Shown in pieces: positions 1 to 64,000 of a stretch of 64,000 nt of DNA; position 1 is the first letter of the stretch, and each line of letters opens with the position of its first letter. The notes under the pieces were generated by a model. It searched no databases. It was not told the DNA's origin and was given only the letters and a program-made list of their open reading frames with translations. This stretch comes from Flavobacteriaceae bacterium. GTDB taxonomy: Bacteria > Bacteroidota > Bacteroidia > Flavobacteriales > Flavobacteriaceae. The stretch covers positions 1 through 64,000 of the forward strand of contig JAFMCL010000003.1 in assembly GCA_017857815.1 (NCBI GenBank), given 5' to 3'. The position numbers were made by a program, and so were the translations under genes.

Positions 1-37
1 TCGGAAATTCCTGTCATTTTTATATTGTAATAATGAT

Positions 38-56
38 GTAAAATTCGGTATTTTAC
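38..56. repeat. 7-bp inverted repeat (small hairpin)
   Basis: Seven bases (38-44) are perfectly repeated in inverse at 50-56 around a five-base loop, TCGGT. It lies downstream of the integrase pseudogene on the minus strand, so it could end that transcript, but no clear T-run follows on either strand. The rest of 1-164 shows nothing I can assign. Confidence 0.3.
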
Positions 57-164
57 TTCGTTTTAGAAAGAAAACTTAGCGTGAGTTATTAGGTTTTATT
101 AACGTTATCCATTATTTCCTTATGAAACCAAAAAACATCATTTAATTGAATGTTAATGTTAATA

Positions 165-1388
165 TCATTTCCATACTTTTTGCATAAAATCTGACAAAAC
201 ATCATTTGTTGGTTTGTAATATAGCTGAAAGTTATTAATCGATTTATGCCCTGTTATATTCATAATTGCTTTTGCAGGAACTCCACTATTGAGCATGATG
301 GTAATAAATGATCTTCTTGCTGTATGAGTACTTATTAGCTGATACATAGGTACCTCCTCTTCATAAACTATTTTACCTATTTTTTTTGATTTAACTACAA
401 GTGATGTAAAACCAGCGATTTTAAATATCTCTTTTAGATATTCACGAAACTTCTGTTCTGATATCACTGGTAGCTCCAAATTATATTTATTTAATATCGC
501 TCTAATCTTATCTGTCATTGGAATTTCTAGAGTTTTAGTTTTGTCCTTGACTTCTCTAATCGTAATGAGATTGTTAGTCACATTTGAAGCTCTCACTCGC
601 TTGAAATCACTATATCTCATTCCAGTATAGCATCCGAGTAAGAAGACATCTCTAACTCGCTCTAATCGTTGCCTATTTGACAGATCTAAATCCGCTATTT
701 GTTGTATCTCTTCCTTGGATAGAGCAAGCTGATTAGTAATCTCTCTGTTAACTGCTACCTCCTTAAAACTTGAATTTGTGATGAAATCATTCTTAAGACA
801 GTAATTAAGGAATGTTTTTAATAGACCTATATTTCTTCCAAGAGTATTTACTTGATGAGATTTAATCTCTTGACAGTATTTTTTAAAATCAGTTATCCAA
901 AACACATCAATAAGCTCTATTTCAATCTTATCATCTATTTTTTCGAATTCTTTGACAAGTTTATAAAGCATTCTGTAGCGTTTAGCTGTTGCATTACTCC
1001 ATCCACCCTCTTTAAGCTTAAACTTAAAAAAATCTTCAAAACAACTATCAAAATCATTGGGAGCTTTCTTTTTAGAAACTCCTTTAAAGAGCATATCAAA
1101 TTCTTGCTTAAGAATCTCTTTTGTTAGAATCTTACCTGATGACTTATACTGAAAATTAAGATTTAGGTAAGCTGTTTTTAGACTTTCAAGTCTAATATTG
1201 ACTGAGTTGGTAATTACTTGATCATTTTGAGACTTGGTTCTTTTAGGAAATTGGGAATGTTTATCTCATAGTTTAATTGGTATTTTTTGTCCTGTAGAGT
1301 AAACAAAACGTTTACCGCCAAATAAAGTAACATAAAAAAGGATTAAAGAATTTGTTCTGGTATTTGGGGTTTTTAGTTTGAAATTCAT
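165..1388 (-). pseudogene. Tyrosine recombinase (phage-type integrase), interrupted by an in-frame TGA
   Basis: This is a Bacteroidota-type tyrosine integrase of about 407 codons, which would catalyse site-specific strand exchange of a mobile element. The C-terminal catalytic domain is intact: Arg in TGMRYSDF, Lys in KDKTK, HTARR, TGHKS and the LYYK tyrosine, all below 1094. The same frame continues upstream to an ATG at 1386-1388 and encodes a typical arm-binding N-terminus (LFGGKRFVYSTGQKIPIKL, then DKHSQFPKRTK). Codon 41, at 1266-1268, is TGA where homologues usually have Trp, so one G-to-A change explains it. Translation restarting at the ATG at 1092-1094 would give 309 residues without the arm-binding domain and part of the core-binding domain. 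Read-through or a sequencing error is possible. Otherwise the element is probably no longer able to move on its own. Confidence 0.8.
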
Positions 1389-1508
1389 AAACATCAATTT
1401 TAATTTAACAATGACAACACCAGTTGCCTGGATCGTTGCCTGAACTATGTCACAATTCTACCTCAAAAAGGTGGATATTGGTGGACATACTTGAGCTTAA
1501 ATTGATGA

Positions 1509-1550
1509 TTGTCCGCTATTTACATATAAATACAGGACAATAGAGGACAA
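1509..1550. repeat. Imperfect hairpin plus direct repeat next to the integrase (candidate arm sites)
   Basis: TTGTCC at 1509-1514 is inverted as GGACAA at 1535-1540. TATTT and AAATA extend the stem across a six-base loop (11 of 13 positions pair). GGACAA is repeated directly at 1545-1550. Clusters of such repeats beside an integrase gene and an element end commonly serve as recombinase arm-binding sites. That role is inferred from position only. Confidence 0.35.
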
Positions 1551-1560
1551 AGTAATGGGA

Positions 1561-1625
1561 GCCGCCGACTCCACTAATTAAAACCCTAACCTACTATAAA
1601 GTGAGTTAGGATTTTCTTTTTTTTT
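1561..1625 (+). other. Candidate attachment site: tmRNA/tRNA-like 3' end followed by a terminator
   Basis: GCCGACTCCACTA at 1564-1576 resembles the acceptor-stem 3' end of tmRNA (ssrA) genes, but the T-loop sequence that should precede it is missing. It is followed by a hairpin (CCTAAC at 1585-1590, GTTAGG at 1605-1610) and a T-rich run to about 1625, which would be the terminator of the original RNA gene. Lying about 170 bp from the integrase pseudogene, it is best read as the attachment half left where an element entered the RNA gene. The element would then extend to the left and the chromosome to the right. No intact RNA gene is visible in the window. Between 1626 and 1809 I see nothing else. 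Confidence 0.4.
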
Positions 1626-1809
1626 ATAAGCGTTACCTTATTCTTCTGTAAGAAATTTATTGTAAGAGAACTCATCAAATATTTAAACTCTGAATAATAA
1701 AACTAATGGTTTTTATGTACATTATTAAGTGTAAGGCTGAGTTTGAAACTGCCTCCGCTAAGAGTTATAACGTCATGTAAGTGATATATAGTAATCAATC
1801 CAACTGAGC

Positions 1810-1959
1810 TCAATCAGTCTTTGATTTGTTCTTACTGTTATCTATACTAGGGTAATTTTCTTCCCTTTGTTTTTTATTCTGAGATAAAATAATCCATAAA
1901 GTAAACCACACATAAACCGCAAAAATCACCCCACCTACTAGTAAAAATTCAATACTCAT
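1810..1959 (-). CDS. Small single-pass membrane protein, 49 aa
   Basis: An open frame of 49 residues starts MSIEFLLVGG. It has one hydrophobic segment (about residues 4-26) and then a charged, Lys/Asn-rich tail. Its ATG overlaps the TGA of the next small gene upstream in an ATGA arrangement, which supports real translational coupling. I do not recognise the family. Small proteins of this shape are often accessory subunits of membrane transporters or oxidoreductases, but nothing nearby shows a partner. Confidence 0.5.
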   Translation of the reverse strand: MSIEFLLVGGVIFAVYVWFTLWIILSQNKKQREENYPSIDNSKNKSKTD

Positions 1960-2126
1960 GATTTTCTTCTTTGTCTAATTGCGATTGCGAATAACAATAT
2001 AGTCCCCGGCCAATGTGCAGAATATTGCGCCTCTTCTGTCCTCCCAGTAATTCCTAATCCAACAGAATACAACAGGCATATAAATGCTAAAATCACGGGA
2101 TACCACTTCAATATAAATTCCTTCAT
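1956..2126 (-). CDS. Small two-pass membrane protein, 56 aa
   Basis: An open frame of 56 residues starts MKEFILKWYP. It has two hydrophobic segments (about residues 8-25 and 42-52) and ends in a basic tail, RQRRKS. The stop codon overlaps the start of the 49-residue gene downstream by four bases, so the two probably form one transcript. An A-rich stretch precedes the ATG, as is usual in Bacteroidota. The function is unknown to me. The length and coupling make a coding call reasonable but not certain. Confidence 0.5.
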   Translation of the reverse strand: MKEFILKWYPVILAFICLLYSVGLGITGRTEEAQYSAHWPGTILLFAIAIRQRRKS

Positions 2127-2303
2127 TTTTTCGATTAATTCTTTTTAATGATTTGTTTTGTTTGCTATTCCTAATTTAAGAAAAAAAATGATAAAAATTA
2201 ATAAAAGGTTTTAAAAGAATATAAGGAGTTTTCAAATAATTCGATACTTTTAAGAACTTATTTAAGTGTTGAAAAACCAATGCTTTAAATTAAGAAAGTA
2301 TTT

Positions 2304-2717
2304 ATGGACTTAAAAGAAGGAGACAAAGTGGACCTTATCATTGGTGAAGAGACCAATTTGGGATACAACGCTTTGATTAATGATGAATTTGAGGGTCTTT
2401 TATATCACAATGAAATTTTCATCAACCTAGAGTGGCAAATGAAAACCATCGGCTATATAAAGAAAATCAGGTCGGATGGAAAAATTGATGTCTCGCTTCA
2501 ACCTCAAGGTTTTTTAAATGTCATTGATACCCATTGTCTTCAAATTTTGAAAAAATTAAAAAGAACTGGAACCCTTAATTTTTCTGACAAAAGTAGTCCA
2601 GAAGACATTATGGATGAATTTCAAATGAGCAAAAAAGCCTTTAAAAAAGCTTTGGGAGTATTGTACAAAGACAAATGGATCATTATCGAACCCTATCGGA
2701 TCTTATTGATAGAATAG
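2304..2717 (+). CDS. S1-domain/winged-helix protein, half-length CvfB-like
   Basis: This 137-residue protein resembles the C-terminal half of CvfB/YitL-type RNA-binding proteins. It has an S1-like beta-barrel segment (residues 1-70: LKEGDKVDLII, then GYIKKIRSDGKIDVSLQPQGF) followed by a winged-helix segment (about 80-137). Full-length relatives are about 280 residues with further S1 domains at the N-terminus. Here a TAA stands six codons before the ATG, and I see no remnant of the missing half upstream. It is either a natural short form or the 3' remainder of a gene rearranged near the integration site. The reading frame is intact. Confidence 0.65.
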   Translation: MDLKEGDKVDLIIGEETNLGYNALINDEFEGLLYHNEIFINLEWQMKTIGYIKKIRSDGKIDVSLQPQGFLNVIDTHCLQILKKLKRTGTLNFSDKSSPEDIMDEFQMSKKAFKKALGVLYKDKWIIIEPYRILLIE

Positions 2718-2766
2718 TTATGCTGTGCCCCTCCCCTTTTTAGATATGTTTTAAAATTAAATCCCT

Positions 2767-3189
2767 ATGAACAATATTTTTTTAAGAACATTTACTTTAT
2801 CAAATCTAAACTTTCTTCTTTTACGTTTTTCTACAGGGGCCATGATGTGTTATTATCATGGTTGGAGTAAAATTACAGCAAGCAGTAGTCGCTGGGAAAA
2901 ACTTGGAAATACAATGACAGATTTTATCGGTCTTGATTTCCTGAGTATCCCCCTTGGTTTTATGGCAAGTTTTTCCGAATCGATCGCCTCCTTATTGATA
3001 ATGGTTGGGCTTTTCACCCGACCCTCCGCTCTTCTTTTGGCAATTACGATGTTTGTAGCTTCAGCGAAAAATATTTCAGAAAAAGGCATAGACGGCAGCG
3101 AACTGTCTCTTATCTATCTTTTACTGTCCATAATTATATTAATGAACGGCGCAGGTAGATTCAGCTTAGACCGATTGTTATTTAAATAA
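2767..3189 (+). CDS. DoxX-family integral membrane protein
   Basis: This 140-residue protein of four predicted membrane helices has the DoxX-family layout: an early LLLRFSTGAMMCYYHGWSK segment, a central FMASFSESIASLLIMVGLFTRP segment and a C-terminal LSLIYLLLSIIILMNGAGRFSLDRLL segment. Such proteins sit in the inner membrane, and most members have no assigned reaction. It follows the S1-domain gene by 49 bp on the same strand and converges on the oxidoreductase gene to the right, so it probably belongs to the flanking chromosome and not to the sugar locus. A second, distantly similar small membrane protein lies at 61187-61552. Confidence 0.8.
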   Translation: MNNIFLRTFTLSNLNFLLLRFSTGAMMCYYHGWSKITASSSRWEKLGNTMTDFIGLDFLSIPLGFMASFSESIASLLIMVGLFTRPSALLLAITMFVASAKNISEKGIDGSELSLIYLLLSIIILMNGAGRFSLDRLLFK

Positions 3190-3200
3190 GAAAAGTTCGT

Positions 3201-4541
3201 TTAAAACTTCCTGTTTACACCTTCTAGAAAGGCATTTGCAGCGGCTTCCTTAAACTTAGCGGTTTCATTGTCCCAATGCAATGTCTTGTTTGGAAAACGA
3301 CCAGCAATGACTCCCAAAAGGATTGTTTCTGTTAATCTGGCCGCATACGAAAATGGAGCTGAAGCCACCTCCTCACCCAAACAAGCAGAGACAAACTGAT
3401 GATAGTGCTTCGGAGCGTCACGCTCATAGTCATTTACTGTGTTTCCTAATTTCCCATCTGGATCGTATTTAGAGATGTCAATTTCTAGATATTTACCCTC
3501 AACAATAAGTCTTGGGGTCTCCATAAAATGAGGTAATAAAAGTCTTCCCTTTTCCCCAATAAACATGGCGCCTTGTAATGGAAGTTTTCCCTTGTTAGGA
3601 AGCTTTAATTCCTTGTGTTTAGATGGAGCACCGTTTCCGTCATACCAAACCCATTTAAAATCTTCAGTGGTATACTTTGTTCCTTTAAAAGTATAGGTGA
3701 CATTATTATTTTCTGGGTATCCAAAGCCATTTGGTTTTCTACAATTGTTTTTTATTGTAGTTGGGACATCCAATCCTAGGGCATTGTATGGCGTATCAAA
3801 AATATGGACCCCCATGTCTCCCAAAGTACCACACCCAAAATCAACAAGTTTGCGCCAATTTGCAGGATGATAGACCTTTTCTTTAAAAGGTCTTTCGGCA
3901 GCTGTGCCCAACCACAAATTCCAATCTAAACTGTCTGGTACGGGATCCGAACCTTTGGCTACTGGCCCGTCATAACCCCAGTTTTTTGGCGACCATGCCC
4001 TTACGGTTGCTACTTTACCTATTATGCCCGATTGTATCAATAAGGTTGCCAACTTATAGTCATAAAATGAATGTACTTGAATCCCCATTTGGGTAACCAA
4101 GTTTTTTTCTTCTGCTTTCCTTCTCATTTCTCTGACCTCAGACACATGATGTGCTAATGGTTTTTGACAATAAACTGGTTTGTTATAATCCATAGCCAAT
4201 ATTGAAGCAGGGGCATGCGTATGATCTGGTGTAGAAACGATGACTGCATCAATTTCGTTTTGCATTGCCTCAAGCATTACGCGGTAATCCGAAAAAGTTT
4301 TAGCATTGGGATGTTTCAATTTTGCCGCAGCCAAGTTGTTTGAATCTACGTCACAGAGTGCGGTGACATCAACCCTATCATGCGAAGAGATTGACTTTAA
4401 ATCCGCTGCACCCATTCCACCAACACCAATGTGAGCTGTTCTGAGTCTTTTGTCCCCTTTAATATTTGCAAACAAAGAAGATGGCAATAATACTGTAGAG
4501 GCCGCAGCCACTGTTGTTTTTAAAAAGTCTCTTTTTTTCAT
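3201..4541 (-). CDS. Secreted Gfo/Idh/MocA-family oxidoreductase
   Basis: This 446-residue NAD(P)-dependent sugar oxidoreductase has an N-terminal export signal of the Tat-like type (KKRDFLK, then a hydrophobic run to about residue 25). The Rossmann motif HIGVGGMGAADL is at 38-48 and the family's active-site Lys-Pro is in CQKPLAHH (about 125-132). The C-terminal alpha/beta domain contains the WGTLGDMG-like segment FGCGTLGDMGVHIFD. It would oxidise or reduce a carbohydrate hydroxyl in the periplasm, and Tat export would carry folded enzyme with bound cofactor. It is the last gene of a minus-strand cluster, 11 bp after a DUF1080 lipoprotein. That pairing is known from 3-keto-glycoside pathways. 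The substrate is unknown. Confidence 0.85.
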   Translation of the reverse strand: MKKRDFLKTTVAAASTVLLPSSLFANIKGDKRLRTAHIGVGGMGAADLKSISSHDRVDVTALCDVDSNNLAAAKLKHPNAKTFSDYRVMLEAMQNEIDAVIVSTPDHTHAPASILAMDYNKPVYCQKPLAHHVSEVREMRRKAEEKNLVTQMGIQVHSFYDYKLATLLIQSGIIGKVATVRAWSPKNWGYDGPVAKGSDPVPDSLDWNLWLGTAAERPFKEKVYHPANWRKLVDFGCGTLGDMGVHIFDTPYNALGLDVPTTIKNNCRKPNGFGYPENNNVTYTFKGTKYTTEDFKWVWYDGNGAPSKHKELKLPNKGKLPLQGAMFIGEKGRLLLPHFMETPRLIVEGKYLEIDISKYDPDGKLGNTVNDYERDAPKHYHQFVSACLGEEVASAPFSYAARLTETILLGVIAGRFPNKTLHWDNETAKFKEAAANAFLEGVNRKF

Positions 4542-4552
4542 TTTAAATAAGC

Positions 4553-5311
4553 TTATAATTTTTTTATTTTAATGTTTCTAAACCATAAATCACTCCCGTG
4601 ATCCTGGAATCCAATAAATCCTGTTTTAAACTTTGCATAATCGGGGGATCCATCCCATTTTCCGGAATTTCTTTTCTTTTTCCAGTCCTCTGACCAAGGT
4701 ACAAATGAAAGTACCATTTTTCCATTCAACCAATGCTCTACCTTTTCAGTGGTAAAAACAATTTTTGTCGAGTTCCATTCGCCGGCAGGATTTAATATCT
4801 TCTTCTCAGGATTGGGGGCATGCATCGCATAATCTGCTGCTGTTTTTTGCCAATCTTGGAGGTCACGAGGTTCGGCAACTCCAAACTGACTATTGTAACT
4901 TGTTAGGTCATGTATTTTAGCGTAGTTTTCATCATCGATGAGTTGGTATTCAGGTGCGACCACTGGAGGTCCTGGGTAACCTTCTTTTACATGATAAAAA
5001 ATACCACTATTTCCACCAGGAGGAATTTTCCATTCAACATATAATTCAAAATTATCGAATTCTTCAGCACCATAAATGATATCTCTACTGCCTTTATAAT
5101 CATAATCTTGCTCTAGAATCTTTTCTGTTCTAAAAGTCAATATTTCATCTTCGATCCCCCAACCCGGTGGCATTGCCTCACCGTTGTAAGCCCTCCAACC
5201 CATTGTTGAAGTACCGTCGAATAATGACACCCACTCTTCAGGAGGTTTTTTATTGTTCTTGCAACCAATTATAAAAAGTAAACTAATCAAAAATATTTTT
5301 ATATTATTCAT
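4553..5311 (-). CDS. DUF1080 (3-keto-disaccharide hydrolase-like) lipoprotein
   Basis: This 252-residue lipoprotein has a lipobox ending at Cys17 (LLFIIGC) and then one DUF1080 jelly-roll domain (about residues 28-250). Family hallmarks are WVSLFDGTSTMGWR near the start, the NSGIFYHV segment, the EYQLIDDE segment and WNSTKIVF/VEHWLNGKMV towards the end. Characterised members in Bacteroides and other bacteria act on 3-keto-glycosides, cleaving the glycosidic bond by elimination or hydrolysis after an oxidoreductase has made the ketone. The neighbouring Gfo/Idh and GH109 genes fit that chemistry. The actual glycan is not shown by the sequence. Confidence 0.82.
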   Translation of the reverse strand: MNNIKIFLISLLFIIGCKNNKKPPEEWVSLFDGTSTMGWRAYNGEAMPPGWGIEDEILTFRTEKILEQDYDYKGSRDIIYGAEEFDNFELYVEWKIPPGGNSGIFYHVKEGYPGPPVVAPEYQLIDDENYAKIHDLTSYNSQFGVAEPRDLQDWQKTAADYAMHAPNPEKKILNPAGEWNSTKIVFTTEKVEHWLNGKMVLSFVPWSEDWKKKRNSGKWDGSPDYAKFKTGFIGFQDHGSDLWFRNIKIKKL

Positions 5312-5323
5312 ATCGTGTTTTTA

Positions 5324-6718
5324 TTAACTAATAATATCTAAAGGTTCAGTATTTTTCCAATTTCCCCTCGTAAAATCAGGAAACTTTTGTGGGGCACCTT
5401 CTTGATCGATTGATTTCCCACTGAGTTCAGTAACAGCACTCCAGAAACAACCTTCATAAAGATTTTGATCTAAAGGAAGTCCATTTTGAAGACACTCAAC
5501 GATGCGATACATCATGATCCCATCCATTCCGCCATGACCACTCCTCTTTGACTTTTCATTGAGCCTCTTGTAAAGTGGGTGATCATATTTTTCATACACC
5601 ATTTCAAGTTGATCTCCCTGTACCCAATTGTGATGATTTTCGGTTATTCCTTCAAGACCACCCTCTAAGGCAACTCGTGTAGGGAAACCTGCAAGAATTC
5701 CTTTTGTTCCTTGAATTAAATTATGCCGTGTATAGGGGCGAGGACTTGTTTCATCCCATTGTAGCATGATGGTTCTCCCCAAATTAGTTTTAATTATCGA
5801 AGTATTTAGGTCTCCATTTTTATAATCCAATTGATTCCATTTGTGATCTTTTGAGTAGTTTTTTTCTGCGTATAACTTTCTACCTAGCGCTGGAGTAGAA
5901 TAAGAAATAAGACTTTTAAAGTTGTCTTCTTTTCTCGCCAAGTTCATGTATTGTGCCACGGGTCCCAAACCATGTGTAGGATATAAATTTCCTCTTCCCT
6001 CGGCGTAATGCGGTGTTCGCCAAGACCCAGTACCTTTTTCTTCATCTTCCATTTGAGAACGCAACTCATGTATATAGGCGGCTTCTGCGTGCAACAACTC
6101 TCCCAAGACACCTTTTCTACACATATTTAGAAACAATAACTCATCACGACCGTAATTAACATTCTCCATCATCATACAGTGTTTCTGGGTGCTCTCGGAG
6201 GTGTCTACTATTTTCCAAAGGTCTTCGATAGTTACTGCCAGTGGTACTTCAACAAAAGCATGCGCACCGCTTTCCATGGTAACAATTGCCATCGGTGCAT
6301 GATTTTTCCAATTGGTTGAAATAAATACAATATCGGGTTTGGTTTCTTCAAGCATGACCCGCCATTTATTTTCATCCCCCCAATATTCTGCAATAGCGGT
6401 ATGTCTATTTTCACCAGCTGCTTCTTTCACCAAGTGTCGCATTTGTGTAACGTTCTCCTCATAGAGATCGCTAATGGCAACAACTTCAGTATTTGGAATG
6501 CTAGAGAAAAACTTTAAATGTCCTCTCCCCCGATTTCCTACACCTATAAAAGCGGCTCGTATTGTGGAGAGTTTTGAAGCTGCAAAAGCCCCCATGTAAA
6601 TGCCATTATTTTTTTTACTTGGGTGGTTAACACAACTGCTTAAAAGTGGCGTTGAGCTTATTGCTGCAGCTGTTAGCGTTGATTTTTTAATAAAATCTCG
6701 ACGGTCTAGTTTTTTCAT
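5324..6718 (-). CDS. GH109-type NAD-dependent glycosidase, Tat lipoprotein
   Basis: This 464-residue protein of the Gfo/Idh/MocA fold carries GH109 features and not only oxidoreductase ones: NYGRDELLFLNMCRKGVLG, the AAYIHELRSQ segment, WRTPHYAEGRGNLYPTHGLGP and the C-terminal DGIMMYRIVECLQNG. GH109 enzymes (alpha-N-acetylgalactosaminidase is the founding activity) use bound NAD to oxidise C3, eliminate the aglycone and re-reduce. The N-terminus has a good twin-arginine motif (DRRDFIKK) and a lipobox ending at Cys29, so it should be anchored outside the cytoplasm. The Rossmann motif GVGNRGRG is at 59-66. It sits between the DUF1080 gene and the NHL gene. Specificity for GalNAc is not assured. 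Confidence 0.82.
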   Translation of the reverse strand: MKKLDRRDFIKKSTLTAAAISSTPLLSSCVNHPSKKNNGIYMGAFAASKLSTIRAAFIGVGNRGRGHLKFFSSIPNTEVVAISDLYEENVTQMRHLVKEAAGENRHTAIAEYWGDENKWRVMLEETKPDIVFISTNWKNHAPMAIVTMESGAHAFVEVPLAVTIEDLWKIVDTSESTQKHCMMMENVNYGRDELLFLNMCRKGVLGELLHAEAAYIHELRSQMEDEEKGTGSWRTPHYAEGRGNLYPTHGLGPVAQYMNLARKEDNFKSLISYSTPALGRKLYAEKNYSKDHKWNQLDYKNGDLNTSIIKTNLGRTIMLQWDETSPRPYTRHNLIQGTKGILAGFPTRVALEGGLEGITENHHNWVQGDQLEMVYEKYDHPLYKRLNEKSKRSGHGGMDGIMMYRIVECLQNGLPLDQNLYEGCFWSAVTELSGKSIDQEGAPQKFPDFTRGNWKNTEPLDIIS

Positions 6719-6771
6719 TTAAGAGTTTTAAAATCGTCATTGATAAAAAGCATATTAAATTATTTTTTCAG

Positions 6772-7818
6772 CTATACCCTATGTAACTTAATGGGGTAGG
6801 TTTTGTTAGAATTCCATTGCGGAACATAAAGGTTACCATCATCGTCTACGCAGACGTCATGCGGATTGTAAAAGGTCTTTTGATCATATTCTGGCGCTAT
6901 CAATACACCATCATTGTATGTCGGAGCTGAACCTCCAGGCAAAGAAATCACTTTATTATCTTTATCAAGAACAGCAATCATCCCATCATAGGTTTTCCAA
7001 TCCTTGGTCACAATCACCGCAAAATAGATCAAATCTCCTTTTATCACTGGACGGCAAATATAACAACCAGGTAATGCGATGGTTTCTATATGCTCTCCTG
7101 ATAATGTAAATCTTTTAAACTCATTTGCACTTCGAGAGGTTATCAATAAGGTTGGGTTGTTGGGATCTCGGTTGTCAAGGGTAACTCCATGACAACAATC
7201 AAATTGATCCACTCCTGTTCCATGCCCACCAAAGTGGCGAATAAAGTTCCCTTTGGCATCATATTGCATGATGTAGTCTTTACCATAGCCATCGGCAATG
7301 TAAATATCGCCATTTGGAGCTACTGCGGTTTCCGTGGGTTTAAAGTGATTGATTTTTTCGTAAGCTGCTACTTCACGTGGTGTTTCAAAAGTCATTAATA
7401 TCTCTCCTTTAAGAGTCGTTTTGCAAACCTTATGAGAATTAGGATCAGTGATGAACAAAAACTCTTCGGTTCCTTCCTCCACCAGAGTAAGTCCATGTGC
7501 ACCTGGGAAAGTAGTTCCCCATGCATCAAGGATTTTACCAGAACGATCGTATATTAAAATGTTGTTTTTTGGATGTGTCGTGGTCATGATCAACCTTTGG
7601 TTTTTATCCAACACCATTTCGTGACAGTCTTTTACAGGGAAATTATTAGGGTCTTGTACGCCCCAATTCTTATCGACTTTATATTTAAAATCTCCATGTC
7701 CAACGATAGGGTTTTCTTCGGATTTGCATGAAAGTATTCCGAAAGCACTACTCGATGTCGAAAGTGCGATGCCAGAGGCCAGTGTGGTATTCTTTAAAAA
7801 TTTTCTTCTTGATGGCAT
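6772..7818 (-). CDS. NHL-repeat beta-propeller lipoprotein with Tat signal
   Basis: This 348-residue predicted six-bladed propeller has repeated blades of the type GDIYIADGYGKDYIMQYDAKGNFIRHFG and NLYVPQWNSNKTYPIKL. The first residues contain a near-perfect twin-arginine motif (SRRKFLKN), and LSC at about 29-31 is a lipobox, so it is exported folded and lipid-anchored. Relatives are annotated as 6-bladed propeller or peptidylglycine-monooxygenase-like proteins. Some act as lactonases or binding proteins, but no catalytic assignment is possible here. It is flanked 53 bp away by the GH109 gene and 11 bp away by the sterol-desaturase-like gene, and is probably co-transcribed with both. Confidence 0.75.
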   Translation of the reverse strand: MPSRRKFLKNTTLASGIALSTSSSAFGILSCKSEENPIVGHGDFKYKVDKNWGVQDPNNFPVKDCHEMVLDKNQRLIMTTTHPKNNILIYDRSGKILDAWGTTFPGAHGLTLVEEGTEEFLFITDPNSHKVCKTTLKGEILMTFETPREVAAYEKINHFKPTETAVAPNGDIYIADGYGKDYIMQYDAKGNFIRHFGGHGTGVDQFDCCHGVTLDNRDPNNPTLLITSRSANEFKRFTLSGEHIETIALPGCYICRPVIKGDLIYFAVIVTKDWKTYDGMIAVLDKDNKVISLPGGSAPTYNDGVLIAPEYDQKTFYNPHDVCVDDDGNLYVPQWNSNKTYPIKLHRV

Positions 7819-7829
7819 TGTTTGGTTTT

Positions 7830-8828
7830 TTAAGTATTAATTGGACAGTTTTCTTCTAAAAATTTAATTCTAATTTTACTGGCCGTTTTATGATCTCCAT
7901 TGTGATCCCAGCCAGGAGGATTGAAAATATAACCGAATTTATTTTTTATTCCAGGCGCATTTTTCACATCCTTAAACAATGTGATAAATTCCCCAAAATA
8001 GACATCAATAAAGCTTCCCGAATCAATTTCTCTAGTGACTCCATAATCTATGTCAATGCGATGATCTTCTTCTTGGTAGGTTCTGAAAACCCTATCCCAT
8101 AGGTTTAATAAATTACAATAATTGGTGTCAATGTAAAGAGGATTTCTAGCATGGTGTACTCGGTGATGGGAAGGGGTGAGTATTATTTTATTTAGAAAAC
8201 CCAACCTACCGTTTTTGATTAAATTTTCACCAGCATGAATAAAAGTTCCATAGGTGCCATCAACAAACATAATGACAAATAGCAGTGCAGGGTGAACACC
8301 AAGTAAAATACAAACTGTAGTTCTAATTAAATCAGCATAAGGAGCTTCGAGAAAAAAATGTGCATGAGATACGCTTAAATTCATATCCTCAGGTGCGTGA
8401 TGCGTGGCATGTAGACACCAAAACAAACGAACTTTATGTGCTAAAAAGTGATAAATAAAATGTCCAAATTCCCAAACAACATAGCCATAAATAAACCAAT
8501 ACCAAGTCATTTGGGTTTGAAAGGGAGCATACTTTTGAAATAGTCCGATGCAAATTGTGACCATCGCTATAGAAATGAACCTGCCAACAAACCTATTGAA
8601 TATATAAATAATAAAAATGACTTGATAGACCTTCGTTTGCGCTTTCTTATAAAAAAGCCCCACCCCAAATTCCAGTAATAATAGCAAAGGCAAAATAGGG
8701 CTGATGATTGCTACCACACCTTTATAGGTTAAAAACTGACTGTAGTCTTGAGCGTTTAAAATTAAAAAAAAACTTTTTACTCCTAAAAAGCTAATAATCT
8801 CATTAAAAAGGGTTTCTAATAATAGCAT
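7830..8828 (-). CDS. Sterol desaturase / fatty-acid hydroxylase family membrane protein
   Basis: This 332-residue membrane protein has several hydrophobic helices in its first 150 residues. It carries the histidine clusters of the fatty-acid-hydroxylase superfamily that bind a di-iron centre: HFIYHFLAH, HATHH and HHRVHH. These enzymes hydroxylate or desaturate lipid chains at the membrane. It is the first gene of the minus-strand cluster ending at 3201 and diverges from the GH2 gene across about 100 bp of AT-rich DNA. A lipid-modifying enzyme is an unexpected partner for GH109 and DUF1080 genes. The substrate cannot be told from sequence. Confidence 0.83.
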   Translation of the reverse strand: MLLLETLFNEIISFLGVKSFFLILNAQDYSQFLTYKGVVAIISPILPLLLLLEFGVGLFYKKAQTKVYQVIFIIYIFNRFVGRFISIAMVTICIGLFQKYAPFQTQMTWYWFIYGYVVWEFGHFIYHFLAHKVRLFWCLHATHHAPEDMNLSVSHAHFFLEAPYADLIRTTVCILLGVHPALLFVIMFVDGTYGTFIHAGENLIKNGRLGFLNKIILTPSHHRVHHARNPLYIDTNYCNLLNLWDRVFRTYQEEDHRIDIDYGVTREIDSGSFIDVYFGEFITLFKDVKNAPGIKNKFGYIFNPPGWDHNGDHKTASKIRIKFLEENCPINT

Positions 8829-8929
8829 TGATACAAAATGAAATTCAAGTTAGTGTTTTTATTATTAATTTTTTTATTTCAAATTAAAAGTAGTACTTTT
8901 TAAATTATAATATTTAAACATAACTCTGA

Positions 8930-10795
8930 ATGAATAAGATAATAATATTTTTAATTATAATTTCTTTTTTTGAAGCAAAAAGTCAAGAATGGAGCCCCGT
9001 CAAAGGTAAAATGATGACCCAATGGGGAAAACAAGTCACACCAAACAATGTCTGGCAAGAGTATCCTAGACCTCAGTTTATGAGAAAAGATTGGGTCAAT
9101 CTGAATGGCCTTTGGGAATTCTCTTTATCAAAAATAAATGAATCAAAGCCTGAAAAGTTTCAAAATAAAATTTTAGTTCCTTTTAGTGTTGAATCAACAC
9201 TCTCAGGGGTTGGAAAAAGCATAAGAAATGATCATCGAATGTGGTATAAGCGTTCTTTTAAAATTTCAAAAGACTGGGGAGATAAAGATGTAGTTTTAAA
9301 TTTTGAAGCGGTTGATTATAAAGCAGCAGTTTGGGTAAACGGAATTTTAGTGGGTACACATAAAGGTGGATTTGACAGGTTTTCATTTGACATAACACAA
9401 TATTTAAAAAAATATGGATCGCAAGAATTATTAGTTTCTGTAGAAGACAAAACTAATTTAAGTTCACAACCAAGAGGCAAGCAGCAATTAAATCCCGCTG
9501 GAATTAAGTATACTCCAGTAAGCGGTATTTGGCAAACCGTTTGGCTGGAAGCAGTTTCCCCAGAGGCATATATTAAAGAGGTTAAAATTTTAAGCGATAT
9601 TGATAACAAGACCGTGACGATGACTCCCTTAAACAACATGCCGCTAGTAGAATCTTATAAAACAGTGGTGAAAATTTTTTGGAAAGGTGAGGAAATCACT
9701 CAAGGAATTGTCAACAGTGACAAGTCCATAACCTTAAAAATTGACAATCCACACTTGTGGTCTCCCGACACCCCTAACTTGTATGATCTTAAGTTAAGCT
9801 TAATTAATAGTAAAGGAGAGGTGATTGACACCGTGGATAGTTATTTTGGAATGAGAAAAATAAGTCTCGGTGATCATATGGGAGTTAAATATTTATTCCT
9901 AAACAATAAGCCACTATTTCATTATGGAACCCTTGATCAAGGTTGGTGGCCTGATGGTTTACTCACCCCTCCTTCTGATTCAGCAATGAAGTTTGATATT
10001 ATTAAAACAAAAGAAATGGGTTTTAACATGATAAGAAAACACGTTAAAATTGAGTCAGATCGATGGTTTTATCATTGCGACAAACTCGGTATTTTGGTTT
10101 GGCAAGACATGCCTTCTATGTCATTTCAAGTGCATAAAACTCCCGAGGAAATAAAGAACTCTAAAAGACCGGAACGTGTATATCGATCTCTTCAGGGAAT
10201 CGGAAGAAAGGATGATGATTTAAACAGAAGATCTGAAGGAGCTGCACAATTTGAATATGAACTTAAACGAATGATTGACACTCACTACAATTCACCTAGT
10301 GTGGTTATGTGGGTTCCATTTAATGAAGGGTGGGGACAATATGACACCTGCAGGATTGCTGATTTAGTCAAATCGCTTGACCCTAGTCGCTTGGTAAATC
10401 CAACCAGTGGTTGGAGCTTGAGGCCTTGTGGTGACATTTATGATGTACACGACTACTCTGTTGACCTTAAAATTCCCCCGACTTCAATTGAGCGAGCAAC
10501 CGTAATTGGGGAATATGGTGGGATTGGTTATCAGTTTAACGATCACCTCTGGGATCCTAATATGAAAAACTTTGGATATCAGTTATATCAGTCTGAAGCG
10601 GAGGTTTTAAAAAACTATATTCATAAATTTAATCAAATTCTTTCGATGAAAGAGAATAATGGACTTTCCGCTGCCGTCTATACTCAAACTACCGATGTTG
10701 AAAGTGAGATCAATGGTTTAATGACATATGATCGAGAAGTAATAAAAATGCCTGTAAAGGAATTAAGAGAAATGCATTTAAAACTTTACAAATAA
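8930..10795 (+). CDS. Secreted glycoside hydrolase family 2 enzyme
   Basis: This 621-residue protein has a Sec signal peptide (residues 1-18) and the three core GH2 parts: a sugar-binding jelly roll (about 45-210), an immunoglobulin-like domain (about 215-310) and a TIM barrel (about 315-620). The acid/base Glu is in WVPFNEGW (about residue 466) and the nucleophile Glu in VIGEYGG (about residue 528). GH2 covers beta-galactosidases, beta-glucuronidases and beta-mannosidases, and none is decided here. In a uronate locus a beta-glucuronidase or exo-acting debranching role is plausible. An aldose epimerase gene follows after 9 bp, and the pair diverges from the sterol-desaturase-like gene. Confidence 0.88.
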   Translation: MNKIIIFLIIISFFEAKSQEWSPVKGKMMTQWGKQVTPNNVWQEYPRPQFMRKDWVNLNGLWEFSLSKINESKPEKFQNKILVPFSVESTLSGVGKSIRNDHRMWYKRSFKISKDWGDKDVVLNFEAVDYKAAVWVNGILVGTHKGGFDRFSFDITQYLKKYGSQELLVSVEDKTNLSSQPRGKQQLNPAGIKYTPVSGIWQTVWLEAVSPEAYIKEVKILSDIDNKTVTMTPLNNMPLVESYKTVVKIFWKGEEITQGIVNSDKSITLKIDNPHLWSPDTPNLYDLKLSLINSKGEVIDTVDSYFGMRKISLGDHMGVKYLFLNNKPLFHYGTLDQGWWPDGLLTPPSDSAMKFDIIKTKEMGFNMIRKHVKIESDRWFYHCDKLGILVWQDMPSMSFQVHKTPEEIKNSKRPERVYRSLQGIGRKDDDLNRRSEGAAQFEYELKRMIDTHYNSPSVVMWVPFNEGWGQYDTCRIADLVKSLDPSRLVNPTSGWSLRPCGDIYDVHDYSVDLKIPPTSIERATVIGEYGGIGYQFNDHLWDPNMKNFGYQLYQSEAEVLKNYIHKFNQILSMKENNGLSAAVYTQTTDVESEINGLMTYDREVIKMPVKELREMHLKLYK

Positions 10796-10804
10796 AAATT
10801 ATTT

Positions 10805-11944
10805 ATGACCTTTTCAAAAAACCTATACTTAATGTTTCTTTCATTTTTGTTTGTATTTTGTACTACTAATAAAAAAGACCCATTTCAATTGAAAGCAAAA
10901 GATTTCCAGACAACGATAAACGGTAAAAAAACAGACTTATTTTTACTCCAAAACAAAGAAATCAAAGTTTATATCACCAACTATGGCGGAAGAATTGTTA
11001 GTCTGCTAACGCCAGATAAAAATGGAGAGAAGGGTGATGTGGTGTTGGGTTTCAACAGCATTGACAATTACTTAAAAGCCAATGGGAAGTACCACGGATC
11101 TTTGATTGGAAGGGTTGGAAACAGAATTGCAAAAGGTCGATTTGAGTTGAACGGCACTGTCTATAATCTTCCTAAAAACAATGGTGAAAATCATTTGCAT
11201 GGAGGCCCAGAAGGAATTAATAATCAGGTTTGGGACGTGAAATCAATAGAGGATAATTCAATTGTATTGAGTTATATTTCAGAGGATGGAGCTATGGGCT
11301 ATCCAGGAAACTTGGCAATGGAAGTTAGTTATCAACTCAGCGAATCGAATGAGGTGATTATTACTTATAAAGCAACCACTGATAAAAGCACTCCTGTCAA
11401 CCTTACTAACCATGCTTTCTTCAACCTCGCTGGAGAGGGAAATGGATCCATTAACGATCATCTTTTGACAATCAATGCAGATCAATTCACTCCAGTGGAT
11501 GATTCGCTCATCCCTTTAGGAGACAACATCAGTGTTGAGGATACTCCTTTTGACTTCAGAATAGGAAAAGCAATCGGACAAGATTTATATTTACAAGAAA
11601 CAGACCCGCAACTCTCTCGAGGAAAAGGGTATGATCATAATTTTGTTTTAAACAAAACTAATATTGGGGAATTAAGCCTAGCGGCAACCGTTGTAGAAAC
11701 TAAAAGTGGCAGGAAAATGGAGGTTTTTACAGAAGAGCCCGGTATGCAGTTTTATGGAGGTAATTTTTTCCAAAGCAAAGACATTGGTAAGTACGGAAAA
11801 GCTTTTGGATACCGGGAGTCTTTTGCGCTCGAAACGCAGCATTATCCTGATTCTCCTAACCAACCTAATTTTCCAAATATTATTCTAAATCCTGGTGAGG
11901 TCTACAACACAAAGACGATCTATAAGTTTTCTTTAGCAAACTAA
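10805..11944 (+). CDS. galM: Aldose 1-epimerase (mutarotase), lipoprotein
   Basis: This 379-residue galactose-mutarotase-family protein interconverts alpha and beta anomers of free aldoses. It has a short signal with a lipobox (FVFCTTNKK, Cys19), placing it outside the cytoplasm. Family motifs are YGGRIVSLLTPDKNG, the GRVGNRIAKGRF segment, NLTNHAFFNLAGEG with the catalytic His, and GYDHNFVL. It is the second gene after GH2, and would equilibrate the anomer released by that retaining hydrolase. It converges on the KduD gene 16 bp away. I see no clear terminator between them. Confidence 0.87.
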   Translation: MTFSKNLYLMFLSFLFVFCTTNKKDPFQLKAKDFQTTINGKKTDLFLLQNKEIKVYITNYGGRIVSLLTPDKNGEKGDVVLGFNSIDNYLKANGKYHGSLIGRVGNRIAKGRFELNGTVYNLPKNNGENHLHGGPEGINNQVWDVKSIEDNSIVLSYISEDGAMGYPGNLAMEVSYQLSESNEVIITYKATTDKSTPVNLTNHAFFNLAGEGNGSINDHLLTINADQFTPVDDSLIPLGDNISVEDTPFDFRIGKAIGQDLYLQETDPQLSRGKGYDHNFVLNKTNIGELSLAATVVETKSGRKMEVFTEEPGMQFYGGNFFQSKDIGKYGKAFGYRESFALETQHYPDSPNQPNFPNIILNPGEVYNTKTIYKFSLAN

Positions 11945-11960
11945 GTGAATTCTTTAAATA

Positions 11961-12752
11961 CTATTCGTTGGCAGGCTTACCAATGGTTGCCAAAATACCA
12001 CCATCTACATAGATAATTTGTCCATTGACAAAATCACTTGCTCTCGAACTAAGAAACACGGCAGCTCCTTGAAGGTCCTCAGGGTTGCCCCAACGCTCGG
12101 CTGGGGTTCGGCCAAGGATAAAATCATTAAAAGGATGTCCATCAACCCGAATGGGTTTAGTTTGTTCTGTTGCAAAATACCCTGGCCCTATTCCATTAAT
12201 CTGAATGTTGTGTTTGGCCCATTCAACAGCCATATTTTTTGTGAGCATTTTTAAGCCACCTTTTGCAGCTGCATATGCACCAACGGTATTTCGCCCCAAT
12301 TCACTCATCATGGAGCAGATGTTGATTATTTTACCGCTTTTCCTCGCTATCATTCCCAGAACGACCGCTTTGGATACAATAAAAGGACTTGTAAGGTCGA
12401 CTTTTAAAACCTCCTCAAATGCTTCGACTTCCATTTCAATCAGAGGAATTCGTTTTATGATTCCAGCATTGTTAACCAATATGTCGATTGGAGCAACTTC
12501 TGTTTCAATTTTATTAACCGCAGCAAGAACCGCTTGCTCATTTTTGACATCAAAGCGATACCCTTTGGCAATTATTCCTAAAGAAATGAACTCAGCAACT
12601 GCTCGGTCAATTTTTTCTTGAGAACTGTTCCCATTAATAATGACAGTTGCCCCTGCAAGACCAAGACCTTTAGCCATTGCCAGTCCCAAACCGTGTGTCG
12701 CTCCAGTAACCAAAGCAACCTTTCCTTTAAGATCAAAAAGTGAGTGACTCAT
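11961..12752 (-). CDS. kduD: KduD-type SDR: 2-dehydro-3-deoxy-D-gluconate 5-dehydrogenase
   Basis: This 263-residue classical short-chain dehydrogenase has the NAD motif TGATHGLG at 17-24, NNAG at 94-97 and the catalytic YAAAK at Tyr160/Lys164. The C-terminal RTPAERWGNPEDL and VDGGILATIGKP segments are typical of KduD. It reduces 3-deoxy-D-glycero-2,5-hexodiulosonate, the product of KduI, to 2-keto-3-deoxygluconate (KDG) in the cytoplasm. It is the last of twelve close-packed minus-strand genes and follows kduI by 6 bp, which strongly supports the assignment. Length is normal for the family. Confidence 0.92.
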   Translation of the reverse strand: MSHSLFDLKGKVALVTGATHGLGLAMAKGLGLAGATVIINGNSSQEKIDRAVAEFISLGIIAKGYRFDVKNEQAVLAAVNKIETEVAPIDILVNNAGIIKRIPLIEMEVEAFEEVLKVDLTSPFIVSKAVVLGMIARKSGKIINICSMMSELGRNTVGAYAAAKGGLKMLTKNMAVEWAKHNIQINGIGPGYFATEQTKPIRVDGHPFNDFILGRTPAERWGNPEDLQGAAVFLSSRASDFVNGQIIYVDGGILATIGKPANE

Positions 12753-12758
12753 AACATT

Positions 12759-13601
12759 TTATCTTAATGTTGGGATTGGACAGGCATCCATATCACCATA
12801 ATCTAGGTTTTCACCTGCCATTCCCCATATAAAAGTATAGTTAGATGTTCCGCAGCCTGAATGAATTGACCAGGGTGGTGAAATCACCGCTTGATTGTTG
12901 GTCATCCAAAGGTGTCTTGTTTCATTAGGTGCTCCCATAAAATGACAAACCGATTGCTCCTCAGGAACTTCAAAATAAAAATATACTTCCATTCTTCTGT
13001 CATGAACATGTGCAGGCATGGTGTTCCAAACCGATCCGGAATGAATTTCAGTCATGCCCATCTGAAGTTGACAAGTTTCCACAATGCTGTTGACAATTAA
13101 TTTTCTAATTGTCCTTGCATTGGCTGTTTCAGGAGCGCCAAGCTCAACAATTTCAGCTTCGTCCCTTCCAATTTTCTTGCTTGGATAAGCGTGGTGCGCT
13201 GGAGTTGAGTTTAAATAAAACATTGCGGGTTTATGAGCCGTATCACTAGAAAATAAAACTTCCTCTGTTCCTTTTCCTAGATATAAGGCCTCTTTGTAAT
13301 CTAAAGAATATGATTGTCCATCCACCATGACAGTTCCTTTACCCCCCACATTGATTATTCCTAATTCTCTTCGCTCTAGAAAAAAATCTGATTTCAAAGA
13401 GTCAATCGTGTCTAAAAAAACCTTCCCTTTAACAGGAATAACACCTCCAGTAATATAGCGGTCAAAGTGAGAGTAAACCAGTTTAACTTCATCACTTCCA
13501 AAAACGTCCTCAATTAAGAAATCCGATCTTATCGCTTCTGTTCCCATCTGATTCATTTCTCTTTGACCTACTGCATATCGGACTTCGTAATTTTCGTTCA
13601 T
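12759..13601 (-). CDS. kduI: KduI: 5-dehydro-4-deoxy-D-glucuronate isomerase
   Basis: This 280-residue cupin-fold isomerase converts 5-keto-4-deoxyuronate, formed from unsaturated uronates released by lyases and GH88/GH105 enzymes, to 3-deoxy-D-glycero-2,5-hexodiulosonate. The zinc ligands are visible as His198, His200 and Glu205 (in PAHVHDRRMEVYFYF) and His247 (in WSIHSGC), each shifted by two from the E. coli enzyme. It lies between eda (3 bp) and kduD (6 bp) in the uronate operon. Length and motifs are normal. Confidence 0.95.
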   Translation of the reverse strand: MNENYEVRYAVGQREMNQMGTEAIRSDFLIEDVFGSDEVKLVYSHFDRYITGGVIPVKGKVFLDTIDSLKSDFFLERRELGIINVGGKGTVMVDGQSYSLDYKEALYLGKGTEEVLFSSDTAHKPAMFYLNSTPAHHAYPSKKIGRDEAEIVELGAPETANARTIRKLIVNSIVETCQLQMGMTEIHSGSVWNTMPAHVHDRRMEVYFYFEVPEEQSVCHFMGAPNETRHLWMTNNQAVISPPWSIHSGCGTSNYTFIWGMAGENLDYGDMDACPIPTLR

Positions 13602-13604
13602 CTA

Positions 13605-14273
13605 TTACTTTTTTAATTTTTGAATAAGGGCTAATGTTTTAGCGACAGTTTGCTCAAGAGATTCGAAATCTTGACTGGCCAAAACTTCTTTAGAAATTAA
13701 CTGAGATCCCATTCCAACACAAGTAACACCAGCATCAAACCAACCGCTTAAGTTATCCTCAGAAGTATTAACGCCTCCTGTGGGCATAATACTGGTCCAA
13801 GGTTGTGGTCCCTTAATCGCTTTAACAAAACCAGGTCCATAAGTGCTTCCTGGAAATAATTTAACGATTTCACATCCAAGCTCTTCTGCTCTTGAAATTT
13901 CAGTTAATGATCCACAACCAGGAGACCAAAGTACTTTCCTTCTGTTGCAAACAACTGCAATATCTTCTCTTAAAACAGGCGTTACGATAAAATTCGCACC
14001 CAATTGCATGTACAATGAAGCCGCAGCTCCATCCGTAACAGAGCCAACTCCCATAATCATTCCGGGTAAGTTTGTAATGGCATATTTTGTTAATTCTCCA
14101 AACACCTCATAAGCGAAATCGCCACGAGCTGTAAACTCCATCAAACGTGCACCGCCATCATAACAGGCTTTCAATACTTTTTTACTTAATTCTAAATCAC
14201 TACTAAAGAACAAAGGAACCATCCCAGTTTCTTTCATTGCCGAAGCAACTTCAATACGTGTAAATTGTGCCAT
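13605..14273 (-). CDS. eda: KDPG aldolase (2-dehydro-3-deoxy-6-phosphogluconate aldolase)
   Basis: This 222-residue class I aldolase cleaves KDPG to pyruvate and glyceraldehyde-3-phosphate. The Schiff-base lysine is Lys138 in EIVKLFPG, the catalytic Glu is Glu46 in MEFTARG, and the phosphate-binding segment MPTGGVN is near 163-169. It follows the KDG kinase by 6 bp and precedes kduI by 3 bp, so the two last steps of KDG breakdown are made together. No signal peptide is present, so it is cytoplasmic. Confidence 0.93.
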   Translation of the reverse strand: MAQFTRIEVASAMKETGMVPLFFSSDLELSKKVLKACYDGGARLMEFTARGDFAYEVFGELTKYAITNLPGMIMGVGSVTDGAAASLYMQLGANFIVTPVLREDIAVVCNRRKVLWSPGCGSLTEISRAEELGCEIVKLFPGSTYGPGFVKAIKGPQPWTSIMPTGGVNTSEDNLSGWFDAGVTCVGMGSQLISKEVLASQDFESLEQTVAKTLALIQKLKK

Positions 14274-14279
14274 AATTTT

Positions 14280-15320
14280 TTATCTTGCTACTCGGCCACT
14301 CGCGTCACCGCCCATTAATTTTTCCACCTCCTCAACCGTCACCAGATTTGCATCACCTTTAATTGTGTGTTTTAAACAAGAGGCTGCTACTGCAAAATCT
14401 AATGCATTTTGATCGTTTTCAGGATAATTTAAAAGCCCATAAATAAGTCCTCCCATAAAGGAATCTCCACCACCAACACGATCAACAATGTGTGTGATTT
14501 GGTATTGGCGAGTTTCGTACATTTTTTTACCGTCATATAAAACGCCAGCCCAAGTGTTATGAGACGCAGAAATAGAACCTCTAAGGGTTGTAATTACTTT
14601 CTTAGCTCTTGGAAATTTATTCATCATTTGCTCACAAACCGACTTAAAAGATGCTGCTTTTACCTCATGTCCATGCTTGTGAACATCTAATCCTTCAGGA
14701 TGGATTCCAAAATGCTTTTCAGCATCTTCTTCATTTCCAAGGATTACATCACAGTAGGAAGTAAGTTCGGTCATAATCGCTTCTCGATCCCCTCCATAAT
14801 TCCAAAGTTTTGCTCGATAATTTAAATCTGTTGAAATAGTAATTCCTCTAGCAGAAGCAGCTTTAACCGCCTCCAAACAAACATCGGCTGCACCTTGAGA
14901 AATGGCGGGAGTAATCCCAGTCCAATGAAACCATTCTACGTCATCGAAAACGGAGTCCCAATTAATCATACCAGATTCAATTTCAGCGATTGCTGAGTGC
15001 GCTCTGTCATATACCACTTTACTTCCTCGACTTACAGCGCCGGTTTCTAAAAAATATATCCCCAAACGATCCCCTCCAAAAGCAATGTGTTGCGTGCCAA
15101 CGCCTCTTTTTCGCATTTCCATGAGGGCACATTCTCCAAGGTCATTCTTTGGAAGTCGGGTTACAAACTCAACAGGTACCCCATAGTTTGCTAGTGAGAC
15201 CGCTACATTTGATTCACCCCCTCCATAAACTACGTCGAAATTATTTACTTGTGAAAATCTAAGGTTTTCAGCTGGAGAAAGTCTTAACATTATTTCTCCA
15301 AAGGTTACTACTTTTTTCAT
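14280..15320 (-). CDS. kdgK: 2-keto-3-deoxygluconate kinase (PfkB family)
   Basis: This 346-residue ribokinase/PfkB-family sugar kinase phosphorylates KDG at C6. The N-terminal substrate segment VVYGGGESNVAVSLANYG and the C-terminal ATP/anion-hole motif DRVGGGDSFMGGLIYG with its catalytic Asp are both present. It sits between a DUF4861 lipoprotein gene and eda in the uronate operon, and it is where the UxaC/UxuA and KduI/KduD branches meet. Length fits the family. Confidence 0.92.
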   Translation of the reverse strand: MKKVVTFGEIMLRLSPAENLRFSQVNNFDVVYGGGESNVAVSLANYGVPVEFVTRLPKNDLGECALMEMRKRGVGTQHIAFGGDRLGIYFLETGAVSRGSKVVYDRAHSAIAEIESGMINWDSVFDDVEWFHWTGITPAISQGAADVCLEAVKAASARGITISTDLNYRAKLWNYGGDREAIMTELTSYCDVILGNEEDAEKHFGIHPEGLDVHKHGHEVKAASFKSVCEQMMNKFPRAKKVITTLRGSISASHNTWAGVLYDGKKMYETRQYQITHIVDRVGGGDSFMGGLIYGLLNYPENDQNALDFAVAASCLKHTIKGDANLVTVEEVEKLMGGDASGRVAR

Positions 15321-15332
15321 TAACTAAATTTA

Positions 15333-16514
15333 TTAATATTTAATTTGTATTGGATTGTCTAGCTTATTGGTAAAGTCCTCCAAATAGGATTTCCATTCCA
15401 TATTATCTTTAAATTGTTTGCTTTCAGACCAATGAAAACCTGAATAGTAGATTGTTTGTCCGTCAATCACTTTAAGGTCAATAAAAACATGGTCTGCATC
15501 TGGTTTACCCGTTATGCTTGTATGATTCCCTAGAGCATACTTGGTTTGAGTAACGAGTGCATTGGTCAATACTGTCCCCTCGTGAGGTTGTTTGTAATTG
15601 ATCCAAGAATTATTTTCAGCAGATTCAATAATTCCATCGTTGTCATGAAGAGAAATTCCAGCAGAAATATTATTAGTTCCTTCCAATGAAACTGCTATTC
15701 TTGAAAGGTTACTTCCATAATCTAGGCTGATCATTTTTTGTTCTTTCACTGGTCCTTCTGGACCCTCCCAATCATCATAGTTTAACATAAATACTGTTCT
15801 TAAAGGACCCGTTGCTATGGTTTTAAAAGAAGAAAAGTTTTTTGACATGAAATATTGATCTCCACTTTTAATGGCCAAACCACCCGAACCTCGACTGGTT
15901 CCCACATGATAATCATCTAAACCCTCTCCATGGTCCTCATGATAGCTGATTCCGTTAAAGCTTTCCTTATACCATTTGTCTATAATTGGGTATTCCACTT
16001 TTTTTAACCAACAGTCAATACCACTCGAAATAAGCCCACCTTTTTCGCCTTCTTCAACCAAGCGTTGCGCTTCAGGACCATAGGTTCTAAAAGCTACTCT
16101 GTTGTTTTCCCATGTATAGTCATCGATTCTTTCCGGAACAATTCTAGAATAACAATACGCGATTTCAACAGCGTTTTTATCCTGTATAATTAGTTGAAAA
16201 CGCTTTGATGAATTAGGAGCAAGCTGAGGTTGAAAAATAATTACATCAGGACTTCCATCCATATCGTTATCAATAAATTGACTTGTTAAAAACTGTTTTG
16301 TTGACTTATCATAAATTCCATATTTTCCAGCGTTTGAAGCAATCAATTCTGGAAGTTTATTAACCAACAGTTCCACAGATTCATTTTCCCTTTCAACAGC
16401 CATATTATTACTTACTTCAACTTCATAAACCTCAGATGTACAAGAGATCAAAGTTGTATACATAAGGGTTACAATTAGGCTCAAATAATATTTTTTAGAC
16501 ACAATTCGGTTCAT
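15333..16514 (-). CDS. DUF4861 family lipoprotein
   Basis: This 393-residue protein has a signal peptide and lipobox ending in Cys (TTLISC, Cys25). The body matches what I know as DUF4861: RIVPERIDDYTWENNRVAFRTYGPEA, the HEDHGEGLDDYHVGTSRGSGG segment and a C-terminal YYSGFHWSESKQF segment. DUF4861 proteins recur in pectin, alginate and ulvan loci, and I know of no assigned activity. Being outer-surface or periplasmic and lying between the TRAP transporter and kdgK, it may process an unsaturated or acidic mono- or disaccharide before uptake. Many conserved His, Asp and Trp residues suggest an enzyme rather than only a binding protein. Confidence 0.75.
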   Translation of the reverse strand: MNRIVSKKYYLSLIVTLMYTTLISCTSEVYEVEVSNNMAVERENESVELLVNKLPELIASNAGKYGIYDKSTKQFLTSQFIDNDMDGSPDVIIFQPQLAPNSSKRFQLIIQDKNAVEIAYCYSRIVPERIDDYTWENNRVAFRTYGPEAQRLVEEGEKGGLISSGIDCWLKKVEYPIIDKWYKESFNGISYHEDHGEGLDDYHVGTSRGSGGLAIKSGDQYFMSKNFSSFKTIATGPLRTVFMLNYDDWEGPEGPVKEQKMISLDYGSNLSRIAVSLEGTNNISAGISLHDNDGIIESAENNSWINYKQPHEGTVLTNALVTQTKYALGNHTSITGKPDADHVFIDLKVIDGQTIYYSGFHWSESKQFKDNMEWKSYLEDFTNKLDNPIQIKY

Positions 16515-16536
16515 TTTTTTATGTTTTAATTAATTG

Positions 16537-17835
16537 TTAGACACCAAAGAAATTAGGCAACCAAAGACTAAGTTGCGGGATATAAGTTACTAATAATAAT
16601 GACAGTATCATTACCAAAAATAGTGGAATTAGTGGAGGAATCACCTTGGCAATTGTGGTTTTCGCAATTCCTACGCCGACAAAAAGCACTGATCCCACTG
16701 GCGGTGTACAAAGTCCAATACACAAATTCAACACCAAAACAATTCCAAAATGTGTTGCGTCCATTCCCAGCGCAGTAACTACAGGTAGAAAAATTGGAGT
16801 AAAAATCAAAACGGCTGGTGTCATGTCCATGAATATCCCTACAAATAAAAGTATTAGGTTGATAATTAGAAGTATGACGTACTTGTTATCACTTATTGAA
16901 AGAAGAAACTCACTGATGTCTTGTGGGATATTTTCATAAGATAAAACCCATGACATACACATCGATGCCCCAATGAGCAGCATCACTATGGCTGTGGTTT
17001 CAACGGATTCTAAAATAACTTTGGGCATTGATTTAAAGGAGAGTTCCTTGTAATAAAATGACAAAAGAAAGGTATAAAGTACTGCAATCGCCGAGGCTTC
17101 AGTAGCAGTGAAAAATCCACCAATAATTCCACCAATTACAATAAAAAGTAAGAGTAAACTTGGAAAAGCATCAATAAACTTAATAAAAACCTCTTTTAAA
17201 CTGGAACGCTTCCCTACTTTGTATTTTTTCTTTTTTGCCCATATCATTGCGACAACCATCATCAGAAGACCTGTTAAAATCCCTGGTATATAACCTGCCA
17301 AAAACAAAGCCGCAATGGAAACACCACCACTTGCTAGGGAATATACAATCAATGTATTGCTGGGGGGAATAATTAAACCTGTAGTAGAAGAAGCAATATT
17401 TACAGCAGCTCCAAACTCTTTAGAATAGCCTTCTTTTTCCATTTCTGGCCCAAGAATACTTCCCATTGCTGAGGCTGATGCCATCGCAGATCCTGCTATG
17501 GCTCCCATCAGCATGGCTGATACTATATTAATCAATGCCAAACCTCCGGGTAAAAATCCAACTAAGGTTTTTGCAAAGGAAATTAGTCTGTGGGCAATAC
17601 CTCCTTTGCTCATTATTTGTCCCGACAGGATGAAAAATGGTATTGCTAATAGGGCAAAACTATCCAAACCTGTTGCTATACGTTGGGAAACCGTTGTCGT
17701 TGCCGCAACTAATGGCATGGCAACGGTGAGCGTTAATAATGAGGATATGGCAATACACCAAGCAACGGGCACGCCTATTGTTAGGAGTACTAAAAAGCTT
17801 AAAATCAAAACGATTACTGGTAAAAATTCAATCAT
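16537..17835 (-). CDS. dctM: TRAP transporter large permease (DctM family)
   Basis: This 432-residue membrane protein with about twelve helices is the ion-coupled translocation subunit of a TRAP transporter. Characteristic segments are SQRIATGLDSFALLAIPFFILSGQIM, MGAIAGSAMASASAMGSIL, STTGLIIPPSNTLIVYSLASGG and the C-terminal LCIGLCTPPVGSVLFVGVGIAK. Its start overlaps the end of the small permease gene by 8 bp, as is usual. With DctP it probably imports a uronate monomer, or an unsaturated one, from the periplasm. Confidence 0.93.
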   Translation of the reverse strand: MIEFLPVIVLILSFLVLLTIGVPVAWCIAISSLLTLTVAMPLVAATTTVSQRIATGLDSFALLAIPFFILSGQIMSKGGIAHRLISFAKTLVGFLPGGLALINIVSAMLMGAIAGSAMASASAMGSILGPEMEKEGYSKEFGAAVNIASSTTGLIIPPSNTLIVYSLASGGVSIAALFLAGYIPGILTGLLMMVVAMIWAKKKKYKVGKRSSLKEVFIKFIDAFPSLLLLFIVIGGIIGGFFTATEASAIAVLYTFLLSFYYKELSFKSMPKVILESVETTAIVMLLIGASMCMSWVLSYENIPQDISEFLLSISDNKYVILLIINLILLFVGIFMDMTPAVLIFTPIFLPVVTALGMDATHFGIVLVLNLCIGLCTPPVGSVLFVGVGIAKTTIAKVIPPLIPLFLVMILSLLLVTYIPQLSLWLPNFFGV

Positions 17836-18295
17836 TGCGTAGCTGTATTAAGTCCGAAATTTTATAATAAATAATAAGTAATCCACTCAAGGGAATGACT
17901 AAATACACCACAGCAAGTGGGATATGCAATGAGGGAGAATATTGCTCCAAAATAGAGGTGATATAAACCAAACGAAATCCCCCTAGTATAAAGCCAAAAA
18001 AAGAAAAAGTCAAAATAAGGAGGTCAATAATTATTTGAAGTTTTCTTTTCCGAGCATCATTCAGTTTCTCAGCAAAATAGGTGATTGCAACATGGCTTCT
18101 CTTTCCAGAAACATAGGCAGCACCCAAAACCCCTACCCATATCATCAGATAGCGCGCCAACTCATCGGTGAAAGAGCTGGGATTGGTCAGCAGGTATCTG
18201 GAAAAGACTTGCCATAATACGTTGACAACCATCAGGGACATTATCAAAATAAGTGCTTTCTCCAAAAATGAATCAATTTTTTCTCTTAATTTCAT
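17828..18295 (-). CDS. dctQ: TRAP transporter small permease (DctQ family)
   Basis: This 155-residue four-helix membrane protein of the TRAP small-subunit family has LWQVFSRYLLTNPSSFTDELARYLMIWVGVLGAAY, the classic DctQ signature. It overlaps dctM by 8 bp and follows the binding-protein gene by 1 bp. The subunit bridges the binding protein and the large permease. Nothing in it is unusual. Confidence 0.92.
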   Translation of the reverse strand: MKLREKIDSFLEKALILIMSLMVVNVLWQVFSRYLLTNPSSFTDELARYLMIWVGVLGAAYVSGKRSHVAITYFAEKLNDARKRKLQIIIDLLILTFSFFGFILGGFRLVYITSILEQYSPSLHIPLAVVYLVIPLSGLLIIYYKISDLIQLRND

Positions 18296-18296
18296 T

Positions 18297-19274
18297 TTAA
18301 AAAGTATTTTTAATTTTAACTATAAAAGCTTTTAAGTAAGGATCTTCCTCGTATGCTTCAATGACAGATTTAGACATTTCAGAAAATTTAGCTTTGTCAG
18401 GATAACTAACAATCACTCCTGCCGCCCTTACGGCATCGAGAGATTCTTTTTCAGATTGCATCCAGAGTTTGCGTTGTTCGATGACTGACAAGTCCATCGC
18501 TTCCTGAATCCATTTTTGTTCTTCTTCATTGAGTGAATTCCAAAGATGCGTGCTCATCAAAACCACATCTGGCAAAACCGTATGTTCATCTAGAATATAG
18601 TTTTTGCAAACTTCATAATGTCTCGACAAATAAAAACTTGGTGGATTATTTTCAGCACCATCAACAACTCCTTGTTGTAATGAAGTATATAGCTCTCCAT
18701 AAGAAATTGGGGTAGGTGAACCACCGAAAGACTTAACCATATCGATGGCTGTCTGACTCTCCATTACTCTAATTTTCAACCCTTCCAAGTCGCTTGGTTG
18801 TTCAACGGGAGTATTAATGGTATAAAAACTTCTACTGCCTGCGTCGTAATAGGCCAATCCTTTTAACCAATATTTTTCTGCTCCTGCAAGTAATTCTTTT
18901 CCAATCGGTCCGTCCAACACTTTAAAGGAATGCTCACGGTTTCTAAACAGGTAAGGCAATCCAAACACTTTCATACTCGGGGAGAAATTTTCCAAAACCC
19001 CAACCGATACTTTGGTCATGTCCAAGCTACCGATTTGAAGGAGTTCTAGACATTGACGTTCTGTTCCTAATTGTTGACTCGGATATATTTGAAGTTTTAA
19101 TTTTCCTTTGGATTTAACTTCCAACTGTTCTCCCATATAAACCATTGCTTTGTGAACAGAGTGGCTGGTGTTTAGTCCATGTCCAAGACGGATAATTTTG
19201 GTGGTGCTCAGTCGCTCACAGGAATTAAACAAAAGAATAAACCCCAATAAAAGTGATAGGCTGTGCTTCATCAT
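18297..19274 (-). CDS. dctP: TRAP transporter substrate-binding protein (DctP family), lipoprotein
   Basis: This 325-residue DctP-family binding protein has a signal and lipobox ending at Cys19 (ILLFNSC), so it is membrane-anchored in the periplasm. Landmarks are RLGHGLNTSHSVHKAM, LGTERQCLELLQIGSLDM, and the LEGLKIRVMES segment whose Arg normally salt-bridges the substrate carboxylate, followed by GGSPTPISYGELYTSLQQGVVDGAENN. The position in a uronate operon indicates a uronic acid ligand. Its start overlaps the uxaC stop by one base. Confidence 0.92.
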   Translation of the reverse strand: MMKHSLSLLLGFILLFNSCERLSTTKIIRLGHGLNTSHSVHKAMVYMGEQLEVKSKGKLKLQIYPSQQLGTERQCLELLQIGSLDMTKVSVGVLENFSPSMKVFGLPYLFRNREHSFKVLDGPIGKELLAGAEKYWLKGLAYYDAGSRSFYTINTPVEQPSDLEGLKIRVMESQTAIDMVKSFGGSPTPISYGELYTSLQQGVVDGAENNPPSFYLSRHYEVCKNYILDEHTVLPDVVLMSTHLWNSLNEEEQKWIQEAMDLSVIEQRKLWMQSEKESLDAVRAAGVIVSYPDKAKFSEMSKSVIEAYEEDPYLKAFIVKIKNTF

Positions 19275-20680
19275 TAGTGTTTTAATTTTAAAAAGTTTTT
19301 TAAATTATTATAACAAATATCTTGAATCATTTTCCCGAAGAAAGGTAAGTCATTTGGCAACAACCCTTGATCAATATCATTAGCAATCATGTTACAAAGC
19401 AATCTCCGAAAATATTCATGACGCGGAAAAGACATGAAGCTGCGACTGTCAGTTAACATTCCTATAAAACGAGACAAAAGTCCCATGTTTGACAAGGCTT
19501 TCATTTGGGTTTCCATGCCATCTTTTTGATCTAAAAACCACCAAGCCGTCCCCCATTGAATCTCTACTTTACTACTATTAAAGTTCCCAGGCATTGAAGC
19601 AAAAACTTCATTCATTGCTGGGTTTAAGTTATAAATAATGGTTTGCGCCAGTTTATCACTAGAATTGAGTTTCCCGAGAAGTTTCGACAAGTTTTTGGCT
19701 TGCGCAAAATCTCCTATTGAATCACAGCCAACATCGGCCCCTAGCTGCTCGTTTAACTTTTGATTATTTCCACGAAGGGCACCAAGATGCAATTGTTGTG
19801 TCCATCCATTTTCATAATACATGACAAACAATTCAAATAAAACGCAGGAGTTAAATGCCAAAGCATCTTCTTCACTTATTTTTTCCCCTGAAATTCGCTT
19901 TTTCAGAGATACATCAACCGCTTTAAGTGAATAATCTGAAGCATAGGTGTATTCTAGTCCATGATCTGAAATTCTACACCCGTTTTCATGAAAATAAGAT
20001 ATTCTTGATTTTAAGGCGTCCAAAAGCGTTTGCAAACTATTGATGTTTACCCCTGATGAATCTGCAAGTGCATTTAGGTAATCCAAGTAGTGTTCTGTAT
20101 TAATTCCAAATATTTTATCTGGTCTAAATCCAGGGAGCACTTTGGGTCCAAAGTTGTTTTTTTTAATTTGTTGATGGTGTTTTAAATCATCGATTGGATC
20201 ATCAGTTGTACAAAGCATTTCAACCTTCATGTTTTTCAACATTTGATTCGGAAGCAAGCTTTTTAGCTGATGATTTGTCTCTTCAAAAATAGCATCCGAT
20301 GACGAAGGCTGAAGGAGATCGCTGATGTTAAAGTATCTTTTTAATTCAAGATGTGTCCAGTGAAACAGTGGATTCCCTACAGTATAAGGAACTGTTTTTG
20401 CCCACTGATCAAATTTCTCCTTATTTGAAGCATTTCCTGTAATAAATTTCTCTTCTATCCCAAGAGTTCGCATGGCCCTCCACTTGTAATGATCTCCATC
20501 TAACCATACTGCGTTAATATCTCTAAAAGGTTGGTTTTTTGCAATTACTTCTGGAGATAAATGATTGTGATAGTCAATGACGGGCATGGCCTCAGCATAT
20601 TGAAAATACAATTGCTCCGCAGTTTTATTTTGAAGCAAGAAGTCAAGCTGAATAAAACCTTTTGTATTGCTAAACTCCAT
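19274..20680 (-). CDS. uxaC: Uronate isomerase
   Basis: This 468-residue amidohydrolase-superfamily isomerase converts D-glucuronate to D-fructuronate (and galacturonate to tagaturonate). The metal-binding His pair is in VIDYHNHLSPE near the N-terminus. DHGLEYTYASDY and the C-terminal GMLTDSRSFMSFPRHEYFRRLLCN are typical of UxaC. It is two bases after uxuA and one base into dctP, so it is translationally linked to both. It shows that saturated uronate, not only the unsaturated kind, is consumed. Length is normal. Confidence 0.95.
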   Translation of the reverse strand: MEFSNTKGFIQLDFLLQNKTAEQLYFQYAEAMPVIDYHNHLSPEVIAKNQPFRDINAVWLDGDHYKWRAMRTLGIEEKFITGNASNKEKFDQWAKTVPYTVGNPLFHWTHLELKRYFNISDLLQPSSSDAIFEETNHQLKSLLPNQMLKNMKVEMLCTTDDPIDDLKHHQQIKKNNFGPKVLPGFRPDKIFGINTEHYLDYLNALADSSGVNINSLQTLLDALKSRISYFHENGCRISDHGLEYTYASDYSLKAVDVSLKKRISGEKISEEDALAFNSCVLFELFVMYYENGWTQQLHLGALRGNNQKLNEQLGADVGCDSIGDFAQAKNLSKLLGKLNSSDKLAQTIIYNLNPAMNEVFASMPGNFNSSKVEIQWGTAWWFLDQKDGMETQMKALSNMGLLSRFIGMLTDSRSFMSFPRHEYFRRLLCNMIANDIDQGLLPNDLPFFGKMIQDICYNNLKNFLKLKH

Positions 20681-20682
20681 AA

Positions 20683-21867
20683 TTAAATTATTCTATTAAT
20701 CCCCCATTCCAAACCTCTTAATTCGGCAAGTCCTCTGAGTCTTCCGATTGCTGAATAACCTGGATTTATTTTTGGCTTAACCAAATCATCAAGCATTTGA
20801 TGTCCATGATCGGGTCGCATGGGAATTGAGGCATCCTGACGTTTCTGATCCACTCTTCTCTTTTGCTCTATCAACACTCTTTTAATAATTTCAAACATAT
20901 CTACATCTCCAGTTAGGTGGCCAGCTTCGTGAAAGTTTCCTTGCGCATCGCGTTTGGTACTCCTTAAGTGTAAAAAATGAACTCTATCGGCAAATGCACT
21001 AAATATCGCGGGCAAATCATTGTCTGCTCTCACACCCAAGGAACCAGTGCAAAAGGTAATTCCATTAGAGAGAGGAGAGACTTGATTAAAAATGTATTGA
21101 TAATCTTCCATGGTACTTACAACTCTTGGAAGTCCTAAAAGCGAAAATGGTGGATCATCAGGGTGAATACACATTCTGATCCCCAATTCTTCAGCAACAG
21201 GAATGATTTCGGCTAAAAACTGAACCAGATGACTTCTCAATTTGTCGGCGTCAATTCCAGCGTAAGTGTTCAACATTTCAGTAAACTCTTCTATTGAATA
21301 ACCTTCTTCCGAACCTGGTAATCCCTTTAAAATATTATCAGAAACCCTTTTTATATCTTCATCAGACATGTTCTGGAACTGAAGCTTTGCCGCTTTAATC
21401 TCTTCAGAGGTATAATCATCCGCTGCATTTTTTCTTTTTAAAATACACAAATCAAAAACACGCAATTCAGATGCATTGAACTCCAAAGCCAGAGAACCAT
21501 CTTCCATTAACATGTCCAGTCGGGTTCTTGTCCAATCCAAAATTGGCATGAAATTGTAACAGATGACATAAACACCACATGCTGCTAAATTGTGCATACT
21601 GATTTTATAGTTTTCTATTAAAGCTTTAAAATCTTCTGTTCTGGTTTTAATTTTCTCATGAACTGGAAGTGACTCAACAACGTCCCATGTGAGACCTGCT
21701 TTCTCAATTGTATCCTTTCTAGACTGAATTTCTGATTTTGTCCAAACATCTCCATTCGGAACATGATGTAAGGCGTTGACGATTCCTGTTGCACCCGCTT
21801 GTCTTACGTCAGAAAGACTCACTGGATCATTTGGACCATACCACCGCCACGTTTGTGTCATTTTCAT
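20683..21867 (-). CDS. uxuA: Mannonate dehydratase
   Basis: This 394-residue xylose-isomerase-like barrel enzyme dehydrates D-mannonate to KDG. It begins with [15 protein letters not shown], the usual UxuA opening, and contains [20 protein letters not shown] and the C-terminal [12 protein letters not shown] metal-site segments. It lies between the UxuB-type SDR gene (12 bp) and uxaC (2 bp), giving the three consecutive steps glucuronate to KDG. Cytoplasmic, normal length. Confidence 0.95.
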
Positions 21868-21879
21868 ATTTAACTTTTA

Positions 21880-22695
21880 TTAAACACCGCTAAAAGCGCT
21901 AAATCCTCCATCAATTGGAAGGACTACTCCTGTTATAAATTTGGCAGCATCACTACATAAAAAGTGAATGGCGCCATTAAGTTCTTCTGCTTCACCAAAT
22001 CGTTTCATTGGTGTATTTCTTATGATTGTTTCTCCACGATCCGTGTAAGATCCATCTTCGTTAAGTAATAAAGCACGGTTTTGATTTCCTACAAAAAATC
22101 CAGGAGCAATAGCATTTACCCTAATCCCTGAACCAAATTTCAATGCCATTTCAACAGCCATCCAACGGGTGAAATTTTCAATTGCTGCTTTTGAAGCGGA
22201 ATATCCAACAACCCTTGTGATTACTCGATCTACACTCATTGAGGAATAGTTGATGATGGTACCTTCTTTCTGCTCTGCCATTACTTTTCCAAAAACCAAC
22301 GATGGGATCACAGACCCATTAAGGTTCAATTTGGTAACCTTATCGAAATCTTCCATGGATAAATCAAAAATGGTTTGATCAACTCCTATGGTTGCTCCTG
22401 GCATATTACCCCCAGCAGCATTTAATAATATATCGACACGTCCCCATTTGGAGACTATCTGATCACATACTGCTTGAATTGAACTTTTTAAAAGTACATT
22501 AGACTCAAAGCCAATCGCTTCTCCTCCAGCAGCAGTAATCAATTTTACTGTTCTTTGAACTGCAGTGTCGGTAAGGTCAAGGATTGCAATTTTAACTCCC
22601 GATTGTGAAAGACTTTGAGCAATAGAGCTTCCAAGAGCTCCTCCTCCTCCGGTGATTATTGCGACCCTATTCGAAAGATCAAATTTTTGTTTCAT
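21880..22695 (-). CDS. uxuB: SDR-type fructuronate reductase (D-mannonate oxidoreductase)
   Basis: This 271-residue short-chain dehydrogenase has TGGGGALG at 15-22, NAAGG at 92-96 and YSASK with Tyr165/Lys169. The C-terminal segment FFVGNQNRALLLNEDGSYTDRG is characteristic of the SDR proteins annotated as D-mannonate oxidoreductase, a non-homologous replacement for classical UxuB. It would reduce fructuronate to mannonate, the step between UxaC and UxuA. Its neighbours are exactly those two genes. The start overlaps the stop of the upstream Gfo/Idh gene by one base. Confidence 0.87.
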   Translation of the reverse strand: MKQKFDLSNRVAIITGGGGALGSSIAQSLSQSGVKIAILDLTDTAVQRTVKLITAAGGEAIGFESNVLLKSSIQAVCDQIVSKWGRVDILLNAAGGNMPGATIGVDQTIFDLSMEDFDKVTKLNLNGSVIPSLVFGKVMAEQKEGTIINYSSMSVDRVITRVVGYSASKAAIENFTRWMAVEMALKFGSGIRVNAIAPGFFVGNQNRALLLNEDGSYTDRGETIIRNTPMKRFGEAEELNGAIHFLCSDAAKFITGVVLPIDGGFSAFSGV

Positions 22696-23891
22696 TATAA
22701 TTTATAATTAATATTATCCCAGTAAGTTACTTTGTTGGTATCCATCGCCTGAATGCCCATTTCTACAGCATAAGCAGCTTTGGCGCCTGTTATAATACCA
22801 GACAAGGGGTTCGTATTGTTTAAAATGGAGTCTTTAAAATCAGTAAGGGCTTGCGCTGTTGGATCTAAATGTTTTAAATCCAATCTGACTCCTTTCCCTT
22901 TTGTCCAGCCAACGGTTGCCCCAGAAACTCCATCTACTTCTCCATAAGTGGTATTGTATTTTCCTTCTGGATAAAACCATGCTTGGTCCCGGTAAATAGT
23001 CAAAGTTCCTTTGTCTCCCATCACCATAATCCTGTAGCCTTCCATGGCATTTGAGGTCAAGCAAGTATAGGAAGCCTTAACCCCTTTGTCATATTCATAA
23101 ACAACTTTTATGTTATCATAAGTTTCACGACCATCTTTCCAGTAATCTATCCCTCCGAATCCAATAGCTTTTTTAGGTGTTCCTTTTAAAATCCAATTGG
23201 CAAAATCAATTTGATGGGAGCTCAATTCGGCTAATAATCCATAGGAATACTCGCGGTACATTCTCCAATTAATTTGACACTCCAGTTTTTGATCGGGAAC
23301 TGGTTTTCGCCAATTACCATTTCGGTTCCATTGACTTTCAATGGAAGTGATTTTTCCTACTTTTCCGTCATCAATTAAATTCACCAGCTCTGAATACATT
23401 CGAGAACTGTGGTATTGATGACCTGTTTGAAATATTGTTTTTGATTGTGCGCATTTGGTTACAAGACGCACCGTATCGGCAACTCCTTTTGCTAAGGTCT
23501 TTTCACAATAGACATGCTTTTCAGCATCCAAGGCATCAAAAGCAATTTTCGAATGCGTGCTTAACGGTGTGCATACGAATACTGCATCAATATCTCTATT
23601 GTCTAATAATTGTTTATGGTCTGTATAGTAATTTGCATTCTTATCTTTCAATAATGAAAATCCTTCTTTTAATCTGAAAGGGATGACATCACAACAAGCA
23701 ATAACATTAAACCCTGAAATTTTGTTTAACAGTTTTATAATCCCTTTTCCTCTGCCTCCCGTGCCAATCACACCAATATTAATAATAGAATTCAGGTGGT
23801 TTGTTTTTGGAAGCGACCACAACAAATTAGCGCTGGCGAAGGATCCCATGAGGACACCTCCTGAACTTAAAATAAATTCTTTTCTTTTCAT
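22695..23891 (-). CDS. Secreted Gfo/Idh/MocA-family oxidoreductase, first gene of the uronate operon
   Basis: This 398-residue NAD(P)-dependent oxidoreductase has an N-terminal export signal (KRKEFILS followed by a hydrophobic stretch to about residue 27). The Rossmann motif VIGTGGRGKG is at 41-50 and the active-site Lys is in YCEKTLAK (about 128-135). The C-terminal domain has ELSSHQIDFANWILKGTPKKAIGFGG. It leads a twelve-gene operon for uronate import and breakdown, with a candidate repressor site and -7 element 165-195 bp upstream. Export signals on an NAD enzyme suggest action on periplasmic oligosaccharides before uptake. The substrate is unknown. Confidence 0.85.
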   Translation of the reverse strand: MKRKEFILSSGGVLMGSFASANLLWSLPKTNHLNSIINIGVIGTGGRGKGIIKLLNKISGFNVIACCDVIPFRLKEGFSLLKDKNANYYTDHKQLLDNRDIDAVFVCTPLSTHSKIAFDALDAEKHVYCEKTLAKGVADTVRLVTKCAQSKTIFQTGHQYHSSRMYSELVNLIDDGKVGKITSIESQWNRNGNWRKPVPDQKLECQINWRMYREYSYGLLAELSSHQIDFANWILKGTPKKAIGFGGIDYWKDGRETYDNIKVVYEYDKGVKASYTCLTSNAMEGYRIMVMGDKGTLTIYRDQAWFYPEGKYNTTYGEVDGVSGATVGWTKGKGVRLDLKHLDPTAQALTDFKDSILNNTNPLSGIITGAKAAYAVEMGIQAMDTNKVTYWDNINYKL

Positions 23892-24055
23892 TTTGGGGGA
23901 TGTATATTGTTATTCAAACTAAGATGTATTCCTTCAAAAAACTCTCCTTTGGTTTCCTTCAATGATAATAGAACGAACGAAAACTGAAGAAAGATCATAT
24001 TGGAGAAAATGGAACATGGTCTTGTCGCTCTATTCATTGAATATTTAAGTTTTTC

Positions 24056-24086
24056 GTGTGCGTACACTGATTGATTTGCAAATATA
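24056..24086 (-). promoter_or_regulatory. Promoter -7 element and LacI-type operator for the uronate operon
   Basis: On the minus strand TATATTTG (24086-24079) matches the Bacteroidota -7 consensus TAnnTTTG. Eleven bases downstream lies the palindrome GTGTACGCACAC (24067-24056; GTGTGCGTACAC on the plus strand). I see no good -33 TTG. The same 12-bp pattern occurs at three other promoters in the window. The 350-bp gap 23892-24241 also holds the regulator's own upstream region. I see nothing else in it. Confidence 0.6.
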
Positions 24087-24241
24087 TAATTAATAGCTTT
24101 AAATTAAAGTAAAAAACGAAAAAGACTGTGAAAATTTATATATAAAAATTTGTTAATTATTCATATATTTACAATATTAGACATCAAAAACATATAAATT
24201 TATTATCCAATAATAAATATGGTTTTAATATTTTATAAGTA

Positions 24242-25315
24242 TTGACAACAATAAAAGATATTGCACGTGAGGCCAACGTTTCTACCGGGACCGTTGACCG
24301 AGTACTTCACAAACGCGGTGGTGTTTCTCCTAAAACAGAGGAGAAAATCAAAAAAATCCTCAAACAGAAAAACTTTAAAATCAATTTAATCGCGAGTTCT
24401 CTTGCGATGAAAAAGCATCATAGTTTGGCCATGTTGATTCCGGCTTTTGATGACGATAATTTGTTTTGGAAATCTCCCTATTCTGGAATTCAAAAAGCCA
24501 AACAAGAAGTAAGTGCTTATGGTGTTGAAACAAGTACATTCCTTTTTGATCAGTTTGACCCCAAGAGCTACAAAGATGCTTTTGATAGATTAATTAAGAC
24601 GAGCCCTGATGCAGTTGCTCTGGTTCCTATATTTATCAAGGAAACCCATGAAATTGTAGCAGAACTCAACGAGAGAGAAATTCCTTTCCTGTTTTTCAAT
24701 GTTAATATTGAAGGATTTAACAACATCAGTTATGTTGGACAAAAGTCCCTCGCTGCTGGAGCATTGTCCGCACAGTTATTAGAATTGTGTACTGATGCTG
24801 ATGATGAACTTTTGATTGTTCAAACCCGAAAAAACCTAGAAAACTACAGGGCAATTAGTCAAAGAGTTGTTGGATTTGAAGACTACTTCGAAAAGAAAAA
24901 AGCAAAGCGAAACATACATCATATTGAGTTTAATAATTTAATTGATTTGGCAAAAACCAAATTTAAAATCAATACATATTTAAAAGAAAACAAGGCTATT
25001 AAAGGGCTTTTAGTTCCTTCAAGTAGAATTTCTAATGTCACCTCTCTAATCGAAGATGAATATCTTGCCCGATTAAGACTTATTGGATTCGATACAACTC
25101 CTCAAAATGTTGATAGTTTAAAAAAGGGTAAAATTACTTTCTTGATTTCTCAGAAATCTTTTAACCAAGGCTATAAATCTGTCATCAGCATGTCTAATTA
25201 CCTTATTTATAAAGAAAAGCCTAGTCAAGAATTGGCGACCCCTTTAGAAATTATCACCAAAGAAAATGTAGCATTTTGTCAATTTGATAAACGAAGGTAT
25301 TTTAATGAACAATAA
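24242..25315 (+). CDS. LacI-family transcriptional regulator of the locus
   Basis: This 357-residue regulator has an N-terminal LacI helix-turn-helix (TTIKDIAREANVSTGTVDRVLHKRGGVS, residues 2-29), a hinge helix NLIASSLAMKK (about 48-58) with the Leu that normally wedges into a central CG of the operator, and a periplasmic-binding-protein-like sensor domain (about 60-357). The start is TTG. I see no upstream in-frame alternative that keeps a LacI-like N-terminus. It diverges from the uronate operon. Four GTG-N2-CG-N2-CAC palindromes at promoters in this window are the obvious target. The effector is probably a uronate or KDG-pathway intermediate, but the sequence does not show which. Confidence 0.88.
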   Translation: MTTIKDIAREANVSTGTVDRVLHKRGGVSPKTEEKIKKILKQKNFKINLIASSLAMKKHHSLAMLIPAFDDDNLFWKSPYSGIQKAKQEVSAYGVETSTFLFDQFDPKSYKDAFDRLIKTSPDAVALVPIFIKETHEIVAELNEREIPFLFFNVNIEGFNNISYVGQKSLAAGALSAQLLELCTDADDELLIVQTRKNLENYRAISQRVVGFEDYFEKKKAKRNIHHIEFNNLIDLAKTKFKINTYLKENKAIKGLLVPSSRISNVTSLIEDEYLARLRLIGFDTTPQNVDSLKKGKITFLISQKSFNQGYKSVISMSNYLIYKEKPSQELATPLEIITKENVAFCQFDKRRYFNEQ

Positions 25316-25335
25316 CTTATTCAGAACTAAGAAAC

Positions 25336-25355
25336 CAGAGTAAATTCTGCTTTTT
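25336..25355 (+). terminator. Probable intrinsic terminator of the LacI-family gene
   Basis: A five-base-pair stem (CAGAG at 25336-25340 with TTCTG at 25345-25349, one G-T pair) closes a TAAA loop and is followed by CTTTTT. It lies 21 bp after the regulator's stop codon, between convergent genes, and could act in both directions. The stem is short. Confidence 0.45.
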
Positions 25356-25386
25356 AAATTACGAATGGTTAAATTTTACTTACAAC

Positions 25387-26106
25387 CTATTGAGCAGTAG
25401 GAATCACAACGACTTCTTTTGCATGCGCCGCTACAGGCCACCTGTATCTTTCTAAATCTTTTTCAAGTATTCGGATATTCCTCCATCTTACTTTATTTCC
25501 TAATTGAGATTTCTTCTTTATGCTGTGGACTTGAAGACCGAAAAAACCTTCTGCTGTGAGACCATCCACCAGATTGGTACACATCGTGCCATTTACCCAA
25601 GTTCGAATTGAAGCACCTATTGCTTCGATACGGATTTTATTCCACTCTCCTACTTTAAACGCACTTTGTGCCAAAGGATCGTTTTCAAGATTGTAGATCC
25701 ATCCTCTTCTCGACTCATCATATACTCCTGCAGTCCATTTTCTATCACTAGGATCCAATTCACATTGGTAGCCATGTACTCTTCCATTCTTGTATTCGGG
25801 AAGAGAATTTGATCTAAACTGTATGCCTGAGTTGAGTCCTCCATCTAGCTTTACTTCTATCTCAAAAATAAAGTTGGAGTAAAGTTTGTTGGTGCACATA
25901 AAAGAGTTTGGCGTATTCATTACTGGCGAACCCACAACTGCACTATCGATTACCTCATAATTAGCACTGCCATTTTTCTGGTTCCACCCTTCAAAATCAG
26001 TCCCATTAAACAAGGACTCCCATTCTTGAGCTAGGCTCAAAAATGGGAGGCTTGTTAATAAGATTAATAGTGAAGTTTTAAAAATATTTTCATTTAAAAA
26101 CTTCAT
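25387..26106 (-). CDS. Secreted DUF1080 (3-keto-disaccharide hydrolase-like) protein
   Basis: This 239-residue protein has a Sec signal peptide (about 1-26, ending LSLAQ) without lipobox Cys and a single DUF1080 domain: EWESLFNGTDFEGWNQKNG near the start, LNSGIQFRS in the middle, EWNKIRIEAIG and VRWRNIRILEKD at the end. It follows SusD by 16 bp, so it is made with the glycan-import pair and probably acts on what SusCD brings in. It resembles the first half of the double-DUF1080 protein at 61644-63026 (GVYDESRRGWIYNL versus GIYDQSRRGWIYPL), so those two domains are probably recent duplicates. Confidence 0.83.
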   Translation of the reverse strand: MKFLNENIFKTSLLILLTSLPFLSLAQEWESLFNGTDFEGWNQKNGSANYEVIDSAVVGSPVMNTPNSFMCTNKLYSNFIFEIEVKLDGGLNSGIQFRSNSLPEYKNGRVHGYQCELDPSDRKWTAGVYDESRRGWIYNLENDPLAQSAFKVGEWNKIRIEAIGASIRTWVNGTMCTNLVDGLTAEGFFGLQVHSIKKKSQLGNKVRWRNIRILEKDLERYRWPVAAHAKEVVVIPTAQ

Positions 26107-26122
26107 GTTTATCTTTTTTAAA

Positions 26123-27955
26123 TTAATAACCGGTATTCTGGGTAATCTCGTTTGTGGAGAGATCGCTTTCAGTTAGTGGAATTGGTCTTAAAAGATGATA
26201 ACTCTGAATTGTGTTCGATCCCTTAATCCATGGATTCATGGCTTTTGCTCGCTCGATTAACTTTTCAGTTCTTTTAAGGTCATACCATCTCAATCCTTCT
26301 CCCATCAACTCTCTTGCTCTTTCGTTCAAGATCATGTCAATTGTCACAGTACCAGTAGCTCTGTAAGAAGCGGTTGTGAGAGCTGTCCCTACTGGATCAG
26401 CAGCTTGGTTAGCTGGTACAGATGCACCTCCGACTGCTCTATCTACAGTTTTATTGTAATAGTCTGAAGCACCTCCTAAAGCACCACCTGTGGCGCCTTT
26501 AACAATTGCTTCTGCTGCGATTAAGTAGGCTTCAGCAGAGCGCATTACCACAGCGTCAAATTCACCAAATCCATTTCCGTATGCAATCCCAGGTTCCCAG
26601 AATTTCCACATCATTGGTGTCTTATCTTGACCGTGAAAGTTCGACTCATCTACAATTCCGTATTCATCATGATTAATCACTGCATAATCTTTAGTTCCTC
26701 CAACATCTTTTCCCTTGTCAGCGGTTGCTGCAGGTGAGTTCCAATCTCTAAACTCTAGAACAAGATCTCCAGATTTTATATCAATTGGAGTCACGCCTTC
26801 TGCAGGAACAAATCCAGCATTATCAACTACAGCGTAAACCTTTTCAACAAAATTGTGGTGGTAACGTGTATCATTTATTGGATCAAAAAGTCTATAGATT
26901 GCAGGTGTCGTATGGTGAACTCCTAAAACTCTGTTGTAATCAGAAGTTCTTCCAGGAGAACCAGGAACATCGTCTACACCTCCTCCAAAGAGACCGTGAA
27001 GGTTATTTCCTCCATCATTATTAACAACAGCACCAGCGTCAGTCTGAAGTGCATTGGTTATGGCTTGATCAGAATACTGAACCGCAAATACAACTTCACT
27101 ATTTTTTGCATCCTGATCTCCAGGTCCAAAAGTTTGATTTGTTGGATCTTCTGAGCGCTTTGGCCAGAGGTCAGCATAATTAGTTACAAGTGGATGCGAG
27201 GCAATTACTTTATCAGCGTAGGACAAGGCCTGAGTGAAATCAGCAGTAGTTCCGCCTAATTTGCCATCAAAATTCCATCCTCTAGTTAAGTAAACTCTAG
27301 CAAGTAAATGCTGCGCTGCGCTTTTGGTCGCTCTCCCGTAATCTGATGCAGTAGAAGGCAATGCAGTCTCTGCAGCAGTTAAATCCGTAATCAACTGAGC
27401 ATAAATCTCAGAGGAGGCAACTCTCGTAACTTCCTTATTGGCTGCGGTAGTCTCAGCCAAAGGCATAGGAACATCTCCCCATTGTTGTACTGCCCAGAAA
27501 AGACACAATGATCGCATGAACTTGGCCTCTGCAACTCTTGTTGCTATTAAAGTGGCATCTCCGTCAATAACATCATTAGCTCTGCTGATCAAAATATTTG
27601 AACGGTTGATTTGCTTGTATAAAACGGTCCACAAGTCAGAAATTGCACCTGCACCATCTGTTAATTCTGATCCGTAGGTATCAATTCTATTGTTCAATAA
27701 AGCATTAGTTGATTGATCCCAAGAAGAGGATCCTGCAAAAAGATCAGTTCCGTTAAGAACCAGTTCTCTTTGCTCAATAATAACCCTCAATAGAGGATAA
27801 ATTGACTTGCTTAAATCTTCAAAACCAGCTGGTGTTGAGAAAAAAGAATCTGCCGTTTGATTTGAAACTGCCTCTTCCATTAGTAGATCTTCAGTATCAC
27901 AACTAAAAACAAATACTAAAGAGAGTGCAATTAAAATTTGATTAATTTTTTTCAT
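26123..27955 (-). CDS. susD: SusD/RagB-family surface glycan-binding lipoprotein
   Basis: This SusD-family lipoprotein (about 610 residues) captures oligosaccharides at the cell surface for the SusC partner. I choose the ATG at 27953-27955 because MKKINQILIALSLVFVFSC is a textbook lipoprotein signal with Cys19. An in-frame ATG at 27985 adds ten residues. Family features are the TPR-like helices (ANDVIDGDATLIATRVAEAKFMRSL; HLLARVYLTRGW), AVVMRSAEAYLIAAEA and the C-terminal NERARELMGEGLRWYDLKR. The gene follows susC closely. It is the only SusD in the window. Confidence 0.93.
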   Translation of the reverse strand: MKKINQILIALSLVFVFSCDTEDLLMEEAVSNQTADSFFSTPAGFEDLSKSIYPLLRVIIEQRELVLNGTDLFAGSSSWDQSTNALLNNRIDTYGSELTDGAGAISDLWTVLYKQINRSNILISRANDVIDGDATLIATRVAEAKFMRSLCLFWAVQQWGDVPMPLAETTAANKEVTRVASSEIYAQLITDLTAAETALPSTASDYGRATKSAAQHLLARVYLTRGWNFDGKLGGTTADFTQALSYADKVIASHPLVTNYADLWPKRSEDPTNQTFGPGDQDAKNSEVVFAVQYSDQAITNALQTDAGAVVNNDGGNNLHGLFGGGVDDVPGSPGRTSDYNRVLGVHHTTPAIYRLFDPINDTRYHHNFVEKVYAVVDNAGFVPAEGVTPIDIKSGDLVLEFRDWNSPAATADKGKDVGGTKDYAVINHDEYGIVDESNFHGQDKTPMMWKFWEPGIAYGNGFGEFDAVVMRSAEAYLIAAEAIVKGATGGALGGASDYYNKTVDRAVGGASVPANQAADPVGTALTTASYRATGTVTIDMILNERARELMGEGLRWYDLKRTEKLIERAKAMNPWIKGSNTIQSYHLLRPIPLTESDLSTNEITQNTGY

Positions 27956-28003
27956 CTGTATAATTATTTCTTTTAAACTTTTCATAATATTTATATTCTT
28001 CGA

Positions 28004-31000
28004 TTAAAAGTTTAGGTTTACTCCAAACAATACAGTCATTGCTGGAAGGTCATCATTATCTCCTCCAGAATTGTATTCTGGATCAAAAGACAAGAAATCA
28101 GAAAACACAAATGGATTCTGAACCTGTCCATAAATTCTTAATCTTGAAACGCCCAACTCATCAAGAATATTTTGGGGTAAACTATATCCAAATGTAATGT
28201 CAGATATTCTTACAAAATCAGCCATTTGGTAACTTAAAGCTACTCGGGTATTACCTCCTTTACTTTCGTTATTACCGTTAAGACCAGGTCCTGTTAGTGG
28301 GCTGAAATATTCATTGGATGGGTTTGTGGCTGTCCAGTAATTTAGTTCTGAAGATCTATTATAACGATCACTACTAATGTCTCCATAAGTAGCGTTTAGA
28401 TAAGCGTTAGAATACATCAAGCCTCGTCTAGTGTACATAAAGAAAGACATGTCCCAGTTTTTATAAGAAATTTGGTTTCTTAAACCAGCAGTCCAATCAG
28501 GAGTTCCCTTACCCACAATGGTTCTGTCATCAGAGTTGATTTTATCATCATCATTAAGGTCTGCTAATTTAACCTGCCCAGGTACTTGACCGTAGACCGC
28601 AGCTTCTGTAGCCTCATCCGTTTGCCAAATTCCTTCAAACTTATAAGTGTAATAAGCTCTGACTGACTCTCCAACAAAACGTCCATTTCCTTTGTCTTCA
28701 GTAATCCCTCCAGCAAGCTTAATAACTTTGTCTTTGTTTGCAGTAAAAGTTAAATCGGAAGACCATTTAAAATCACCCTTAGATACATTAACTGTGTTTA
28801 AAGTTATCTCAACACCACTGTTCTCTATCTCTCCTACATTGGCAATTGCACTATCAAAACCTGTTGAGGTTGGTAACTTATCATCCAGAATTAGGTCTTC
28901 AGTGTTTCTCTTATAAATTTCAATAGAACCTCTTATACCAATATTCTTAAGCGCAAAGTCCAAACCAAAGTTAACTTCTCTACTTCGCTCCCAAACCAAA
29001 CCTCGATTTGAAAGTGAATTAATCGAATAGCCATTGGCAGCAGATCCATCAAAATCATAAACTGTTTGATAAATATTAGATTGAGTCGCATAGGGGCTAA
29101 TACTGGCATTGTTACCAACTTCTCCATAACTAACTCTTAGCTTTAAGCTAGAAAAAACATCTAAGTCCTCAATAAAGCTTTCTTCAGAGAGTCTCCAACC
29201 CAAAGCAGCTGATGGGAAAAATGCCCATTTATTGTCTGTGGCTAATTGGGAAGCTCCGTCATATCGACCCGTTACTGTCAGTAGATATTTGTCATTAAAA
29301 GTATAGTTAACCCTTCCCATGTAGGAAGCCAATGAACTTTCAATTAGATTCGTATTATATGCTTTAATCGTTGCACCAGAACCAGTATTGTGCCACAAAG
29401 AGCGGTAAGCTAAATCTTCAACCTGTATTTGCATGTACTCATCGTACTGTTCAAAAATGCTGAAAAGTGCAGTTGCATCTATTCTATGTTTTCCAAAAGT
29501 TTTATTATAATTTAAAGTGTTATCTAAAGTATAATTAGAAGTTTTATAATTCCACGTATCAACCTTTGGATTATTTGATCCTTTTTGAGACTTGGTAAAA
29601 GTTCCTCTATAATCTCCCTCTCTTGCAGTTGTTTCATAAGCAGAGTATGAAGTTTTAAACTTCAAACCATCAGCTAATTTAATTTCTGCAAATACATTGG
29701 CTAAAATTGAATTTGCTTTTTGTCTCCTTTGGAAATTTTGTGGATCAATCTCAATCAATGGGTTAATTACCTGAGAATCATCTATACCCATAAAGAAGGC
29801 ATAGGGACCAACAGGACCATAGTTCGTATCTCTTTTATTGGGTTCAACTATATCATCAAAAAATACGGTTCCCGTAGGTCTTGATCTTAAAGCAGATCTT
29901 AGCGCTTCTGTAGATCCCCAATTTCTATCACTCTGAGTGATATAGGAGGTAAAACCAACCTTAACGTTATCAGAAATTTGACTCTCAACTCCTGCATTCA
30001 AACTCAGTCTTTCATAATCTGTGTGATTTGTCAATCCACCCTCCTCGAGGTAGGCAGCTGAAAAATTATAGGAAGTTTTCTCAGAACCTCCAGAAACTGC
30101 CACTGTATGATTTTGCTGAACGGCATCTTGTGTTATCAAATCTACCCAATCCGTAGTAATTCCATTGTTCACGTTATACTCTTCCTGAGCAGTGAATCCT
30201 CTTCCAAATTTTTCATTAGAATACAGGTCATAATACTGTTTAGAATCCATGAATTCTGGCATATGAGATTTTGTTCTAATTCCATAATAACCATTGTAAG
30301 TAACATTTGCTTTTCCAGTAGCTCCTTTTTTAGTCGTAACAATGATCACACCATTTGCACCTCTTGATCCATACACTGCAGTCGAGGAAGCATCCTTAAG
30401 CACATCAATTGTTTGAATATCACTTGGGTTTATTGAGTTAAGGTTAGCACCCATAATACCGTCAACGACAACTAGTGGTGCAGTCTTGTCCGCATCAAAG
30501 TTATTTAGTCCACGAATGTTGATGTCAAAACCATCTCCAGGGCGTCCTTTTACTTTGGTAATGTTAACCCCAGCAACTTGTCCTTGTAATGAAGCAGCTG
30601 CTTGCAGCGGATTTGCTCTGGTAATTGTTTCAGTTCTGATCTGAGCAATGGCACCAGTCAAATCTCGTTTTCTACTTTGGCCATACCCTGTGGTAACAAT
30701 CACTTCATCAAGTTCATCAAAAGAAGCTACCAACAAAACATTGATGTTGGAGTTGTTTCCAACGGAAACTTCTTGATCCACAAAACCTATGAACGAAAAA
30801 ACGATCACGTCATCTGCTTCTGCTTTGATCGTATAATTTCCATCAAAGTCTGAAGAAACTCCATCATTAGTTCCTTTAATTACGACGTTTACGCCAGGAA
30901 GTGGAACTCCTGCTTCGTCAGTAATAGTACCCGTGATGTTTTGTTGGGCTGATACAACGACCCCAACCAACAAGAGTAACATAAAAAATCCTTTTTGAAA

Positions 31001-31063
31001 TAAAGACATCGTCCTTGTTTTCAATTTTCGGGGATCAACAGTTCCCCTTTTTAAATTAATCAT
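28004..31063 (-). CDS. susC: SusC/RagA-family TonB-dependent outer-membrane transporter
   Basis: This 1019-residue outer-membrane transporter has a signal sequence, a carboxypeptidase-like domain (NITGTITDEAGVPLPGVNV, about 43-120), a plug domain (TETITRANPLQAAASLQGQVAGVNI to GANGVIIVTTKKG, about 145-245) and a 22-strand barrel to the C-terminal FGVNLNF. With SusD it imports oligosaccharides into the periplasm. The ATG at 31063 lies directly behind five tandem AAACT repeats. The ATG at 31007-31009 (MSLFQKGFF) gives a more usual signal peptide and may be the true start, leaving a hairpin in the leader. A strong promoter and a candidate operator lie 115-165 bp upstream. Confidence 0.93.
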   Translation of the reverse strand: MINLKRGTVDPRKLKTRTMSLFQKGFFMLLLLVGVVVSAQQNITGTITDEAGVPLPGVNVVIKGTNDGVSSDFDGNYTIKAEADDVIVFSFIGFVDQEVSVGNNSNINVLLVASFDELDEVIVTTGYGQSRKRDLTGAIAQIRTETITRANPLQAAASLQGQVAGVNITKVKGRPGDGFDINIRGLNNFDADKTAPLVVVDGIMGANLNSINPSDIQTIDVLKDASSTAVYGSRGANGVIIVTTKKGATGKANVTYNGYYGIRTKSHMPEFMDSKQYYDLYSNEKFGRGFTAQEEYNVNNGITTDWVDLITQDAVQQNHTVAVSGGSEKTSYNFSAAYLEEGGLTNHTDYERLSLNAGVESQISDNVKVGFTSYITQSDRNWGSTEALRSALRSRPTGTVFFDDIVEPNKRDTNYGPVGPYAFFMGIDDSQVINPLIEIDPQNFQRRQKANSILANVFAEIKLADGLKFKTSYSAYETTAREGDYRGTFTKSQKGSNNPKVDTWNYKTSNYTLDNTLNYNKTFGKHRIDATALFSIFEQYDEYMQIQVEDLAYRSLWHNTGSGATIKAYNTNLIESSLASYMGRVNYTFNDKYLLTVTGRYDGASQLATDNKWAFFPSAALGWRLSEESFIEDLDVFSSLKLRVSYGEVGNNASISPYATQSNIYQTVYDFDGSAANGYSINSLSNRGLVWERSREVNFGLDFALKNIGIRGSIEIYKRNTEDLILDDKLPTSTGFDSAIANVGEIENSGVEITLNTVNVSKGDFKWSSDLTFTANKDKVIKLAGGITEDKGNGRFVGESVRAYYTYKFEGIWQTDEATEAAVYGQVPGQVKLADLNDDDKINSDDRTIVGKGTPDWTAGLRNQISYKNWDMSFFMYTRRGLMYSNAYLNATYGDISSDRYNRSSELNYWTATNPSNEYFSPLTGPGLNGNNESKGGNTRVALSYQMADFVRISDITFGYSLPQNILDELGVSRLRIYGQVQNPFVFSDFLSFDPEYNSGGDNDDLPAMTVLFGVNLNF
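31030..31048 (-). promoter_or_regulatory. GGGGA/TCCCC hairpin near the susC start
   Basis: GGGGA at 31030-31034 and TCCCC at 31044-31048 can pair around a short loop. It stands between the two possible susC start codons, so it is either in the first codons or in the 5' leader. If translation begins at 31009 the hairpin could influence ribosome access. No experimental class is recognisable. Confidence 0.3.
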
Positions 31064-31065
31064 AC

Positions 31066-31090
31066 AGTTTAGTTTAGTTTAGTTTAGTTT
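31066..31090. repeat. Five tandem AGTTT pentanucleotide repeats upstream of susC
   Basis: AGTTT is repeated five times without interruption at 31066-31090 (AAACT on the coding strand), ending three bases from the ATG at 31063. A repeat unit of five can expand or shrink by slippage. Here this would change the spacing of the leader or, if translation began upstream, the frame. The rest of 31091-31424 holds the promoter/operator listed next and otherwise nothing I can assign. Confidence 0.8.
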
Positions 31091-31177
31091 TACATTTATT
31101 TATTATAGTCAATAAGCATTCGAAAGCACACTAAAGCATAAGATTCCATTAATAATTCTTGGACAATTAATACTAAT

Positions 31178-31225
31178 GTGTTCGCACACAATGCTCAAAA
31201 TTACTTAAATAAATGACATATACAA
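31178..31225 (-). promoter_or_regulatory. susCD promoter (TTG-N19-TAATTTTG) with LacI-type operator
   Basis: On the minus strand TTG (31225-31223), a 19-bp spacer and TAATTTTG (31203-31196) form an exact match to the Bacteroidota promoter pattern. Six bases later comes GTGTGCGAACAC (31189-31178), a near-palindrome with central CG covering the expected start of transcription. A repressor bound there would block initiation. The leader to susC would be roughly 115-170 bases. Confidence 0.7.
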
Positions 31226-31424
31226 GGATTGAAGCAAAATAAATTATGATTTCAAAAGAGGTTATATATATATTTAGATTGACTTTTAAGTGAAATTAAA
31301 TTTAGTTTATGTAACAATTACGTCAAAGATCCATAGACTGTTTTTCTTATTTGGGGTTTTTGAACCAATTGCTACCATAAAAAACTGAGACATGTCATTA
31401 ACAATGAATCTAAAATTATCTATA

Positions 31425-32906
31425 TCACTTAACGTTAAACGACATTCTGTTTACAACCTTTCCATCAACATCGTGATGAATGAACTGGACAGCGGGAACA
31501 CCATCGACTTGTTTGACAATCCCACTCAAGAATCCCCCCTTAACTCTTAAAAACTTATGTTCAGGTCGATAATCTTTTTGAGACCAACCTCCTGCATGAG
31601 CATCTGATCCTGCACCAGTTCCAAATTCCCATAGATTGGTTCCTTCAATATGAGTGACATATTGCCAATGACGATCTCCATTGGCGATAAAAAAATTATT
31701 TTGCTTTTTTATAAAACTCAAAATTTCTTCCCGTTCATAAGCATAATTCTTATTACTTAAATTGTCGTTTTTCTTTAATCGATCTGGACCCAAAATTGGA
31801 GAGGATGTGATCAACAACTTAAAGGTAGCATCCGAAGCATTTACAGTTTCATAAAACCAATCTTTTTGTTCTTTTCCCCAAATGGTTTTTTCCGCACCAT
31901 CAGGAATTATATTTTTACTTCTATAATTCCTTCCCTCTACTATCCATATTTGAAAATCTTTTCCCCAACGTACTGTCTTATATGTTTTCTCTGCAGTAGG
32001 GAATTGTTCTTTGTCAAAAATCTCAAGCCCTCTTTCAAAATTTATCCTACCGTAATTCTTTCCCGGGTAGCTATCATCAAAACCCACGTCATGATCATCT
32101 TTCATAAAATAAGAGGTATGATTGTTGTAGAAAGTTCGTTGAAAAGGCAAAGAAAAAATCCGATTCCATTTAAAACGAGCCAACTCCTCTGTTAATGCAT
32201 AAGGGGTGGGCTTGTCCATGTATTCTATATCTCCAGTATGAACATAAAAATCAGGATTTAACTTTGTCATGCTTGGATAGATTTTATGTCCGTTTTTCAA
32301 GTCATCTCTTCTGTTATAGTCATGACAGGAAACAATACAAAATTTAATTTCCGAATCGGTATCCCGAGCCGGAGGAGTATAGAATTTTCCCAGGAGGCTA
32401 TCTGATATTTTAGTCTGCCCCAATCCTCTTGAGTAAATTTTTGTAACGTAGGTTTGTCCAGCCTTAAGTTCTTTCAGTTGCCACTGATGGGTATAATCCA
32501 TTTTATCATCAACTTCTTGCCATGCTGTTTTAATTTGATTAATCGAATCATTTATTGGATGATAAATGAGTTGCACTTGCCCTGAAGCACCAGGACAATA
32601 GCCTTCCATGTCTTTAATATTTTTATCAGGTGGAATTTGTGTGTTGTAGATAGAATCAATATTAGGATTTTTGGCGAGCTTAAGCATTTCTTTTCTAGAA
32701 ATTTCGATAAAAGGAGTCCCCTTAAAATTTGCCTCTTTGTTTTTTGTTAGTCGCGTCCAAATGCTAATCGAATTTTGATCTGCCCATCCATTTTTCATAC
32801 CGTTCCCGAAAAAGGGACCTGATTCCTGTTTTGATATCGAGCAAGAAAGCAGAAACAGCAAGGGGGACATCATTAATAAATTTTTCATTGTATATTTTAT
32901 CATCAT
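31425..32906 (-). CDS. PhoD-like phosphatase/phosphodiesterase, lipoprotein
   Basis: This 493-residue protein has a lipobox ending at Cys22 (LLFLLSC). The start could also be the ATG at 32886-32888. It has the metallophosphoesterase core of the PhoD family: CHDYNRRDD (about 194-202), HTGD at 223-226, KDDHD at 269-273, GDRHWQ at 410-415 and a late HDVDG. Biochemically known PhoD enzymes cleave phosphate monoesters or diesters and use metals including Fe and Ca. A paralogue sits inside the sulfatase operon (38907-40397) with very similar motifs. In a sulfatase-rich locus an action on phosphate, or on sulfate, esters of the glycan is possible but unproven. It is 107 bp after GH105 with a possible terminator between, so it may be transcribed separately. 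Confidence 0.82.
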   Translation of the reverse strand: MMIKYTMKNLLMMSPLLFLLSCSISKQESGPFFGNGMKNGWADQNSISIWTRLTKNKEANFKGTPFIEISRKEMLKLAKNPNIDSIYNTQIPPDKNIKDMEGYCPGASGQVQLIYHPINDSINQIKTAWQEVDDKMDYTHQWQLKELKAGQTYVTKIYSRGLGQTKISDSLLGKFYTPPARDTDSEIKFCIVSCHDYNRRDDLKNGHKIYPSMTKLNPDFYVHTGDIEYMDKPTPYALTEELARFKWNRIFSLPFQRTFYNNHTSYFMKDDHDVGFDDSYPGKNYGRINFERGLEIFDKEQFPTAEKTYKTVRWGKDFQIWIVEGRNYRSKNIIPDGAEKTIWGKEQKDWFYETVNASDATFKLLITSSPILGPDRLKKNDNLSNKNYAYEREEILSFIKKQNNFFIANGDRHWQYVTHIEGTNLWEFGTGAGSDAHAGGWSQKDYRPEHKFLRVKGGFLSGIVKQVDGVPAVQFIHHDVDGKVVNRMSFNVK

Positions 32907-32963
32907 AATTGAATTTATTAGGATCTACAAACTAGATCATTATTGCTTCAAATAGTTTAAATT

Positions 32964-32997
32964 AAAAAAAAAAACACCCGAAGGCGGAAAAGGGTCG
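32964..32997 (-). terminator. Possible intrinsic terminator downstream of GH105
   Basis: On the minus strand ACCC and GGGT (32995-32992 and 32979-32976) can pair, with an inner CCG/CGG alternative, and are followed after one base by a run of eleven T (32974-32964). The T-run is strong and the stem weak. It stands between the GH105 gene and the PhoD-like gene. Confidence 0.4.
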
Positions 32998-33013
32998 TTA
33001 GTAAGCCTAAGAT

Positions 33014-34144
33014 TTATAGACCGCCATAAAGTTTGTATACTTCCGAACCAGCACTTAGAAAAGCACCCGTTCCATAAACCTCAGTTTTGTCAGGCCATGC
33101 TTGACCAGGTTCTGCTCCTATCGGCTGAACATAACCTAACATTCCGTCTTCGGTTACGTGACTGACCATTGCATTCCATCCTTTTTCAACGGCTAATCCA
33201 TAAGTTGCTTTATCAAGAATGCCATTGTTAATTCCCCATGCCAATCCAAAAATAAAAAAGGAAGATCCACTGGTTTCTGGTGTAGGATAATATTCCTGAC
33301 CTAAAAGGCTCATTGACCAATGGCCTGCTGAAGTTTGTAGTTTTAAAAGTTTTTTAGCCATTTGCTTATATATTTTCAAAAAGCGGTTGTATTCGGATGT
33401 ACCAGGTTTTAATTCATTAAGTACATTTGCCAATCCAGCAAAAACCCATCCGTTTCCACGTGCCCAGAAAATTTTAGTTCCCTTATCTAGTTTCCCTAGG
33501 TAAGATCCATCGCGATAGTACAAGCTTTCTTTTTTATCATAGAGATGTCCCGTAGTCGCATTAAATTCTTGAAGCAGAAAATCAAGATAAGCTTGGTTAC
33601 GTGTCAACTTATAGAGCTTTGCCCAAACTGGAGGGGACATAAACAAAGCGTCACACCAATTCCATCGGTCCTGATGAAAAGGAGTTTTCCAATCCATAAT
33701 GGATTTTGAAGGATGATAAAGTATAAAATCAAATTGATCGATCGTCGGCTGAATCATTTTTTTATCTTTAAATTCTCTATAAAGATCAATATACATTTGC
33801 CCAACGGTATGGTCATCTGCATGATATGTTCGAGCATGCAACTTCCAGTCGTGTTCTTCTGCAATATCCTTAAGCCAGTTAAAATATTTATCATCTTCTG
33901 CCATTGCGGCCCATTTAACCATTCCTACATACAATGCGCCATTCGTCCAGTCTAGCGGATGATGTCTTGTGGTTTTAAGTCTTTTATTTTGGGCTCTAAA
34001 CTTAACATCACCGTGATTTTCGATTTGCCAATCTGCAACCTTTTGCATTATGGATTTAACATTTAATGGGGTGATGTCTTGTGCCAAAGAAAAATTAAAG
34101 AATAAAATCGAAGTGATTAAAAATTGAATTGTTATCGTTTTCAT
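33014..34144 (-). CDS. GH105 unsaturated glucuronyl/rhamnogalacturonyl hydrolase, secreted
   Basis: This 376-residue (alpha/alpha)6-barrel enzyme of the GH88/GH105 group has a Sec signal peptide (residues 1-21). It removes the 4,5-unsaturated uronic acid that a polysaccharide lyase leaves at the non-reducing end. The two catalytic-region Asp residues are in HADDHTVGQMYIDLY (about 110-111) and RWNWCDALFMSPP (Asp165). The ARGNGWVFAGL segment carries the conserved Arg229. It follows the PL24/25-like lyase gene by 12 bp, so lyase and hydrolase are produced together. The freed unsaturated uronate would feed KduI. Length is normal for GH105. Confidence 0.9.
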   Translation of the reverse strand: MKTITIQFLITSILFFNFSLAQDITPLNVKSIMQKVADWQIENHGDVKFRAQNKRLKTTRHHPLDWTNGALYVGMVKWAAMAEDDKYFNWLKDIAEEHDWKLHARTYHADDHTVGQMYIDLYREFKDKKMIQPTIDQFDFILYHPSKSIMDWKTPFHQDRWNWCDALFMSPPVWAKLYKLTRNQAYLDFLLQEFNATTGHLYDKKESLYYRDGSYLGKLDKGTKIFWARGNGWVFAGLANVLNELKPGTSEYNRFLKIYKQMAKKLLKLQTSAGHWSMSLLGQEYYPTPETSGSSFFIFGLAWGINNGILDKATYGLAVEKGWNAMVSHVTEDGMLGYVQPIGAEPGQAWPDKTEVYGTGAFLSAGSEVYKLYGGL

Positions 34145-34156
34145 GATTTAATAATA

Positions 34157-35593
34157 TCATTTAGTTTTTAGTTTATATAAATACAATTGGCTAGGGGATG
34201 GCCATGGTTTAGGGCGAGGTTTGTCTCGATTGTTGTTCAATGTTTCCCATTTTAAAAAATAGTGAATGTTTTTTTCTTTCACTTCACCAATATCTGGAAC
34301 GCTATTGATTACGAGTCCAGGAAAAGAGCCTTCAATTTCCAATTGTTTCTTAAATCGGCTGTTGGTGAAGAGTTTAGGGGTTTTTAAAACTTTACCAATG
34401 GGCGCAAATGCTTCATCCAACAAAAGCGTACCACTTCCATATTTCTTATGCCAGTAACCTATTTCAAACCTTCCATCTTCTCTTCTGTCAAAACTGTTGA
34501 TCCTAAGCTCAACATTGATACTACCATTTCCTGAAAATTCCCATCGATAATCCCATTGGGTAATAGGCTTAGATATCCATTCATCCCCCTCAATTTTTGC
34601 AATGTAAAGTTGAATGTTTCCACTTTCATCATATTTGTGATAAGTGAATACTGGTTTGTTATTTTTATCTAAACATAATTTTGCTGCCAAATTAATAATC
34701 CCCCCTTTTGGTGGAACCGGTGCAACAATAAGTGATTTTTTATCTAATGTCGCCGGCAATACAATCGGCTGGTCAAACGCATCAAACCAGTTTTTTAAAT
34801 CAGGACTTTTCATATAAGACAAGTCATGATTGGTCGAGCAGTCGGGCGTGTCTCTCCAGACCCAATAAACGTGATACCAACCATCCTCTCTGACTTCGGG
34901 TTGCGACTGATAGGCATTCATTAATCCCTGGCCGTCTGTCAAAGGAACGTCTAACATTCTAGACCATTTCTTTTTTTGAGTGTCATAAGTGTTATAGATC
35001 TCATTTCCATTACCACTTGATCCATCTCGATAATGAAAAATCAATTCCTGTTCTTTTGACAGCATGAATTTAGGATATGTTGATCTTAATTCATTTGAGC
35101 CTACCAATGGAAAGTGTTGAACAAGTGTGGAGATATCCCCTGACAATTCACTTCTAAAATAGGTTAAAGAATCCACATGCATATTCCCAGAGAGGTGGAT
35201 AAACCCTTCTTTATCGACAGCCATTGTTATCGAGTTATGGGAATCCCACCCTACCTCGGTTGCAGAAAATCTCTTTTTTTTATCTTTTTGACCTAAGGTT
35301 CTCGTGGGCGCAGACATTTGATGTAAAACAAAGTTTTTATCGGTTAACTTTCTTTGTCCTACTACCATATTTCTATTGGCATTATAGTAGGCAATGTATT
35401 GACTTTCATCGTGGGTATAAAGAGAAAAACTTACAGGATGACCTGACCATACTGAGTCGATTTTTATGATTTCAATGACGGATTCAGTTTGATCTCTTTC
35501 ATCAACAACAACTTCTCCTGACTTCTTTTTAGAACAGGAGAACATTAGCACTGTAAGAAGAAATACCGTCAAATACTCAATTGATTTTAACAT
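34157..35593 (-). CDS. BNR-4 beta-propeller lipoprotein, PL24/PL25 ulvan-lyase-like
   Basis: This 478-residue lipoprotein (lipobox Cys20, LMFSC) is a predicted seven-bladed propeller of the BNR-4 type. Two histidines 20 residues apart, His119 in WDSHNSI and His139 in SGNMHVD, and Tyr188 in FHYRDGSSGNG fall at almost the positions reported for the catalytic residues of PL25 ulvan lyases. Those enzymes cleave between rhamnose-3-sulfate and glucuronate or iduronate by beta-elimination. Being next to GH105 strongly suits a lyase. PL24 has the same fold and a similar His pair, so the exact family is open, and other BNR-4 proteins are hydrolases. The 213-bp gap upstream suggests its own promoter. 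Confidence 0.75.
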   Translation of the reverse strand: MLKSIEYLTVFLLTVLMFSCSKKKSGEVVVDERDQTESVIEIIKIDSVWSGHPVSFSLYTHDESQYIAYYNANRNMVVGQRKLTDKNFVLHQMSAPTRTLGQKDKKKRFSATEVGWDSHNSITMAVDKEGFIHLSGNMHVDSLTYFRSELSGDISTLVQHFPLVGSNELRSTYPKFMLSKEQELIFHYRDGSSGNGNEIYNTYDTQKKKWSRMLDVPLTDGQGLMNAYQSQPEVREDGWYHVYWVWRDTPDCSTNHDLSYMKSPDLKNWFDAFDQPIVLPATLDKKSLIVAPVPPKGGIINLAAKLCLDKNNKPVFTYHKYDESGNIQLYIAKIEGDEWISKPITQWDYRWEFSGNGSINVELRINSFDRREDGRFEIGYWHKKYGSGTLLLDEAFAPIGKVLKTPKLFTNSRFKKQLEIEGSFPGLVINSVPDIGEVKEKNIHYFLKWETLNNNRDKPRPKPWPSPSQLYLYKLKTK

Positions 35594-35768
35594 AATTATT
35601 TTTTATAAATTAAACCCTCCTTTTTAATTTCAAAGTGATTTAAACTTTTATAACAATAAAAAAGGGTTATTGATATTTGTGTTGTAAAACATAAATCAAT
35701 AAAAAGAACCTATAATGCATACAATACTCGACAAGATACAATAGAAATCGAAATAGTACCATTTATAC

Positions 35769-35776
35769 CAAAAATA
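35769..35776 (-). promoter_or_regulatory. Possible -7 element for the lyase-GH105 pair
   Basis: TATTTTTG on the minus strand (35776-35769) fits the Bacteroidota -7 consensus in the 213-bp gap upstream of the PL24/25-like gene. The nearest TTG is only 15 bp upstream of it, shorter than the normal 19-20. No GTG-N2-CG-N2-CAC operator is present in this gap. Confidence 0.25.
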
Positions 35777-35806
35777 AACGAGGTATTCCACCAACAGTTC
35801 CGTTAA

Positions 35807-37396
35807 TCACTTTAAAAACATTTCATTGTAAGTTCCTCTTTTATTAAAACCAGGGAAGTTTCTCATGCTAGAATATCGCGGGTAACTATCAAAAATTGGA
35901 TTTCCAAAGGCTCTTGGATCTCCCTGAGCTTTTAACGCTTCCATTAATTGATTGTGTAGTTCAATTTTGATTGATTCAAATTTCACGTCATTTGACAGGT
36001 CAATAGTACAATAGGGATCTGACTTAATATCATAGAGCTGAGATTGTGGTCGTTTGGAGAAAGCTAGTTCAAATAAAGCTTTATTATCTTTGGAATTCTC
36101 CAATTCCATGACAATGGTTTTTGATGGAGAAGCATCCACATCTTGGTAGCCTGGATACAAGCCTTTAAATCCTGCAACACTATTTCTCTTTTCATTCTCA
36201 GGGTTTTTCGGGACAGGATCACCTGCAGGCCAACGATCTGGATCAAAATTATAGACATATAAAAAATCTTCAGTTCGGATCGCCCTTGCAGGATACCCAA
36301 GGTTATCTGGCCTTGCGTGGGTATGCCTTTCACGGCCTGTCAGGACAAACTCACGATGTTTGGGATGATCTTCTTGGGTCAGTAGGGGCATTAAACTTTT
36401 ACCTGTGGTTGCAATTGATTCTGAGAGGTTGACCAAATCTAAAATCGTTGGAGCAATGTCTATTAACCCCACAGGTTCGTGAACTTGTTTTTTAGAAATC
36501 ACAATCTTGGGCATAGAAATCGCCAAAGGAACATGCGTGCCAAACTCTTGTAGATTAGCTTTGGCATAGGGGAAAGGCATTCCGTTATCTGCTGTTACAA
36601 CAATGAAGGTGTTATCCAGCTCTCCTTTCTCCTTTAAAAAAGAAATCATCTGAAAAAGATGACTGTCAAAATGCTCTATTTCAAGGAGGTAATCTAAGAT
36701 ATCATTTCTGACGATTTCAGTATCTGGTAAAAATGCAGGAACACGAACAGCATCAATGTCTTTTCCAGCTTTAACGCCAGTGCCATATTCATAAACACGG
36801 TGGGGTTCATGCGCGCCAAACCAAAACATAAAAGGGGCGCCCTCCTCTTTCTTACTAAAGAAATCTTTAAAATTTTCAATATAATTGTTGGGTTGAATTC
36901 CTTTTGTAGGGGCTTGACTCAATACGTGATTATTAAACGCTGTTCCCACAGGGTTTTGTTTTCTGCCACTGATTTTCCAATTCCCAGGACCCCATGGTTT
37001 TCCTGTAAAACCAATGAAGTATCCATTTTTCTCTAATTCTTCGGTAAAGACTTTAAACTTATTCGGAAAAGCGCTTCCATGTGTTCCTGCTTCTTCTAAT
37101 TCCCAAATATTTTTTCCAGTTAATATCGCTGCGCGAGAAGGACTACATTGTGGTGCAGCCACGAATGCATTGTGAAACAAAACACCGCTGTTGGCGACAT
37201 AATCAAACCCAGGCGTGTTGATTTCAGAAAAACCATAAACACCAGCATGAGGATAAGATTGATCATCTGCAATTGCAAATAAAATATTGGGGGATTTTTT
37301 TACTTTTTTATTTTGAGATTCGCAGGAATTTAAACCACAAAAAATAAGGCCCAATCCAAAACTAAGTTGGATAAATAGATGCTTAGAAAAATTCAT
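35807..37396 (-). CDS. S1-family sulfatase, lipoprotein (heparan-N-sulfatase-like, S1_8 type)
   Basis: This 529-residue sulfatase has a lipobox ending at Cys25 and the formylglycine motif CSPSR with Cys84. N-terminal metal ligands are in AIADDQSYPH (43-50) and the C-terminal ones in TADNGMPFPYAK. The opening, FAIADDQSYPHAGVYGFSEINTPG, and the GKPWGPGNWK segment resemble the SGSH-like subfamily S1_8, which in marine bacteria is not necessarily N-specific. It hydrolyses sulfate esters, or sulfamates, on the imported or surface glycan. It is the last gene of the long sulfatase operon and overlaps the preceding sulfatase by four bases. Confidence 0.88.
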   Translation of the reverse strand: MNFSKHLFIQLSFGLGLIFCGLNSCESQNKKVKKSPNILFAIADDQSYPHAGVYGFSEINTPGFDYVANSGVLFHNAFVAAPQCSPSRAAILTGKNIWELEEAGTHGSAFPNKFKVFTEELEKNGYFIGFTGKPWGPGNWKISGRKQNPVGTAFNNHVLSQAPTKGIQPNNYIENFKDFFSKKEEGAPFMFWFGAHEPHRVYEYGTGVKAGKDIDAVRVPAFLPDTEIVRNDILDYLLEIEHFDSHLFQMISFLKEKGELDNTFIVVTADNGMPFPYAKANLQEFGTHVPLAISMPKIVISKKQVHEPVGLIDIAPTILDLVNLSESIATTGKSLMPLLTQEDHPKHREFVLTGRERHTHARPDNLGYPARAIRTEDFLYVYNFDPDRWPAGDPVPKNPENEKRNSVAGFKGLYPGYQDVDASPSKTIVMELENSKDNKALFELAFSKRPQSQLYDIKSDPYCTIDLSNDVKFESIKIELHNQLMEALKAQGDPRAFGNPIFDSYPRYSSMRNFPGFNKRGTYNEMFLK

Positions 37397-38910
37397 TTTA
37401 TATCATTTAATTTATTTGCATTGACGATTGAGTCCAATTGAGATTGCATTGCCAGCAATAGTTCTGGATGTTTTTTTGACAGTTCTATTGCTTCCAAAGG
37501 ATCGTCATTCATATTAAAAAGTCGATGTGAAGGCATGCCTTCCATTGGGGTTACAAAAGTTGGGGGCGAAAACCCACCAGACCCTAATTTTTCGATAAAC
37601 TTCCACTCCCCTTTTCTGATCGCAAAGTGACCGCGTGAAGAGTGATGTATGATGGGTTTTACTATCGGTATGTGCTCCTCATTAATTAATTCCTCATAAA
37701 TACTGTGACTGTCAATTCCACTGGAGAAAGCTCCTGTAATGTCAGCCAACGTAGCCATCAAGTTGGCCAATGTATTTGGGTTCGAGCTGCTTCGACCTCC
37801 CTTAATTTTATTCTCCCATTTTACAATAAAAGGAACACGATGACCACCATCATAAACGTCTCCTTTCATCCCTCTCAAGTTGCCTGCAGCTTTGTGTTGG
37901 TGAAGGTCAATATGTCTTGGCTTCCAGTAAGGCCCATTATCGCTTGTGAAAATAATAAGGGTTTCCTGAGTCAATTGTTTCTCTTCCAAATGATCCAATA
38001 GCTTTCCAATTTGAGCATCAACCATGGTCACAAAATCACCATACATTCCTGCTTCAGCTGTTCCATTGTACTCGACAGTAGGAAGCCAAGGGGTATGCGG
38101 TGCTGGAAGGGGTAAATACAAGAAAAATGGTTGCACTTGCTCCTTTTGTGTATCGATATAATTTTTGGCTTTGTTAATAAAAGTCGGAAGTACATCATAA
38201 AACTCAAATCCTTCTGCCATAGGACCTGGACGCCAAAATGCAAGGTCTTTGTCTGAATCTAAACTATTTCCTTGGGTGTATTGATTTACTGGTTTCACAT
38301 AGTTATTATTCTCTAAATAAACATAGGGCGGAATGTCTAATGAAGCAGGAATGATGTAACTGTAATCAAAACCAGTCTCTAAAGGCCCAGAATTGGGTTG
38401 CTTAGAAAAGTCAATTATTTCCTCATCATAATCACGTATTAATCCAAAACTGTTTTTATCAACTTGTGAACTTTCATAAGGTTCTTTCAACTCCCAACCA
38501 AGACCCAAATGCCATTTTCCGATAACAGCGGTATTGTAATCCTTTTGTTTTAACATTTTAGCGACTGTATTCTTTTGGGGAGCAATCAATGGAGGTCCAT
38601 AACTCCAAAGTACCCCTTTTTTAAGTCCAGTCCTCCACGCGTATTCTCCAGTAAGAATACTGTATCGCGTTGGGGTACATACAGAAGAAGTGGAGTGCAT
38701 GTCCATAAAAGACATTCCTGAAGCTGCCAATCGATCAAGATTAGGTGTTTTTATCTTGGAATCTTTATTGTAAAACGACAAATCCCCGAAACCCAAATCA
38801 TCAGCAAGAATGTATATGATGTTTGGACGTTGATTTTTAGTTGCTACTTGGGGTGCACAGCTGAAAATAATTAGCACAATCAGAGCACAAACATTTTTTA
38901 AACTTTTCAT
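37393..38910 (-). CDS. S1-family arylsulfatase-type sulfatase, lipoprotein
   Basis: This 505-residue sulfatase has a lipobox ending at Cys18 (LIIFSC) and CTPTR with the formylglycine Cys78. Metal ligands are in ILADDLGFGDL (34-43) and FTSDNGPYWK. The long insert VLWSYGPPLIAPQKNTVAKML after the active site is typical of the S1_15/S1_16-like group with galactosamine- or galactose-6-sulfatase relatives, a classification I make from memory. Start and stop overlap the neighbouring genes by four bases each, so it is tightly coupled to the PhoD-like gene upstream and the sulfatase downstream. Confidence 0.9.
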   Translation of the reverse strand: MKSLKNVCALIVLIIFSCAPQVATKNQRPNIIYILADDLGFGDLSFYNKDSKIKTPNLDRLAASGMSFMDMHSTSSVCTPTRYSILTGEYAWRTGLKKGVLWSYGPPLIAPQKNTVAKMLKQKDYNTAVIGKWHLGLGWELKEPYESSQVDKNSFGLIRDYDEEIIDFSKQPNSGPLETGFDYSYIIPASLDIPPYVYLENNNYVKPVNQYTQGNSLDSDKDLAFWRPGPMAEGFEFYDVLPTFINKAKNYIDTQKEQVQPFFLYLPLPAPHTPWLPTVEYNGTAEAGMYGDFVTMVDAQIGKLLDHLEEKQLTQETLIIFTSDNGPYWKPRHIDLHQHKAAGNLRGMKGDVYDGGHRVPFIVKWENKIKGGRSSSNPNTLANLMATLADITGAFSSGIDSHSIYEELINEEHIPIVKPIIHHSSRGHFAIRKGEWKFIEKLGSGGFSPPTFVTPMEGMPSHRLFNMNDDPLEAIELSKKHPELLLAMQSQLDSIVNANKLNDIK

Positions 38911-40397
38911 TTTGCTTTGGCTTTAAATTTATTTCTTATTTTACCATTCACATCATAGTGATTAACGGATATACTCCCTCCATCATCAGGGTCAATGGTG
39001 ACGGTCATCATTCCACCGATAACGTTGAGATATAAATGCTCGGGAGTGAAATCTTCTTGCTTCCATCCCCCAGCATGGGCATCACTTGCAGGACCGCTTG
39101 AAAACTCAACTGTTCCGGTCTTTTTGTGTTTTGAAACATATTGCCAATGTCGATCTCCACAAATAGAATACATGTTTTTTTGCTCGGCCAAAAAGGATCT
39201 AATGATATCTCCTTCATGCCTGAAACTGGGATTCGCATGATTGTCTTTCTTTGTTTTTCTGTCTGGACCAATGATGGGTGTTGGACTTATTATTAATTTA
39301 AACGTTGCATCAGATTCTTTGACCGTTCGTTTAAACCATTCCATTTGCTCTTTTCCCCAGATTGTTTTCTCAGGTCCATCAGGTGCAGTATTAGGACTTC
39401 TAAAGTCTCGCCCCTCAACCAACCATATTTGCAAATCTTTTCCCCATCTAAAAGTTCTATAAGTTTTGTTCTTTATGGGCATTTCTTGCCTAAAAACTTC
39501 TAAACCTTGATCAAAAGTAAAATCTCCCATGAAATCAGGACTCATCCCACGATAGCTGTCATTGTACCAAGTGTCATGATCGTCTTTCTCAAAATAACTA
39601 CTCACTTGGGAATGGAAATCTTTATTTGTGGGTATGCTAAACATCCTGTCCCAATGGTAGTAAGCCATTGCTTTGTTTTTTGCTAAATTATCATAATAGA
39701 TAATGTCACCCGTATGAACAAAAAAATCTACTCCCACTTCTAACATTAACGGATAAATTTTAAATCCATCGGGGCGGTCTTGATGCCCATAACCTTGACC
39801 TGTGCTGACACCAAAAGTGACCTTCCGTGAAACTTTTGTATTGGGTGCTGTTTTAAATTTTCCGATAAGGGTTGCGCTAATTTTTTCTGACCCTGTTGGT
39901 TTTCCTTCTACAAGTAGATCATAATCCACACCAGATTTAAGGTTGCTTAAAATAAACTTCTTGCTAAAATTTGCCTCAGGATCTACTGCGTTCCATTTAG
40001 TAATTGTCCATTTTTTTGCGGTATTAATTTTATATTTTAATCGAACCTCACCAGTTTTACCCGGAACAGCTCCCTCAATGGTTTCAATATCATGACCTTC
40101 GGGGAAATAAATAATAGGATTTTTGTCCCTACGAGTTTTTCTTAAATGCTTCTCCCCAGACTCTGGATCCGTATAAATCGAAATGGGAAGCAATGCGTTG
40201 TTCACTCTTGTTTTATTTTTAGTCAAACGCGTCCATACAATCGCTTCATTTTGACTTACATCTCCAATTCTAATTCCAGTTGCAAAATATGGCCCTTCTT
40301 GTTCAGAAAGAATTTCATTTGATTGCGAGAAACCAGTAGTGGTGATTAAAATAGTAAGGATTAACCCGCTAAACTTTAACAATGAATTCATTATCAT
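38907..40397 (-). CDS. PhoD-like phosphatase/phosphodiesterase, secreted
   Basis: This 496-residue paralogue of the protein at 31425-32906 has a Sec signal (to about residue 25, TTTGFSQ) in place of a lipobox. The PhoD motifs are clear: VDFFVHTGDIIYYD, SYFEKDDHDTWYNDSY, FRWGKDLQIWLVEGRDF and YSICGDRHWQY. It is embedded between two sulfatase genes, with a four-base overlap downstream and three bases upstream, so it must be part of the same transcript and is likely to act on the same glycan. No phosphate-starvation context is visible. Whether it removes phosphate or another ester cannot be decided from sequence. Confidence 0.83.
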   Translation of the reverse strand: MIMNSLLKFSGLILTILITTTGFSQSNEILSEQEGPYFATGIRIGDVSQNEAIVWTRLTKNKTRVNNALLPISIYTDPESGEKHLRKTRRDKNPIIYFPEGHDIETIEGAVPGKTGEVRLKYKINTAKKWTITKWNAVDPEANFSKKFILSNLKSGVDYDLLVEGKPTGSEKISATLIGKFKTAPNTKVSRKVTFGVSTGQGYGHQDRPDGFKIYPLMLEVGVDFFVHTGDIIYYDNLAKNKAMAYYHWDRMFSIPTNKDFHSQVSSYFEKDDHDTWYNDSYRGMSPDFMGDFTFDQGLEVFRQEMPIKNKTYRTFRWGKDLQIWLVEGRDFRSPNTAPDGPEKTIWGKEQMEWFKRTVKESDATFKLIISPTPIIGPDRKTKKDNHANPSFRHEGDIIRSFLAEQKNMYSICGDRHWQYVSKHKKTGTVEFSSGPASDAHAGGWKQEDFTPEHLYLNVIGGMMTVTIDPDDGGSISVNHYDVNGKIRNKFKAKAK

Positions 40398-40400
40398 TTC

Positions 40401-41837
40401 TTAATTTTTTGCTTTAAAATATTCATTTATTGTGAGGAAGCTCTTGGGGGACCAGGAAGCATTTATCTTTGGTATTTTACTTTTAAAACTTAACTTAATA
40501 TCCTCTGTATTCTCATCTAGTGCAAGGTTATTTCTTTCTTCGGGATCAAGTCTTAAATCATACAGCTCTTCGGAACCATCTTCATAAATAATATAACGAT
40601 GGGTTTCGTTAACAAAACTATGGTTATTTGCTCCATAGGTAGTTATTGCCACTCGATTTATTTCAGTCTCCCCTTTGATAAGTGGAACAAGACTTTTCCC
40701 TTCATTCAAAGGGTTCTTGGGTAGGTTGCACAATTCCAATAGTGAAGGATAAACATCCAATAACTCAACCGCAGTGTTTACTATCTGATTGGCTGGCTGT
40801 CCTGGGATTTTAAAAATCATTGGTACCCGAGTCGATTCACTCCAAACCGTATGTTTTCCAAAAGAACCTTTTTCTCCAATTTCATAACCATGATCAGACC
40901 ACAATACTACTATTGTATTCTTATTATTTGGTCCATCATCAAGTGCTTTCAGCACTTCCCCTACTTGGTGGTCTACGAAAGATATACATGCTAAATAGGC
41001 TTGAATAATTTTTTTCCATTGGTTATTCTCTATTGCCCAATCTGTAGTTGGCATCATCCCCTTAAAAGCGATTTGTTTTGCTATTTCAGGAAGGTCGTCA
41101 AAATCATTTGCTTCGTAAGAAGGCAATTTAATATCCTTCAGAGGATGTAGGTCGAACCATTTTTGTGGAGCATGCCAAGGCACATGTGGCCTTATAAATC
41201 CAACCGCAAGAAAAAAGGGTTTTTCATGGCTAAGCAAGAGTTCATTTTTTGCCCATTGGGCAACTTTATAATCAATCATTAAACTGTCTGCACTTGGGTA
41301 AACTCCCCAGTCCGTGGCAGTCCCCTTTTTGTCCCAATTCAAATTTTTTGGAGGACTTGGTCCAAAACCTTTTTCTCTTCCTCCAGAAACCTCAAAAGTG
41401 CCTTCTGGTGCATGTTTATGAAATATCTTTCCCACTCCCAAAGTCTTGTAGCCCTGCTTATTAAAATAATTAGGTAAAAAGTCAATATTCGTAAGTATGG
41501 GATGAGCTGATCGTATATCCTTGTCGCTAATCTGCCCATAAATTCCTGTGGTAGAAGGGCGCAGTCCAGACATAAGGGAGGCTCTCGAAGGACCGCAAAT
41601 AGGAGCTTGACAATGAACATTCCTAAATAAAACTCCTTCTCTAGCCAATCGATCAATGTTTGGGGTAATGGCGTTAGGGTGTTCGCTTAAAACACCTACC
41701 CAGTCGTTGAGATCATCGATACTGATCATTAAGACATTGGGGGGCGGATTAGTAGTTTTTGGCTCGCATCCCAAAAGAGAGAATCCTAAAAAATATAGGA
41801 AAAATGATTTAAAATAAATCTTATTTATTCTCAACAT
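40401..41837 (-). CDS. Iduronate-2-sulfatase-like S1_7 sulfatase, lipoprotein
   Basis: This 478-residue sulfatase has a lipobox ending at Cys24 (FSLLGC) and CGPSR with Cys81. ISIDDLNDWVGVL (38-50) and LWSDHGYEIGEKGSFGKH are hallmarks of the iduronate-2-sulfatase group (S1_7). Ulvan and glycosaminoglycans both contain iduronate, so this is a useful hint at substrate, though marine S1_7 members act on several sugars. The gene is in the middle of the operon, three bases from both neighbours (a PhoD-like gene and the DUF4962 lyase-like gene). A second S1_7-like sulfatase lies at 50361-52034. Confidence 0.9.
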   Translation of the reverse strand: MLRINKIYFKSFFLYFLGFSLLGCEPKTTNPPPNVLMISIDDLNDWVGVLSEHPNAITPNIDRLAREGVLFRNVHCQAPICGPSRASLMSGLRPSTTGIYGQISDKDIRSAHPILTNIDFLPNYFNKQGYKTLGVGKIFHKHAPEGTFEVSGGREKGFGPSPPKNLNWDKKGTATDWGVYPSADSLMIDYKVAQWAKNELLLSHEKPFFLAVGFIRPHVPWHAPQKWFDLHPLKDIKLPSYEANDFDDLPEIAKQIAFKGMMPTTDWAIENNQWKKIIQAYLACISFVDHQVGEVLKALDDGPNNKNTIVVLWSDHGYEIGEKGSFGKHTVWSESTRVPMIFKIPGQPANQIVNTAVELLDVYPSLLELCNLPKNPLNEGKSLVPLIKGETEINRVAITTYGANNHSFVNETHRYIIYEDGSEELYDLRLDPEERNNLALDENTEDIKLSFKSKIPKINASWSPKSFLTINEYFKAKN

Positions 41838-41840
41838 TAT

Positions 41841-44447
41841 TTATCTGATTAATGCATTCAAAATACTCTTAGGATAGACATCTCCCATAGTATTTATATG
41901 TTTTTCTCCACCTATGGATTCAATCAATCTTGACAATCCTTCTTTTTGGTTCGACTCTAAACCATCACTCATCTCTAAATGAGAAATAAATTCAAGCGAT
42001 CCATCATTCTTTTCAACTTTAATCCTAGCTGGAGCATTGGAATCCATATTTGCTGTTATTTTCCAGTCTAAAATCTCATAAACTCCTTTTTCTGAGGGGA
42101 CAACTTCACTGTACTCTAAATTGTCACTTACTTGAATGACTGCTAGAAATTTCATTTTCTCTTGTTTTTCTTTTGTTGTTGCTTTAAAATGCCAGTGATT
42201 TTTATAGGTAACCAATTCTCCTTTTGCATTTAGTTTCTTGATGAAGTTGAAGGGCTCTACTGTAAATTTATCGGTAACATCATAGCTTATATGAGAACCT
42301 CCAAAAAGGGTCACCCTTCCCCCACGATCTTCGTAAGTTGTTTCCACGGTTTTATTTTCAGTATCTAACTTTAGCCCGTGATAGTTGTGAATCAACCAAC
42401 TCCAATCAACTGGTTTTTCAGCTTCCAGTACATCATAGACAACCAAAATATCCGGCTTTAACAAAATGAAATGCCTTCTAAACTTTTTAACGCTCATGTC
42501 GTCGGGAGTATTGTCTTTTCTAACTCTTTGACTTAGTTCATGAGACTCATAGGCATGAGAAGCGTCTCCAACAACATAAGACAGTTGATCTCCTTCAATA
42601 AAACGAGGCAAAAACCCATAAGCACCTGAATCATACGGTTGTCCTTGACCATCCACCAAAATAGTATTGTGACCCTGTGTGTGTTTGTGCCAAGCTTGTT
42701 GATGGGGAGATCCCATCCATGGGCGATAACCGCTGTTGTAAAACAAACGTTTTCCTTTATAAGCAATGTTAAAATTGTTCTGCTCTGCATGGGTATGCGC
42801 CAATGGCCCCATTGGAGAACTCTTCACAGAAACCATTAAATTCTTATCAATATTATTCCTGTCCGAATTAAGGTAAGCAACGCCCACGTCCCTAAAAATA
42901 GCAGCATCTCTAAGGGCAGTATTTCCATCTGTTTCCGGTAATTCCATGTCATATCCTCGAGTCATTCTAAACCATGCATAATCCTTGTCATCGCTGAGTT
43001 TGGATTTCACAAGTGCATCACCCGTATAATCTAGATCAATATAAGGTTCCTCCAGATTCCCTAGGATATCAAAGACCTGATCTGAATATGTTCGAGCACG
43101 TGGATCTTTCAAAATCCTTGCTATAGCATCCGAAAATGCGCCATATTCAATATTGGGCATTGGCCATTTTTTTCCATCATTGCAAAAACCGTCGCTAGTA
43201 GAGCCCGGGGGGTAACTATAACTCATCCAAGTCATAAAGTTTTCATACCAAGGAGAAACAAAAAAATCCAATCCTGTGAAATCACCTAAACGCATCGGAA
43301 CATCTAGCAAAGTCATTACATTCATTCTCATGTAACCAGTTCCATTAAACCATGCGCCATCTTCAACACCCATTTTGGGGTGTTGTGCAATCCAAAGCTC
43401 GTAGAGGTAGGTAAACCACTTTGAAGCTTCTGGAACCTCATTAACCAAAGCAATTGAAGAGATAAACAAGCGATGAAAGATGTGCTGCCAAACATGCATT
43501 GAAGAATTTCTATTTTCAACATAATTCGTCCAATTATCGTAAAACCCATCACCTCGTGCCACAATTTGATTTACAACGGATTGACGCTCACTCTCCTCAA
43601 ATTTTTCCCAAAAAACGTCAATCGCCAACGCCAATGATTGCATTATAAAGGCATCACCAAAATCATTGATATGGGTCAATCCTTTAGGATCCCATTGCGC
43701 AGCTTGCAGCATCCATTTACGGGCATTATTAAAATATTTTTCTTCTTGGGTTAAAACAAACGCCTTGGTTAAGGTTTCGAGTGATTCTCCAAATTGAACT
43801 CCTATCTTTTGACTAAACTGTTTTGCTATTTTTTCTGTTTCGCTGCGGTCTCTTCCTTCAAAAGTTGCTATAGCATCATCTTCTTTAGGAATACGCAGCG
43901 TTAATACTAAATCCGCAGCTGCTATAATTTTCTCTCGCTCTTTATAATTTTTTGATTTATTAATAAATTGAGGTAAATTTTCTTTTTTTATTAATACCCG
44001 AGGATGTACCTTACCTATTCCCGCTAGCACTTCGTTCACAGCAGGAGGTACAAATGAAATGGTTTCATCATTAACAACAAAAGAAGCCACTTCACTCCAA
44101 CTTGACAACTTGGACTTGTATTGCCAGTACCAAATTCCTTTTTTTAAATTTTGATGAGGATTTATTAATGAAAATGGAATGTCATTTATTTCAATTAATT
44201 CGTTTTTAAATTCTGGATCTGTAGCAATCCTGACATCGTAAAATGAAGATTTATCAGAAGGCCATTCTAAACTTGGACTGGAAAACCTGGCACTAATATT
44301 ATTATCAGGAGACATCCAGCGTCTGTATTTTGGATAAATAAAATCTGGCATAACTTCTTTTCCTAATGACTTCGGTTGTTCTTGACTAATACAAGATTGT
44401 ATTAGAATCGAAAACAAAAGGACTATTGTGTAAAACTTGTGATTCAT
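41841..44447 (-). CDS. DUF4962/heparinase II-III family protein, probable polysaccharide lyase, lipoprotein
   Basis: This 868-residue lipoprotein (IQSC, Cys19) has an N-terminal fibronectin-like segment (about 30-135), an (alpha/alpha)-toroid DUF4962 region (about 150-520, with NWTNYVENRNSSMHVWQHIFHR) and a heparinase-II/III beta-sandwich (about 530-760). HTHAEQNNFNIAYKGKRLFYNSGY with its His cluster and HKHTQGHNTILVDGQGQ are the conserved active-site and metal segments. Heparinase-type lyases cleave uronate linkages by beta-elimination. A family with this architecture, PL40, includes ulvan lyases of Formosa, but membership here is not established. It is inside the sulfatase operon, so an endo- or exo-lyase role on a sulfated uronate polymer is likely. 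Confidence 0.8.
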   Translation of the reverse strand: MNHKFYTIVLLFSILIQSCISQEQPKSLGKEVMPDFIYPKYRRWMSPDNNISARFSSPSLEWPSDKSSFYDVRIATDPEFKNELIEINDIPFSLINPHQNLKKGIWYWQYKSKLSSWSEVASFVVNDETISFVPPAVNEVLAGIGKVHPRVLIKKENLPQFINKSKNYKEREKIIAAADLVLTLRIPKEDDAIATFEGRDRSETEKIAKQFSQKIGVQFGESLETLTKAFVLTQEEKYFNNARKWMLQAAQWDPKGLTHINDFGDAFIMQSLALAIDVFWEKFEESERQSVVNQIVARGDGFYDNWTNYVENRNSSMHVWQHIFHRLFISSIALVNEVPEASKWFTYLYELWIAQHPKMGVEDGAWFNGTGYMRMNVMTLLDVPMRLGDFTGLDFFVSPWYENFMTWMSYSYPPGSTSDGFCNDGKKWPMPNIEYGAFSDAIARILKDPRARTYSDQVFDILGNLEEPYIDLDYTGDALVKSKLSDDKDYAWFRMTRGYDMELPETDGNTALRDAAIFRDVGVAYLNSDRNNIDKNLMVSVKSSPMGPLAHTHAEQNNFNIAYKGKRLFYNSGYRPWMGSPHQQAWHKHTQGHNTILVDGQGQPYDSGAYGFLPRFIEGDQLSYVVGDASHAYESHELSQRVRKDNTPDDMSVKKFRRHFILLKPDILVVYDVLEAEKPVDWSWLIHNYHGLKLDTENKTVETTYEDRGGRVTLFGGSHISYDVTDKFTVEPFNFIKKLNAKGELVTYKNHWHFKATTKEKQEKMKFLAVIQVSDNLEYSEVVPSEKGVYEILDWKITANMDSNAPARIKVEKNDGSLEFISHLEMSDGLESNQKEGLSRLIESIGGEKHINTMGDVYPKSILNALIR

Positions 44448-44451
44448 TTTT

Positions 44452-45792
44452 TTAATAATTTTTCCATTTTAAATAATATTGCTGGAGTTCCTCTGCTATT
44501 TGGGGATAATCATGATAAAGATTTACAGACTCATTGGGATCTTTGTCCAAGTCTATCAAAAGGTTTTTCTCTTTGTATTTATAAGCCCTATTACTCGTGT
44601 CATAGGGATTGCCCAACAGCTTCCATTTTCCTTTTCTAACCGCATAGGTGTCTCTGAACTCCCAAGCATACATTTCGTGGTTGGTTTTAGTGTTTTCATT
44701 GTTAATTAATTTCACAATACTTTTCCCATCTAAATCACTGGTATCTATATTCAAACCACAAAGTTCAGCCAAAGTAGGCATCCAGTCAACTACTGATACA
44801 AACTGGTCTCTCACCTGATTGGGTTTGATTTTCCCTGGCCAAGAAATCGCAGCAGGAACACGAATTCCACCTTCAAAAAGAGACTGTTTTGCACCACGGA
44901 AAGGGCCTGTAAAACCTCCTCCGTGGTGGGCGCGTTCCTCGGTTGAATGTCCATTGTCAGATTGAAATACAATAATCGTATTTTCAGTAAGTCCCCTTTG
45001 CTCTAACATCTTTATTAAAGCACCTATTCTCTCATCATGCGTACTTAAAAAAGCGGCATATAAATCTCTTGGGTAGGCAACTCCTTTTTCACGATAATAA
45101 GTCAACCAATCTTCTTCTCCTTGATAGGGATAGTGTGGAGAGTTCATTGCGTAAAACATAAAGAATGGTTTTTCCTTTAATCTTCTTTCAAAAAAACCGT
45201 CAGCTTCTTTTAGCATTAAGTCAGGAAAAAACTGACCATCATAAAAAACTTCTTCATTATTGCGAAGTAGATTGTGTCGATTTGTGCCATTCCAATAATA
45301 AAAATGGGAATAGTTATCAATACAACCCACCAAATGACCAAATGAATAATCAAAGCCTTGTGCATTCGGTAACATTTCGGGTTGGTATCCCAAATGCCAT
45401 TTTCCAATCAGTAAGGTTTCATATCCTGCATCTTTAAACATCTCCGCCATGGTGTATTCTGTACCTGGCAAACCGTTTGTGCTATATGGATTTTGACCTG
45501 CATTACCCGGACAACCGGCACGCTGAGGGGTTTTTCCTGTCAACAAAGAAGCACGAGAAGGAGAACAAACTGGCGAAGCATAGAATTGTGTGAAGCGAAC
45601 ACCACTGGTTACCAAGGTATCCATATTAGGGGTCAGAAGATCTTTAGCGCCATAGACGTTTAAATCTAAGGTTCCTTGATCGTCGGTATAAATAACAATC
45701 ACATTGGGCTTCTTTTGCGCAATTAAAGTGAAGAAAGAAAAGAAACAAGCCAGCGTAAGACTCAATTGTTTTAAATTATTCATTAAACGCAT
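44452..45792 (-). CDS. S1-family sulfatase, secreted
   Basis: This sulfatase has a Sec signal (LTLACFFSFFTLIAQ). I place the start at the ATG at 45790-45792 (MRLMNNLK), giving a normal signal and a small gap. An upstream in-frame ATG at 45819 would overlap the preceding gene by 19 bp. The formylglycine motif is VCSPSR. Metal ligands lie in VIYTDDQGTLDLN and FQSDNGHSTEER. Many His residues follow the second metal site (HHGGGFTGPFRGAK). The subfamily is not certain to me. It lies between the GH105-DUF1961 gene and the DUF4962 lyase-like gene. Confidence 0.88.
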   Translation of the reverse strand: MRLMNNLKQLSLTLACFFSFFTLIAQKKPNVIVIYTDDQGTLDLNVYGAKDLLTPNMDTLVTSGVRFTQFYASPVCSPSRASLLTGKTPQRAGCPGNAGQNPYSTNGLPGTEYTMAEMFKDAGYETLLIGKWHLGYQPEMLPNAQGFDYSFGHLVGCIDNYSHFYYWNGTNRHNLLRNNEEVFYDGQFFPDLMLKEADGFFERRLKEKPFFMFYAMNSPHYPYQGEEDWLTYYREKGVAYPRDLYAAFLSTHDERIGALIKMLEQRGLTENTIIVFQSDNGHSTEERAHHGGGFTGPFRGAKQSLFEGGIRVPAAISWPGKIKPNQVRDQFVSVVDWMPTLAELCGLNIDTSDLDGKSIVKLINNENTKTNHEMYAWEFRDTYAVRKGKWKLLGNPYDTSNRAYKYKEKNLLIDLDKDPNESVNLYHDYPQIAEELQQYYLKWKNY

Positions 45793-45800
45793 ATTTATTT

Positions 45801-47630
45801 TTAAGATTTTAATTCCCATATTTTTAAGTTTCGATATCTAAATCGGGTCCACTGCATCTGTCTAAAAGCAAATTTCCCGGAGCCTAAAACTGGTCCCAAT
45901 GACTTGCCATCGTCTTTCCAATCAATAATTTTTTCACCATCAAGATGCATCACGATGTGATTCTTATTTTTTATCAATTGAATTTTATGAACTTCTTTGG
46001 AGTTTGATGGAATTCCTGGCCGACCAACATGTACCTTAACAAAGCCTTTGTTTTTTCTCAAATGACTAAAAGGTCGGTTGGGTTTATTGGGCGCGTTGGC
46101 ATAATAGGAGATGTGATAGTTGTTCAAATCACTCTTGGTGTATTGTTTAAAAACACCTGCTCTCTTTTTTAAACTGGGATCAAAAACATCTTTTCCATTC
46201 AAGCCTTTGGCACTAAAAAAAACAATACACAACCCTGCGTCTGTCTCAATGTTTTGAACTTCCCATTCTGCTACAAAATTTGCTGGAAGATCCCTTGGAC
46301 ACCAAAACACATGATGGGAGGCCTCCTTTGGAGAGAACATTTCCATCCATCCTGATTTAAAGAGAACAGCGCCCTCCCCCTCCATGCTCCAATCTTGAGT
46401 TTTTGATGCGACAGATAAATTATTTTCATAAAAAATATTTCCCTTCTGAAAAGATATTTCATCATCAGAACTCGTCTTTAAGTAATTAATATATTCTGAG
46501 GCAGCGAGTAAAAAAGCTCCGGTACCAAATTCTTCCCAGGAGTCGGCGTCAAAAGGCTTTGGATCTTTACCTACGGGCTGGACATATCCCAATCGCCCCG
46601 CTTCATTAACATGCTGCTTTAGCCCATTCCATGCACTTAGCATGGGTGATAAATATTGATCCTTAGATAGAATACCTTGATTAACTCCCCAAGCAAATCC
46701 GTAACAGAAAAAACTACTGCTACTGTTTTCAGGAACATCAACTGGATTGATCGACTGGACAAGCGCGCCACTTTTGTTGTCTAAAAAAGCAAAAACACCT
46801 GGATCCAATAGATTCGACCGCCACAATCCGTCTGCCTTTTGAATTTCTAGTAAGGCTTTTGACATTCCAATAAATTGGTCTAAAAGTAGTTTTCGTTTCG
46901 GGTGATCTTTTGGAATAATTTCAAGCATATGAACCAAACCGCCATAAACCCAACCATTACCTCTACCCCAAAAAATCTTTTTCCCTGCTTTTGTTGTTTT
47001 TCCAAAATAGCGATCATCACGATAAACCAAGTTTTCTTCTTTATCCCATAAATAATCCGTGGTGATTAACCAATGATCAATCGCATAATCAAGGTAAGCT
47101 TTGTCACCCGTCATTTGATACATTTTCGCAAAAGTTGGAGGCGCCATAAACAAAGCATCACACCAGGACCACCATTCGTGTTGGTAAGGGTTTTTATCAT
47201 ATCGAACATCAGGTACAGGCTTTTTTCGCAACAAGTGTGCATCAAGCACCCATTTAAGGTTTTTAATCATTGCTCCTCGTCCTTTTTGGTCATATAAATC
47301 AAGATAAACCTGACCAATAGCAATTTTATCCCCATGAAACATGTCCGGAATTGTTTCCCATCGATGCTGCTCTCCTATTTCGTATAGATAACTTTGATAT
47401 TCGGAATTATTTGTGGTCTTAAAAGCTTTCATCAAACCGATATAATAAGCCGAAAAATGCCAGTTCGTCAAGGTGTATTTCTCAACATGATCCGTTTGTG
47501 CGTTTTGCCATTTGACAACCCTATTTATTAATTCTGTTACCTGATTTATTTCCTTTTCTTGGTTTTGCGCAATTGCGTTAATCGCTAGAAAAAGAATTAA
47601 GAAAAAAATACTAAATTTTTTATTTTTCAT
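45801..47630 (-). CDS. GH105 - DUF1961 fusion protein, secreted
   Basis: This 609-residue two-part protein has a Sec signal (to about residue 22, INAIAQ). The first part (about 25-385) is a GH105 barrel with GDKIAIGQVYLDLY, WWSWCDALFMAPP and WGRGNGWVYGG, and so should remove unsaturated uronate from lyase products. The second (about 395-609) matches DUF1961, a jelly-roll domain: HHVFWCPRDLPANFVAEWEVQ, CIVFFSAKG, HISYYANAPN and IQLIKNKNHIVMHLDGEKIIDW. DUF1961 proteins normally occur alone, and none that I know has a settled activity. The domain could bind the glycan or supply a second cut. No frameshift is needed to join the halves, so the fusion looks genuine. Confidence 0.87.
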   Translation of the reverse strand: MKNKKFSIFFLILFLAINAIAQNQEKEINQVTELINRVVKWQNAQTDHVEKYTLTNWHFSAYYIGLMKAFKTTNNSEYQSYLYEIGEQHRWETIPDMFHGDKIAIGQVYLDLYDQKGRGAMIKNLKWVLDAHLLRKKPVPDVRYDKNPYQHEWWSWCDALFMAPPTFAKMYQMTGDKAYLDYAIDHWLITTDYLWDKEENLVYRDDRYFGKTTKAGKKIFWGRGNGWVYGGLVHMLEIIPKDHPKRKLLLDQFIGMSKALLEIQKADGLWRSNLLDPGVFAFLDNKSGALVQSINPVDVPENSSSSFFCYGFAWGVNQGILSKDQYLSPMLSAWNGLKQHVNEAGRLGYVQPVGKDPKPFDADSWEEFGTGAFLLAASEYINYLKTSSDDEISFQKGNIFYENNLSVASKTQDWSMEGEGAVLFKSGWMEMFSPKEASHHVFWCPRDLPANFVAEWEVQNIETDAGLCIVFFSAKGLNGKDVFDPSLKKRAGVFKQYTKSDLNNYHISYYANAPNKPNRPFSHLRKNKGFVKVHVGRPGIPSNSKEVHKIQLIKNKNHIVMHLDGEKIIDWKDDGKSLGPVLGSGKFAFRQMQWTRFRYRNLKIWELKS

Positions 47631-47639
47631 TTTTAATAA

Positions 47640-49055
47640 TTACTTGTTATAAAACTCAATATCCCCCTTATTTAAATACTTCCAAGCATAATGTTCTGAT
47701 GGGACATGAGCTTCCTTAAATATTCTTTTAGCCTTTTTTAAGACCTTTGAATTTACACTTGAAATGTCATATTTTTCAGAGGGATCATTTTCTAAGTCGT
47801 AAACTTCAATAGCCCCCTGATCTCCTTTATGCATGTTATTTTGGATGACTTTCCATTTCCCAAAACGAGTGGCACGCCACCCTTTTTTCTCATAAAACTC
47901 CCAATACAAATAACGCTCCTTGATTTTATTCCCCTTTCCATGTAGAACTGATGAAATGCTTACCCCATCAACCTTAATTATTGGATCTACTCCAGCTAAA
48001 TCTGCAATTGTGGGTAAGAAATCTGCAAAATAACCAATTTGATCGCTGCTCGTATTTGCTTTTATTTTTTTGGGATGCCAAGCAATTAAAGGGACACGAA
48101 TTCCTCCTTCATAAGGATCGCGTTTCATTCCTCTGTAAATTCCGCTACTCTCAAAAAGTTTCCAATCATTTTCAACTTCAGCAGCGCCATTGTCTGAGGT
48201 GAAAAAGATGTAAGTATTCTCCTCGATTCCTAGTTTTTTTAATCGTTCTAAAATTCTCCCTACAGTTTCATCCATTTTGGAAACCATCGCAGCATAAATT
48301 TTTTGTTTCTCTGTCCATCCCTCTTTATCGCTGTAGATTCCATTATCAGGGATTTCATACTTGCCATGGGGAATACAAATAGGCAAATAAAGGAAAAATG
48401 GGTTTTCATGATTCTTATCAAGAAAACTCATTGTCTTATCAGCAAATAAGTCGTGGGTATATTGAGTTTTTTTTTGATCTTCATTTCCTTCAAGGATTAC
48501 TTTTTTGTTGTTCTCCCATAAATATTCAGGAAAGTAAGAATGTGCCCTTCTTTGATTTAAAAACCCATAGAAGTAATCAAAGCCTTGTTTGTTAGGTTCG
48601 CCGGTTGTGTTTGGCTCTCCCAACCCCCACTTGCCTATCATTCCTGTTTTATAACCTTTTGTTTTGAGCACCTCAGCAACCGTTACATCTTTGCTTTTGA
48701 TCGGAACCCGACCTTTGTTTCCGGCTAGGCCGACGACTCCTCCCTTCCCAAAGTTTCCTCTTACTCGAGTGTGACCTGTGTGCATGCCTGTCATCAAAAC
48801 ACTCCTAGCGGGTGCACAGACGGAAGATCCAGAATAAAACTGACTGAATTTCATGCCCTCACTTGCCAATTGATCCAAGTAGGGTGTCTTAATTTGTTTC
48901 TGACCATAGGAACCCAATTCGGCATAACCAAGATCATCTGCCATAATAACGATTATGTTTGGACGCTCTTGCCCGCCTACTAACTGAGCTGCAAAAAAAA
49001 TAAAAAGAACTAAATAATTAAATTTAAAACTCTTGGAAAAAACTAAATTATACAA
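47640..49055 (-). CDS. S1-family sulfatase with CAPAR active-site motif, secreted
   Basis: This 471-residue sulfatase has a Sec signal (LFIFFAAQLVGGQ). The formylglycine site is CAPAR (Cys80), where the usual Ser before Arg is Ala. It still satisfies C-x-P-x-R, so conversion is expected. Metal ligands lie in VIMADDLGYAELG (36-48) and FTSDNGAAEVE. The stretch TGHTRVRGNFGKGG after the active site is typical of arylsulfatase A-like marine enzymes (S1_16-like by my reading). It follows a Gfo/Idh gene by 3 bp. Confidence 0.9.
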   Translation of the reverse strand: MYNLVFSKSFKFNYLVLFIFFAAQLVGGQERPNIIVIMADDLGYAELGSYGQKQIKTPYLDQLASEGMKFSQFYSGSSVCAPARSVLMTGMHTGHTRVRGNFGKGGVVGLAGNKGRVPIKSKDVTVAEVLKTKGYKTGMIGKWGLGEPNTTGEPNKQGFDYFYGFLNQRRAHSYFPEYLWENNKKVILEGNEDQKKTQYTHDLFADKTMSFLDKNHENPFFLYLPICIPHGKYEIPDNGIYSDKEGWTEKQKIYAAMVSKMDETVGRILERLKKLGIEENTYIFFTSDNGAAEVENDWKLFESSGIYRGMKRDPYEGGIRVPLIAWHPKKIKANTSSDQIGYFADFLPTIADLAGVDPIIKVDGVSISSVLHGKGNKIKERYLYWEFYEKKGWRATRFGKWKVIQNNMHKGDQGAIEVYDLENDPSEKYDISSVNSKVLKKAKRIFKEAHVPSEHYAWKYLNKGDIEFYNK

Positions 49056-49058
49056 TAA

Positions 49059-50348
49059 TTAAATATTAAATGGTTTTCTATATTTTTTAGATCTTAATTT
49101 ATTTGCTTCTCTATCGTGGATAAATTTCTCCTTCACTGGATTCCATTCTAAAGGCCTATTTAAATCATAAGCAATATTACTCAATTGGCATACAGAAGAG
49201 GTTCTGTGTCCAACCTCAACATCACAGATCGGTTGTTTTCTTGTTTTAATGGAATTGATCCAGTCTATATAATGATCGTCACTTTTATAAAGCTTGATGT
49301 CATTTTCCCCAATGACAACATCAGCAATGTTTTTTGGGTCTGTTTCCAAAAGACCTCTTCTTACTTTGAGCTTCCCTTTAGAGCCAATAAACTTAACCCC
49401 AAACTTGGTCATTTCAAATTTATCATGTACCATTTCGATTCCATTCTCATAGAACATCCTCAAGCCCAATTTAGCTTCCTTATCTTTTGGAGGAATAAAC
49501 TTGACAGGCCCCGTATGATCCATTCCAAGTGCCCATTGAGCAATGTCAAACATGTGAGCACCCCAATCTGCAATGATTCCTCCTCCGTATTCTTGATAAG
49601 ACCTCCATCGTGGAAAATGTCTTTGTTCTACCGGTGGGGAAAGAATACTATTATAAGGTCTGTAAGGTGCGGAACCTAACCATCCGTTCCAATTCAAAGC
49701 ATCAGGAGCTTTTTCAGAGGGAAGGTCGCAAGGAATTGCAGGGTCTCCCACATAAACAATTACTTTTTTAATTTCCCCTATGTACCCATTACGAACTAAT
49801 TCAGCTGCATGTCTAAAAAGTTTTGAGGAACGCTGCATGCTTCCTGTTTGGAAAACAGCATCATACTTTTTCACTGCATCAGCAATCATTCTTCCTTCTT
49901 TTAAAGTATGTGCTAAAGGTTTTTCACAATAAACATCCATTCCTGCTGCCAACGAATCAATCGAATTCTTTGCATGCCAGTGATCTGGTGTGGCAATAAC
50001 AACCGCATCCAATCCTTTGTGATTAAGAAGTTCTTGATAATCGGCATATTTATTTACCCCTTTGATATCCCAGTTGGGTTGATTTTTTTTATAAGCTTTA
50101 ATAAGTTCTTGCTCCAAAAGGTTCAATTTATCTCCCTCAACATCAGATGCGGCTACCCACCTGACCTGATCTTTAAGGCTGAATCTTTTCATGAGTCCCC
50201 TACCTTGAACACCTGTTCCAATTAATCCTAGATTAATTTGATCACTTGGTGCTACAAACCCTCGACCCAATACATGACGCGGAAGAATAAAAACTCCTGC
50301 GCCCATTGTTAAACTTTGCTTTAAAAAGGTTCTTCTTTTATTGTTCAT
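49059..50348 (-). CDS. Tat-exported Gfo/Idh/MocA-family oxidoreductase
   Basis: This 429-residue oxidoreductase has a clear twin-arginine signal (NKRRTFLKQS). The Rossmann motif GLIGTGVQGRG is at 41-51 and the active-site EKPLAHT at 142-148. The domain downstream holds WGAHMFDIAQWALGMDHTGP, typical of the secreted Gfo/Idh proteins found in Bacteroidota and Planctomycetes sugar loci. It lies between two sulfatase genes in one transcript, so its substrate is probably a desulfated oligosaccharide in the periplasm, oxidised at a ring hydroxyl. No DUF1080 gene adjoins it directly, but three such genes are under the same apparent control. Confidence 0.87.
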   Translation of the reverse strand: MNNKRRTFLKQSLTMGAGVFILPRHVLGRGFVAPSDQINLGLIGTGVQGRGLMKRFSLKDQVRWVAASDVEGDKLNLLEQELIKAYKKNQPNWDIKGVNKYADYQELLNHKGLDAVVIATPDHWHAKNSIDSLAAGMDVYCEKPLAHTLKEGRMIADAVKKYDAVFQTGSMQRSSKLFRHAAELVRNGYIGEIKKVIVYVGDPAIPCDLPSEKAPDALNWNGWLGSAPYRPYNSILSPPVEQRHFPRWRSYQEYGGGIIADWGAHMFDIAQWALGMDHTGPVKFIPPKDKEAKLGLRMFYENGIEMVHDKFEMTKFGVKFIGSKGKLKVRRGLLETDPKNIADVVIGENDIKLYKSDDHYIDWINSIKTRKQPICDVEVGHRTSSVCQLSNIAYDLNRPLEWNPVKEKFIHDREANKLRSKKYRKPFNI

Positions 50349-50360
50349 ATATATTTATCT

Positions 50361-52034
50361 TTAATTCGAAAAATGTCCATTTTTTAAATTTACTATAAAT
50401 TTGTTGTTTGTAGGTGAATGTTTTTTAATGTATGCTTTTATCTGTTGAACGATTAGAGGATTTTCGGATGCGACATCAACATCCACCTTACCCAAAGAAG
50501 CTTGATCAAAAATCTTAATGGAAGAAGACTTGTCCTCTGGTACCAAAATTTTATAATCATTAAATCGTATAAAGTATTTCCATTTTGGTTCCTTTGGAAT
50601 ATTGCTTTTCAATTCATCAATGACTTTCTGATGTTTAGTTTGATTGGCTAAATTTTCAAACTGATTTGGATCTTTCTTTAAATCATACAATTCAAAAGTG
50701 CCATCAAAATATGAAATTAATTGCCATTTTTCGTTAGAAATGGTATGAGATCCTATTGCAAAAGTTGTAACGGTAGATTGATCCCAATTAATTTTTGGAT
50801 TATTTATTAAAGGTAAAAGGCTGTTCCCTTCCCACATCTTTTGTTTTGGGATTCCCGAAATATCAGCTAATGTTGGAGCAAGATCAATCAGATTAACAGC
50901 TTGGGTAATTTGCACCCTCTGATTTTTACCTTTTGGTGGAATGATTAAGAACGGAACTCTGGTACTTCGATACCAACCTGTCCCCTTTCCCCAGTGAGAT
51001 TTTTCACCCAAGTGCCATCCATGGTCAGACCAAAGAACGATCCAAGTATTATCTGATAACTTGTTTTGGTTAATTGCTTTTACTAAATCTCCAATGAGTT
51101 CATCAACAAAAGCTACGGAAGCACGATAAGAAGCAACAGCGTTTTTCCATTGATTATGTTTTATAACCGTTTCGTGTCTTCCCGAAGTTTTGGGATACAA
51201 GGCCAATTGTTTTGCACGATGTCCAAGATCATCAAAATCATCTTCTAAATAATTTGGAAGTTCAATCTTTTCTGATGGAAATAAATCATGAAACCTTTTG
51301 GGATTGAAAAGCGGCTGATGAGGTCGTTCGAACCCAATAGCCATAAAAAAAGGTTTTCCGTTTGACTCCTCTAATCTTTTAATGGCCCAATCCACACTTA
51401 CTCGATCTGCAAACAAGCTGTCTGGCAGATCGACTGCCCCCCAATCAAAAGTATTTGACTTATTCCAATATCGATCAGCGGGCATTCCGTTTAACGGCAA
51501 TAGAAATTTTTTCCCCTGTTTCATAACCTCATGAGCGGGATTTTGTTTGTTGTTTCGTAATTCTTTAGAATCAAAGGGTGCTGAAGATCCCATTCTACCT
51601 CCATATGCATCAAACGCATTGATGGGAGTGCCTTTTCCATGAAATATTTTCCCTACTCCAAAAACTTGGTACCCATTTGATTTAAAGTGTTCTGGTAGAC
51701 TTTTAGTTTCTGGAAAATCCTTGGCAAAATTCACCTGATTATCATAGACGCCGGTTGTGACAGGGTATTTACCGGAAAGAATCGCTGTTCTCGATGGACC
51801 ACATACAGGTGCTGGGCAATGCGCATTTAAAAAGGAATATCCCTTGCTCGCAAGGGAATCCATATGGGGGGTGATGGCATCTTTGTCCCCCAAAAAGCCA
51901 ACCCAATCATTTAAATCGTCAACTGAGATGAATACAACATTTGGTGGTTTAGAAATAATCGTCTGCTGTTTTTGTTCACAGGAAACAAAAAAAGAGAAAC
52001 ATCCCAGACACAACCAAATATTTTTAAACATCAT
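50361..52034 (-). CDS. Iduronate-2-sulfatase-like S1_7 sulfatase with C-terminal extension, lipoprotein
   Basis: This 557-residue sulfatase has a lipobox ending at Cys19 (FFVSC) and CGPSR with Cys78. SVDDLNDWVGFLG and LWSDHGWHLGEKSHWGKG mark the S1_7 group, as in 40401-41837, though the two differ enough to suggest different target positions. After the normal sulfatase end (about residue 465) there are some 90 extra residues with a hydrophilic, strand-rich look that I do not recognise. The start ATG overlaps the upstream gene's TAA by one base. Confidence 0.9.
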   Translation of the reverse strand: MMFKNIWLCLGCFSFFVSCEQKQQTIISKPPNVVFISVDDLNDWVGFLGDKDAITPHMDSLASKGYSFLNAHCPAPVCGPSRTAILSGKYPVTTGVYDNQVNFAKDFPETKSLPEHFKSNGYQVFGVGKIFHGKGTPINAFDAYGGRMGSSAPFDSKELRNNKQNPAHEVMKQGKKFLLPLNGMPADRYWNKSNTFDWGAVDLPDSLFADRVSVDWAIKRLEESNGKPFFMAIGFERPHQPLFNPKRFHDLFPSEKIELPNYLEDDFDDLGHRAKQLALYPKTSGRHETVIKHNQWKNAVASYRASVAFVDELIGDLVKAINQNKLSDNTWIVLWSDHGWHLGEKSHWGKGTGWYRSTRVPFLIIPPKGKNQRVQITQAVNLIDLAPTLADISGIPKQKMWEGNSLLPLINNPKINWDQSTVTTFAIGSHTISNEKWQLISYFDGTFELYDLKKDPNQFENLANQTKHQKVIDELKSNIPKEPKWKYFIRFNDYKILVPEDKSSSIKIFDQASLGKVDVDVASENPLIVQQIKAYIKKHSPTNNKFIVNLKNGHFSN

Positions 52035-53392
52035 TATTTAATATTTAATATTGGTTTCTCTTTAGGTAAATCTGGATATTGATCAAGGTTTTTCTGTAGT
52101 TTTTCCTTAATTAACAATTGTGACTCGCTTAGCTCCATGTCTTTTAATGATTTCTTTTCAAAAAGATCATATTTCATATCATAAAACTCACCTGATTTGT
52201 ATAGTTTGTACCTGTCAGTTTGAGAAAATACATTTCTAAAACCACTGTTATTTCCCCACATAGGGTCATAATAGATCGTTGCAGTTTCTCTATTTAATTC
52301 TTCCTCGTCCATCAGTACATCCTTAAAACTAATTCCATCCGAATTGTCTTTTTCAACATTTAGGAGGGCAGCAAAAGTGGCGTAAAAGTCACTGAAATTA
52401 ATGAGACCATTATAACTTTTTGGTTTCTTCACCGAGGCTGGCCAGCTGGCCACCATGGGAACATGATTCCCATGAGTGATCGTATTCCCTTTTGCTCCTT
52501 TTACTGGTCCGTTATTTGTATTTGAAACAATATTTAAATTTGTTCCATTGTCACCCACAAAAATCACCAAGGTGTTTTCAGCGATGCCTTGTACTTTTAG
52601 CTCGTTCACAATATTGCCTATGATTTTGTCCATATAAGCCACCATGTCAATGAAAAACCTGTTGTCTGGCTTTACTCTGGTTTCCAAAGAATTCCATGCT
52701 TTGGAATCGGGGGTAGGTACAAATGGATTATGAACCAATAACATCGGATAATAAATGAAAAAAGGATTGTCTTTATTTCGTTTTATGAAGTCAATTGCAT
52801 AATTAGACACGACATCAGGCCCGTATGCGTCAGGGTCTCTATCCAAAAGCTTTCCGTTTTGTTCAATCAAAGGGTTCGAAAACCGTTCTCCTTGTTTTTT
52901 TAATTGGGTTAATTGCCACAAGCTGTATTCGTCAAAACCAAAATGGTGAGGGCGAGTATTATCTTCATAGCCATCAATTTTTTGCTGGAGTCCATTCAGC
53001 TGCCATTTACCAACGATGGCTGTTTTATAGCCATTTTCCTTAAATAAATTCCCAAAGGTTTTCTGATCTGGATTTAAATACGTAAAATATTCATAGTTTT
53101 TATAATTCCTTTTTCCTGTCATTATTTTCACTCGAGAGGGGGTACACAAGGGTTGTGAGATTGCTCTAGTAAAATTCACTCCTGTTCTCGCTAAGGAGTC
53201 AAGAACTGGTGTTTTATAGGAAGTGCTTCCATTAACACTTAAACATTCAAAACCAATATCATCTGCCATAATCAGAATAACATTGGGACGTTTGGGTAGT
53301 TTTTTTTGAGATTCACAATTTGAAAAAACAAAAAACATCACCAGTATCACTAATGGAAATTTCACTTTTATTAAATTTTTAAAATAACACAT
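52034..53392 (-). CDS. S1-family sulfatase, lipoprotein
   Basis: This 452-residue sulfatase has a lipobox ending at Cys26 (FVFSNC) and CTPSR with Cys83. Metal ligands are in IMADDIGFECLS and FVGDNGTNLN. The segment after the active site is short (MTGKRNYKNYEYF), and the body contains DNRFFIDMVAYMDKIIGN before the second metal site. It stands out from the other nine by lacking the usual Gly-Lys-x-His in favour of GKWQLNG. Whether the His usually found there is truly replaced by Gln needs alignment. Subfamily unknown to me. Confidence 0.87.
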   Translation of the reverse strand: MCYFKNLIKVKFPLVILVMFFVFSNCESQKKLPKRPNVILIMADDIGFECLSVNGSTSYKTPVLDSLARTGVNFTRAISQPLCTPSRVKIMTGKRNYKNYEYFTYLNPDQKTFGNLFKENGYKTAIVGKWQLNGLQQKIDGYEDNTRPHHFGFDEYSLWQLTQLKKQGERFSNPLIEQNGKLLDRDPDAYGPDVVSNYAIDFIKRNKDNPFFIYYPMLLVHNPFVPTPDSKAWNSLETRVKPDNRFFIDMVAYMDKIIGNIVNELKVQGIAENTLVIFVGDNGTNLNIVSNTNNGPVKGAKGNTITHGNHVPMVASWPASVKKPKSYNGLINFSDFYATFAALLNVEKDNSDGISFKDVLMDEEELNRETATIYYDPMWGNNSGFRNVFSQTDRYKLYKSGEFYDMKYDLFEKKSLKDMELSESQLLIKEKLQKNLDQYPDLPKEKPILNIK

Positions 53393-53406
53393 TTTACTTT
53401 TTATTG

Positions 53407-54426
53407 TTAAATAATATTTTCAATATTTCCTTTTGATCGATAGAGCGCATTGATGAAGGCAACTGATTTTCTTGCTTCATTGACACCGACTAGTGGTTCT
53501 TTTTCGTATTTTACAGCCGCTATCATATTAGTTATTGAATCAATATGAAATTGTTCTCCAATTCCCATTGGATCAGAAGCACCTGAGCCATTCGAATCCA
53601 CTTTTATATCCAACAAATCTTTGATTTCAGGAAGACTGGAAGAAACGATTTGACCTCCTTTAAACTGAACATTTCCCAAAGTCCCGAAAACACCAATGGA
53701 TTCTGGTTCGCCAGGATAAAGTGCTGTTCCACCCGAAAGTGTCCCTAGGGCACCATTCTTAAATCTAAAGGAAGCGACCCCAACATCTTCTCCTTCAATA
53801 TTATGATGTAATGTGTCAATGAAGCCACTGATTTCTGCTACATCACCAATTAGGTTTATCATAAGATCAATGGTGTGTATGCCTTGATTTATAAAAGTTG
53901 CACCTCCATCTATTTCTTTTGTACCTCGCCAAGAGTCTTCATAGTATTCTAAAGATCTGTACCAATTTACACTGGTTTGAACCAAAAGTATTTTACCTAA
54001 TAAGCCCTCGGCTAAAATCTTTTTTAATTGAATAAATTCTGGATTCATTCTGTTTTGAAAAACACAGCCTAGCTTTACATTGTGTTCCTTAATTATTTTT
54101 GAAATCGTGTCAATTCTGTCTGTAGTGATTTCAAGTGGTTTTTCACACAGTATATTTAAACCATATTTTGCAATTTTAGATATGGTCTCAAGATGTAACC
54201 CGCTTTCATTACAAATACAAACAATCTCTAAATCAGGGGTTTTTAAAAGCTGATCAATATCCCAAAACACTGGCGATGAGAAATTTTCTTGAACGGATTC
54301 AGCTCTAGACTTTGTCTTGCTTACTACTCCTAACAGCTTTGCATTAGGAATTGCTTCAATGCAACGTGCGTGTAGCCTTGCAATATTGCCTGTCCCAATG
54401 ATCCCAAAACCTATTTTATTTTCCAA
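53407..54426 (-). CDS. Cytoplasmic Gfo/Idh/MocA-family oxidoreductase
   Basis: This 339-residue oxidoreductase has no signal peptide. The frame begins directly with the Rossmann fold (GFGIIGTGNIARLHARCI, 6-23), and LCEKPLEI is at 93-100. It is the only one of the five Gfo/Idh proteins here that should stay in the cytoplasm. This suggests a later step on an imported sugar, for example re-reducing a keto-sugar made outside. It sits between the GH92 gene and a sulfatase gene. The exact substrate is not deducible. Confidence 0.85.
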   Translation of the reverse strand: MENKIGFGIIGTGNIARLHARCIEAIPNAKLLGVVSKTKSRAESVQENFSSPVFWDIDQLLKTPDLEIVCICNESGLHLETISKIAKYGLNILCEKPLEITTDRIDTISKIIKEHNVKLGCVFQNRMNPEFIQLKKILAEGLLGKILLVQTSVNWYRSLEYYEDSWRGTKEIDGGATFINQGIHTIDLMINLIGDVAEISGFIDTLHHNIEGEDVGVASFRFKNGALGTLSGGTALYPGEPESIGVFGTLGNVQFKGGQIVSSSLPEIKDLLDIKVDSNGSGASDPMGIGEQFHIDSITNMIAAVKYEKEPLVGVNEARKSVAFINALYRSKGNIENII

Positions 54427-54445
54427 AAATTAAAATTTATAATTA

Positions 54446-56818
54446 TTAATCTGACATGCTACTAGGAAGAGTTTCTGGATTCACCGCCCAATCTAAATTT
54501 GGGCTTTCATCTAAAACATATTCTAGTTTTCCTCCATTAATTAGAACATCGTGATAAAACCAAGATTGGTTTAAAGGCACTCCATTAAGTTTCACACTTT
54601 GAATGTACTTATTTTTTAAATTGTTATTCTGAGTTGTAATCGTAAAACTCTTTCCTGAGTAATAATCTGAATCTAAATGAATCTTAATTTCATCAAAAAT
54701 CGGACTTGATATATCATAAGCTGGCTTTTGATTTGTCCCTCCTTTCATTTCAAACAAACCAATTTTCATCAATACTGAAAGAGCTCCCATTAACCCTTGA
54801 TCCTCGTCACCGCTGTAACCTTTTTGTGGCGTGTTGTCGCTGTATACAACCTCTAATACATCACGCACCCATTTCTGAGTAAGCCAAGGTTGACCCATAT
54901 AATTAAAAATATAAGCCGTTTGCATAGAAGGCTGATTTCCATAGTTGAGGTAGGCTCTTCTTCTTTGATCGGCTACAAACTTATCGCCACGATAATTGTG
55001 TGTCACAAACTGGTGTTGTTCTGCAATTAGGAAAGATTGATTTAATCTTTTTGCTGCGATTGACTTGCCTCCCATTAGTCTGGCCAAACCGGCCAAATCA
55101 TGCGGGACAAACCAAGTTCCTGAAGCGGCAGTAGCTTCTACAAAACCAGATCCTGGACCACCAAAAGCATCACTTTCATAAACCAAAGGATCAAAAGGTT
55201 CTATCCATGAACCATCGAGCGTTCTTCCTCGCATCCACCCCGTTTTTTTATCGTATATGTTTTTATAATTTTCTGCTCGTTTCATCAACATTGCGTAATC
55301 ATCCTTTTTATTTAATGATTTAGCAAGTTGCGCTAAAGTCCAGTCTTGATAAGCATATTCCATTGTAGTTCCTGGGCCACACTGATGAAGACCGTATTTT
55401 TTATCTGACAGAGGAAAGGGAACATAACCTCGATCTATATAATATTCAATTCCTCCTCCAATGTTAGTGTAGTGCTCATAGCCAACTTTACTCATCATTC
55501 CACCGGGCATAGCATTTTTAAGCATTCCTTCATAAGCTTTATTAATGTCAAAACCACGGATTCCTTTCATATAGGCACTAACAATGAAAGGCGTAGAAGA
55601 AGCGCCTGTCATTACATAGGTATAATTCCCTCCTGAGGGGCCTCTGGGTATTAGACCACCATCATCATACATCAACAACATCGAGTTTACAAACTCCTCA
55701 GAAATTTTAGGGTAAACCAAATGCCAAAGTGTATTCAGTGTCCATTGTGCTCCCCAAAAAGAATCTGAATTATAGTGATTGAATTTAGGCTTCCCGTCAG
55801 TCCCAATTGGTATTTGACGTATTTTTTGCTTTTCTCCAGTCATGTCACTATATTTCCCATTGACGTCACTGATGATTCTTCTTCCTTGAAGAGCATGCCA
55901 TAAATCTGTGTAAAAACGTACTTGCTGATCTTTTGTATTTCCTTTGATTTCGATCCTACTTAAGTGATCGTTCCACTGCTTTTTAGAATCAGAAACAACT
56001 GCATCAAAATCCCAATGCTCCAATTCTGTAGTCAGGTTTAATTCGGCTTGATTCATACTTACATAGGAAATACCAACTTTCATCAATAGCTGCTCTCCTT
56101 CCTTACTTTTAAAAACAGGATAAACCCCTCCATTAGTTCCTTCGAACTTATTGACTTTGCCAGTCAACTCACCATCTTTCCAAGCATTAAGCGTTTCGAA
56201 TGATTTGTTAAAATGAATGGCAAAAAACACTTTTGTATCCTTGGGTCTTCTGCTCGTTTTTTCCATCACGGCATAGCCTTTGATTTTAGAATTCGAAACT
56301 TTCTTAGCATAGCCACTTTTGGTGCCCCCTGGGCCTAGTTGAGCTGAAAGATCAATAATGATTGAATTTTGATCCGATGCGGGGAAGGTATAACGATGAA
56401 AACCAACTCTTGTCGTGGAAGTTAATTCTACTTTAATTCCATAATCTTCCAAAACAACAGAATGGTATCCGGGGGTGGCTGTTTCATTATCATGAGAATA
56501 GGCTGAACCATAATTTTTAGGTCCTAAATGTGCTTTGATTTTTCCTGTAGTCGGCATCACAGGAATTCCTGAAAGTTGCCATGCGTGTATATGACTGAAA
56601 AAATTAATGGTCTTTTCGTTGTAACGATAACCTGATTCCCATGCACCAGCTGTTCCCATGTCTGGACTTAGGTTAACCATCCCAAATGGTCGGGAGGCTG
56701 AGGTAAAGAAGAACCACCTTGAATTAGCAGAATCAACAAATGGATTGACCAAATCAACGGGTTGTTGTGAATAAATAACTGTTGTTAGTAATATTAAGAA
56801 GAGTCTTAGTTTTTTCAT
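54446..56818 (-). CDS. GH92-family exo-alpha-mannosidase-like protein, secreted
   Basis: This 790-residue protein has a Sec signal (to about residue 18, VIYSQQP) and the GH92 architecture: an N-terminal beta-sandwich (DLVNPFVDSANSRWFFFTSASRPFGMVNLSPD to about residue 270) and a C-terminal (alpha/alpha)6 barrel (SFWGAQWTLNTLWHLVYP; YDDGGLIPRGPSGGNYTYVMTG; SGDEDQGLMGALSVLMKIGLFEM). GH92 enzymes are calcium-dependent inverting alpha-mannosidases. The late SGDEDQG segment departs from the common GNDD-GQ version, so a different specificity is possible. In a sulfated-glycan operon it may act on side chains or on a non-mannose sugar. Confidence 0.86.
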   Translation of the reverse strand: MKKLRLFLILLTTVIYSQQPVDLVNPFVDSANSRWFFFTSASRPFGMVNLSPDMGTAGAWESGYRYNEKTINFFSHIHAWQLSGIPVMPTTGKIKAHLGPKNYGSAYSHDNETATPGYHSVVLEDYGIKVELTSTTRVGFHRYTFPASDQNSIIIDLSAQLGPGGTKSGYAKKVSNSKIKGYAVMEKTSRRPKDTKVFFAIHFNKSFETLNAWKDGELTGKVNKFEGTNGGVYPVFKSKEGEQLLMKVGISYVSMNQAELNLTTELEHWDFDAVVSDSKKQWNDHLSRIEIKGNTKDQQVRFYTDLWHALQGRRIISDVNGKYSDMTGEKQKIRQIPIGTDGKPKFNHYNSDSFWGAQWTLNTLWHLVYPKISEEFVNSMLLMYDDGGLIPRGPSGGNYTYVMTGASSTPFIVSAYMKGIRGFDINKAYEGMLKNAMPGGMMSKVGYEHYTNIGGGIEYYIDRGYVPFPLSDKKYGLHQCGPGTTMEYAYQDWTLAQLAKSLNKKDDYAMLMKRAENYKNIYDKKTGWMRGRTLDGSWIEPFDPLVYESDAFGGPGSGFVEATAASGTWFVPHDLAGLARLMGGKSIAAKRLNQSFLIAEQHQFVTHNYRGDKFVADQRRRAYLNYGNQPSMQTAYIFNYMGQPWLTQKWVRDVLEVVYSDNTPQKGYSGDEDQGLMGALSVLMKIGLFEMKGGTNQKPAYDISSPIFDEIKIHLDSDYYSGKSFTITTQNNNLKNKYIQSVKLNGVPLNQSWFYHDVLINGGKLEYVLDESPNLDWAVNPETLPSSMSD

Positions 56819-56824
56819 TATTAA

Positions 56825-58042
56825 TTAAATATTTAAGTGTGAATCAGCTAGTGATAATAATTTTTTTTCATTAACCTTTAATCCAAATCCAGGTTTAAAG
56901 TTTACTTCAACCTTTCCTTCAGAATTTAGATAGGTTGCTTTATCGATGACGCAATTAAGAAAAGAATCGTTTTCTTGTGGTTTTTCCATGGCTTCCACCC
57001 ATGAAGCCTCATTCCCCACAGCAAGTTGTTGCCAAAAGGTGCAGGCGGCACCAACCAGACTAGAATCCCCAATCATAATTCCTTTTTTTGAAGCCCTAAC
57101 TATGGAAGACAATTTGTTGATTTCAAGAAAAGTCCCCATGGTATTGGGATGAAAATTAAAATAATCACCCATTTTACTGTCAAAGAATTCGATGCTCTTC
57201 TTTGCTGGACGCATAATGTGATCAGGTATAATTGAAAGTTCTCCTACTTTACTTTGTATATAAATAAATTCCTCTTTAGATAAAGAAGAAGGATCTTCGA
57301 TAGCATTCATCCCAGCCTTGTTCAACTCAATCAAAACATTGGCAAGTTGGTCTAAATCTTTAATGTATTTGTACCCTCGGTTAGGATCTCCCACGATGAA
57401 TGAATCAGGACCTAAAAAAGCTCTCAAGGCACTTATGTTTTTCTTATCAGTTTCAAAATCTCCAAACATCTTTACTTTTACATAACGGTGCATGTTTTGA
57501 ACTTTGGCTATTTTTGCTTGAATGACCACCGCTTCGGCATTTTTTTCTAGTATGCAGAAAATAGCAGGAATGGGTTGATCGCCCTGAAGTCCCCACATTT
57601 TAATCGTAGGTTTATTTGCGATTTTCCCCATTAAGTCATAAAGCGCCATAAGGACTCCCTCACTAATCACAGCAGACCATTTCTTGTCAAAAAAACAATT
57701 TCGTCCTTTTTCAATGGCAGCATTTAAATCCATGCCTTTAATCCCACTGAATTCAGCAGCCCAATTGTTTAAATCAAAGTCTGGATTATTACTTGAAACT
57801 TTTGTTTCTCCCCAACCCGTATGTCCACCAGCTTTTATGCTGAGCATTACATGTTGTCGGTTTTTCCATACGCCATAACTAAAATGTCTTTCTTTTTTGA
57901 CATTGATTAAATACAAATCAATTGCTTCAATTTTTACTTTTGATGCTTCTAAATTTGAGCAATTTGAAAAAAATGAAGGGACTAATAGTAAGGGTAAAAT
58001 ACCACTAGACTTTTTAAGAAAGTGCCTTCTAGAATTATTCAT
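56825..58042 (-). CDS. Enolase-superfamily (mandelate racemase-like) protein with Tat lipoprotein signal
   Basis: This 405-residue protein of the mandelate racemase/muconate lactonising group has a KxK pair at Lys189/Lys191, metal ligands Asp219, Glu249 and Asp274, and His298 in a position suiting the MR-subgroup His. All point to abstraction of a proton next to a carboxylate, as in acid-sugar dehydratases and epimerases. Unusually for the family it begins with a twin-arginine signal (NSRRHFLKK) and a lipobox ending at Cys28 (FFSNC), so it should work outside the cytoplasm. Next to sulfatases, a uronate epimerase or dehydratase acting on the oligosaccharide is an attractive idea. It is the second gene of the sulfatase operon. 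Confidence 0.83.
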   Translation of the reverse strand: MNNSRRHFLKKSSGILPLLLVPSFFSNCSNLEASKVKIEAIDLYLINVKKERHFSYGVWKNRQHVMLSIKAGGHTGWGETKVSSNNPDFDLNNWAAEFSGIKGMDLNAAIEKGRNCFFDKKWSAVISEGVLMALYDLMGKIANKPTIKMWGLQGDQPIPAIFCILEKNAEAVVIQAKIAKVQNMHRYVKVKMFGDFETDKKNISALRAFLGPDSFIVGDPNRGYKYIKDLDQLANVLIELNKAGMNAIEDPSSLSKEEFIYIQSKVGELSIIPDHIMRPAKKSIEFFDSKMGDYFNFHPNTMGTFLEINKLSSIVRASKKGIMIGDSSLVGAACTFWQQLAVGNEASWVEAMEKPQENDSFLNCVIDKATYLNSEGKVEVNFKPGFGLKVNEKKLLSLADSHLNI

Positions 58043-58047
58043 AAAGT

Positions 58048-59463
58048 CTATTTCTTTGAGTTTTGAATGATTTCAGCATTGGCATCATATAAAAAACTTA
58101 TTAATTCTTTGTCTAATTCTTGAACCATCTCGGGGAGCTTATTAGACAGGTCATTCTTTTCTTCAATATCTTTTGAAAGGTCAAACAACTCATACATTTT
58201 CTCGTCCCAGTGTTTTACTAGTTTGAAATTTCCAGAGCGAATAGCAGACTTAGGTTTTCTATTGGCAGCTTGATGGAATATCAAATAAGGACTGTTTCTT
58301 TTTACTTTACCCTTGCCATTATTGTGGAGAATTTCTTTAATACTTCCCCCATCAATTTTTTCTGGTAGTACGCCATTAAATCCAGAAAGATCTGCAAGCG
58401 TTGGCAATATGTCGAGGCCTGTGATCGGTACGTCAGAAAACGAACCTTTATTAACTCCTGGGCCGACCACAACAAAAGGAACCCTAATTCCTCCCTCGTA
58501 CATGGAGCCTTTGCCCCCTCTCAAAGGAAAGTTCCTTGGGGTGATTTGTTTCTTTCCAATAGGAATTGAAGACCGACCTCCATTGTCTGAGAGGAAAATG
58601 ATATAAGTATTATCTAAAATCCCGAGTGCATCTACCTTGTCTAAAATCATTCCTATTCCCTCATCCATGTCCTCAGTCATGGCAGCAAATTCAGGGACAA
58701 AATGTTTCTCTCCCTTTTTTAAATTATTGTATTTATCTATTGATTTTTTGGAGTGGGTTATGGCAAGATGAACGGCATAATGAGAAATCTGTATGAAAAA
58801 AGGCTTGTTGTTTTTAGTTTGTTCCTCAATAAAATCATTGGACCTAGTGGTCAAATCAAAAATCAATTTTGGGTCATCATAAATCGCGGGCCATTCTTTA
58901 CCCATTGCAAAAGGAATCTCTTGATTCCCAATTTCAATAATACTCTTTCCTCCACCAGTATTGTTACCTGTCAATCCATCGCTAAAATCGTACCCCATTT
59001 CTTCGGGTGTATATTGATCATATCGGGCATCCCATTTTCCGAAATGTGCGGTAACATAATTTTCATCCGCCAATTTTAAAATCTTAGGGATGGTCATTTC
59101 TTTCCGAAAGACTTTTGTCCAATTGTCACGATCCTTTTGATATTCGTGTTTGGCTGGCGTTAGTCCTGTTAAGATACTTTTTCTAGTAGGTGAGCAATAA
59201 GGTGCCGGAGCATAACCATTCGTCAATCGCATTCCCATGCTGGCCAATCTTTCCATGTTTGGTGTTTCATAGAAATCACTTTTTGAACGATTATCTTTGG
59301 GGTCAGCTAAAAAAGAAGTTCCCACCCAACTCTGATCATCAGTTAGTATAACAATAAAATTTGGTCGTTTTTGTTTTTGAGTAAATCCTTTGAAAAAACA
59401 AACGAAGGCGATTAGAAAAAATATTTTTTTCCAAATGTGGATCTTGATGAAATTTGGTATCAT
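58048..59463 (-). CDS. S1-family sulfatase, first gene of the sulfatase operon, secreted
   Basis: This sulfatase of about 470 residues has a Sec signal (IWKKIFFLIAFVCFFKGFTQ). I choose the ATG at 59461-59463; 59485-59487 is also possible. The in-frame ATG at 59547 is not used, because the promoter -7 element and operator lie at 59534-59560. The formylglycine motif is YCSPTR (Cys90 from this start). Metal ligands lie in VILTDDQSWVG and FLSDNGGRSS. The long loop FLADPKDNRSKSDFYETPNMERL after the first metal site recalls marine S1 enzymes with arylsulfatase ancestry. It leads some fifteen genes spaced by 20 bp or less. Confidence 0.88.
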   Translation of the reverse strand: MIPNFIKIHIWKKIFFLIAFVCFFKGFTQKQKRPNFIVILTDDQSWVGTSFLADPKDNRSKSDFYETPNMERLASMGMRLTNGYAPAPYCSPTRKSILTGLTPAKHEYQKDRDNWTKVFRKEMTIPKILKLADENYVTAHFGKWDARYDQYTPEEMGYDFSDGLTGNNTGGGKSIIEIGNQEIPFAMGKEWPAIYDDPKLIFDLTTRSNDFIEEQTKNNKPFFIQISHYAVHLAITHSKKSIDKYNNLKKGEKHFVPEFAAMTEDMDEGIGMILDKVDALGILDNTYIIFLSDNGGRSSIPIGKKQITPRNFPLRGGKGSMYEGGIRVPFVVVGPGVNKGSFSDVPITGLDILPTLADLSGFNGVLPEKIDGGSIKEILHNNGKGKVKRNSPYLIFHQAANRKPKSAIRSGNFKLVKHWDEKMYELFDLSKDIEEKNDLSNKLPEMVQELDKELISFLYDANAEIIQNSKK

Positions 59464-59533
59464 TAAATAAAATTTAAATTTTGACATATGGCATAACAAA
59501 TGGTTTAATTGTAAAACGAAACATATTAAATTC

Positions 59534-59560
59534 GTGCACGCGCACAATTGTTCAAAAATA
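59534..59560 (-). promoter_or_regulatory. Sulfatase-operon promoter -7 element with LacI-type operator
   Basis: On the minus strand TATTTTTG (59560-59553) is a perfect TAnnTTTG -7 element. Seven bases later the palindrome GTGCGCGTGCAC (59545-59534) covers the expected transcription start. The -33 region is only T-rich, with no TTG at 19-20. The same palindrome pattern stands at three other promoters here. Confidence 0.65.
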
Positions 59561-59602
59561 ACACATTTAATTTGGGATTAAAAAGTAAATTGTATATTAA
59601 AA

Positions 59603-61153
59603 TTAATTCCAATTATTTTTAATGATTTCTAAAAGTTCAGCAGGGTCTTTTTGAGAATCTCCCGTTTGAAATCGCAACAAAGTTAATTCTGATTTAAGGG
59701 CGGAAATCACAGTACGGTTTTTAAAATTACTATACTCATTCTTTAACTCTTTTGGATCTTTCTTTAAATCATAAAACTCCCATTTGGGAGGCGTTGTTTC
59801 ATTCGTATAAGCACCATTATATCCCAAAGAATGTCCATAATAAAAAATCAACTTGTATCGTTCATTACGGATTCCAAAATGAGCTGGCCGATCCAGGGAG
59901 TGTGCATAATATCTATAGTACATGCTTTTTCTCCAATCCTTTGGACTTTTCTTAATTAAGTTTTTACGAAAACTTTTTCCTTGAAAGTCAGAAGGCGTTG
60001 GCAAACCTGCATAATCTAAAATCAATGAAGAAAAATCAACATTTAAAACAATATCGTCCAACTTTTTATTGGCTGGAATTTCTTTGGGATATCTAATTAC
60101 AAATGGCATTCTGAGGGATTCTTCAAGAAACATGCGTTTGTCAAAGAAACCATGTTCGCCCAAAAAGTAACCCTGATCAGATGTGTAAATCACTACGGTA
60201 TTTTCTGCCAATCCGTTTTCGTCCAAATAATCTAACACCCTACCGATATTATCGTCAATGGCTGCTGCACATTTTAAGAAATCTTTCACCAATTTTTGGT
60301 AGGTTTTCTTTCTTAATTCTATGGCGCCTAAACCATTTACATCGAAAGGAAGTCCAGGATAGTTCCACGCTTTGGTGTTGTTAACAGAAGCTTTTTCCCA
60401 ACGACCGGCAAGCGTTTCAAGTACCTGTCCTTTAAAAGCCCTCCCTGATTCTTGGGGGCCAAACTCAAGTAGTGAACCAGGTTCTGGTATGCTCATGTCA
60501 TTAAAAAGCTCTTTGTATCGATCGGGATAATCAAAGGGTTCGTGAGTTGCCTTAAAATGAGTCATCAACATAAAAGGTTGGGTTTTATCTCTTTTATTCA
60601 ACCACTCAAGAGAAGCATCAGTGATAACGTCTGTTGAAAACCCTTCGGAAACCGAGCCTCCTTTTTTCCCATCTTCCCAGTTTTCTGCTGTTTTCAATAT
60701 TGGATCTTTGTATTTTCCCTGTCCAGGTAGGACTTTAAAATAATCAAAGCCAGAGGGTTTTGACTTTAGATGCCACTTCCCTATTATTGCAGTTTGATAG
60801 CCAGAGTTGCTCAATATTTTTGCCACATTATTTCGATTGGGATCAAGTTTATCGCTCAAGGTATATACCTGATTTTGGTGACTATACTGACCGGTTAGTA
60901 TTGTGGCTCTGCTGGGAACACAAATGGAATTCGTACAGAAAGCATTTTCAAGCAATACGCCTTCATTCGCCAATCTCTTTATGTTTTTATTAATCACATA
61001 ATCCTGAAGCACACCACCATAAAGCCCCCAAGCTTGACTTGTGTGATCATCGGCCATGATAAAAACAATGTTGGGGCGAACACTTTTATTAGCATTCTGA
61101 CCAAAAGTAAAAGTGACGATAAAAAGTAATATTGTAAGGGTAACTGATCTCAT
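59603..61153 (-). CDS. S1-family sulfatase (S1_11-like), secreted
   Basis: This 516-residue sulfatase has a Sec signal (to about residue 19, FTFGQ). The active-site motif is ICVPSR with Cys78. Metal ligands lie in FIMADDHTSQAWG (31-43) and YTSDQGYFLGEHGFFDKR. The MADDHTSQ opening and the LGEHGFFDKRMFLEESLRMPF segment fit the subfamily that includes N-acetylglucosamine-6-sulfatases (S1_11), in my recollection. It follows the small membrane-protein gene by 33 bp, and this pair appears to be transcribed from the divergent region near 61560, separately from the operon that starts at 59463. Confidence 0.9.
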   Translation of the reverse strand: MRSVTLTILLFIVTFTFGQNANKSVRPNIVFIMADDHTSQAWGLYGGVLQDYVINKNIKRLANEGVLLENAFCTNSICVPSRATILTGQYSHQNQVYTLSDKLDPNRNNVAKILSNSGYQTAIIGKWHLKSKPSGFDYFKVLPGQGKYKDPILKTAENWEDGKKGGSVSEGFSTDVITDASLEWLNKRDKTQPFMLMTHFKATHEPFDYPDRYKELFNDMSIPEPGSLLEFGPQESGRAFKGQVLETLAGRWEKASVNNTKAWNYPGLPFDVNGLGAIELRKKTYQKLVKDFLKCAAAIDDNIGRVLDYLDENGLAENTVVIYTSDQGYFLGEHGFFDKRMFLEESLRMPFVIRYPKEIPANKKLDDIVLNVDFSSLILDYAGLPTPSDFQGKSFRKNLIKKSPKDWRKSMYYRYYAHSLDRPAHFGIRNERYKLIFYYGHSLGYNGAYTNETTPPKWEFYDLKKDPKELKNEYSNFKNRTVISALKSELTLLRFQTGDSQKDPAELLEIIKNNWN

Positions 61154-61186
61154 TTAAATGTTATTCTTTAAAATTAAATTTATAAA

Positions 61187-61552
61187 CTATTTTTTTAGTC
61201 TTTTAATTTCGAGGTATAAAACTAAGGGGGTGATCCAATTTCCAGCACGCTCAAAAAACTCTAAAAATGATTCCCCATAAATTGGTCTCATTGCGGCAGT
61301 CAAGAACCCCCAAAAAGTACACCACAACAGAACAATGGGGATTGGAAAAAAAACAACTGTCAAACCCAAAGAAATATCAAGTACCCCAATCATTTTCATT
61401 ATAAAATAGGCTTCGGTCTCATTTTGAGTAATAAAAGAAAGGTATTCAACCCATTCTTCTTTCCCCAAATAAGCAATTATTCCATGAGAAATAAAAATTG
61501 AAGCTACCGCAAAACGAATCAGATACTGAATTATGCTATTTTTTTTATTCAT
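61187..61552 (-). CDS. Small DoxX-like membrane protein
   Basis: This 121-residue protein has four hydrophobic segments. YLIRFAVASIFISHGIIAYLGKEEW and MKMIGVLDISLGLTVVFFPIPIVLLWCTFWGFLTAAMRPIYGE recall the DoxX superfamily, with a Gly-x-x-Asp in the second helix. It is placed as the first gene before a sulfatase gene and divergent from the double-DUF1080 gene. A link to sulfur or redox handling is sometimes suggested for DoxX proteins but is not demonstrated by this sequence. It is only distantly similar to the DoxX protein at 2767-3189. Confidence 0.7.
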   Translation of the reverse strand: MNKKNSIIQYLIRFAVASIFISHGIIAYLGKEEWVEYLSFITQNETEAYFIMKMIGVLDISLGLTVVFFPIPIVLLWCTFWGFLTAAMRPIYGESFLEFFERAGNWITPLVLYLEIKRLKK

Positions 61553-61566
61553 TTCACTTATATGTG

Positions 61567-61610
61567 TTGTTAGATTAACAAAAATGATTAATTTTATCGT
61601 GTGCGTGCAC
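61567..61610 (+). promoter_or_regulatory. Promoter with LacI-type operator for the double-DUF1080 gene
   Basis: TTG at 61567-61569, a 19-bp spacer and TAATTTTA at 61589-61596 (one mismatch to TAnnTTTG) form a Bacteroidota promoter. The palindrome GTGTGCGTGCAC at 61599-61610 follows after two bases, on the expected start of transcription. The start codon of the gene is therefore the ATG at 61644, not an in-frame ATG at 61533 further upstream. Confidence 0.65.
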
Positions 61611-61643
61611 TATAAAAATCATTCAAAACTAAATAAAAACCAA

Positions 61644-63026
61644 ATGGTATTCAAAAATATTTTTCTTAAAACGCTTTTAACAACAACCTTAAGTGTTTTC
61701 TTTTGTATTTCATCAATTGCTCAAACAAATTGGATCTCCCTCTTTAATGGAAAAAACTTAAAAGGATGGGAAATTAAACAAGGTTCCGCAAATTTTGAGG
61801 TAATTAATAATACGATTGTTGCTACTACCTTATTGAAATCAAAAAGCACCTATTTAGCAACTAAAAAACAATATGGAGATTTCATTTTTGAGGCAGAGAT
61901 GTATGCTACTCCAGGATTAAACTCTGGCATACAATTTAGAAGTCATGATGGAGAAAAAGGTGTTTATGGTTATCAGTGTGAATTTGACACCGATCCAGTT
62001 CGCGCCTGGTCAGGAGGGATTTATGACCAATCTAGAAGAGGTTGGATTTATCCATTAACAGAAAACAGAAAAGGAAGTGCTGCTTTTAAAAATGGGCATT
62101 GGAATAAGATCAGAATAGAAGCTGTAGGCAACAAAATACAAACATTTATTAACGGTGTTCAGTGTGCCAACCTTATTGATGATATGGATGTTGACGGTTT
62201 TATTGCACTCCAATTACACTCCATTAGTTCAGCGGATCAAGTCGGGAAAAAAGTGAAGTGGAGAAACATTAGAATCGCTACTGAAGATGTTAAAAAACAT
62301 CAAACACCAACACAGGTGAATGCCAACGAGATCAGTTATTTAAAAAACACCCTTACCGAAGATCAAGTTAGAAAAGGATGGAGATTACTTTGGGATGGAA
62401 AAACCAGTAATGGTTGGAAAAGTGCTAAAAAAGCTGGTTTTCCAGAAAATGGTTGGGTCATGGAAGACGGAATCTTGACCGTACTTGAATCAGGAGGTGG
62501 CGAAGCTAGAAATGGGGGCGACATTGTTACCGTAGACAAATTTAGCAACTTTGAGCTGGAAGTTGATTTTATGTTTACACCTGGTGCGAATAGTGGAATT
62601 AAATATTTTGTTGACACTTCGCTCAATCAAGGAGTGGGCTCATCAATAGGTTGTGAGTTTCAAATTTTGGATGACAACCTTCATCCTGATGCAAAAAAGG
62701 GAATAAAATCAAATCGAACTTTGGGTTCATTATACGACCTTATTAGATCCGAAAGCCTTCAAGAACCACGTGATCAAAGAAGAGGCGTGAAACCAAATGG
62801 ATGGAACAGGGCAAAAGTGGTTGTAAACGGAGGAAAAGTAGAACACTGGCTTAACAATATGAAAATTGTTGAGTATGATCGTTATTCTCAAATGTTTAAA
62901 TACTTAGTATATTATAGCAAATATTCCAAATATGAAAACTTTGGAAGGGCAACTGAAGGTCGTATTCTCCTTCAAGATCATGGGAATACCGTATCTTTTA
63001 AAAATATAAAAATTCGTGAATTTTAA
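61644..63026 (+). CDS. Double DUF1080 (3-keto-disaccharide hydrolase-like) protein, secreted
   Basis: This 460-residue protein has a Sec signal (VFKNIFLKTLLTTTLSVFFCISSIAQ). The first DUF1080 domain (about 28-215: NWISLFNGKNLKGWEIKQG, LNSGIQFRSHDG, WNKIRIEAVG, VKWRNIRIA) closely resembles the single-domain protein at 25387-26106. The second (about 240-460: GWRLLWDGKTSNGWKSA, NSGIKYFVDTS, CEFQILDDNLHPDA, VEHWLNNMKIVEYDR) belongs to the type with an EFQILDD-like acidic segment, as in 4553-5311. Two different DUF1080 types in one chain suggest either processing of two linkages or one binding and one catalytic module. A sulfatase gene overlaps its end by 11 bp. Confidence 0.85.
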   Translation: MVFKNIFLKTLLTTTLSVFFCISSIAQTNWISLFNGKNLKGWEIKQGSANFEVINNTIVATTLLKSKSTYLATKKQYGDFIFEAEMYATPGLNSGIQFRSHDGEKGVYGYQCEFDTDPVRAWSGGIYDQSRRGWIYPLTENRKGSAAFKNGHWNKIRIEAVGNKIQTFINGVQCANLIDDMDVDGFIALQLHSISSADQVGKKVKWRNIRIATEDVKKHQTPTQVNANEISYLKNTLTEDQVRKGWRLLWDGKTSNGWKSAKKAGFPENGWVMEDGILTVLESGGGEARNGGDIVTVDKFSNFELEVDFMFTPGANSGIKYFVDTSLNQGVGSSIGCEFQILDDNLHPDAKKGIKSNRTLGSLYDLIRSESLQEPRDQRRGVKPNGWNRAKVVVNGGKVEHWLNNMKIVEYDRYSQMFKYLVYYSKYSKYENFGRATEGRILLQDHGNTVSFKNIKIREF

Positions 63027-64000
63027 ATTAAAAACAACAGTATTAATCCTTCTTGGATTATTTGTAAACTGTCAAAATAAAGAACAAAAACAGTCTAAAC
63101 CCAATGTTATCTTGGTAATCGTAGATGATATGGGTTTTTCTGATTTAGGAGCTTATGGAAGCGAAATAAGCACACCCAACATCGATCGTTTGGCAGCGGA
63201 AGGGGTTCGCTTTTCAAATGCTTACAACACTTCGAAATGTTTCCCTTCACGCGCTTGTATTCTTACTGGTCTTTATTCACAACAAACAGGATATAATAAA
63301 GATTTTAAGCAACCCATGCGAAATGCCATTACCCTAGGAGAATTGTTCAAATCTGCGGGGTATACCACCTTATGGTCTGGAAAGCATCACAGTACAGAAA
63401 ACCCAATTGATCGTGGGTTTGATCATTACAGTGGCTTGTTGGATGGAGCTTCAAATCATTTTAATCCGGGTAAACAAAGAGAAGGTGAAGCGACTCCCGC
63501 CCATAAAGTTGGAAAAACAAGAAGCTGGATCATTGAAGGGGAAATTTTCACCCCATACACCCCTGAATCAAAAGACTTTTATACGACGGACACTTTTACA
63601 GACTATGCGTTGGATTGGATAAATGAAATCGAAGCAGAACAACCTTTCTTTTTATACCTTTCCTACACTGCCCCGCACGATCCATTGATGGCATGGCCAG
63701 AGGACATAAAGAAGTATGAGGACAAATATAATGATGGTTATGAAGCCATTCGGGAAGCTAGATTTAAAAAACAGCTAGAATTAGGGATCCTACCAAAAAA
63801 CAGTAAGCTGTCAATCGCCTATCACAAAAAATGGTCAACACTTTCAGAGGAAAAAAGAAAAGAAGAAAGCCGCACCATGGCCGTTTATGCTGCAATGATA
63901 GATCGAATTGATCAAAATATTGGACGGTTAACTGATAAATTAAAAGAACATGGAACTCTCAAAAACACCTTAATACTTTTCACCTCGGACAATGGTGCAT
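63016..64000 (+). CDS. S1-family sulfatase, lipoprotein, cut off by the window end
   Basis: The first 328 codons of a sulfatase are present. The start appears to be GTG at 63016, overlapping the preceding gene's stop by 11 bp, since it gives an immediate lipoprotein signal (VLILLGLFVNC, Cys19). The formylglycine motif is KCFPSR with Cys75. Metal ligands lie in VIVDDMGFSDLG (34-45) and the final FTSDNGA. It resembles arylsulfatases of the S1_4-like group by my reading (TLWSGKHHSTENPIDRGFDHYSG). It is probably co-regulated with the double-DUF1080 gene through the operator at 61599. The C-terminal part lies beyond the window. Confidence 0.88.
   Translation, partial: MNFKLKTTVLILLGLFVNCQNKEQKQSKPNVILVIVDDMGFSDLGAYGSEISTPNIDRLAAEGVRFSNAYNTSKCFPSRACILTGLYSQQTGYNKDFKQPMRNAITLGELFKSAGYTTLWSGKHHSTENPIDRGFDHYSGLLDGASNHFNPGKQREGEATPAHKVGKTRSWIIEGEIFTPYTPESKDFYTTDTFTDYALDWINEIEAEQPFFLYLSYTAPHDPLMAWPEDIKKYEDKYNDGYEAIREARFKKQLELGILPKNSKLSIAYHKKWSTLSEEKRKEESRTMAVYAAMIDRIDQNIGRLTDKLKEHGTLKNTLILFTSDNGA

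Follow-up and report, generated by a model that had tools for sequence, protein, structure and literature searches.

That saturated uronate ends can be dehydrated while acidic polysaccharides are being degraded is a recent finding, described for two enzyme families that are unrelated to each other in sequence (PMC8511951, PMC12269599). P29_PDnc dehydrates GlcA/IdoA-Rha3S and is reported to be active without added cofactor (PMC8511951, as far as its accessible text goes), and BcGDH, formerly GH154, is described in the corresponding portion of PMC12269599 as dehydrating chondrosine. Both are PUL-encoded, and in both cases the loss of water from a terminal uronate enables cleavage by GH105/GH88 enzymes. 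Ulvan oligosaccharides are stated to hold both the GlcA and the IdoA epimer (PMC8511951, same portion). Enolase-superfamily enzymes work by abstracting the alpha-proton of a carboxylate (PMC5467563, PMC4922564), and the catalytic residues of mandelate racemase (MR) are given as K166, D270, H297 and E317 (PMC4922564, likewise). We found no link between this superfamily and oligosaccharide uronates in the accessible portions of PMC5698469, PMC8857213, PMC10444878, PMC8511951, PMC12269599, PMC2781113, PMC5467563 and PMC4922564, and the word "enolase" occurs 0 times in those of PMC8511951 and PMC12269599, which by their descriptions sets P29_PDnc and BcGDH apart from the protein reported here.

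The window analyzed is a stretch of 64,000 nucleotides (positions 1 to 64,000 of contig JAFMCL010000003.1, assembly GCA_017857815.1) from a marine Flavobacteriaceae bacterium that lives on sulfated sugar chains and has a 2.2-Mb draft genome in 55 contigs. On its minus strand, an open reading frame (56825..58042) runs from an ATG start at 58042 to 56825 and codes for a 405-aa enolase-superfamily protein with a Tat-type signal, His298 on strand 6 and Asp326 on strand 7. A first-pass annotation had assigned the protein to this superfamily, and the assignment holds: the protein matches PF13378 (MR_MLE_C) with 45.9 bits against a cut-off of 29.4, its metal and lysine sites are intact, and its structure model is confident (pLDDT 88). 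NCBIfam returned nothing except matches far under the cut-offs. The superfamily is ordinary; the catalytic residues and the predicted place of work are unusual. We tentatively propose, with somewhat less than even confidence, that the protein is a Tat-exported, divalent-metal-dependent enzyme of a new family resembling the muconate-lactonizing (MLE) subgroup, and that it dehydrates the uronate ends of sulfated oligosaccharides in the periplasm.

An earlier model based on alignment A1 was poor (pLDDT 61.6; best match mandelate racemase, Z 20.1) and was replaced by a model based on alignment A2 (pLDDT 88, pTM 0.85). The latter and its match to 2p88 both show a capping domain and a (beta/alpha)7beta barrel. 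VIA-align placed 2p88, an N-succinyl-Arg/Lys racemase, first (Z 38.1, rmsd 2.5, 354 residues), followed by 3q45 (Z 38.0) and by 4mgg, 4m0x and 3dgb (37.4-37.5); these five best rows are tied within 1 Z unit, and glucarate dehydratases score about 35. The fold is shared in the same way with the dipeptide epimerases 3q45 and 3jva (the latter at Z 35.2), the matches to 2p88, 3q45 and 3jva having an rmsd of 2.5-2.7 over 340-355 residues. Pseudomonas putida mandelate racemase is not among the best 50 VIA-align rows listed, which excludes nothing. In Foldseek the top three rows by E-value are mandelate racemase, with a query TM of 0.72-0.73, a ranking that argues against the proposed reading, and the query TM is 0.76 for 2p88 and 3dgb. 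The fold ranking of the model is thus ambiguous and by itself decides neither subgroup nor reaction, for which reason the subgroup was judged on residues.

Residues K189, K191, D219, N221, E249, D274, N296, H298, D326, S328 and E350 are invariant in 23/23 homologues. A1 and A2 together add R52, F54, S55, W59, N61, R62, Q63, D250, P273, P299, G325, E353 and K354, and the full invariant list is longer. The translated frame contains each element named in the first-pass annotation, namely SRRHFLKK (residues 4-11), Cys28, K189-V-K191 and H298, and the invariant K189 and K191 form a KxK of MLE type on strand 2. The three carboxylate ligands that had been announced are D219, E249 and D274, which align with D176, E202 and D225 of E. 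coli L-Ala-D/L-Glu epimerase (AEE); near them lie model strands 215-219, 247-249 and 270-272, which are strands 3, 4 and 5. H275, beside the third ligand, was considered as a catalytic residue and rejected, because other members have K, A or V there.

To fix the register of the remaining catalytic positions, the family was aligned with E. coli RhmD, DgoD, AEE and MenC and with L001, a PF13378 protein of the same genome. H298 (codon 57149..57151, minus strand) lies at the end of barrel strand 6, in the place of the MLE-subgroup Lys or MR Asp270, and aligns with D298 of RhmD, D258 of DgoD, K247 of AEE, K235 of MenC and K259 of L001. HMMER alignments of the A1 profile have Lys in this column in 3jva and 2p88 and Asp in 5olc. 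G325 aligns with the strand-7 His of DgoD (H285) and RhmD (H325), and D326 (codon 57065..57067, minus strand) comes next, just past barrel strand 7 and beside the MR-type His position. Strands 6 and 7 of the A2 model span residues 294-297 and 321-324, so that H298 and D326 sit just beyond the strand ends. The strand-7 His of mandelate racemase is absent, with G325-D326 in its place. The first-pass annotation had taken H298 as a sign of a mandelate-racemase-type active site; the enolase fold that this presupposed is borne out by the model, whereas the MR-type site is not, and the register against RhmD, DgoD and the outgroups rules H298 out as the MR-type His. The closeness of its number to MR His297 is a coincidence.

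The two positions separate the family from its nearest relatives. The strand-6 column is His in 17/17 A2 members (and in 23/23 family proteins, which thus lack the second catalytic Lys of the MLE subgroup), Lys in 20/20 best outgroups (L062-L081, from 20 genomes of the class) and Asp in L048, a cycloisomerase-like protein. The D326 column is Asp in 17/17 A2 members, Cys in 18/20 and Gly in 2/20 outgroups, and His in L048. The signature of the family reads N-x-H-P on strand 6 and M-I-G-D-x-S on strand 7. The residues mark the scaffold as MLE-like, a type that the best outgroup matches share; with these outgroups the window protein has in common the KxK on strand 2 and the D-x-N, E and D ligands, and it differs from the MLE subgroup in its strand-6 His in place of Lys, its strand-7 Asp, its Tat-type signal and its gene context. 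With the MR subgroup (mandelate racemase, DgoD, RhmD) it shares the fold, the strand-2 K, the metal site and an acidic residue near strand 8 (E350), but on strand 6 it carries a His where MR has Asp, and it lacks the strand-7 His of MR, having an Asp just past that strand. Judged from the alignments, the site looks like the mandelate-racemase dyad transposed: on an MLE-type scaffold, His would have taken the place of the second catalytic Lys, with an Asp newly arisen nearby. H298 and D326 would be in contact, with D326 orienting H298. One OSBS-annotated protein has been recorded with His in place of Lys at the other base, and was judged likely to have a new function (PMC2781113). In three related homologues (L034, L035, L036), 15 extra residues are inserted shortly behind the D219-x-N221 loop, possibly near the active site.

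These columns bear on two further readings. Loss of the usual second MLE-subgroup base might mean that the protein is a catalytically dead or lectin-like relative; we hold this to be highly improbable, as the metal ligands, both KxK lysines, His298 and Asp326 are invariant down to 36% identity. An exported amino-acid or peptide epimerase, present in the locus by chance or serving a nitrogen-bearing substituent, would agree with the best fold matches (N-succinyl-Arg/Lys racemase and dipeptide epimerase) and with L065, an MLE-type relative that has a Tat-type N-terminus and keeps the Lys/Lys site. We nevertheless consider such an epimerase very unlikely, given that 20/20 best outgroups have Lys on strand 6 and 0/20 have Asp at the D326 position (18 Cys, 2 Gly), and given that within the window's group the gene retains its sulfatase and GH92 neighbors.

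In all, 23 distinct homologues were collected (16 in A1 and 7 more in A2), from at least nine genera and with 36-98% identity to the query, L053 being at 36%. Among 60 related genomes, 17 (the window's own included) carry the protein at E <= 1e-10: its own, 15 of 21 others of the same genus, one of the 15 that belong to different genera within Flavobacteriaceae and none of the 23 that belong to other families. The same-genus carriers include one with a fragment only (G017), one in which the gene is split over two contigs (G008) and one in which it is truncated (G019). A profile search of 299 genomes of the family gave 11 matches at E <= 1e-6, own included, of which seven are members in further genera, here called tier 2 (G895, G898, G908, G915, G916, G929, G1023), and one (G1041) is the cycloisomerase-like L048. 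In samples of 395 genomes each, which are subsets of larger groups, the single-protein search of the class and the A1 profile search of the phylum, both at E <= 1e-15, returned the own genome alone, and the A2 profile at E <= 1e-8 returned from the class sample the own genome and 20 Lys-site proteins. Plasmids gave zero matches. Other phyla were covered solely by a scan with exact query peptide patterns, which finds close relatives; the scan returned proteins 98% and 96% identical in the uncultured Flavobacteriaceae FRAM18_bin214 and FRAM_WSC20. As no further member turned up in the class, phylum or plasmid samples, the His/Asp family appears to be rare and, as far as seen in these searches, confined to Flavobacteriaceae. 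One genome (G021) has, besides an intact copy on contig C94, a second, broken copy of the enolase-like gene on contig C6 (27507-27995; L022, L024, L037), which matches over residues 1-109 and 348-405, lacks the part in between and contains stops.

Acid-sugar dehydratases of the enolase superfamily are, as a rule, cytoplasmic. The SRRHFLKK codons (58010..58033, minus strand) of the window protein form a twin-arginine stretch, twin arginine is found in 22/22 homologue N-termini (the truncated L035 being left out), and TatC is encoded in 9/9 genomes, one per genus, from nine genera including the window's own. With its hydrophobic stretch, the motif makes the enolase-like protein a predicted Tat substrate. 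The lipobox Cys28 pointed out in the first-pass annotation is present in the window protein, where the lipobox reads FSNC, but it is not a family trait: a loose pattern devised for this analysis finds a lipobox-like Cys in 11/22 homologue N-termini, and a conserved lipoprotein anchor was accordingly downgraded. The contrast drawn there with normally cytoplasmic relatives likewise stands as a rule and has an exception in L065 (1348-2490, minus strand), another superfamily protein, of MLE type and with the Lys/Lys site kept, whose N-terminus is of Tat type (MASRRNFLKAAA...). Exported superfamily members may thus reach beyond the His/Asp family.

The gene lies in a minus-strand run at about 25-61 kb of the window, whose products have N-termini that mostly resemble signal peptides by eye. 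The sulfatase setting claimed for it is confirmed by nine PF00884 sulfatases with a C-x-P-x-R motif in the surroundings. Directly upstream is a sulfatase (58048..59547, minus strand) whose orthologue is directly upstream in 12/13 own-group loci, the 13th, L035, beginning inside the gene; the listed TTG start of this sulfatase gives an unusual N-terminus by eye, and the true start is probably further in. Directly downstream is a GH92 family glycosidase (54446..56818, minus strand), whose orthologue adjoins the gene in 12/13 own-group loci (not in L029), and then a Gfo/Idh/MocA oxidoreductase (53407..54426, minus strand) without evident signal peptide by eye. Further along on the same strand are a GH88-DUF1961 protein (45801..47630), whose best solved relative is the unsaturated 3S-rhamnoglycuronyl hydrolase 4ce7 (E 1e-54), a second GH88 protein (33014..34144) and a heparinase II/III-like lyase candidate (41841..44447; best solved relative 6lja, E 5e-108). 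For a BNR_4 protein (34157..35593, minus strand), the closest relative of solved structure is 5muk, which its depositors called "Neuraminidase"; a weaker one is the L-rhamnose-alpha-1,4-D-glucuronate lyase 7esl (E 1e-14). SusC/SusD-like genes occur in the run, and UxaC, UxuA, a TRAP transporter component and a PfkB kinase adjoin it. Nine sulfatases, two GH88 proteins, a heparinase-like protein, the BNR_4 relative of a Rha-GlcA lyase and nearby uronate catabolism genes fit the sulfatase/uronate polysaccharide locus that had been proposed. Lyase candidates already in the window would themselves yield unsaturated ends, which counts against the dehydratase reading.

Related loci repeat much of this setting. 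In G025 (L058), GH92 and Gfo/Idh genes follow likewise, with a GH88-DUF1961 gene and a heparinase-like gene within 10 kb. Tblastn matches to the window sulfatases occur in 6/7 tier 2 loci; the five that were scanned in part gave the alpha-L-rhamnosidases GH78 in three (L051, L052, L054) and GH106 in one (L052), GH43 in L051 and GH2 in L053. The 30 window genes scanned include neither GH78 nor GH106, so the window and tier 2 contexts are not alike in every detail. Breakdown of sulfated glycans appears to be common to the window group and most of tier 2, and both show signs of rhamnose and uronate. Of these two units the uronate is favored as substrate, since it would offer the carboxylate that the superfamily needs. 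The exception is L055 (G898), a divergent member. Xylose-isomerase-like genes, a kinase-aldolase fusion and GH20 lie near it, the six neighbors scanned include neither a rhamnosidase nor a uronyl hydrolase, tblastn gave no nearby match to the window sulfatases, and its genome yielded no match to PF07470.

In 17/19 genomes tested, of 24 with a member, the contig that bears the enolase-like gene also bears a GH88-family gene (PF07470); in G013 that gene sits on another contig. By genus, it lies 5-77 kb away in 8/9 genera. The proximity gives a Fisher p of ~2e-5 with all matches above cut-off and 2e-6 with the strong ones, figures that are indicative only, because the test assumes uniform placement and independent genomes while the genomes are related, because distances are same-contig only and because one G895 match below cut-off was dropped. 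In six genera outside the window's group and G025, the GH88 gene is 15-77 kb off and not adjacent; this distance and the missing PF07470 and sulfatase matches of L055/G898 weigh against the dehydratase reading.

The superfamily, the intact metal and lysine sites, the Tat-type N-terminus and the sulfatase/uronate locus together make a role on uronate ends before import plausible, and the enolase relative, predicted to be exported, probably processes acidic ends of sulfated sugar chains outside the cell. In the mechanism that we envisage, a sulfated oligosaccharide would be bound by the carboxylate of its non-reducing-end uronate, through a metal on D219, E249 and D274, and K191 of strand 2 and H298 of strand 6 would act from opposite faces as base and acid. 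Either K191 or H298 would take the C5 proton to give an enolate, the 4-hydroxyl would be expelled, and the resulting 4,5-unsaturated uronate would be cut off by GH88-type hydrolases (GH88/GH105), the same reaction as that of P29_PDnc and BcGDH.

Alternatively, reprotonation from the other face would give C5 epimerization. Two bases on opposite faces are a hallmark of N-succinyl amino acid racemases and dipeptide epimerases, the enzymes that form the best structural and sequence matches of the window protein. A periplasmic uronate C5 epimerase would use K191 and H298 to swap the C5 proton, turning GlcA ends into IdoA ends and back with no water lost, and one set of hydrolases or lyases could then handle both epimers, which do occur together in ulvan oligosaccharides (PMC8511951, in its accessible part). 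A degrader would seemingly gain less from this than from making a GH88 substrate, and literature searches for such an epimerase found none in the texts accessible to us; we regard the epimerase, with its shared hydrolase set, as rather unlikely. Dehydration was placed before epimerization because of the GH88 linkage and the P29_PDnc and BcGDH precedents, and the evidence does not separate the two outcomes.

A small-molecule substrate is the other reading to be weighed against dehydration of oligosaccharide ends. To our knowledge, the known carbohydrate-acid members of the superfamily (e.g. DauB) act on free sugar acids or lactones, which argues against an oligosaccharide substrate. A marine flavobacterial sulfated-polysaccharide pathway includes another enolase-superfamily enzyme, with detectable sequence similarity to the window protein, and that enzyme acts on a free sugar acid, unlike the oligosaccharide proposed here. 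The protein could be a periplasmic dehydratase or cycloisomerase for a free small acid or lactone, such as an oxidized or anhydro sugar acid, before import; the better sequence matches include anhydrogalactonate cycloisomerase 5olc and galactarolactone cycloisomerase 4ggb, and the window contains UxaC, UxuA and the TRAP transporter component. However, the window protein has neither the Asp (strand 6) and His (strand 7) pattern of L048 nor that of AtGCI and DauB, which have a catalytic His296 in common according to the accessible source text, and we judge the free-acid reading improbable to a similar degree as the epimerase.

It is possible, at a level of confidence that we place below even, that the protein represents an undescribed enolase-superfamily family with a transposed acid/base pair, the first to act extracytoplasmically on uronate ends of sulfated oligosaccharides, and either a third independent origin of oligosaccharide dehydration or, within this fold, the first uronate C5 epimerase to serve degradation. 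If true, the well-studied machinery for abstracting the alpha-proton of carboxylates would be joined to polysaccharide degradation, and the superfamily would gain a new catalytic residue pattern. It would also suggest a route by which ocean flavobacteria clear saturated GlcA and IdoA ends from sulfated glycans, and would be a reason not to label such proteins "mandelate racemase" or "dipeptide epimerase" in annotation.

Several other genes of the window were recorded. The GH88-DUF1961 protein (45801-47630) is a fusion whose second half matches yesU (1oq1), and two PhoD-like phosphatases (31425-32906 and 38907-40397) lie within the sulfatase-rich run. One Gfo/Idh/MocA oxidoreductase (49059-50348), also within that run, has a twin-arginine start and scores 162 bits to the BT_2158_fam glycoside 3-dehydrogenase model, whose cut-off is 750; another (22695-23891) starts with MKRKEF. 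Two 3-keto-disaccharide-hydrolase proteins are encoded at 25387-26106, inside the run, and at 61533-63026, and a 3-keto-glycoside route may exist in or beside the polysaccharide locus.
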